Shown: piece after piece, positions 1 through 27,909 of the stretch
Numbering within the stretch: position 1 is the first letter of the stretch
How the letters are laid out: every line of letters begins with the position of its first letter
Source of the DNA: a virus
IMG/VR virus record: IMGVR_UViG_3300042935_001072
Location: 1 to 27,909 of that record
DNA length: 27,909 bases
Strand: one strand, 5' to 3'
Notes under the pieces: generated by a model
The model's database searches: none
What the model was told of the DNA's origin: nothing
The model's input: the letters and a program-made list of their open reading frames with translations, nothing else
Translations under genes and position numbers: made by a program

Positions 1-25
1 TGAGTTCCATATGGGGAGGAATAAG

Positions 26-133
26 ATGAACAAGCGATATGATTCCATTGAGTTGATTTTCAGAGACGCAGAACATATTGAGAAGTTCCACGACATTCTG
101 GATAAATCAACGCAAGAGAAGGAAGACTGGTGA
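26..133 (+). CDS. Short hypothetical protein (35 aa) at the head of the plus-strand operon
   Basis: ATG at 26 lies five bases after a strong Shine-Dalgarno run, GGGGAGGA at 13-20, and the frame stays open to TGA at 131-133. The stop overlaps the GTG start of the next gene in a GTGA junction, the same junction seen twice more in this operon, which supports translation. The product (MNKRYDSIELIFRDAEHIEK at its start) is charged, has no transmembrane segment or cysteine and ends KEDW. I do not recognise a family. The TGA at 1-3 may be the stop of a gene that ends just outside the window, but nothing else of it is visible. Confidence 0.6.
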   Translation: MNKRYDSIELIFRDAEHIEKFHDILDKSTQEKEDW

Positions 134-609
134 CTAAGCAAGAACTAGAAGAACTAGTAACTCAAGTATTTGCACTGTACAACCAAACTCTTTTGGATAT
201 AGACCGTAAGACAATCCTTCGCGCTTGGTACGAGATGCTGGAAGACCTCCCATTCCTTGGATGCAAGATATCTCTCCTTGACTACGCTGCGGTCAGTCCG
301 TTCATGCCTAAGCCTGGAGACTTACGAAGGGCGTACATTAATTCCCAAACTAAAGCGGGGGATGCGCCTACACCTCTAGTTGCATGGGCCACTTTAATTA
401 GCCAAATAAAATTGGCCAATTCTGGTTTGCCAATTAATCAAGGGCTTCACCCGTGTATCGCCAAAGTGGTTGACATGCTCGGCGAGACCGCCCATCAGTT
501 GCATAGCACTACTGACCAGATTCAATTCCTCAAGACTTACGAACAAGTCGTAGCCGATTATCAACAACAAAAATTCAAAATTTCCGAAAAGGAGACGCAT
601 TCGTTGTGA
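130..609 (+). CDS. Putative replicative-helicase loader, G40P loader/inhibitor-like
   Basis: This 159-aa protein starts at GTG 130, overlapping the stop of the 35-aa gene. Residues about 10-70 (ALYNQTLLDIDRKTI, then RAWYEMLEDLPF, then MPKPGDLRRAYI) follow the layout of the phage G40P loader/inhibitor family: a helix, a W-Y-x-x-L core and a P-x-P-x-D-L-R segment. Residues about 80-150 (AWATLISQIK, LHPCIAKVVDMLGE, FLKTYEQVVADY) match the second half of such proteins, where a partial W motif is followed by a short helix ending in F-x-x-x-Y-E. In known cases these proteins load the DnaB-type helicase at the phage origin. No helicase or primase gene is in the window to confirm the role, so the assignment rests on pattern resemblance and should be checked by profile search. 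Confidence 0.55.
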   Translation: MTKQELEELVTQVFALYNQTLLDIDRKTILRAWYEMLEDLPFLGCKISLLDYAAVSPFMPKPGDLRRAYINSQTKAGDAPTPLVAWATLISQIKLANSGLPINQGLHPCIAKVVDMLGETAHQLHSTTDQIQFLKTYEQVVADYQQQKFKISEKETHSL

Positions 610-836
610 ATACAGACAATTTCCCTAGTCAAACAACTTCAAGCCCTGGATATGAAGCCATAACCGTATCCATCACATCAGACTTCCCATCTAAGGGCTG
701 TTCCACCTGTAGGTACTTTTCCGACATTCAGCATACGAATTACGGTACCTGTCACAGATATCCCAAGTCAGAGACGGTTGCTACTGAATACTGGTGTGGT
801 GAATGGACCTCTCTCCACGGAATGTTCACGAAGTGA
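606..836 (+). CDS. Small four-cysteine (putative metal-binding) protein
   Basis: This 76-aa protein starts at GTG 606, overlapping the previous stop TGA (607-609). It has a low-complexity N-terminal third followed by a compact cysteine module: CSTCRYF, then TCHRYP, then WCGEW. The spacing Cys-x2-Cys-x(about 13)-Cys-x(about 14)-Cys-Gly-Glu-Trp is common in small phage and bacterial proteins thought to bind zinc or an iron-sulfur centre. The function is unknown. It is co-translated with the helicase-loader candidate and two ribbon-helix-helix proteins, so an early or replication-phase role is plausible but inferred only from position. Confidence 0.6.
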   Translation: MNTDNFPSQTTSSPGYEAITVSITSDFPSKGCSTCRYFSDIQHTNYGTCHRYPKSETVATEYWCGEWTSLHGMFTK

Positions 837-1000
837 AGCGCAACCCAGGCCGTCCCCCAAAAGACCCTGAAACTCCTTTCGTTACCCTCACTCTACGAAT
901 TCCAGCCGAACTGAAACTTCTGCTAATGTCTAAGGCACGGGCGTTTGATATGACGCTTACCGAATACCTAACGATGTTGGTGGAACGAGATGGGTCGTAA
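833..1000 (+). CDS. Ribbon-helix-helix-like small DNA-binding protein
   Basis: I place the start at GTG 833, which forms a GTGA overlap with the stop of the preceding gene, like the two junctions upstream; an in-frame ATG at 803 would add ten residues but bury the start inside the previous gene. The 55-aa product begins MKRNPGRPPKDP, a basic AT-hook-like arm (GRPPKDP), followed by VTLTLRIPAELKLLLMSKAR and a second helix (TLTEYLTMLVERD). The beta-strand then helix-turn-helix pattern is typical of the MetJ/Arc ribbon-helix-helix fold, which acts as a dimer on DNA. It is followed directly by a second protein of the same type. Confidence 0.6.
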   Translation: MKRNPGRPPKDPETPFVTLTLRIPAELKLLLMSKARAFDMTLTEYLTMLVERDGS

Positions 1001-1331
1001 ACCCAAGCAATCAAGACATCCCAAGAGTGAGCATGTTGTGACCGTAAAGGTAACTGGTGCTCAAAAGAACCTTCTGATAAAAGCCGCCGAAGAAGCCGGT
1101 ATGTCTCTATCAGGGTTTATGAACTACACCATCTGGGAGTTCTGCCAGTCGGAAAAGAGCATTCCCCCTGCTCCTGCTCCCAATCCGAAGCCAACCCCTG
1201 CGGATTACTTACGTTCCTATCTAGAGGGTGAGAAAATCCTTATGCCTTGCGGTAAGGAAGAATGCAACATGCAGATAGTCACCTTTGATAAAGCCGAGTA
1301 CTGCAACACCTGTTCCTACCGGGTGGGCTAA
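990..1331 (+). CDS. Ribbon-helix-helix-like protein with C-terminal Cys motif
   Basis: ATG at 990 overlaps the end of the previous gene. The 113-aa product has a basic N-terminus (MGRKPKQSRHPKSEH), then VVTVKVTGAQKNLLIKAAEE and MSLSGFMNYTIWEF, which is the strand-helix-helix layout of an Arc/MetJ-type DNA-binding domain. A proline-rich linker (residues about 54-66) leads to a C-terminal module with CGKEEC and CNTC, a likely zinc site. It resembles the 55-aa protein before it plus an added zinc module. It ends the plus-strand operon tail to tail with the WhiB gene, with only nine bases between the stops and no visible terminator hairpin. Confidence 0.6.
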   Translation: MGRKPKQSRHPKSEHVVTVKVTGAQKNLLIKAAEEAGMSLSGFMNYTIWEFCQSEKSIPPAPAPNPKPTPADYLRSYLEGEKILMPCGKEECNMQIVTFDKAEYCNTCSYRVG

Positions 1332-1340
1332 CGAAGTTCC

Positions 1341-1673
1341 TTAGTTTCCCCACATTTGGCTAAGGGTCGGTCTAATAGGTTTGACCCCTCTTCTTCTTTG
1401 CTCAGCGGCTAGTTGTCTACTAGTAAGTCCTGCCCATACTCCGTGCATATCGGCAGCAGGAAACTCTAGTGCGTACTCTAAGCACTTGCTTTGGACCGGA
1501 CACGATTTGCATATGGCTCTTGCTTCTGCAATATAGGTAATATCCTTATGTTCTTTGGGGAACATCAAATGAGTTTTGCCTTTGCAACCTGCATACTCAA
1601 ACAGGTCTAAATCCTGTATATCCACAGATTTATCTGATTGGGGAATTATATTAGGGCTATCTTTATTGACCAT
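1341..1673 (-). CDS. whiB: WhiB-family iron-sulfur transcriptional regulator
   Basis: The 110-aa product carries the four WhiB cysteines C30, C55, C58 and C64 (CKSC plus the outer two), which hold a 4Fe-4S cluster in the known family, then the turn GVWAGL at 78-83 and a basic tail (QRRRGVKPIR) expected to contact DNA. WhiB proteins are restricted to Actinobacteria and their phages, where they bind the principal sigma factor and redirect transcription; this gene is the best host marker in the window. I prefer the ATG at 1673, preceded by GGGGGAGAAGAAG, over an in-frame ATG at 1742 that lacks a Shine-Dalgarno sequence. The usual G-[VI]-W-G-G turn reads G-V-W-A-G here. A 12-bp palindrome lies about 45 bases upstream. 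Confidence 0.92.
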   Translation of the reverse strand: MVNKDSPNIIPQSDKSVDIQDLDLFEYAGCKGKTHLMFPKEHKDITYIAEARAICKSCPVQSKCLEYALEFPAADMHGVWAGLTSRQLAAEQRRRGVKPIRPTLSQMWGN

Positions 1674-1716
1674 AAAATCTTCTTCTCCCCCTATGTAGAT
1701 TGTTCTCTCTCTCCTT

Positions 1717-1728
1717 AGGGATATCCCT
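1717..1728. promoter_or_regulatory. 12-bp perfect palindrome upstream of whiB (candidate operator)
   Basis: AGGGATATCCCT is a perfect inverted repeat located 44 bases upstream of the preferred WhiB start, in the 87-base gap before the proteasome-like gene. The position would suit an operator, but no consensus is known to me, and similar GATATC-centred palindromes occur inside nearby coding sequence. Confidence 0.3.
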
Positions 1729-1760
1729 GAATTCAGAAACATAGTAGGTATTAATGGGCG

Positions 1761-2375
1761 TCACTTCGTCTTCTCCGATTCCTGTACGTAAGTGTTAAAT
1801 GGGCTACCCGTATAAGGGTCAAACTTGGCAGAAACCTGCAGTGCTTTGAGTAATGCGGCTTTTGCTTGGGCCGGCGATAACTTCTTGCCAGCGACCAATA
1901 CTTGTAGCGCCCCTAGTGCGTAAGGTGCTCCAGTGCCAGTCGCATACAGACCAGACGCTTCCGGTGTCCATGAATAGTCGTTCTCAACGATATAAATCGT
2001 GGAATTGATGACAACCATTATTGATGAATCTTGCTCAGCAATAGTGTTGTTGTTATTGTTCCCAGCCGAATACCCGTGGGTTTCAAAACAAGACCTTAGT
2101 GCCGGGATGAACTTGGTCGTCATAAAGGAGTCTAGTCTCTTCCCTTTTAGCCCTACTGTAGGAGCAGGAGGCTGAAAGGCATGGTGAAGAAGGTTTATGG
2201 CCCTCATGTCGCCCGCAGCGCCTAGGAGGTATTTGCCGTTTATGGCAATCTTGGCTGAACCAGACCCAAGTGTGGATATCTGGTACGCATTTCCAGAGTC
2301 GTCAAGTGAGGATATCCTTGTGTCGGCAGCGACGACGACATATCCATCACCCTGTATTCCTGCAATTGTCGTCAT
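1761..2375 (-). CDS. Proteasome beta / HslV-like Ntn hydrolase
   Basis: The 204-aa product begins MTTIAGIQGDGYVVVAADTR. After removal of Met the N-terminal residue is Thr, and counting from it Asp is residue 17 in AADTR, exactly as in proteasome beta subunits, where Thr1, Asp17 and Lys33 form the active site. A lysine in GSAKIAING (position 41 from Thr1) fits the Lys33 role after a longer loop. Later segments GAAGD and ATGTGAPYALGAL match the family core. There is no propeptide, unlike the host 20S beta subunit, so the enzyme could be active once Met is removed, as in HslV. No alpha subunit, HslU or Mpa-like ATPase is nearby. It has its own promoter and the site AGAGGTG before ATG. Its target, whether host proteins, a phage scaffold or a regulator, is unknown. 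Confidence 0.75.
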   Translation of the reverse strand: MTTIAGIQGDGYVVVAADTRISSLDDSGNAYQISTLGSGSAKIAINGKYLLGAAGDMRAINLLHHAFQPPAPTVGLKGKRLDSFMTTKFIPALRSCFETHGYSAGNNNNNTIAEQDSSIMVVINSTIYIVENDYSWTPEASGLYATGTGAPYALGALQVLVAGKKLSPAQAKAALLKALQVSAKFDPYTGSPFNTYVQESEKTK

Positions 2376-2401
2376 TTAGTACACCTCTTTGTTGTGCACC
2401 A

Positions 2402-2430
2402 AATATGTATTATTTACGACTAACTGTCAA
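2402..2430 (-). promoter_or_regulatory. Sigma-70-type promoter for the proteasome-like gene
   Basis: Read on the minus strand, a perfect TTGACA (-35) at 2430-2425 is followed by a 17-base spacer and CATATT (-10, four of six consensus bases) at 2407-2402. It ends 27 bases before the ATG at 2375. The -35 overlaps the stop codon of the upstream membrane-protein gene. It would drive the proteasome-like gene and perhaps whiB. Confidence 0.5.
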
Positions 2431-2657
2431 GCACGCTTCATCCACTTGAACATATTTCGCCAGTGGACCCATTGCCACAGTACCCACATAGCGATAAATC
2501 CAGGTTTATTAAAGATGATTGCGTACATAAACCAAGGAAAAGAATGCAGGGCGACAATCATGTGCCCGTACCATTTCTTGTTACCTACCAGATAACTGCC
2601 AGATACTCCTATAAGTTCCATAGCGAATAGGAGCCAAGTCCAAGTTAATTCGCTCAT
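2427..2657 (-). CDS. Small membrane protein, PnuC-like short type
   Basis: I place the start at ATG 2657, nine bases after the stop of the metallophosphoesterase; a longer frame from 2705 would lie inside that gene. The 76-aa product is very rich in Trp and hydrophobic residues: TWLLFAMELIGVSGSYLVG, then a turn with KKWYGHMI, then PWFMYAIIF and GFIAMWVLWQWVHW, ending in a basic tail. This matches the layout of short phage membrane proteins (three helices, G-x-K-x-W-x-G turn) that resemble half of the PnuC nicotinamide riboside transporter. Whether it transports anything is unknown; it could equally be a superinfection or envelope protein. No Shine-Dalgarno sequence is visible, so translational coupling is likely. 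Confidence 0.6.
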   Translation of the reverse strand: MSELTWTWLLFAMELIGVSGSYLVGNKKWYGHMIVALHSFPWFMYAIIFNKPGFIAMWVLWQWVHWRNMFKWMKRA

Positions 2658-2665
2658 AGATTTAT

Positions 2666-3847
2666 CTAATCTGCTTTGTACTCTTTGCCTCGGTACATGC
2701 CCCAACCATCATAGATAGTCATGCATTCATAAGAGAACTTGTGGTCTCCATCGTCTTCATACATTACGACACCAATACCCTGTTGCCAGTTTTCGTGCCT
2801 AGTCAAAGGACGTCCGTCTAGGTCTACTCCACCTCGGGTAGAAGGAATAGCGCCATCAATACGAGCAAGACACCCAGGAGATGCAGCCATAATGGTGCGA
2901 GGACCATCGTAGTCTTCACGCGTTTTGTAAGCCGTTTCAATCCTGTGAATGTGTCCATAGATAATTGATACCTTTTCGTTATTGAGATATACGTGGGCAG
3001 TTGAGCCAGAAGACTTAACTCGGTCACCGTGAATAATCTTCAGTTTCTTGTTAATCCAGAAGTCGGCGGCTGGATATCCAGGCTTGTACTCCACACCGTA
3101 TTCTTCCATACGGCAAAGATACGGAACTGAAAGAACTGGCCAAGAAGTCGGAGTCATTCCTTTACGCAACCCATAAGCAGCGCCTGCATTTGTAAGCAAA
3201 TACTTAGGCATGCGCTCTTCGTGGTTTCCAGCAAGCCAGATAATCTTAGAATGTGGGCATGCTGCTCGCATTTGAGCACACAACATGGTGGCTCTATCAA
3301 TCGCCGCCTGTGTTGTTTGGGCGTAGGATGGGTATGTGAGGTACTTACCCATCTCTGGAAGGTCAAGATTGTCTCCAACCATCACAATTAGTTCAGGTTG
3401 CAACTCTTTAATCAGCCCAAGGAAGATAGAAATAGCCTTTTCGTCATGGGTTGGCTCCAGTACTCCCTCTTGGTTTCGGAAGTAACCAATCTGTATATCA
3501 GGGGGTACAACGCATGTTTTGAAGGTTGCAGGAGGCTTCGGTTTTGTGGTTGACTTTTGTAGTTGTACAGGCTTGCCTTGTTGGATAACTGGCCATTCTG
3601 GTCCTGTTTCCCATTTAGGGCTAAATTGAATAGCCGCAAGGTCGTGGATTTGGGCTTCACCTTGGTCGTCTTTAAGCATTGACTGATACAGGGAGACTCG
3701 CTTGATGTCTCCAATCTCATTAATGTCAATGTTCTTGCGCTCCAACATGTCAGCAAGAGTGCCAAGAAGTTTCTTCTTCATTTCGGAAGACTCAACCCTG
3801 TCAGCGACATTGTCAAGTTTTGAGGCGATTGTTTTCTTTTCAGTCAT
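2666..3847 (-). CDS. Metallophosphoesterase (calcineurin-like)
   Basis: I start this 393-aa protein at ATG 3847, preceded by AAGGAAG and overlapping the upstream gene's stop by eight bases; a frame from 3910 has no such site. Dimetal motifs appear in order: PDIQIG (116-121), VGDNLD (157-162), GNHEER (207-212), then HGD and GHIHR in the last quarter. This is the full D-x-Q, G-D-N, G-N-H-E, H-G-D, G-H-x-H set of the calcineurin-like phosphoesterases. The N-terminal 100 residues are helical and charged, without a recognised domain. Substrates in the family include nucleotides, DNA ends and phosphoproteins; the neighbours do not decide between them. The gene sits in a small minus-strand unit with a putative DNA-binding protein, so a nucleic-acid substrate is possible. 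Confidence 0.85.
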   Translation of the reverse strand: MTEKKTIASKLDNVADRVESSEMKKKLLGTLADMLERKNIDINEIGDIKRVSLYQSMLKDDQGEAQIHDLAAIQFSPKWETGPEWPVIQQGKPVQLQKSTTKPKPPATFKTCVVPPDIQIGYFRNQEGVLEPTHDEKAISIFLGLIKELQPELIVMVGDNLDLPEMGKYLTYPSYAQTTQAAIDRATMLCAQMRAACPHSKIIWLAGNHEERMPKYLLTNAGAAYGLRKGMTPTSWPVLSVPYLCRMEEYGVEYKPGYPAADFWINKKLKIIHGDRVKSSGSTAHVYLNNEKVSIIYGHIHRIETAYKTREDYDGPRTIMAASPGCLARIDGAIPSTRGGVDLDGRPLTRHENWQQGIGVVMYEDDGDHKFSYECMTIYDGWGMYRGKEYKAD

Positions 3848-4112
3848 TTCTGGCTTCCTTAATACATGGGCATTCTTTGTTTGATTTAAAACAGAGTCTA
3901 CGCTTATCACGTAGGTGGGTTATTTTGAAAGAGTCAATGCCTTCTTCGTTCAGTACCTGAAGTATCTGAAAAGCAGAAGCATTACTCATCATTGCGTTAG
4001 TGAACGCATCAAGTGTTTCTTTGTCCATGCGGGCCATCTCTTTACCAAGCAGGCAGTCGTTTTGTGACTTTCCTTGCATTAGGGCGATGTCGGCGAGTTT
4101 ATTCTTCAACAT
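3840..4112 (-). CDS. Hypothetical small protein, possible helix-turn-helix
   Basis: The start at ATG 4112 has an excellent site, GGAGGT, seven bases upstream; the longer frame from 4160 has none. The 90-aa product contains TLDAFTNAMMSNASAFQILQ, then VLNEEGIDSFKITHLRDKRR and a final CPC. The order helix, A-x-x-I-x-x-x-L-x-x-E-G-x, then a positively charged helix resembles small phage proteins that choose a site with a helix-turn-helix and end in a Cys pair. I cannot assign a family with certainty. It overlaps the metallophosphoesterase start, so the two are co-translated, and it faces the plus-strand regulator genes across an 86-base gap. Confidence 0.5.
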   Translation of the reverse strand: MLKNKLADIALMQGKSQNDCLLGKEMARMDKETLDAFTNAMMSNASAFQILQVLNEEGIDSFKITHLRDKRRLCFKSNKECPCIKEARND

Positions 4113-4198
4113 AGGGTTACCTCCAAACAACACAGTAGAACAAACGACGAACGCACGCAAGCATGCTAACCTCCATTATGACACCGAAGGGTTGCCAA
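4113..4198. promoter_or_regulatory. Divergent intergenic region, probable promoters for both directions
   Basis: This 86-base gap separates a minus-strand and a plus-strand gene start, so promoters for both must lie here or just beyond. It contains GGAGGT for the minus-strand gene, GAAGGG (4186-4191) for the plus-strand gene, a GCATGC palindrome and a minus-strand CATAAT that could be a -10 element. No convincing -35 boxes are seen. The adjacent winged-helix proteins could bind here. Confidence 0.3.
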
Positions 4199-4630
4199 AT
4201 GGAGAACAATCAGAACGAAAAATTCATAGCGGATTTACGCTCAATTCTGTCCAATGACGAGCAATTGATAAGCAAGGTAATTTCCTCTCTTGATTCGCAC
4301 AGGATAGTTAGTTATTCACTTCCTAATGAACTGAGTCTTCTGTCCACAAATGGGAGAGTGCTTTTTTCCATCATCATGGAGCCGACAATGACACAAAGAG
4401 CATTGGCTGTGTATTTGGGGATAAGCGAAACAATGGTAGAAAAAACGATTAAAACCCTTACGGAGCAAGGGTTAATTACAAAGACAAAAGTCAATCGCAA
4501 AAATGTCTACAGTTTTAATACTAATGTCATGGGAAAAAACCCTGATATACAGAGGCTTCCACTTGTTTTTAAGAGCATTTTAAACATAGGTCGTGAGTCA
4601 CAGAAGGTTGATGAAGAGGCACCCTTCTAG
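4199..4630 (+). CDS. Winged-helix transcriptional regulator (MarR/ArsR-like)
   Basis: I start at ATG 4199, with GAAGGG seven bases upstream, rather than the in-frame ATG at 4163, which lacks a site. The 143-aa protein has an N-terminal helical part and a clear winged helix-turn-helix around residues 55-115: NGRVLFSIIMEPTMTQRALA, then VYLGISETMVEKTIKTL and EQGLITKTKVNRKNVYSF. The helix-turn-helix is followed by a beta wing with basic residues, the layout of MarR and related regulators. It is transcribed away from the metallophosphoesterase unit across a short divergent gap, the usual arrangement of an autoregulated repressor. The ligand, if any, is unknown. Confidence 0.7.
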   Translation: MENNQNEKFIADLRSILSNDEQLISKVISSLDSHRIVSYSLPNELSLLSTNGRVLFSIIMEPTMTQRALAVYLGISETMVEKTIKTLTEQGLITKTKVNRKNVYSFNTNVMGKNPDIQRLPLVFKSILNIGRESQKVDEEAPF

Positions 4631-4647
4631 GTATATTCATATGCATC

Positions 4648-4977
4648 ATGTCCCAAAACCATAAAATAGGTCATTCGTTTCGCCAACATACCGGAAAACC
4701 CGTCTTACCTGCTCCAACATTCAAGGATGCATCTAGCACTCACGTCATACTTGGCTTTGCAAAATCCGTAAAACGCCCATTTTCCGTGCAGGACGTGAGG
4801 AACTTTACGGCTAGATATACAAACGACCGTGACGTAGTCAGGTCTTTGGAGGTTCTGGAAAAGAATGGGTCAGTTGCAAAATGCAACGAAACAACTTGGC
4901 AGATAACACCCAAGGGCATTCAGCACATTTACGACTTCGTCATGCGACGCAAGCCAAACGATAATCTCAAGCCTTAG
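4648..4977 (+). CDS. Hypothetical protein, probable winged helix
   Basis: The 109-aa product follows the regulator after 17 bases. Its centre, RPFSVQDVRNFTARYTNDRD, VVRSLEVLEKNGSVAKC and TWQITPKGIQHIYDFV, has the helix, recognition-like helix, and beta-hairpin spacing of a small winged-helix domain, with the ending Q-I-T-P-K-G often seen in such folds. No clear Shine-Dalgarno precedes ATG 4648, so coupling to the upstream gene is likely. The C-terminus overlaps by 11 bases, tail to tail, with the minus-strand gene at 4967-5284. It may partner the regulator before it; this is inference. Confidence 0.5.
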   Translation: MSQNHKIGHSFRQHTGKPVLPAPTFKDASSTHVILGFAKSVKRPFSVQDVRNFTARYTNDRDVVRSLEVLEKNGSVAKCNETTWQITPKGIQHIYDFVMRRKPNDNLKP

Positions 4978-5284
4978 TCAGAACCCATGCTTGGAATGTT
5001 TCGTCAGTTACTGGCATAAACCACAACTGGCAAGAATCTATATCTTTGGTGTTTCCGGCGATTGTCCAGCAGATTTGTATGGATTCAGCCGCAGGACACG
5101 AACCAGCATTACAGTCAAACCCGTAGCGGTCAATAAACATTGATACGAGGCATTCACTGTCCTCAATGAGGCATGAACCGGTTTCTTTATTAGGGCAATC
5201 AACACTGACAATTTCCACCTCCGAGCGGTTGAGACGTAAGTGAATGTTGTGGCCATCGTTGTGCCATACCATTTCAGTAGTCAT
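4967..5284 (-). CDS. Cys-containing hypothetical phage protein
   Basis: This 105-aa acidic protein has five or six cysteines in the middle (VDCPNKETGSCLIEDSECLV, then DCNAGSCPAAE and ICW) and ends in a W-rich segment (LWFMPVTDETFQAWVL). AAAGG lies eight bases before ATG 5284. The pattern of a beta-rich N-terminus, Cys-x-G-x-C and a late W resembles uncharacterised proteins frequent in actinophage genomes, but I cannot name a family. It is the last gene of the long minus-strand lysis and tail unit. Confidence 0.55.
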   Translation of the reverse strand: MTTEMVWHNDGHNIHLRLNRSEVEIVSVDCPNKETGSCLIEDSECLVSMFIDRYGFDCNAGSCPAAESIQICWTIAGNTKDIDSCQLWFMPVTDETFQAWVLTKA

Positions 5285-5357
5285 TTTTTACCTTTAGTTA
5301 AATCCAAAAAATATGACTCGGCTTCAGACGTTTCGCGCCACAACCAAATAGTACTAC

Positions 5358-5591
5358 TTACTCTTTGGTCTTTTTGTCAACCTTGTTAAAAACATCATTA
5401 ATTTCGTCAAGGGTTAATTTTCCGTCATCCAGGAAGGCTCTTGACAATCCTTCAACAACTGTTGCAACTCCAGCAATACCAGCCATGAAGCATGCTTTCC
5501 ATAAAGGAATGCCGGCGATAGCACCAGCACCGATGACGCCTAGACCGTTAGCGGCAAAGACCGCAAGAATTCTTAATAATATAGTTTTCAC
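5358..5591 (-). CDS. Holin-like membrane protein with EF-hand-like C-terminus
   Basis: The 77-aa product starts at GTG 5591, preceded by GGGGG at 5603-5599. Two hydrophobic helices (ILLRILAVFAANGLGVIGAG and PLWKACFMAGIAGVATVV) precede a soluble tail with DDGKLTLDEINDVF, an EF-hand-like loop, and a lysine-rich end. Short proteins with two membrane helices and this D-D-G-x-L-T-x-D-E-I-N tail are typical holin candidates in actinophages and other tailed phages. The gene lies three genes downstream of the endolysin, in a lysis block, which supports a holin role: timed membrane holes that release the endolysin. Its start region shares an 11-base element with that of the 704-aa surface protein. Confidence 0.65.
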   Translation of the reverse strand: MKTILLRILAVFAANGLGVIGAGAIAGIPLWKACFMAGIAGVATVVEGLSRAFLDDGKLTLDEINDVFNKVDKKTKE

Positions 5592-5611
5592 TCACACACC
5601 CCCGTGTATTT

Positions 5612-5824
5612 TTAAGAAGACTTGGCGCACGTTTCTGAACAGAAAAGCGCATTCTCCTTGTATCTGACCATTCCCCTGACAGTGTGCTTACCGCACTTGG
5701 GGCATTTGTTTGGCGCATTCTTTGAACCGATATACATCATTGACGAACCATAGATAGCAGGGTCAAGAACTGCTTGCTTGACTACCTGATTAGCCATTGG
5801 CTTTGCTGGTTTCTTTGCTGCCAT
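5612..5824 (-). CDS. Small zinc-ribbon protein
   Basis: The 70-aa protein has a basic N-terminus (MAAKKPAKP) and a C-terminal zinc-binding pattern CPKCGKHTVRG then LFCSETC, a Cys-x2-Cys, Cys-x3-Cys treble-clef-like module. AAGGGAGA lies upstream of ATG 5824, and TGATG joins it to the preceding gene. It sits between the DUF2746-like protein and the holin-like protein, and so is probably produced late. The function is not known. Confidence 0.6.
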   Translation of the reverse strand: MAAKKPAKPMANQVVKQAVLDPAIYGSSMMYIGSKNAPNKCPKCGKHTVRGMVRYKENALFCSETCAKSS

Positions 5825-6051
5825 CAGACGTCTCCCTTTGCATGGTCGCGAATGTGTTCGTCCAGTTTTGTTTCGTTGCGTACAACGGTTGCCTCTACGC
5901 GGTCAATTGAGCGACCCAAGTTTTTGCCAATGATGTCAAGTTTTTCGGAAACAACTCCGTGGTCGGTTTTGTTTTCGCGTCGTCCTTTTTCAACAAGGGC
6001 AACTAGTACGGCACCAACAACCGTGATGAGAGCAACTGTGATTGCTTCCAT
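5824..6051 (-). CDS. DUF2746-like membrane-anchored coiled-coil protein
   Basis: The 75-aa protein starts with one hydrophobic helix (AITVALITVVGAVLVALV) followed by GRRENKTDHGVVSEKLDIIG and an amphipathic charged helix ending in DEHIRDHAKGDV. One N-terminal membrane helix, a basic R-R-E-N-x-x-D-H-G-x-V segment and a coiled coil are the layout of DUF2746-like phage proteins usually found beside the endolysin, regarded as holin or holin-partner candidates. It begins six bases after the endolysin stop and overlaps the next gene by one base. Having two holin-type proteins in one lysis block is common in actinophages. Confidence 0.65.
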   Translation of the reverse strand: MEAITVALITVVGAVLVALVEKGRRENKTDHGVVSEKLDIIGKNLGRSIDRVEATVVRNETKLDEHIRDHAKGDV

Positions 6052-6057
6052 TCTGAA

Positions 6058-6588
6058 TCATGCACCAGGCTTAGGAAGGGCACGCCATGCTGCTTCAAAC
6101 TTTGCAGCGTCTTTAGCCATCTCTGGAGAAAGTTCTATGTGCAACCACTTGCCGCCGAAACTTCCAGCATTATCGTCCTTTGTGAACAATTTCACACCTG
6201 CTTCGTTTTCGCCTCTTGAGCACCTGAAGCCTCTTCCGTAGCCCTGAACTTTGTCTTTAACGTCTTTGTCAAATGCATAGTCGTGAATCTCTTCAATTCC
6301 AAGTTCTTTGGTGTACTTAATAAACCAATCCCACATAGCAACTCCAACCTTGCGGTCTTCGTAACCAATATCAATTGCGGCTCCAGTTGCGTGAACTGAT
6401 AGCCACTTTTCCATTCCTGGGTCACCAATTTTTTTACCCTCTGTGTGAGAATTTCTCATCAAACGTGCGGAATAAATCCCCAGATTGCGGGTTTTCCAAC
6501 GTGCCGCACAAAGCGCATTTAATTTTTCCGTACCTGGCTGTGCGCCTTTTCCGTCAAAACTGGGGTAATAAGAATATTTTCTTGGCAT
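6058..6588 (-). CDS. Endolysin, M15-type peptidoglycan peptidase
   Basis: This 176-aa protein has the zinc-peptidase signature SVHATGAAIDIG (64-75), giving H66 and D73, and a second metal ligand H150 in KWLHIEL (147-153). These match the H-x(6)-D and H residues of the VanY/M15 and related D-Ala-D-Ala or L-Ala-D-Glu peptidases used as phage endolysins. There is no signal peptide and no separate cell-wall binding domain, so holin-dependent release is expected. GGAGG lies five bases before ATG 6588. The two holin-like genes lie directly downstream. The exact bond cut cannot be read from sequence. Confidence 0.8.
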   Translation of the reverse strand: MPRKYSYYPSFDGKGAQPGTEKLNALCAARWKTRNLGIYSARLMRNSHTEGKKIGDPGMEKWLSVHATGAAIDIGYEDRKVGVAMWDWFIKYTKELGIEEIHDYAFDKDVKDKVQGYGRGFRCSRGENEAGVKLFTKDDNAGSFGGKWLHIELSPEMAKDAAKFEAAWRALPKPGA

Positions 6589-6628
6589 TTGGCCTCCGTG
6601 GAATTTACGAACTCACCAATTTTACACT

Positions 6629-6796
6629 TTAATCTTCTTTTTTTAATGCAAGACCCAGGCCGTAAACGAATAAAGATACGCCAGATATCCAGAGTCCCCA
6701 TTTTTGAGTGTCTCCACTTAATGTAATTAACACAAGACCAGTACCGCCTAAAGTCCAAGCAAGGTCACTTATACCGTCTTTAAAGTTCTTAAACAT
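6629..6796 (-). CDS. Small two-helix membrane protein (55 aa)
   Basis: A short open frame not easily seen by length cutoffs: ATG at 6796 overlaps the TAA stop of the 704-aa protein (TAATG), with AGGAG six bases upstream. The product has two hydrophobic segments (AWTLGGTGLVLITLSG and WGLWISGVSLFVYGLGLAL) separated by a short polar turn DTQKW, with a lysine-rich end. It precedes the endolysin by 40 bases and could be another holin-type or anti-holin protein; that role is inferred from size, topology and place. Confidence 0.65.
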   Translation of the reverse strand: MFKNFKDGISDLAWTLGGTGLVLITLSGDTQKWGLWISGVSLFVYGLGLALKKED

Positions 6797-8910
6797 TATA
6801 TTCTCCTGGTTGTTGGTGGGGCAGAAAACAAAACAGCAACACCTATACCAATTATGACACGGCGACCACTAACTGGAATTGAAGAACCGAGAGGCACATA
6901 TGTGTCAATCGGACCCGAAAAGACGTTAATTTCAGATTCCATTGATTCTCTGACTTCGGTTGGGGCGTTCTGAACAGCCTCAACAAGTTGTGTTGCTTCT
7001 TCTGGAGTGACGTTAGTTATTTCAACAGCGTCAAAGATTTCTGTTGCTTGGTCCCCATCAATGCTCTCCAAGACTTTTGCACTAGTAGCAAGGTCTGTTG
7101 CTTGGTCTTCGGTAACTCCGTTTTCAATAACTGAGTCAACTGCAGCAGCGACCTGTTCTTCCGTAACTGTTTCTGATTCCAAGACATTGACCAGTTCTTC
7201 AAACTGCTCTTCAGTAAGTGGCTCATCTAAAACAGCATCAATAATTGCATCAAACTTCTCGTCAGTGATTGGCTCGTCAAACACCGCGCCAAGGGCTTCG
7301 GTGAATTGTTCAGTAGTTAGCGGCTCGTCAAAGACCGCCTGCACTGCGGCGTCAAACTGCTCGTCGCTAAGAGTCTTGGTGTCTTCAAAGACCGCGGCTA
7401 CTGCGTCTTCAAACTGAGCATCAGACAATGGACCATCAAAGACCGCCACAACTGCGTCTTCAAATTGCGCGTCTGACAACTTGGTTGGGTCTTCAAATAC
7501 TGCATCTACTGCAGCGGCAAAGTTCTCGTTTGACATGGGACCATCAAAGACCGATTCAATTACGGTGGCAAACTGAGTGTCTGATAGTTCTTGGTCAAGA
7601 AGCGAGTTAACAACAGCGGTTAGTTGTGTTGGTGTTTCGGCGTCTGCCACTAAGTCATCAACTGCGTTGGCAAGTCCTGCATTAGACATAGGGCCGTCAA
7701 AAATATCTGCAACAGCAGCGTCGGCTGCTTCTTGAGTGTCTACAGGAACAACTATCGCCGGTTCGTCCGTTTGTGTTGTTGTCTCTTGTTCTGGGGCATA
7801 TTGTGGTACCGAGGCGGCGGGTCCATCGCCTTCGGGGTAACTTTCGCTCGTGGGTGTCTCAACTGGGGTTACCTCCACTGGTGTATCAAATATTGTTTCA
7901 ATCAATATTGTTGTTGTAGTTGGGGAAATTGGTGTTTCTAGTTCTGGAACCGAGACAGTGGTGTTTTCTGTTGGAGGCATTTCAATGGGTGGGGGCACAA
8001 CATCTGGTTCAGTCGTTGTTGTATTATTAGGTGGTGAAACTATTGTTGTGCTTGTGGTCGTTGTGGGCACTATTGATGTACTTGTGGTACTAGTAGTTGT
8101 CGTGGTCGTAACAGGAGTTGCACTAACGGTATAAGTTTCAACCATTGACGAATAGACACCAAGTGTGTCGTTGTCTGCACGAACCCTAAATTGATACTCG
8201 GTTCCGTTTGTCAGGTTGTAAACAACAGCCCATGTATTTCCAGTTGAAATTGCATAGGAAGTTTCCCAGTTGTCATCGGAGAAGAAAACCGCATAGCGCT
8301 CTGGGTGTGCGTAGCCTTCGCCTTCTTCTGGTGCGTCCCATGAAAGAGCAACGCTCCCTTCATATGGGATTGCACGGAGGTTTGTTGGGGTCCTCATGGC
8401 TAATGGCGGCAAAGTAGTTGTAGTAGTGCTGGTTGTAGTGCTAGTAGTTGTACTGGTCGTGGTTGTCGTGGTACTAGTCGTCGTAGTGCTTGTAGTAGTG
8501 GGTGGAGCGTTTGTCGGAGCAGAACCCGATTCCACTACATACGAAGTTCCGGTCCAACTATTGGGGTTTCCGCAGCAAATGCTTGTACGAAGACGATAGG
8601 TTCCAGTTGCCTGAACATTGTAGGAAATGTAGGAATCCAAGCCGTAGTAGTCATCGTTTACGGCGAGAAGCGTGTCGTTACTGTCGTACAGCCACAGTTG
8701 GCTATCAATTCCATACTGCTGAGCGTAGGTTCTTAGGGTAAAGGTGGTTCCGGCGGCGAGTTCAAAGTAATAATCGTTTGGTCCAGTAGCGGTAAAGGTC
8801 GTGGGACCCTGTTCGCCAGAAGCAAGAGTTTTAGCGATTGGTGCAAATACTGCCAGAAATACAACAGGGACAAAAATCATTAGTCTTGTCAACTGTAAAA
8901 ATTTCTTCAC
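6796..8910 (-). CDS. Secreted surface repeat protein with PPC-like, FnIII and Thr-rich regions
   Basis: A 704-aa protein. I prefer GTG 8910, five bases after a GGGGG run, over the in-frame GTG at 8916. A signal peptide (KKFLQLTRLMIFVPVVFLAV, cut near AKTLASG) is followed by a PPC-like beta domain (about 33-130, with YYFELAAGTTFTLRTY and TGTYRLRTS), a Thr-rich linker (about 137-170), one FnIII domain (about 170-263), a second Thr/Pro-rich linker, then about ten copies of an 18-21 residue helical repeat (about 397-587; typical unit FDGPLSDAQFEDAVAAV). The C-terminus has a short hydrophobic segment (VIIGIGVAVLFSA) and RR. Such Thr-rich, FnIII-bearing exported proteins are typical of actinobacterial cell surfaces, so it may be host-derived. 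Placed in the lysis block, it may alter the host envelope or block superinfection; this is not proven. Confidence 0.7.
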   Translation of the reverse strand: MKKFLQLTRLMIFVPVVFLAVFAPIAKTLASGEQGPTTFTATGPNDYYFELAAGTTFTLRTYAQQYGIDSQLWLYDSNDTLLAVNDDYYGLDSYISYNVQATGTYRLRTSICCGNPNSWTGTSYVVESGSAPTNAPPTTTSTTTTSTTTTTTSTTTSTTTSTTTTTLPPLAMRTPTNLRAIPYEGSVALSWDAPEEGEGYAHPERYAVFFSDDNWETSYAISTGNTWAVVYNLTNGTEYQFRVRADNDTLGVYSSMVETYTVSATPVTTTTTTSTTSTSIVPTTTTSTTIVSPPNNTTTTEPDVVPPPIEMPPTENTTVSVPELETPISPTTTTILIETIFDTPVEVTPVETPTSESYPEGDGPAASVPQYAPEQETTTQTDEPAIVVPVDTQEAADAAVADIFDGPMSNAGLANAVDDLVADAETPTQLTAVVNSLLDQELSDTQFATVIESVFDGPMSNENFAAAVDAVFEDPTKLSDAQFEDAVVAVFDGPLSDAQFEDAVAAVFEDTKTLSDEQFDAAVQAVFDEPLTTEQFTEALGAVFDEPITDEKFDAIIDAVLDEPLTEEQFEELVNVLESETVTEEQVAAAVDSVIENGVTEDQATDLATSAKVLESIDGDQATEIFDAVEITNVTPEEATQLVEAVQNAPTEVRESMESEINVFSGPIDTYVPLGSSIPVSGRRVIIGIGVAVLFSAPPTTRRI

Positions 8911-8912
8911 AT

Positions 8913-8945
8913 ACACCCCCGTGCGTAATCTATTTTAGCACGAGG
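8913..8945 (-). promoter_or_regulatory. Hairpin that could sequester the ribosome site of the surface protein
   Basis: On the minus strand CCCTCGTGC (8945-8937) pairs with GCACGGGGG (8924-8916) in nine base pairs with one G-U wobble and a 12-base loop. The 3' arm holds the GGGGG that serves as the Shine-Dalgarno sequence. No U-run follows, so it is not a typical terminator. A shorter version, ACAC-GGGG-GTGT, lies at the holin-like gene start. Confidence 0.4.
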
Positions 8946-8952
8946 GAGGTTT

Positions 8953-9198
8953 CTACCATTTATCTACTGGGCATACTGCGTGAGCAAGACGAGTCTTGAG
9001 TGGCATAAAACAGCCACATTGAGAGCATTGTTTGCTTATTAGGTAGTGTTCGCAACCTTCACAGAGCGACATCCTGCGCTGTATTTCGTCAATGGGTGCG
9101 TATTCGGTATCTGGATTCACAAAGTCCAAAGGGGATACTTTGCCTGATTCTTGTCTTTCAGCGTTCTTGCGCTTCCATTGTTGCCACGGAGTTTCCAT
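8953..9198 (-). CDS. Cys-rich small protein, DUF6171-like
   Basis: The 81-aa protein has RRMSLCEGCEHYLISKQCSQ followed by CGCFMPLKTRLAHAVCPVDKW. The spacing C-x2-C-x(about 8)-C-x2-C-G-C-F-M-x-x-K-x-x-x-(about 5)-C-P-x-x-K-W is highly characteristic of small zinc-ribbon proteins that recur among T4-like, cyanophage and other marine phage tail regions (DUF6171 type, by recollection). The function is unknown. It follows the 67-aa protein after four bases and ends the tail-fibre block. Confidence 0.65.
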   Translation of the reverse strand: METPWQQWKRKNAERQESGKVSPLDFVNPDTEYAPIDEIQRRMSLCEGCEHYLISKQCSQCGCFMPLKTRLAHAVCPVDKW

Positions 9199-9202
9199 GT
9201 AG

Positions 9203-9406
9203 TTACTCTACAGGAGTTACGAAGTTCTGTCCATCCCAGATGTCGCCAATTTGGGCGTCATCAACAATACGAAGAACTGGATTGGATGCAAGAACTGCTT
9301 CCATCATCTGAAGATTGTCGCCATCCTGGAAAACGGCAAAAGGATACCTAAGTACGGCTTCGCCCTCCACTTCAATAACTAAAAATTTTATTGTTACATT
9401 ATCCAT
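9203..9406 (-). CDS. 67-aa tail-associated protein, copy 1 of 2
   Basis: This acidic protein (MDNVTIKFLVIEVEGEAVLR at its start, IGDIWDGQNF near the end) is a close paralogue of the gene at 12884-13087: direct comparison gives 52 of 67 identical residues with no gap. Both follow a FnIII plus Cys-rich gene, and both have an AAGGA or AAGGAG site and the same ATTTATGGATAAT start context. The W-D-G-Q-x-F ending resembles the W-x-G-x-x-W-type short motifs at the ends of phage fibre domains, and a role as a fibre assembly or tip partner is suggested by position only. Confidence 0.65.
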   Translation of the reverse strand: MDNVTIKFLVIEVEGEAVLRYPFAVFQDGDNLQMMEAVLASNPVLRIVDDAQIGDIWDGQNFVTPVE

Positions 9407-9415
9407 AAATTTTCC

Positions 9416-10843
9416 TTAAAACACTCCTTCGCAGGTACCACAGAATGTTGCAGTAATTGTACGTACCCCATTGCATGTAGTTACAATGAAGTTACCAGCC
9501 GCATATGTCGCAGGTGGACATGCTGAACAGGTGTCAACAGCCGCTTGTCTGAGAGCCGTTGTAAAGTTTCCAGGAGTGCCAGTGTAGAAATACTGGTCAC
9601 CATTGTACACAAAGTCTGCAGTATCGTTTGTTGTTGTATAAGAAGCGCAACTAGAGCAACTTACGCAACTTCCGCCAGAACATGCAGAATAAGCAGAGGT
9701 GCAGGCGGTTGTTCCATTTGAGTTGTAAATAGTTGACTCATCGTTACCACTTCTTGTCCAGGTATAGCAGTCTCTAGTCTTTGTTTGAGTGCTATTTGTA
9801 CCAGTACTTGGGCCGCAATCACATGCCGCACAAGAACATGACACCGAAGGACACGAGGCAGTGTTGTCGGGTGCTGCACCCAACACCCAACCACCATACC
9901 CAACCGCGGAGATTTCGCTGTATGGACCAGGAATGTTAAGACTGTTAACTGCTGCTACTCTTACTTTTGTTACGGTTGTCGTGTAGCCGGGGTTGAAAGG
10001 TTGAGAAGTAGTAAGGCCGTTGGTTGTTGCTACTGCAGTTGCAAAAGTGGAACCATCGTTAGTTGTTGTCTGATAGACGTACCCAGTAATCGCACTTCCA
10101 CCATTTGCGGTGGGCGCGGTCCAAGCCAACGTATCCGTAGTGCTAGCAGCCGTACCACGGGTCATTGCTCCTATTGTTGGTGCGCCAGGAACAATGTTTG
10201 TAACTACAACATCGGATGGCGTTGATGTAGTGCCTAAACCATTTGGTATGTTCCTTGCCGTAACTTTAAACCTATAAGACTCTCCGTTAGTTAATCCAGT
10301 TACAGATATTGAGGTATTAGCATTTCCTGTGTTTGAAGTAAACTCTATATAACTTGAATAAGGCGACGTGGCATATTCAACCTTGTAACCAGTTATGTCA
10401 GTAAAGTTTGGTCCGGTGTTTGCAGCGGCCGGAGGAGTCCACGTAACAGTTGATGATGTAACTCCATTTGGTGTTCCTTGAACATTGGTCGGCGTACCTG
10501 GAACAGTGGAAGGTGTAGCAGAAGCAGTTCCCGAGTATAAACCAGTTCCAACACTATTGACTGCCGCCACTCGGAAGTAATAAGTGGTTCCGTTAGTTAA
10601 ACCAGTTACGGTTGCCCCTGTTGAGGCATTAACACCGTCAGTAAATGTAGTAACGGCAGAAGCAAATGTTGCCGAAGTTGAATACTGAACAACATAGTCT
10701 TTAATTGGGGAACCACCATTTCTGGCTGGAACAGTCCATGTAAGAACAGATTGTGTGCTTACATTTGAAGTTGCACTAAGACCGGTCGGTTCACTTGGGA
10801 CAGTAACCATGCCCCCAATCATTCCCCCAATTACACCAGTCAT
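9416..10843 (-). CDS. Tail protein with three FnIII domains and a Cys-rich C-terminus, copy 1
   Basis: A 475-aa protein starting at ATG 10843 in a TAATG overlap with the upstream fibre gene. Three fibronectin type III domains occupy about residues 15-320; units such as SVLTWTVPARNGGSPIKDYV and TGLTNGTTYYFRVAAVNSVG are clear. The C-terminal 150 residues are a disulfide- or metal-rich module (CSCAACDCGPSTGTN, CYTWTRSG, GGSCVSCSSC, FCGTCEGVF). No signal peptide is present, which fits a virion protein and not a secreted host one. The same architecture is repeated at 13106-14524. FnIII modules are common on actinophage tails, where they are thought to bind cell-surface sugars or protein; the Cys-rich module may be the receptor-binding tip. 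Confidence 0.75.
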   Translation of the reverse strand: MTGVIGGMIGGMVTVPSEPTGLSATSNVSTQSVLTWTVPARNGGSPIKDYVVQYSTSATFASAVTTFTDGVNASTGATVTGLTNGTTYYFRVAAVNSVGTGLYSGTASATPSTVPGTPTNVQGTPNGVTSSTVTWTPPAAANTGPNFTDITGYKVEYATSPYSSYIEFTSNTGNANTSISVTGLTNGESYRFKVTARNIPNGLGTTSTPSDVVVTNIVPGAPTIGAMTRGTAASTTDTLAWTAPTANGGSAITGYVYQTTTNDGSTFATAVATTNGLTTSQPFNPGYTTTVTKVRVAAVNSLNIPGPYSEISAVGYGGWVLGAAPDNTASCPSVSCSCAACDCGPSTGTNSTQTKTRDCYTWTRSGNDESTIYNSNGTTACTSAYSACSGGSCVSCSSCASYTTTNDTADFVYNGDQYFYTGTPGNFTTALRQAAVDTCSACPPATYAAGNFIVTTCNGVRTITATFCGTCEGVF

Positions 10844-11748
10844 TATGTAAGTCCGTTACCGCTGATTATCCACGATGTTGCGGTTATCTTTAATAGAGTT
10901 GCCATGCCAAATGCCGCAAGAGTTCTTGAGCCTGTACCACCAGTCATGCTTGTTCCAGGACCTGCAAGTAAACATGTGTCTGTTGTTGTTCCATCCATTG
11001 ATAAAGTTAATGTTGCGCCAGAACCAGCAACAAAAACGATTGTTGTCCCAACTGGAAAAGCAACTTGAGGTGTACCACCAGTAGTATTTCCAGGAATGGT
11101 TATTGTGCGAGTTGCTGTTGAGTAGATGTGTTTTCCAGCATCGGCCGCAACTAGACGATAAGCACTTGTCGTGGTGGCGTTTTGTGGTAGCCCCATATAG
11201 CCAAAACCGCTAGTGCCAGTTGAGACTGTTCCAGCGGCAGGGTTTCCAGTAACATTTCCTGCAAGAGTAAGATTGCTAGCGAGTGCGGTTACGCCTGCAC
11301 CGTTTACGGTTACATCACCAGACAAAGTTGTGGCAGTGACAACACCGGTAGTGGTGGTTCCGAGCAATACCTGACCAGCAGTTGCGTTGGCTAATTTGCT
11401 GTGAGCAATAAGGGCCGAAGCATTGATGTCAATGTTCATGATAGTGCCGTTGAGAATGTTGGCTGAAGTAACAACCCCTTCTTCAATGAGCGCTAATTGC
11501 GGAGTCCATTCTGTACCGCTCCAAATGTAAATTTTGTTATCGTCCTTGAGGTAGCAGATTCTTCCCTTGTTCTCTACGCCAAGTGCTGGTTCGGTTAGAA
11601 CAATATTTGGGGCCGTGCCGGTAAACCCACCAAACGCAGCGTCTCTTTCATCCGAATCTTCAAAAACAATGAGCGCCTGGTCCATGAAGTACGTATTTAC
11701 ATCGGACGCATCAAGAATTTCGCCATCCTGAAATAGTTTGATTGGCAT
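10843..11748 (-). CDS. Tail fibre / minor structural protein
   Basis: A 301-aa protein with GAGGG upstream of ATG 11748. It opens with LFQDGEILDASDVNTYFMDQ, a typical fibre N-terminus, then an IYIWSGTEWTP segment, a Ser/Thr/Gly-rich beta region (NATAGQVLLGTTTTGVVTAT, VTVNGAGVTAL) and a C-terminal globular beta domain from about residue 200 (YRLVAADAGKHIYSTATRTI to SWIISGNGLT). That last domain follows the same layout as the end of the collagen-like protein at 14524-15318: a D-x-G-K-x-I strand, G-x-x-I-x-F strand and a final I-x-G. It precedes a FnIII gene in the same way, so it is the first part of a duplicated cassette. Confidence 0.7.
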   Translation of the reverse strand: MPIKLFQDGEILDASDVNTYFMDQALIVFEDSDERDAAFGGFTGTAPNIVLTEPALGVENKGRICYLKDDNKIYIWSGTEWTPQLALIEEGVVTSANILNGTIMNIDINASALIAHSKLANATAGQVLLGTTTTGVVTATTLSGDVTVNGAGVTALASNLTLAGNVTGNPAAGTVSTGTSGFGYMGLPQNATTTSAYRLVAADAGKHIYSTATRTITIPGNTTGGTPQVAFPVGTTIVFVAGSGATLTLSMDGTTTDTCLLAGPGTSMTGGTGSRTLAAFGMATLLKITATSWIISGNGLT

Positions 11749-11823
11749 TTAAGACCCTCTTGTTGGTAGAACTCAACTCAATTTTACGTTAATTCAACCG
11801 CGCAGAGGGTAAGTAGTTGCTAT

Positions 11824-12879
11824 TTAAAGTTCGTAAAAACCTTTGCCCCAAAGAGTCAAAAGACGAGTGAAGTATTTTTCGTACAGTAGTGCGTTGACGT
11901 CTAACCCAAAACGATTGACTGCATATTCTCTAATCGCTTTACGGTCAAGAGTTGGGGCAGCGACAGCAGCGTCAATAAATTGTCGCAATGTACGGCAACG
12001 AAAACCATTAACTCCGTGAATTACGTTTTCAGGAAAAGCGCCCCAGTCGGTTGTGATTACCGGAGTGCCACATGCCATCGCTTCGGCTACAACCAATCCA
12101 AATGGCTCGGTGTAAATAGTTGGCACAAAAGATGCAATCGCTCCGCCCATCAACTTGGCTCGTTCTTCTGTTCCCACAACACCCACGTACTCGCCGTAAT
12201 CGGGCACAGTTCCCTGTCCAGCGACTATGAGACGCTTTCCTAGGTGTCTGCAGACGTCTACGGCCACCTGATAGCCCTTACGGTCTATAAGCCGTCCTAT
12301 GAAGAGATAGTAGTCATCGGGTGTCTCTCTAAAAGGAAAGTCTTTTATGTCTACATGGCCTGGGATTACATCATCGTAAAACTGACCGTCTACGTCATTG
12401 GGGTTGCCAGCCGCTGCTCCGTAAACAACATGCATCCAGGCATAGGACTCAAAGACCTTGTACTTGGCAAAAGTCCCACCGTACCCAACTTCAAACTCTA
12501 CGGTCATATTGTTGGGGAAAGCATCAGCAATCACTTTGTGCGCCCGTCCACCAATAACACAAATAAAGTCTTTGGGCTGGATTCGCTTAGCCATCTCTTC
12601 AATGGCTGTGTTGTTGAACTTAACCCAGTGAGGCAAGGAATAGTCAAAAGACGCAAGGGAATAATGCTTGCCTTCCAAGGAGTCAAGGCGCTCCTGCTCG
12701 GAAATGCACATGATGTTCTCATCACAAGGCGCATCGGTGAATTCCCCACCGTAAAGAAAAACCTCATGATTGAGGGATTTCATCATTATTGCAAATTTAC
12801 GAACATTCTCAGTAAACGCGCAAGCCGTGAAATCTAGGGTCGTGTTTGCGTGAGGAAGACCTACTACATGAAATCTCAT
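11824..12879 (-). CDS. Glycosyltransferase, GT-B fold, GT4-like
   Basis: A 351-aa protein with the GT4 donor-site signature EPFGLVVAEAMACGTPVITT (258-277) followed by GAFPE, which includes the E-x7-E motif, and FIGRLIDRKG (193-202), the usual start of the C-terminal Rossmann domain. It begins MRFHVVGLPHANTTLDFTAC, an N-terminal domain of the same fold. The family transfers a sugar from a nucleotide or lipid donor to protein, lipid or another sugar. It lies between the two fibre cassettes, four bases after a 67-aa gene, and so may glycosylate the tail proteins or alter the host envelope; the acceptor is not visible in the sequence. Confidence 0.85.
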   Translation of the reverse strand: MRFHVVGLPHANTTLDFTACAFTENVRKFAIMMKSLNHEVFLYGGEFTDAPCDENIMCISEQERLDSLEGKHYSLASFDYSLPHWVKFNNTAIEEMAKRIQPKDFICVIGGRAHKVIADAFPNNMTVEFEVGYGGTFAKYKVFESYAWMHVVYGAAAGNPNDVDGQFYDDVIPGHVDIKDFPFRETPDDYYLFIGRLIDRKGYQVAVDVCRHLGKRLIVAGQGTVPDYGEYVGVVGTEERAKLMGGAIASFVPTIYTEPFGLVVAEAMACGTPVITTDWGAFPENVIHGVNGFRCRTLRQFIDAAVAAPTLDRKAIREYAVNRFGLDVNALLYEKYFTRLLTLWGKGFYEL

Positions 12880-12883
12880 GCGA

Positions 12884-13087
12884 CTACTCTACAGAAGATA
12901 CGAAGTTCTGTCCATCCCAGATATCCCCAATTTCAACAGAGTCAACTATACGAAGAACTGGGCTAGACGCAAGGACCGCTTCCATCATCTGAAGATTGTC
13001 GCCACCCTCAAAAACGGGGAATGAGTATTTGAGCACGGCTTCACCGTCCACTTCCACAACTAAAAATTTTAGTATTACATTATCCAT
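12884..13087 (-). CDS. 67-aa tail-associated protein, copy 2 of 2
   Basis: This is the paralogue of the gene at 9203-9406: 52 of 67 residues match with no gap, and differences are mostly conservative (I/V, E/D, R/K) but cluster also at 50-52. AAGGAG precedes ATG 13087. The stop lies four bases before the glycosyltransferase start. It probably has the same role as copy 1, specialised for the FnIII protein beside it, if the two act in pairs. Confidence 0.65.
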   Translation of the reverse strand: MDNVILKFLVVEVDGEAVLKYSFPVFEGGDNLQMMEAVLASSPVLRIVDSVEIGDIWDGQNFVSSVE

Positions 13088-13105
13088 AAATTCTCCTTAA
13101 AGAAA

Positions 13106-14524
13106 TTAACAAGGGTCACCGAATACGTTAAGACAAGGCTCACTGGAAGTAAGGTTAATTGTATTTGTTCCGTTACAGACCGTAACAGAATAGAAAGCAT
13201 TGCTGAAACCGCAAGCGCCACAGGTTGGGTTAGGGAACGCATAGTACGAACCAGGGGTGCCAGTGTAGGTGTAATCTATTCCGCCCTGGCTGAAATCGCC
13301 TGTCTTGGCTGCGCTTGTGTAAGAGCCACAACCGGTACAACTGGTACAAGTTCCACCCGTGCAACTGCCGTAAGCGCCACTGCAAGCAGCGCTGTTGTCT
13401 GAGTTGCGTAGTGGACCCGGGGTGGAACTAGTAGCAGTCCTGGTCCATCTGTAGCAAAGTCTACTTCCAGTCCGGGTGGTGTTGGTTCCTGTACTTGTTC
13501 CGCAATCACAAGCAGCACAGTCGCATGCTACTGAAGCACACGTTCCTGAATCTGTATATCCACCAAAAGCCCAAGCAATACTGGCCTCGGTAGTAAGCCC
13601 GCTCGCATAGGGCCCTTGACCAACACCATTAACGCCACTGGCTCTTACTTTCCAACGGTCAGTTCTGTACTGGGTAGCCAAAGCCACAGATAGACCAGCA
13701 ACTTCCGTATATCCATTTAGAGTTCCACCAATATTGCTGTACCAAGTGGTTCCGTTGTCGTTAGTAACCTGATATCTGTATGCAGTTACGGTGGAGCCAT
13801 TAGATGCTGCTTGACTCCATGTAAACGTATCTGTTGTATCACCATGTGTTATTATTGCCGTTCCAGGAGGGCCTGGAACAGTCGCTGGAACCGCGCCTGC
13901 AGAAATAGTGGAGTACGAACTATCTCCGGCACAGTTTGTTGCTTTTACTCGGAAGTAATAAGTTGTTCCATTGGTCAGGCCATTCACTATCAACGGAGAC
14001 GATGATGATGTTGTTCCAAAAGTAGTAACAGAAGAGGCAAATGTTGAAGAAGTTGAGTACTGAACCGTGAACGTAAACGGAGGTCCGTTGCCACCAGTTC
14101 CGGCTCCGCTTGGTGCAACCCAAGACACAGAAGATTCTCCGTTTGCATTGGACGTACCCGACACACTGGTTGGAGCGTTGGGAACAGTTGCAGGAGTTAT
14201 CACTGTAGACACGCCCGAGTAAGAGCCAGTTCCGTATGTGTTGACTGCTGCTACTTTAAAATAGTACGTCGTTCCGTTAGAGAGACCAGTTACTGTTGCT
14301 CCAGTTGATGCAGATGTGCCATCCGAGAACGTGGTCCAACCACTGGTACCGTTAGTGGAGTATTGAACCACGTAGTCAGTGATTGCAGAACCACCATTGT
14401 TTGTTGGTGCGGTCCAAGAAAGAACAGACTGAGCGTTTGCGCATGTTGTAGCCGTAGGTGTTCCGGGAGTGCCTGGTACTGTGCCCAGAAAACCACTTGC
14501 TACGGTTCCTCTATGAAAAGGCAT
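13106..14524 (-). CDS. Tail protein with three FnIII domains and a Cys-rich C-terminus, copy 2
   Basis: A 472-aa protein starting at ATG 14524 in a TAATG overlap with the collagen-like gene. Three FnIII domains (for example SVLSWTAPTNNGGSAITDYV, TGLSNGTTYYFKVAAVNTYG) precede a Cys-rich module (CDCAACDCGTSTGTN, LCYRWTR, GGTCTSCTGCGSY). Its first FnIII domain and the start of its Cys module are strongly similar to copy 1 at 9416-10843, while the middle FnIII domains and last 60 residues differ more, which suggests duplication followed by divergence at the tip. The presence of two such proteins suggests two receptor-binding specificities. Confidence 0.75.
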   Translation of the reverse strand: MPFHRGTVASGFLGTVPGTPGTPTATTCANAQSVLSWTAPTNNGGSAITDYVVQYSTNGTSGWTTFSDGTSASTGATVTGLSNGTTYYFKVAAVNTYGTGSYSGVSTVITPATVPNAPTSVSGTSNANGESSVSWVAPSGAGTGGNGPPFTFTVQYSTSSTFASSVTTFGTTSSSSPLIVNGLTNGTTYYFRVKATNCAGDSSYSTISAGAVPATVPGPPGTAIITHGDTTDTFTWSQAASNGSTVTAYRYQVTNDNGTTWYSNIGGTLNGYTEVAGLSVALATQYRTDRWKVRASGVNGVGQGPYASGLTTEASIAWAFGGYTDSGTCASVACDCAACDCGTSTGTNTTRTGSRLCYRWTRTATSSTPGPLRNSDNSAACSGAYGSCTGGTCTSCTGCGSYTSAAKTGDFSQGGIDYTYTGTPGSYYAFPNPTCGACGFSNAFYSVTVCNGTNTINLTSSEPCLNVFGDPC

Positions 14525-15318
14525 TACGCGCTCAAGTCGCCAATAAGTACATAACTGTTGGTCGTGATACAGAATAATGTAGCCGAAGAATATTGAGCAC
14601 GAAGTTTTAATCCAGGAGTAGCAACTGGAACTGCAGTGCCATTAAATGTTACGTTGCCGGTTCCAAAACGAAGAAAATCAATGCTTTGTCCTGCCGTTAT
14701 GCCGATACCACTATTTACGGTGATATTAATATCTCCACTATTTGTGAGTTGAATCAACTTGCCAACGTCAGATGAAGATGGAGTGTATGTTGCACCTGAA
14801 ACAATTATTTGTGAAGTTGCCCACGTCCCTTGCGTTCCCGATGCTCCAGAAACTCCCGAGACGCCACTAACTCCAGATACTCCAGATACTCCTTGTGCTC
14901 CAGAAACTCCCGAGACGCCCGAGACTCCAGAAGCACCTTGCGGACCAGACACGGTAGAGGCAGTTCCACTTACACCAGAAACACCCGAAGCGCCCGACGG
15001 CCCTGTTGCGCCGATAACGCCAGAGACACCGCTTACACCGGAGACACCGCTAGGACCAGGAACCCCAGAAACACCCGAAACACCCGAAGCGCCCGACGGC
15101 CCTGTTGCGCCGATAACTCCGCTGACCCCCGAGATGCCTGAAATTCCGGAAACGCCCGAAACTCCACTAACCCCAGATACGCCACTGGGTCCTGTTGGAC
15201 CAACAACACCTAAAGAGTCAACATTGAGCGCCCACTTACCATCCGTGTATGTCCACGTTTTGCCGTTTACGGTGTGGTTGTCACCTGGTGCAGGTGAGTT
15301 TGGGAAATCAATAGCCAT
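14524..15318 (-). CDS. Collagen-like tail fibre protein
   Basis: A 264-aa protein with AGGGGC before ATG 15318. It starts MAIDFPNSPAPGDNHTVNGK and TWTYTDGKWALN, a standard short attachment domain of phage collagen-like fibres. Residues about 38-165 are uninterrupted Gly-X-Y triplets, mainly GVS with GAS, GPT, GPS and GAQ. The final 95 residues form a beta head domain (YTPSSSDVGKLIQLTNSGDI to YVLIGDLSA) like that of the fibre at 10843-11748. Triplets with Ser at Y and few prolines are usual in phage collagens, which form trimeric rods. Proline is almost always at the X position; one GVP triplet places it at Y. Confidence 0.8.
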   Translation of the reverse strand: MAIDFPNSPAPGDNHTVNGKTWTYTDGKWALNVDSLGVVGPTGPSGVSGVSGVSGVSGISGISGVSGVIGATGPSGASGVSGVSGVPGPSGVSGVSGVSGVIGATGPSGASGVSGVSGTASTVSGPQGASGVSGVSGVSGAQGVSGVSGVSGVSGVSGASGTQGTWATSQIIVSGATYTPSSSDVGKLIQLTNSGDINITVNSGIGITAGQSIDFLRFGTGNVTFNGTAVPVATPGLKLRAQYSSATLFCITTNSYVLIGDLSA

Positions 15319-15342
15319 ATGCCCCTATTTTACACTATGTTC

Positions 15343-16092
15343 CTATTGAGCCTTGGCCCACTGAATGACTTTTCGGCTTGTGTGCTGTGCAATGCAGTTG
15401 TCCCCAATTGAGGTGATGTCATAACCAAGCGACTCAACATAGGCAATAATCTCCTTACGCCGTTCTTGGTACCAGTCCATAATGCTCCACGTCTCAAAGA
15501 TGATGGGTGGATAATTGTTTGCCTTGAGGGTTTCTAGACCGCCCTTAATAACAGCCAACTCAAGACCCTCAACATCTATCTTGATGAGCCTGATGTTCTG
15601 AAATCCGTAATCGTCCAGTCGGTCAATCTGTATCTTTTCCAGCCTGCCCTGACTGGCGCAAACATTGTTATTCTCTTGAACGCCAGCATCCAGACTGAAA
15701 GCACCGATATTCACTTCAACGGAATAATCAGGAGTAAATATTTCAACCTCAGCCGCAGTCTCTCCGAGACCCTTGTTTGTCAAATGAACATTCTCTAGGC
15801 CATTCAAAACAACATTGGCGCACAACTGATAGAAAACTATCCTCTGTGGTTCAAAACCGTAGAACTCAATACCAGGGAATTGTTTAGCCAAAGGAACAAC
15901 ATAGGTTCCGATATTGCTGCCGATATCTAGGACTACTCCGTCCTTGTTGTCTCCGACCAGGATTGTTGAATAATATTCCAGCCATGCGTCATGACCGGCA
16001 CCTGACCGAAGCCCGTCACTGATTACGTCAGGCTTATCAAAGATAAGGAACTGGTTTCCCCTGCATTGAACTACGAGCATATTAGGCAGCAT
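15343..16092 (-). CDS. FkbM-family SAM-dependent methyltransferase
   Basis: A 249-aa protein with the SAM-binding motif VVLDIGSNIG (53-62), the acidic F-E-P segment (80-82) and the FkbM signature KIDVEGLE (171-178), followed by GGLETLKANN and IIFETW. FkbM enzymes O-methylate sugars or other hydroxyl groups. The gene ends the modification cassette and lies directly upstream of the collagen-like fibre gene, so it may methylate a hydroxyl made by the oxygenases or a sugar added by the glycosyltransferase. An alternative ATG at 16080 would remove four residues; neither start has a clear Shine-Dalgarno sequence. Confidence 0.85.
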   Translation of the reverse strand: MLPNMLVVQCRGNQFLIFDKPDVISDGLRSGAGHDAWLEYYSTILVGDNKDGVVLDIGSNIGTYVVPLAKQFPGIEFYGFEPQRIVFYQLCANVVLNGLENVHLTNKGLGETAAEVEIFTPDYSVEVNIGAFSLDAGVQENNNVCASQGRLEKIQIDRLDDYGFQNIRLIKIDVEGLELAVIKGGLETLKANNYPPIIFETWSIMDWYQERRKEIIAYVESLGYDITSIGDNCIAQHTSRKVIQWAKAQ

Positions 16093-16103
16093 AGAAATTT
16101 ATT

Positions 16104-16388
16104 CTAAACCCACCAAAAGTGTTTTAGGATAGAAAGACTGGCCAAGATAACCCAAGCCACATTGAATAGAATGATTGTAGGAAGAGTCTTTTCGGTAGAT
16201 GACCAAATCAGGGCAATGCTTGAAGCGATAGCGAAGATATAAACCCACCACCACTGGTAGCCAAGAAGCAAGCCGGGAAAGATAATGGCGATTTTGGTAG
16301 CAAAACCCCACGCCTCTACGATGTTGGGTTTAGTCCAATACCCCTTGTGAGACATTGTCTTGGTTGCTTGTATTACTTTGTTTATCAC
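16104..16388 (-). CDS. Small membrane protein, three helices
   Basis: The 94-aa frame starts at GTG 16388, three bases after the upstream stop; an internal ATG at 16355 is a possible alternative. After SHKGYWTKPNIVEAWGFATK come three hydrophobic segments (IAIIFPGLLLGYQWWWV, YIFAIASSIALIW, IILFNVAWVILASLSIL). Trp-rich loops recall the short PnuC-like protein at 2427-2657, but I see no close match. It is embedded in the modification cassette, so it could supply a membrane step such as anchoring or transport. The role is unknown. Confidence 0.55.
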   Translation of the reverse strand: MINKVIQATKTMSHKGYWTKPNIVEAWGFATKIAIIFPGLLLGYQWWWVYIFAIASSIALIWSSTEKTLPTIILFNVAWVILASLSILKHFWWV

Positions 16389-16391
16389 GTT

Positions 16392-17057
16392 CTATCTACT
16401 CATGTCATTTACGAAAGCACGGGCTTCATCGGCGCGATATTGCTCGTACTGTTTTTCAATTGATTTTTCTTCTACGACTGGTTTTTCTATTAATTTTAGA
16501 TGAGAATTTTCTTTTTTGTCATATGCATGACTGGCCCAAGGACCGTTGGCGTCAACGTAATGATAGAACCCTTGAATGTGGTACGAATCTTGAGGGACGT
16601 TAAATACGGGTCGGAAATGATTTACTTCCATTCCTTTGTACACAGCGCCGTCTCCTGGCTTCATTGCAATAGGGGTATCGCCCATAACTAGGGGCCACTC
16701 ATAGTCTTTGCCACGGTAGTTGTACTCATAGCAAACGCTTACAGATATTTCGCAAGCAGGTCGGTCTATGTGTGGAGTCAGTTCCTGACCGCGTCTATAA
16801 ACCCTGTAAAAAGAGTATGTAGGAATTAGTGATAATCCTGTAACTTCTTCTACCTTCTCTTTATAGTCAAGCAATAGGGACTCCATTAAGAAGTCTGCAT
16901 AAACAGCGTGAGCATTGATTACCTGTGCTGTATCTGGACTGAAAGAATATGCTTCTTTCAGGAGTGCGTATTTTGACACAACAGACACGACAGAGGCGTC
17001 TGCAAAATTGGGCACATAGACATAGTTGTCTGTAGAAAAGTTTTCAGACTTACTCAT
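16392..17057 (-). CDS. 2-oxoglutarate/Fe(II)-dependent oxygenase, phage type
   Basis: I start at ATG 17057, which overlaps the previous gene's stop by eight bases; the frame from 17096 lies further inside that gene. The 221-aa protein has FYRVYRRGQELTPHIDR with the metal pair H96 and D98, then CEISVSVCYEYN, WPLVMGD, and KPGDGAVYKGMEVNHFR with the distal ligand H147. The order Y-R-x-Y-x-x-G-x-E-L-x-x-H-x-D-R-x-x-C-E-I-S-V, then G-D-x-x-x-Y-x-G-x-E, is familiar from 2OG oxygenases of marine phages. Substrates are mostly unknown. It is adjacent to a second oxygenase of a different subtype. Confidence 0.8.
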   Translation of the reverse strand: MSKSENFSTDNYVYVPNFADASVVSVVSKYALLKEAYSFSPDTAQVINAHAVYADFLMESLLLDYKEKVEEVTGLSLIPTYSFYRVYRRGQELTPHIDRPACEISVSVCYEYNYRGKDYEWPLVMGDTPIAMKPGDGAVYKGMEVNHFRPVFNVPQDSYHIQGFYHYVDANGPWASHAYDKKENSHLKLIEKPVVEEKSIEKQYEQYRADEARAFVNDMSR

Positions 17058-17631
17058 AGCGCAGCCACGTGACAAGAGAGTATCTGATTCCCTCACTTAC
17101 GGGGTGAACGATATGTGGAAATGAATAGCAAGACGGAAAAAACACGACGTCGCCAGCAGACGGTTGGTACGTTATTCCTAGAGTTGGAAACTCTAGTTTT
17201 CCTCCCTCAAAGTCGTCGTTCAAAAAAGCAATCATGGACAGGACCCTGTCTTTGTGGTCACCACCACAATCAAAGTGTTGCTTATATTGTGTTCCTTTTT
17301 CATATTTTAAAATAAAATACCCTTCATCAACCAGTCCGCCCAAACTGTGGTGTTCGGCATATTCTGAAGTGGCTCCAGTAACTGCGTTAAAAACATATTC
17401 ATCAAGTTTCTGTGTACCGCCATCAATTATGATGTGGTTTGGTAAGTGTATTAACTTGTTGCTTCTGTATAGATTCTGAATATTTGGATTGTCTCTATCT
17501 TCAAAAGTGCTGGCGTATACCCAGTTTAAAGAAATGTCGCTGTCTATTGCTTTTTCTATAGAGTCAATAATAATTTTAGGTTCACTCAACAACTTGTCGT
17601 AAACCCATAACGAAGGGTGTAGTACTTGCAT
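17050..17631 (-). CDS. Prolyl-4-hydroxylase-like 2OG-Fe(II) oxygenase
   Basis: A 193-aa protein with the P4H-type core: YKQHFDCGG (H119, D121), then MIAFLNDDFEGGKLEFPTLG, AGDVVFFPS, and HIVHPVSEGIRYSLVTW with the distal His H176 and the 2OG-binding R183. The L-N-D-x-F-x-G-G-x-L-x-F-P and H-x-V-x-x-G-x-R patterns are standard for prolyl hydroxylase-type oxygenases. The start ATG 17631 overlaps the upstream stop in TAATG. Collagen-like proteins are made by the same region, so proline hydroxylation of fibres is a tempting idea, but few Y-position prolines exist in them, and other residues or small molecules are equally possible. Confidence 0.85.
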   Translation of the reverse strand: MQVLHPSLWVYDKLLSEPKIIIDSIEKAIDSDISLNWVYASTFEDRDNPNIQNLYRSNKLIHLPNHIIIDGGTQKLDEYVFNAVTGATSEYAEHHSLGGLVDEGYFILKYEKGTQYKQHFDCGGDHKDRVLSMIAFLNDDFEGGKLEFPTLGITYQPSAGDVVFFPSCYSFPHIVHPVSEGIRYSLVTWLRYE

Positions 17632-18374
17632 TATTTTTCTTTTTTGGCTAGTTCAGTATCCACTCTGTGCTTATGCCGTCTATATGGTCCTGCGGTTCCT
17701 AGTGAAGGCATGATGTATCCCGACCCAAAGCCACTGTTTGCAACATACTTAAAATAAGATTCGTCTTCAAACTCAATGGATGAAAGATTAGTGCTTCGTT
17801 TAAATGGGACTACCTGCATCATAGGAGTTCCATAAGGAATCATAAAGTCTGTATTTGCTTTTATGTTTAAAACGATATTACTTACATGATAAAAATCTGT
17901 ATGAACTATTGCTGGCAAAACATCATAGTTCTCGTTTGGTTCCCAAGACAATGGGAGTATCAATGATGACCATCCTGGAGCAGTTTCAAAACGCCACGGA
18001 CTTACAATTTTTGGGTATTGCATATTCTCTAGTTTGCGAATACCAACAACAGGACATCCTGGCGTGTCCTGAACAGGAAATCCTTGAACCGATATGTTTT
18101 CAAGTGGTGGATTCATGTTCTCCATGCGTGATTCCCAGAAACCACCTTCTGGGTTTGGTCTGAAAAATAGATTGCTCCAAAGAGGAACAGTCATTCCCGC
18201 TGAAAGATAGTCATTAACGCCTGCACACTTTTTTAAACCTGCACCGCTTGGCATTGTCTTGTACCACTTAGGCATTGTTAGTTGTGAGTTCAAATACGGA
18301 GGCATCTCCATTAGACGATTGTCTTCTGGGGTTACTCTAATATGTCCTGGCTTTACTGGTTTTTTCTTTTTCAC
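17631..18374 (-). CDS. Unknown protein of the halogenase cassette
   Basis: A 247-aa protein starting at GTG 18374, which overlaps the halogenase stop in a GTGA junction. It is basic at both ends (MKKKKPVKP; YRRHKHR near the end). The body contains LTMPKWYKTMPSG, PLWSNLFFRPNP, MQYPKIVSPWRFETAPGWSS and IPYGTPMMQVVPFKR, with many aromatics and prolines, and no transmembrane segment or Cys-rich module. The I-P-x-G-x-P-x-x-Q-V-x-P-F piece is reminiscent of a double-stranded beta-helix or dUTPase-like core, but this is weak. I believe related proteins sit beside halogenases in cyanophage genomes; I cannot verify that here. Its tight coupling to the halogenase suggests that the two work on one target. 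Confidence 0.5.
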   Translation of the reverse strand: MKKKKPVKPGHIRVTPEDNRLMEMPPYLNSQLTMPKWYKTMPSGAGLKKCAGVNDYLSAGMTVPLWSNLFFRPNPEGGFWESRMENMNPPLENISVQGFPVQDTPGCPVVGIRKLENMQYPKIVSPWRFETAPGWSSLILPLSWEPNENYDVLPAIVHTDFYHVSNIVLNIKANTDFMIPYGTPMMQVVPFKRSTNLSSIEFEDESYFKYVANSGFGSGYIMPSLGTAGPYRRHKHRVDTELAKKEK

Positions 18375-19867
18375 TGTTTATATTCCTCGTCTAGGTGACC
18401 AATCTCCAGCAATCCAATCTTGTGGTCAATCAGTTCGTGATTGTGTCTAGAGTTCCTAAAGTTGTCCATTTCCATATTGACTTTTTGCCGTAAATTTAGT
18501 CTATCAAGAGCAAGTGATGATGGCTCTTTCGGCAACAACCCCTGCCCCTGCATGACGTGAACTAAGTGAGGGACATGAAACATTAAGTTAGGTTCTTGGT
18601 ATGGGTCGTACCTGGATGGTGCTTTTTCTGACCATAAATCAATTAATTCTTCAAGTTCGTCATTTAGTGGCATTGTTGCTTGGTCTGTCCAGAATTGGGT
18701 ATCTCGTCTATCGGAAACATAGTGCAGTCTAATCATTGTAAGAATGTTTCTCATTGTTTGCGTAATTGTTTTATTGTAGGCAATTTGCATTTTTGATGAC
18801 TTTTTAGTGTATGAAGCAACGTTTTGAATAAGAACCTTTAATTGAATTAAAGTACTTCCAATACTGGTGGCTTCCAGTGGTTCAACAAACGACGAAGCAA
18901 GACCCACGGAAACACAGTTTTTTACCCACTGATTTTTTAAGAACCCTGCGTCGTATTTAAAAGTTTTAGGATTTTCTGGGACCTTATACCCGGTCATCGC
19001 TTCCGCTTCTTCAATAGCCTTGTCTGTAGAGATGTGGGCGGAAGAAAAAATGTAACCATTGCCGCGACGTTCTTGTGTTGGTATTTCAAACATCCACCCA
19101 GAAGATGCTGCTCTTGCACGAGTATATGGTCGTATTTGCCCATTAGGGTCGGACTCTGTTGGAAAAGCAATTGCCGAGTCACAAAGAAGATATGGTGAAA
19201 AAGACTCCCACTCCGTATTTCCTAGTTTTGTCATAAGTACTCTAGAAAAACCAGTAGCGTCAATCCAGAAATCAGCAGAAACAATTGATTGCTGTTCTGT
19301 TGTTACGGAAGATATTTCACCAGTTTCAGAATCAAGTTCTATTGAATCTACTTCAGCATCAATAAACTTAATCATTCTTGAAAAACACAAACCAGTTAAG
19401 TAGTCATTCAGTTTGTTGGTATCAAAATGAAACTGGTTTGTTGTCATGTGAATGTTTCGTCTACCAATCTTGTTTTGCACAAGACCAACACTTCCAGTTT
19501 GGGAAGTGATTAGTTTATTGGAATCAATAAAACCTGCATAGGTAGCATATAAGCCGTGTGCAAAGATTTCATCCACTCCGCCAATGCTATGAAAGTAGTC
19601 AGGAGTATGTGTTGTCCAATTTTCAAAACGAAGACCATACTTGTGGGTTGCACTTGTGTTTTCAATGAGTTCACTAGTTGGGATGTCGCATTGATTCATG
19701 AACTCACGCCAATGTTCTGTAGAACCTTCGCCAACGCCAATAATACCTATTTTGGAAGAGGAGATTATTGTAATTTCGGAGTTCGTAAAAGCCCGTCGCA
19801 GCATTAAGGCAGAAACTAACCCAGCGGTTCCCGAACCAACAATGCAAAACGATAAATTGTTATTCAT
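18371..19867 (-). CDS. Flavin-dependent halogenase (tryptophan-halogenase family)
   Basis: A 498-aa protein with all main motifs of the family: the FAD-binding GSGTAGL (11-17), GVGEGST (44-50), the catalytic lysine K76 in THKYGLRFENW (equivalent to PrnA K79), a W-x-x-x-I-P variant GWMFEIP (257-263) in place of W-x-W-x-I-P, and FVEPLEATS (327-335) with the conserved Glu. The usual size is about 500 aa, so it is complete. Family members use FADH2, O2 and halide to form HOX held by the lysine. A phage relative, VirX1 of a cyanophage, is known to halogenate and prefers iodide. TAGGTAAAA precedes ATG 19867. The substrate here is unknown; no flavin reductase is seen in the window. Confidence 0.85.
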   Translation of the reverse strand: MNNNLSFCIVGSGTAGLVSALMLRRAFTNSEITIISSSKIGIIGVGEGSTEHWREFMNQCDIPTSELIENTSATHKYGLRFENWTTHTPDYFHSIGGVDEIFAHGLYATYAGFIDSNKLITSQTGSVGLVQNKIGRRNIHMTTNQFHFDTNKLNDYLTGLCFSRMIKFIDAEVDSIELDSETGEISSVTTEQQSIVSADFWIDATGFSRVLMTKLGNTEWESFSPYLLCDSAIAFPTESDPNGQIRPYTRARAASSGWMFEIPTQERRGNGYIFSSAHISTDKAIEEAEAMTGYKVPENPKTFKYDAGFLKNQWVKNCVSVGLASSFVEPLEATSIGSTLIQLKVLIQNVASYTKKSSKMQIAYNKTITQTMRNILTMIRLHYVSDRRDTQFWTDQATMPLNDELEELIDLWSEKAPSRYDPYQEPNLMFHVPHLVHVMQGQGLLPKEPSSLALDRLNLRQKVNMEMDNFRNSRHNHELIDHKIGLLEIGHLDEEYKQ

Positions 19868-19873
19868 TTTTAC

Positions 19874-20953
19874 CTACGAATATGCGATGTAAGACTTGAT
19901 GTAATTAACATCAAGAATCCACTGACTCTGTGTCAAGTCGGTGAATGGCGGAATTTGCTCCAATATTTCCATAGGAGACAAGGACAACTCTATACCATGC
20001 CTAATGCAGATTTCGTATATCTTTGATTCAATGTACTGCCGTTCCGAAGAAAGTACTTCTTCTGGGACAACGGGAGGAGAAGGGTGGTTGTGCACCAAAG
20101 CATTTAATGTTCTGTATCGGTGGGTGCCCTTTATCCAGTTCAAAAAAAGTGGCCCAACACTAATTTGCTCAGTAAAACCACTGCGAGCATTTTCCTGATT
20201 ACTAAAGTAACGGTACAGGGGCATGTCTTCTTGATGCTCAGATATTTCTGCTAATACGTTTTCTGGTATTTGAAGAGTGTTGATGTAGTTTTTGCACAGT
20301 AAAGCAACCCTGTCTGTGCTATTGAATGGTTCGTCAGCAAGGGACGCCCATTCAATAATGAGTTTCATTAGACCTGTCAATGTTTTAGACATGCTTGACA
20401 CAGCAGGCCAATCCCTAAAAGAGGTCCCCAATCCAGGCACCGCACCATACACGATATTCCCAACACCAGCAGAGGCAAGCATTATCGTGGCCTTGGTAAT
20501 GTGTTTAAATAAAGAAATATCTGTTGGCGTAGGACGTACACCGTCTTCTAACAAAAGCATGGCAGGTCCGTATTTCCCTGCATCACAACGGTCAACTAAC
20601 TGAAGAGCCTCGGTTTTTACAAAAGCAGGGGTCATCACCTTAGACGGCATTATGCAATACATGTCTTGTTCTTTAATATCTTCTTTGGAAAGATGTTGCA
20701 AAATATCGTCGTAACAAATAGCGTCAATAATTGACTCTTTGTTATCACAAACTAGAACGTAATTAAAGTCCCCTGAATAAGGGTCTAGTTCTTTAAAAGC
20801 AATAATTATTTTATCCGCTGAAGTAAATACGTCATATTCGGTGTACTCAATATTCCCGCTAGGCGTCGGGGTATACAGCCTAAAATCAGTTACGCTATCA
20901 AAACTGTAGTAGCACTTATAATTTGCTGTATCTATTAGCGAAATATCGCTCAT
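19874..20953 (-). CDS. Unknown 359-aa protein at the start of the modification cassette
   Basis: This protein starts at ATG 20953 with AAAGG upstream and stops six bases before the halogenase. It begins MSDISLIDTANYKCYYSFDS and contains ATIMLASAGVGNIVYGAVPG, KTLTGLMKLIIEWASLADEP, HRYRTLNALVHNHPSPPVVP and a long amphipathic C-terminal helix region. It has no membrane anchor, Cys motif or repeat. I do not recognise a family. Because it is the first gene of a run of coupled genes and lies between a small helical protein and the halogenase, it may be a partner or substrate carrier for the enzymes; this is inference from position only. Confidence 0.55.
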   Translation of the reverse strand: MSDISLIDTANYKCYYSFDSVTDFRLYTPTPSGNIEYTEYDVFTSADKIIIAFKELDPYSGDFNYVLVCDNKESIIDAICYDDILQHLSKEDIKEQDMYCIMPSKVMTPAFVKTEALQLVDRCDAGKYGPAMLLLEDGVRPTPTDISLFKHITKATIMLASAGVGNIVYGAVPGLGTSFRDWPAVSSMSKTLTGLMKLIIEWASLADEPFNSTDRVALLCKNYINTLQIPENVLAEISEHQEDMPLYRYFSNQENARSGFTEQISVGPLFLNWIKGTHRYRTLNALVHNHPSPPVVPEEVLSSERQYIESKIYEICIRHGIELSLSPMEILEQIPPFTDLTQSQWILDVNYIKSYIAYS

Positions 20954-20963
20954 TTTTTACCTT

Positions 20964-21191
20964 TTATGATAGTTCGGCAATTTTTGCTTCTGCACGTGCA
21001 ATGTTGGTCAATAACGACCTTACTCGTGCTTCATTACCTGTTGGCGGTTCTTCAGGTACCCAGGTTGCTAAGTCAAATTCGTCGGGGTCAATCCCTAGTC
21101 CTACAAGGAGGCCGTACACTTCATTAAGCATATGCCTCTTCGTCTCCCTGAGTGAGTTAAGTTTTTGTTCTGCAGTTAAGTTGAATTCCAT
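20964..21191 (-). CDS. Small helical hypothetical protein
   Basis: A 75-aa acidic protein with CGGAG five bases before ATG 21191. It has two predicted helices (TAEQKLNSLRETKRHMLNEV and ARVRSLLTNIARAEAKIAEL) around a loop GLGIDPDEFDLATWVPEEPP. The helices could form an antiparallel coiled coil, as in small chaperones or capping proteins of phage fibres. It lies between the large adhesin gene and the modification cassette, in the same direction, and could serve either. Similar short proteins occur in cyanophage tail regions, but I cannot name one. Confidence 0.5.
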   Translation of the reverse strand: MEFNLTAEQKLNSLRETKRHMLNEVYGLLVGLGIDPDEFDLATWVPEEPPTGNEARVRSLLTNIARAEAKIAELS

Positions 21192-21206
21192 GATTTCTCC
21201 GTTTTG

Positions 21207-23453
21207 TTAAGCGTTAAGAAGGATATAAGTAGTTCCAGAAGAAGCCGTATAAACATCGGATACTGCTGTAGTGCCAGAACGCACATCGTAGGACAATCCA
21301 GACGGTGTAGTTTCTGTCAAGATAAGAATAGCACCACCGCCACCTGCTCCGCCTCTTACTCCACTTGCGCCTGTAACTGAAGGTGAACCCGCTCCACCTG
21401 CTCCGCCGTTTCCTCCGGCTCCACCAATGCCACCTGCTACGCCAGCGCCTCCAGCACCTCCGGTACCTCCAGTACCGCCTCCGCCTCCTGCGCCTCCATG
21501 ACCGCCTGCGCCACCTGCTCCCCCAGCGCCTCCAAGACCTCCTGCGCCACCTGCGCCACCTGCGCCACCTGCGCCACCTGCGCCTCCGGCCCCCCCAGCG
21601 CCTCCTGCGCCTCCGGCTCCGCCTGCTCCACCAACGTAATGAACGGTTGGATTGGCGTGGTGATGAGCATGAGAGGGCACGTGCTGTTGATGATGTGGAT
21701 GTGTAGTGTGATGAGGATGAGTGTGGTGATGTCCACCATTAACATGATGGTGACCACCGGGCGTAGTGTGGTGACCGCCATTAACAGTATGTCCAGCATA
21801 ATAACCAGACTTAGCGTTGTGTGAATCACAACAATGATGGTGTGGGTTTACGTGGTGATGAGGATGAGTGTGATGATGAGGGTTCACATGATGATGCCCA
21901 CCAGGGGTATGATGGTGGCCATTAGGGGAGTGATGTGGAGTTGAATGGTGAGTTTGGCCAGCCGAATGCGGAGTAACCGTGTAGTCGGGCGCTTTAGTTC
22001 CGGCGGCACCCGTAACTCCAGTAGCACCCGTCGTTCCTGTGGCTCCCGTCGTTCCTGTGGCTCCAGTTGTTCCCGTGGCTCCAGTGGTTCCTGTGGCCCC
22101 AGTGGTTCCTGTGGCTCCAGTTGTTCCTGAAACTCCTGAAACCCCCGAAATGCCACTAACTCCAGCAGCGCCCGTTGTTCCGCTTACACCGCTTACACCA
22201 GAAACTCCCGAAACTCCGGAAACCCCAGATGCACCAGATGCACCAGTGAGACCTGTTGCGCCGACAGCACCAACCATTCCAAGAGACATTACTGTTCCGG
22301 TACCTATGATTGTCTTGGCAATGATGGCAACTACTGGTCCACCCGAACCGCCCGTTCCTCCTGAGCCGCCCGCTCCAGCAATTCCTGTTGCACCGGTTGC
22401 TCCACTTGCGCCGCTTGCTCCGCTTGCACCGCTTGCACTAGTTCCGCCTCTTGCTCCGCTTGCTCCGCTTGCACCGCTTGCACCTGTTGCGCCACTTGCC
22501 CCACTTGCACCAGTTCCGCCTCTTGCACCAGATGCACCACTTGCACCAGTTCCACCTCGGGCACCACTTGCCCCACTTGCACCAGTTCCGCCTCTTGCAC
22601 CAGATGCACCACTTGCTCCCGAATAACCCCTACCGCCAGCAGCGCCTACTGTTCCACCGTCAGTAGGGTGGCCTCCCGCCGTTCCTGTGGCACCTACTGA
22701 CCCCACTGGACCCAATAGTCCTGTTGCACCTGCTGACCCCGTTGCGCCTAAAAGTCCTGTTGCACCTGCAAGTCCTGTTGCACCAGCAAGTCCTGTTGCG
22801 CCTGCGGCCCCCGCCGAACCAGCAAGTCCTGTTGCACCTGCAAGTCCTGTTGCACCAGCAAGTCCTGTTGCACCTGCAACTCCTGTTGCGCCTGCAAAAC
22901 CTGTTGCTCCACTAATGCCAGACCACGGTGCGGTTGGAACTGGAGTTGTTGCGCCCGTAGCGCCAATCGTTCCCTTGGAACCTCCTGCTAATGGGGTGGG
23001 TGTGGGGCCGTAGACAGCATCAATAATTGCGCCACCAAGCATTGAAGTAACACTTTTAAGAAGATATGTAGGAAGAGCACTGACGTTTGGGTCGGTGTTT
23101 CCTCCGCCTTGTCCACCTAGTCGGTAAGTAATGGCACCAGAAGTGTGACCAGACAATGTTCCAGAAGACACAGCAGAGGCTGAACTAACAATTGTTCCAT
23201 TACTAGAACCAGCAGTGTTACCAGTGACATCACCAATACCAACAACACCATTAATAGTTGCAGTACCTTTAACAAATATTTTAAAACCTGCGGTAAGAAG
23301 AATGTTTCCCAAAGGAACAGTTAGTGTGTTGTAGTGCATATCCCTTGTAAGGGTTACGGTTCCACTGATGGTTACGTCGCCATCTGCGCCATTTCCGTAA
23401 ACAGCGTCATTTCCTGAACGAACAACGCTTGTTTCAATTCTTGAAATTGCCAT
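21207..23453 (-). CDS. Giant composite tail adhesin: collagen-like, His-rich and poly-GGA domains
   Basis: A 748-aa protein. Residues 1-150 form a beta domain (YGNGADGDVTISGTVTLTRD, FKIFVKGTATING) shared with the next gene upstream. Residues about 177-480 hold Gly-X-Y triplets in several styles ([30 protein letters not shown]), broken by a beta segment near 370-395. Residues about 490-605 are a histidine-rich block with some 43 His, many as HHH or HTHPHHH, plus CC. Residues about 605-700 are nearly pure GGA/AGG repeats, then a C-terminal strand set (GGAILILTE to TYILLNA). Poly-glycine repeats recall the polyglycine-II receptor-binding head of phage S16 gp38; clustered His recall the H-x-H iron sites of T4 gp37. 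It is likely a receptor-binding fibre, with metal binding inferred. Confidence 0.7.
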   Translation of the reverse strand: MAISRIETSVVRSGNDAVYGNGADGDVTISGTVTLTRDMHYNTLTVPLGNILLTAGFKIFVKGTATINGVVGIGDVTGNTAGSSNGTIVSSASAVSSGTLSGHTSGAITYRLGGQGGGNTDPNVSALPTYLLKSVTSMLGGAIIDAVYGPTPTPLAGGSKGTIGATGATTPVPTAPWSGISGATGFAGATGVAGATGLAGATGLAGATGLAGSAGAAGATGLAGATGLAGATGLLGATGSAGATGLLGPVGSVGATGTAGGHPTDGGTVGAAGGRGYSGASGASGARGGTGASGASGARGGTGASGASGARGGTGASGASGATGASGASGASGARGGTSASGASGASGASGATGATGIAGAGGSGGTGGSGGPVVAIIAKTIIGTGTVMSLGMVGAVGATGLTGASGASGVSGVSGVSGVSGVSGTTGAAGVSGISGVSGVSGTTGATGTTGATGTTGATGTTGATGTTGATGTTGATGVTGAAGTKAPDYTVTPHSAGQTHHSTPHHSPNGHHHTPGGHHHVNPHHHTHPHHHVNPHHHCCDSHNAKSGYYAGHTVNGGHHTTPGGHHHVNGGHHHTHPHHTTHPHHQQHVPSHAHHHANPTVHYVGGAGGAGGAGGAGGAGGAGGAGGAGGAGGAGGLGGAGGAGGAGGHGGAGGGGGTGGTGGAGGAGVAGGIGGAGGNGGAGGAGSPSVTGASGVRGGAGGGGAILILTETTPSGLSYDVRSGTTAVSDVYTASSGTTYILLNA
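21320..21640 (-). repeat. Gly-Gly-Ala coding tandem repeats
   Basis: The C-terminal third of the composite adhesin is encoded by tandem 9-base units, for example the plus-strand string GCCACCTGC repeated perfectly five times around 21545-21590. It translates on the minus strand as (GGA)n with few interruptions. This is a recombination-prone, low-complexity stretch and explains the many open frames seen in other directions. Confidence 0.8.
21640..21980 (-). repeat. Histidine-rich coding repeats
   Basis: The minus strand encodes a repeat of the type (N/G/P)-HHH-(T/V)-(P/N)-x with about 43 His in about 115 residues. Units such as GGHHHVNPHHHTHPHHH recur, with a central CCDSHN break. On the plus strand it reads as GATGATG/GTGGTGA-rich DNA with no other clear function. 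Confidence 0.75.
22492..22616 (-). repeat. Exact 53-base direct repeat, 72-base period, in the GAS collagen block
   Basis: Bases 22492-22544 and 22564-22616 are identical over 53 bases and lie 72 bases (24 codons, eight triplets) apart, in frame. Sequence identity at this level inside an already repetitive block indicates recent duplication. Confidence 0.85.
22752..22871 (-). repeat. Exact 48-base direct repeat, 72-base period, in the GLAGAT collagen block
   Basis: Bases 22752-22799 and 22824-22871 are identical over 48 bases, again 72 bases apart. The 18-base subunit AGTCCTGTTGCACCTGCA (plus-strand view) repeats through the block. Confidence 0.85.
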
Positions 23454-23455
23454 AG

Positions 23456-24220
23456 TTAGACCTGCTGAATGTAATTTACAGTTCCAGCGTTTGCTCCGGT
23501 TACATCTGTTGAGATAGTACCAGGGAGTGCGCTTGCGGAAGAGACTATGAGTATGACGCCACCACCAGCGGGTGCAGTTGCTGGTGCTTGAATATATCCA
23601 GTTCCAGATGATGGACCGCTGATGTAACGAGCAGCAAGGATGACAACTCCGCCACCTGCCTGTCCAGTACTACCAGCGCCTCCACGAAGGAACATAGGTC
23701 CTCCTGTTGCCGTTATGGTGTATCCAGTGATTGCCTGCATTGGTTGTTTGAAGTAACCAAGTCCACCCATTGTTGCATGAGGCGCAGTGGCTGTATAGGT
23801 TGCAGTTGCGTTACCGCCAAGACTGTGTGTCACTGACGTAGTTGCTGCTCCACCTTGCATGATTGAACCCAAAGATGCGTATCCAGTCGTAAAGCCAACA
23901 ATAGAACTTGTACCAAAACGTAAGGTTCCCTTAACAAAGATTCTGTAACCGTTAGGGGCCAGACGAACGCTGTTGCCCAATGTCAAATCGTTAAAATACA
24001 TATCTCGCGTCATGGAGTAAACGCTCGCAGATGGAACCATGCTTAAGACTGTTGTTGTTCCGTCTAAGGTGGCATCACCGTCAGCACCTGTTCCGTAGAT
24101 GGAGTCAACGCTTTCGTTGAAGTAAGCGTTCCATACATAACCGTCCCATTGCCAACTCTTAGGGCCAATAGTAAAAATCTGATATTGATACGGAGAAGCA
24201 GGAAAAGTAATCGCTGACAT
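23456..24220 (-). CDS. Tail fibre protein with GADGD beta domain
   Basis: A 254-aa protein beginning SAITFPASPYQYQIFTIGPK and SWQWDGYVWNAYF, a common fibre attachment start, then YGTGADGDATLDGTTTV, MTRDMYFNDLTLGNSVRLAP and YRIFVKGTLRFG, a beta domain widespread in phage tail proteins. The end (GGGVVILAARYISGPSSG, GGGVILIVSS, VNYIQQV) has the same layout as the end of the 748-aa adhesin. The two genes thus seem to be paralogues; the adhesin has a roughly 500-residue repetitive insertion between shared ends. ATG 24220 overlaps the stop of the upstream collagen-like gene (TAATG). Confidence 0.75.
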   Translation of the reverse strand: MSAITFPASPYQYQIFTIGPKSWQWDGYVWNAYFNESVDSIYGTGADGDATLDGTTTVLSMVPSASVYSMTRDMYFNDLTLGNSVRLAPNGYRIFVKGTLRFGTSSIVGFTTGYASLGSIMQGGAATTSVTHSLGGNATATYTATAPHATMGGLGYFKQPMQAITGYTITATGGPMFLRGGAGSTGQAGGGVVILAARYISGPSSGTGYIQAPATAPAGGGVILIVSSASALPGTISTDVTGANAGTVNYIQQV

Positions 24221-26004
24221 TAAACACCACCAATATCTTCAACCAGTAAATACGCAGGTTCTGTTGCTGACGCTTTCCATGTTGTGTTTGTGGCTGCATT
24301 GGACACCACACGAGCAAATACAGTTTGCGTACCTGCTGCAAAAGTTGTAACACAACTACAAACGCTGCCCTGTTGAAGGCTTGCGGAAGGGTAATAAATT
24401 AATGTATTTGCAATAATTGTTCCGCTAGTAGTAGCGGTTCTTAGGTAATGGTTGTTTACTGACGCATTTACGCCGTTATCTACTTTTCCCTCTACCCATG
24501 TTATTTTGTAGTAACGATTTGCAACCGCAGTCCATGTGACGCTAGCCCGTGTTACTTCAGTACTGCCATTACTTGTTATGTTGCTTGTAATGTTGGCTAA
24601 AGCCACAACACCTCGTGGTGCCTTGGTTAGCGCAGAAACAACCTCAACCCACGCTGAGCCACTGTATAAATAGAGAAGGTCTGTGTCAGTCTCATAAATC
24701 GTCTGACCTTCCCACGGTGCAGATGGACGAGTAGACGAAGTAACTGGTAGTGGCGACATTGCACCGCCACCTAGTTCAACCCAAGCAGAGTTGTAGTAGA
24801 TGTACGAAGAACCGGTAGTTGTGTCAAACCAAACTTGACCAGCAGTTGGTGATACTGGTGCAGTTGCAGAACTTGTAATTCCTATAGGTCCTGTTGGTCC
24901 TGTTACGCCCGTTGGTCCTGTTGGTCCTGTTGGACCAGTCGCACCTGTCGTGCCACTCACGCCCGAAACACCGCTAACACCAGATACTCCAGAGACTCCT
25001 GAGACTCCTGAAATTCCGCTAACACCGCTTACGCCCGATACGCCTTGAGGACCTGTCGGACCCACTGGTCCGATACCGCCGGTTTCTGCGAACTCAATTA
25101 GGTCTGTGCCGATTTTAATAGCACCGCCAGCAGCAGTTCCGTAATTCGTTTGAATGAACGTTTGACCTGCATGGTCACCTTGAGCAACAAGAGTAAAGTC
25201 TCCGTTTTCAACTTCGCCAGCAATACTGTTATCAAAGTCAGTTGCGCGAGTGAACTTAAATTTAGAACCCGCCGAACCGAGACTGGTTACGGTGTAAATA
25301 CCGTTTTCAACTTTATTTGTTCTTCCCGAAAAAAGAACACGGTCACCAACAATGATTGTTGCTCCGCCGACTGTAGAAATAGCACCATTAGCATTTGCTT
25401 CAATGTAGGCACCAATACCAAAGCCTTCACTTGCATCTGCAGTTCCAGCAAAGTAAGTACTTGCGTCTTGCGTGTCTTGAACTGTTACGACAGATGCGTG
25501 AGCGTTTTGTGCTCCAGGAACACCAGAAACTCCGCTTACGCCCGATACGCCACTAACTCCAGAGACACCAGAAACACCCGACACCCCTGAAACTCCAGAA
25601 ACGCCCGTTGCTCCGATTACTCCACTGACACCCGATACTCCAGAAACGCCCGAAACACCAGATACTCCGGAAACTCCAGAAACGCCTTGAATTCCCGTAG
25701 GACCAGTCGCTCCCGTTGCACCTATGACACCACTTACACCACTGACTCCGCTTACACCTTGTGGACCAGTAGCACCAATAACACCGCTGACGCCAGAAAC
25801 TCCAGAAACTCCACTGACTCCGGAAACACCACTGACACCTTGAGGTCCAGAACTGTAGGCAAGAGAAGTCCAAGCAGTTGTACCGGTACCTACCTTGAAT
25901 TTACCTGTATCGGTTTCTGCGCCGAGTTCACCTACAGCAAGCGTTGGGTTTGCAGCCGTCCACTCTGCGGCGGTGCCACGTCTAAATTGAATCTGAATAG
26001 CCAT
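24220..26004 (-). CDS. Collagen-like tail fibre with inserted globular domains
   Basis: I start this 594-aa protein at ATG 26004 with GGAGGT upstream and a TGATG overlap; one codon earlier is a TTG. The N-terminus ([38 protein letters not shown]) is the standard phage hook for such fibres. It then has Gly-X-Y block 1 (about 56-168, mostly GVS), a globular domain (about 170-310, [20 protein letters not shown] and [20 protein letters not shown]), block 2 (about 312-375, ending [13 protein letters not shown]), then beta segments ([40 protein letters not shown]) and a final head ([20 protein letters not shown]). It is probably a trimeric rod with two collagen shafts and a receptor-binding or capping head. 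Confidence 0.8.
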
Positions 26005-26234
26005 CAAACACCTCCTGAATCAAGCGAAGTAATGCCACCGTAATTGGTGGACGGGAAGCCCCCATCAATATTAGCAATAGAAACCCCTGTTGGACCTATA
26101 GGACCAGACGGACCTACCGCGGTTTGGGCTTGCAGGTTCCATGCACCAACCGTTGTTGAATAAACCCATGTTTTATCGCCATTGGTGAATACTTGCCCGT
26201 TCGTCGGGGATGTAGGAAAGTCTATTGTAGGCAT
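26004..26234 (-). CDS. Short fibre N-terminal-like protein with two collagen triplets
   Basis: A 76-aa protein: MPTIDFPTSPTNGQVFTNGD then KTWVYSTTVGAWNLQ, the same attachment domain as in the collagen-like fibre at 14524-15318, followed by only GPSGPIGPTG and a short tail. It could be a stunted paralogue of a collagen-like fibre or a cap for it. TAATG and TGATG junctions couple it on both sides. Confidence 0.65.
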   Translation of the reverse strand: MPTIDFPTSPTNGQVFTNGDKTWVYSTTVGAWNLQAQTAVGPSGPIGPTGVSIANIDGGFPSTNYGGITSLDSGGV

Positions 26235-26386
26235 TATTCAGGGTTCCATTCTTCAGTGGTGTTACCTTCAGCAACCCACGCAAGATACGCCTCGTGTAGA
26301 GGGTTTCCATCGGGGATAACAATTCCTGAGTCATAGTAAACAACTCCGTTGTCATCTATCTGAAAATTATAATGACTTAGTTCCAT
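26234..26386 (-). CDS. Small hypothetical protein (50 aa)
   Basis: A short frame between two tail genes. ATG 26386 overlaps the stop of the large upstream tail gene (TGATG), GGAG lies five bases upstream, and its stop overlaps the next start (TAATG). The acidic product has MELSHYNFQIDDNGVVYYDS and HEAYLAWVAEGNTTEEW. Small acidic proteins of this kind (with I-x-D-N-G-x-x-Y-x-D and AYLAWVAEGNT) are frequent in phage tail regions and are thought to be fibre-assembly partners. The overlap pattern makes it more credible than the longer frame on the same strand at 26173-26355. Confidence 0.65.
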   Translation of the reverse strand: MELSHYNFQIDDNGVVYYDSGIVIPDGNPLHEAYLAWVAEGNTTEEWNPE

Positions 26387-27909
26387 CACAACTCCGCACT
26401 TACCCATACTGCTGTATTCAAAATACCCATTGTGTAACCCACTGGCAACTGATTACCAGTATTGTTATCAGACGAGTATGCCAATGTTTTAAAACCTACA
26501 GTGGTAGTTGACTGTCCTGATTGGTAAACCAGCACTCTGGAAATATTAGAACCTGCACTGTATTGATAGAAATCAAACGAGTGACTACCGCTTCCTGCTG
26601 AAGTATAAGCAGTTGGGTCTACTCTCATTGTTACTGGAAAAGAATGACTTATCAGAAGATTCCCACCACTTAAACCGACATTCCAATATTGATTAACTGC
26701 TTTTATGTTTCCTGCTGGGATTACATGAAAATACCGTTGGCATAGGGCTAGTTCTACACCGTATGGTCGTTGTTCAAATGGGGTTGGCTGTGTGTTTGCT
26801 TCTAGCTGTACACCAGTCAAATAAAAAGTTGCACCGTTGGTACTAATCCAGTTAACACCGCCAGAAGTTTTAGGCGTAAAAGAAGTTTTCCAAGAATTAA
26901 CAGCACCGACAGCATCTGCCCCTGAGCCTAAATCAAACCAAAGACTTAAACTTTCAGTGTTGTTGGTGCTCCATGAACCACTTGTTTCTCCAGGGATTGT
27001 TATAATTTCTTTTTCCCAAGTGTTGGCAGTCGTAATAGTGTAAGTAGCGGTATACATTCTTGAAGAGGCAGGGTTCTTGATGGATACTGTATATGTCCCA
27101 GCAATACTTGAGCGAACCCAGAAAGAAAGAGTTACCGTTTTTGCACTAGCAGTCCCCCATCCCAAATAAGCGGTGTTTAAACCTTCCATAAAGTGACGTA
27201 AACCGTAGTAGGCATCACTGCTAGGGGTGGTTGCTGCTAAAGATGTTAGTAAAGTTGAATATGCAAATTCACCTGGTGCAACTGTTGATTGAATCATGCT
27301 TAATTTAGCATTAAGTGAACTGTATGTTGCCCAACGGTCCAATCCAAACACGTTATTAGCAAAACCACTGTTGACGGCAGTGGTGCCTCGTTGAGAAATG
27401 CGCATATCGCCGTTAATGATTAAGTTGCGGAAACCAGACACTTGACTTGTTGGTTCAAAAGTATCTGTCGCATCGTTGTAGGCAAGAACTTGACCAGCGG
27501 TTGCACCAAATGGTCTTATACTTACGCTTTCATTGGTAACGTAATTAGCCCACTCTACTCCATCGTAGTTTAATTCAAAAAAGTTATCAGCATCTAGGCT
27601 GTTGACATAGCCATAGGTTAGTTCCGCGTTTGAACCAGCCCCATTGTTTACCCCAACACCATTTGTGTCAAATGAACCAAAGCGCCCATCCGTTGGATGA
27701 AAAATCAGAGAACTAGGACTCAAGTCCACATAGTCACTAACACCTGCTTCACCTAAGCGAAGGTACTGGTTAAATGGTCCAGACTGCCAGTTGGTGCCAT
27801 CCCAAATGAGTGGTTGATTTTGCACTGGAGTAGCAGCAGATACATCACTAAGGTCGTCTATCGGACCGTTGGGTCCAGTAGCACCAGTTGTGCCACTAAC
27901 GCCAGAAAC
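26386..27909 (-). CDS. Collagen-like tail protein with C-terminal carbohydrate-binding-type domain (5' end beyond window)
   Basis: The frame is open to the right edge: upstream of an internal GTG at 27825 it continues [20 protein letters not shown] and SDVSAATPVQ, so the protein is a collagen-like fibre whose N-terminus lies outside. The visible 507 residues end the collagen part with DLSDVSAATPVQNQPLIWDG, go through a beta segment, then FRNLIINGDMRISQRGTTAV and a jelly-roll-like domain that closes with TPFEQRPYGVELALCQRYF. The I-I-N-G-D-M-R-I-x-Q-R-G-T and P-F-E-x-R-P-Y-G-x-E-L-A-L-C-Q-R-Y pair is a widely distributed phage tail domain, likely to bind carbohydrate. Confidence 0.8.
   Translation of the reverse strand, partial: VSGVSGTTGATGPNGPIDDLSDVSAATPVQNQPLIWDGTNWQSGPFNQYLRLGEAGVSDYVDLSPSSLIFHPTDGRFGSFDTNGVGVNNGAGSNAELTYGYVNSLDADNFFELNYDGVEWANYVTNESVSIRPFGATAGQVLAYNDATDTFEPTSQVSGFRNLIINGDMRISQRGTTAVNSGFANNVFGLDRWATYSSLNAKLSMIQSTVAPGEFAYSTLLTSLAATTPSSDAYYGLRHFMEGLNTAYLGWGTASAKTVTLSFWVRSSIAGTYTVSIKNPASSRMYTATYTITTANTWEKEIITIPGETSGSWSTNNTESLSLWFDLGSGADAVGAVNSWKTSFTPKTSGGVNWISTNGATFYLTGVQLEANTQPTPFEQRPYGVELALCQRYFHVIPAGNIKAVNQYWNVGLSGGNLLISHSFPVTMRVDPTAYTSAGSGSHSFDFYQYSAGSNISRVLVYQSGQSTTTVGFKTLAYSSDNNTGNQLPVGYTMGILNTAVWVSAEL

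Follow-up and report, generated by a model that had tools for sequence, protein, structure and literature searches.

Organisation of the locus

The window analysed here is the whole of a 27,909-nucleotide stretch (positions 1 to 27,909 of the IMG/VR virus record IMGVR_UViG_3300042935_001072), and the genes of interest occupy positions 15343-20953. The seven genes described there in the initial annotation are all present, on the minus strand and tightly spaced or overlapping. In the order of transcription they encode P359 (19874..20953), the flavin-dependent halogenase HAL (18371..19867), P247 (17631..18374), a P4H-like 2OG-Fe(II) oxygenase (17050..17631), OX234 (16392..17096), the small hydrophobic protein MEM94 (16104..16388) and an FkbM-family methyltransferase (15343..16092; PF05050; TIGR01444, E 5e-23). 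P359 is separated from HAL by 6 bases, HAL overlaps P247 by 4 bases, and P247 overlaps the P4H-like gene by a single base. The last of these overlaps OX234 by 8 bases from the ATG at 17057, which is the likely start, or by 47 from the upstream GTG; gaps of 3 and 11 bases then precede MEM94 and FkbM respectively.

The seven genes do lie inside a fibre locus, as originally described, but they are not bounded at 15343 and 20953, since the same-strand run joins fibre genes on both sides. Upstream are the Gly-rich fibre-associated protein p254 (23456..24220), the collagen-like fibre col748 (21207..23453), and, after a 15-base gap, the small helical protein p75 (20964..21191), which lies 10 bases from P359. 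Downstream, 24 bases beyond FkbM, is col264 (14524..15318), a collagen-like fibre protein by composition. All four are on the minus strand, and the fibre genes col595, p254, col264 and FN472 are in the same operon as the enzyme genes. A scan for promoters found no motif in excess over shuffled sequences. The profile scan of window proteins gave no Pfam family for P359, P247, OX234 or MEM94, and identified no flavin reductase.

Conservation of the island

Relatives of the halogenase were grouped at 90% identity, giving 46 clusters; the denominators below are the clusters that could be tested for each gene. P247 adjoins the halogenase in 45/46 clusters. A p254-family Gly/His-rich fibre (an ORF of 350 aa or more, next to the halogenase) is found in 40/40, p75 in 43/43 and the P4H-like oxygenase in 37/39, and together with the halogenase these form a near-constant core. 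The remaining genes are optional: P359 is present in 26/39 clusters, MEM94 in 24/34, OX234 in 2/32 and FkbM in 1/28. The proposal of a complete seven-gene unit is thus not borne out. The halogenase and P247 are found without either oxygenase in three close relatives (L014, L020, L028). One phage (L069) contains the unit twice in tandem; the second copy has a fibre, p75 and P4H of its own and leads into another halogenase where the stretch ends. When p254 was used as the query, 61 halogenase-bearing loci were recovered, the remaining loci leaving the contig at or just past the fibre, so that there is no clear exception to the presence of the halogenase. Among genome contigs, the scan found a single relative, on a contig of 9 kb assigned to an Actinomycetota MAG.

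The genes are under purifying selection, with dN/dS against two relatives of approximately 0.04 for the halogenase, 0.05 for P247, 0.09 for P4H and 0.12-0.13 for P359. These low values, together with a gene order that recurs in dozens of contigs, show that the arrangement is not due to chance. The initial annotation held that finding the genes scattered singly in related phages would count against it. P359 and FkbM do show such scattering, as do distant members of the P247 family, which exist without a halogenase in HF2 and S-RIM4, but the core of halogenase, P247 and fibre does not.

A similar island is present in cyanophages. In Syn10 the order is a Gly-rich fibre, two halogenases (one of them VirX1, PDB 6QGM, the first viral halogenase to be characterised), a P247-like gene adjoining VirX1, and a 2OG oxygenase. 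The window locus shares this order and has all the elements of a VirX1-type island, namely fibre, halogenase, P247-family gene and 2OG oxygenase in one operon. Syn10 differs in having two halogenases, and in having Gly_rich_2 fibres where the window has collagen-like and His-rich ones. A search with the cyanophage P247-like protein gave 80 further loci that follow the Syn10 order, all 80 with a halogenase within two genes, 79 with 2OG oxygenases and 71 with Gly-rich ORFs within the stretch examined. Cultured cyanophages that carry the island include Syn9/Syn10, S-RIM44, P-TIM40 and S-CREM1. In S-SZBM1, the structural proteins gp51-54, encoded upstream of the halogenase gp46, are present in the virion (PMC9146016). 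The halogenases of P-SSM2, S-PM2, S-B64, S-MbCM6 and S-SSM6a lie outside fibre loci, and phage halogenases may therefore also serve other roles.

The Actinomycetia phage DSL-LC01 resembles the window in having collagen genes, a 456-aa ORF, a halogenase and a glycosyltransferase in a row. However, its halogenase is only 26% identical to HAL, and the locus has neither P247 nor a His-rich fibre. The paper describing it mentions only a homologue of tryptophan 7-halogenase (PMC10611076). VirX1 has been described by its activity on small molecules, and no description of a link between fibre genes and phage halogenases, VirX1 included, was found in the literature searched.

Analysis of the individual proteins

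HAL is assigned by its motifs and its profile match to the PF04820 flavin-dependent halogenases (E 1e-102), with a predicted halogenating activity that uses FADH2. The GxGxxG motif and the catalytic Lys76 and Glu332 are invariant in 73 halogenase sequences, in agreement with the initial annotation that the enzymes carry their key residues; the second W of the WxWxIP motif is W in 62 of these and F in 11. The local alignment of HAL with PrnA stops at PrnA residue 431, short of the tyrosines that hold free tryptophan (Tyr443/444), and BrvH ranks higher. The best PDB sequence matches are the BrvH-type enzymes (BrvH itself, 6FRL, E 1e-57, and Xcc4156, 6Y1W), which have the same catalytic motifs but are bacterial, and VirX1 is the weakest among the matches listed. 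In BrvH the pocket is open, and free tryptophan is not halogenated (PMC5945002). A related bacterial locus, MT835646, contains TonB-receptor-like, SapC-like and cupin_8 genes, and profile comparison shows no relationship between the SapC-like protein and P247. In the halogenase tree the window clade groups with P-SSM2, S-H38 and S-SCSM2R (support 0.998). Syn10 was represented there by CPUG_00132, the adjoining paralogue of VirX1, rather than by VirX1 itself (CPUG_00131), and this paralogue falls outside that group. As judged from this representative, HAL does not group with the VirX1 clade. The Syn10 match is approximately 28% identical to HAL.

P247 (phrog_7084, E 2e-24) is predicted by AlphaFold2 (pLDDT 87) to adopt a dUTPase-like fold, on the basis of Foldseek matches of the model to dUTPases (E 2e-4, TMt about 0.5-0.7). 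The position of the motif-3 catalytic Asp, which aligns with the ID/VD of dUTPases, is occupied by His158 in 33 of the 39 window-type sequences and by Asn in the other 6. An active dUTPase is thus not supported in this family; the Asp is kept in the cyanophage branch. Both P247 and P359 had been put forward as partners in the set, and this stands for P247 but not for P359. P359 belongs to a new phage family and is predicted (AlphaFold2, pLDDT 90) to have an Ig-like N-terminal β region and a helical C-terminus. It has no significant match in the PDB, and in BFVD it has three matches, from uncultured phage. It is absent from 13/39 clusters. Fibre loci in which no halogenase is visible also contain it, as a long or a short form, and a p75-like gene mostly accompanies it. 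P359 is therefore rejected as a specific partner of the halogenase. By profile comparison p75 weakly resembles the C-terminus of the long P359, and it is possible that p75 acts as an adaptor in fibre assembly.

The P4H-like protein matches PF13640 (E 1e-15) and, in the PDB, bacterial P4H (E 9e-9). Its iron/2OG site is well conserved, with HxD in 80/80 sequences, the distal His in 62/80 as aligned, and K/R in 79/80. Hydroxylation of collagen proline is a weak candidate for its main role, since Pro occupies the collagen Y position in only 3/231 triplets of the window fibres (353/6349 over all loci). OX234 (phrog_2954, E 2e-43) gave no significant Pfam match. It carries an HxD motif (HID) and has 43% identity to a protein near the Sf-CH11 halogenase, and is a probable second 2OG oxygenase. 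Nothing was found in support of its phrog_2954 library label, ferrochelatase; this and 'DNA endonuclease V', being library or depositor labels on 2OG-like proteins, were set aside.

The fibre col748 (PF01391, E 3e-20; 29% Gly, 6.3% His) shares its N-terminal domain with p254 and consists of collagen-like repeats, a His-rich segment, poly-GGA and a conserved C-terminal domain. The 60 homologues that adjoin a halogenase contain 4.4-11.6% His, with a median of 8.1%, compared to 0.7% for 176 other Gly-rich ORFs in the same loci. Four of the 60 contain no Trp, which cannot therefore be a universal target in fibres of this type.

Possible function of the island

The gene context, which recurs in many aquatic phages, suggests that these phages chemically modify their own fibres. 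We consider it rather probable that the island functions in modification of a virion protein, by halogenation and hydroxylation of the adjacent fibre or adhesin before or during its assembly. The fibre (col748 here, Gly_rich_2 adhesins in cyanophages) would be made together with HAL, P247 and at least one 2OG oxygenase. The task of P247 would be to present the fibre polypeptide to HAL, or to position it there, at an open active site. HAL would use FADH2 from the host, oxygen and halide to halogenate aromatic side chains, most likely Tyr and possibly His, while the P4H-like enzyme would hydroxylate other residues. The altered fibre may gain stability, binding to metals or surfaces, or diversity in host recognition. 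The fuller proposal, that there is a dedicated system for tail-fibre adhesins in which HAL acts on Tyr/His under the guidance of a dUTPase-fold protein, and that this is also the native role of VirX1, has in our view an even chance of being correct. Flavin halogenases that act on ribosomal peptides or proteins are already known, including a leader-guided brominase and ChlH (PMC10286304, PMC12518702); in the window, by contrast, no leader-type precursor was seen, a large structural fibre is proposed as the substrate, and a dUTPase-fold protein is the partner. Fibre decoration had been suggested in the initial annotation. It is now the leading reading and much stronger, because both actinophages and cyanophages, the latter at the VirX1 locus itself, keep fibre, halogenase and P247 linked.

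Co-localisation could arise in part from shared late expression, or from swapping of modules with host range. The published reading of cyanophage halogenases is protection against antibiotics (PMC2984593, PMC9964418), and that of S-SSM6a has been assigned to a cluster for secondary metabolites or capsule decoration (PMC7824862). Many small aromatics are substrates of VirX1 (PMC8407142), and glycosyltransferase and FkbM genes lie near the halogenase in the window. The island could on these grounds make a halogenated metabolite, such as an indole or tryptophan derivative or an antibiotic, or decorate a host surface polysaccharide, with the fibre locus being incidental. We regard this as unlikely. 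No scaffold-building enzyme or RiPP-like precursor is present among the scanned window ORFs, although these might come from the host genome; the context of the S-SSM6a cluster is unlike that of the island; and the linkage to Gly-rich fibres is kept in both phage groups while FkbM and OX234 are freely lost. Free-tryptophan or antibiotic chemistry thus fits the gene context less well than modification of the fibre.

The several fibre genes that share the operon (col595, p254, col264, FN472) raise the question of whether the adjacent fibre is merely a neighbour, and another virion protein or a host receptor is modified. This is less likely still, because no structural gene other than p254 and the long Gly/His fibre is constant throughout the set, and the tandem second unit noted above brings its own fibre. 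Least probable is modification of nucleotides or DNA, with P247 binding nucleotide, TET/JBP-like 2OG enzymes, and a halogenase acting on nucleobases. The fold of P247, the location of its HF2 and S-RIM4 relatives near ribonucleotide reductase genes, and a weak match of P4H to Tet_JBP (E 0.0017) would be consistent with this. However, the motif-3 Asp is replaced in 39/39 window-type sequences, P4H is matched far better by 2OG-FeII_Oxy_3 and by bacterial P4H, and the island is surrounded by fibre genes rather than DNA genes.

The usual guess for phage halogenases, VirX1 included, has been antibiotic or tryptophan chemistry. The conserved island points instead to a concrete protein substrate, the fibre, and to a previously unnoticed partner, P247. 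Because cultured cyanophages carry the island, the question of the substrate can be addressed by mass spectrometry of virions. If the proposal is correct, this would be the first case of a viral structural protein being halogenated by an enzyme. It would add halogenation to what is known of the chemistry of virus particles, and would make available protein halogenases that have a natural targeting subunit.

The gene run and its constant part

The seven genes at 15343–20953 of the 27,909-base IMG/VR virus record are real, lying on the minus strand with the gaps and overlaps described in the initial annotation. They form part of a longer same-strand run of fibre genes: upstream are col595, p254, col748 and p75, then P359 (a 359-aa protein, 19874–20953), and downstream FkbM is followed by col264 and FN472, with gaps of at most 24 bases. 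A Pfam scan of the window proteins identified HAL (18371–19867) as a flavin-dependent halogenase (PF04820, E 1e-102), P4H193 (17050–17631; here P4H) as a 2OG oxygenase (PF13640) and FkbM as a methyltransferase, and gave no family for P359, P247 (the 247-aa neighbour of HAL, 17631–18374), OX234 (a probable second 2OG oxygenase, 16392–17096) or MEM94 (a small hydrophobic protein). P247 belongs to PHROG 7084 and OX234 to PHROG 2954; OX234 is 43% identical to a protein two genes away from the Sf-CH11 halogenase. Against two relatives, dN/dS is low for HAL (~0.04), P247 (~0.05), P4H (~0.09) and P359 (0.12–0.13), and these genes are therefore under purifying selection.

IMG/VR was queried with P359, HAL, P247 and p254, many contigs were mapped, and halogenases were clustered at 90% identity before components were counted; clustering at 75% gave the same picture. 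HAL and P247 are direct neighbours in 45/46 clusters, a long p254-type fibre is present in 40/40, p75 is nearby in 43/43 and P4H is found in 37/39. Of the seven genes in the "complete set" proposed initially, only HAL, P247 and P4H are near-constant; P359 is found in 26/39 clusters, MEM94 in 24/34, OX234 in 2/32 and FkbM in 1/28. These counts are biased, since module genes served as queries, but separate queries were concordant. With p254 as the only query, 61 loci had a halogenase, and in those lacking one the contig ends at or just past the fibre, p75 or P4H, except for L258, an inverted arrangement at a contig edge. Even the sole cluster scored without an adjoining P247 (L120) has it one gene off, in the order P4H, P247, P359, HAL. 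Four loci (L155–L158) have P247 ahead of HAL and the fibre on the opposite strand, with the HAL–P247 pair still together. In L069 and L070 the unit is repeated in tandem: the second copy brings a p254, fibre, p75 and P4H of its own and continues into another halogenase, at which the stretch ends.

Elsewhere in the window, all on the minus strand, an HslV/proteasome-like peptidase (1761–2375) and a metallophosphoesterase (2666–3910) lie beside the fibre region. A 706-aa protein (6796–8916), which recurs in related phages, probably carries a signal peptide; it is Thr-rich and mucin-like over one stretch, hydrophobic over a C-terminal segment, and looks surface-exposed. Two FnIII proteins (13106–14524 and 9416–10843) share a Cys-rich C-terminal domain, and each adjoins a 67-aa ORF.

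The proteins of the module

Key residues had been noted initially in the enzymes. Every one of 73 aligned halogenases has the FAD motif, the catalytic Lys (K76) and the Glu (E332), and the HxD of P4H is kept in 80/80 sequences. The closest solved structure to HAL is BrvH; its pocket is open to solvent, and free Trp is not among its substrates (PMC5945002).

Structure prediction for the two uncharacterised proteins had been proposed. The P247 model (confidence 87) matches dUTPases in Foldseek (E 2e-4), and a profile search aligns it with dUTPase motifs 3 and 4; the motif-3 catalytic Asp is His or Asn in the window-type P247 family. We read P247 as a dUTPase-fold protein that has lost dUTP hydrolysis. 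P359 also gave a confident model (90), with no significant match in the PDB; among predicted viral structures it has three relatives and no more. A weak resemblance links its C-terminus to p75 (hhalign probability 76%), and a short form mostly lies behind a p75-like gene. P359 behaves like an optional fibre-locus protein. In several loci a protein of 226–248 aa lies directly upstream of the halogenase, behind a p75-sized ORF (L060 5828–6508; L063 5757–6464; L089 5771–6466; L102 5784–6494; L110 5735–6478). It may take the P359 slot, and both members tested have weak methyltransferase-like Pfam matches. L159 (7900–10342) has a variant that lacks a halogenase within the stretch examined, where a 142-aa ORF and P4H are retained beside p75 and P359.

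The long p254-type ORF is conserved in its N-terminal domain and at its C-terminus. Between them come collagen-like repeats, a variable segment in which His can reach ~40 per 110 residues, and Gly repeats. In 60 different halogenase-adjacent fibres His makes up 4.4–11.6% (median 8.1%); the 176 other Gly-rich ORFs in these loci have a median of 0.7%, and 13 of them also reach 4%. Every one of the 60 has at least 8 Tyr, and four have no Trp. No His-rich Gly-rich ORF was found in the P359 loci with no halogenase in view (L131, L144, L151, L159, L160). Pro is rare in the Y position of the collagen triplets, and classical collagen hydroxylation is therefore not well supported.

Cyanophage relatives and hosts

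The VirX1 locus of cyanophage Syn10 resembles the window in having fibre genes, a halogenase, a P247-family gene and a 2OG oxygenase. Two tail-fibre genes (phrog_863) are followed by a pair of halogenases, of which the second, CPUG_00131, is VirX1 itself (6qgm, residues 1–530, 1271 bits). The next gene, CPUG_00130, is PHROG 7084 (E 2e-71) and matches the P247 profile at E 3e-10; one small gene and then the oxygenase follow. A P247-family gene also adjoins the halogenase in S-RIM44, P-TIM40 and S-CREM1. With a cyanophage P247 as query, 80 loci (not de-replicated) were found, with a halogenase within two genes in 80/80, 2OG oxygenases, often serial, in 79/80 and Gly-rich ORFs within the stretch examined in 71/80. 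The cyanophage fibres of these islands contain a Gly_rich_2 domain. In S-CREM1 (locus L277, 8616–13236), seven 2OG-type oxygenase genes and a JmjC gene lie serially behind the halogenase and P247-like gene.

The halogenases of P-SSM2, S-PM2, S-B64, S-MbCM6 and S-SSM6a lie outside such islands. In a small tree, in which Syn10 is represented by CPUG_00132, the paralogue beside VirX1, the HAL clade groups with P-SSM2, S-H38 and S-SCSM2R halogenases (support 0.998). Two records filed as phage (MT835646, MT837902) look bacterial; the former has TonB-receptor-like, SapC-like, cupin_8 and Trp-halogenase genes.

The WhiB family belongs to Actinomycetota and the phages that infect them. Because it occurs in 15/16 long records with the window-type module, and because the only genome contig found is binned as an Actinomycetota MAG, the module appears to be present in actinophages as well as cyanophages.

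A possible function

Phage halogenases have been treated as auxiliary metabolic genes, for example in antibiotic protection (PMC2984593, PMC9964418), and a role in secondary metabolite or capsule decoration has been proposed (PMC7824862). The open-access texts found make no mention of a fibre link or of P247, which does not prove novelty. There are precedents for flavin halogenation of peptides and proteins (PMC10286304, PMC12518702), and sponge skeletons contain halogenated Tyr and His (PMC8659048). In S-SZBM1, structural gp51–54, encoded upstream of halogenase gp46, were detected in virions, while the virion text does not name gp46 or gp48–50 (PMC9146016); this fits, weakly, an enzyme acting before release.

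The comparisons establish conservation, fold and catalytic residues. The best supported reading, which infers the substrate, the residue and the benefit, is that the adjacent fibre, col748 in the window, would be modified during virion production, to some presumed benefit of the phage: P247 would be the subunit that presents the fibre, HAL would halogenate it, more likely on Tyr or His than on Trp, and P4H would act as a hydroxylase.
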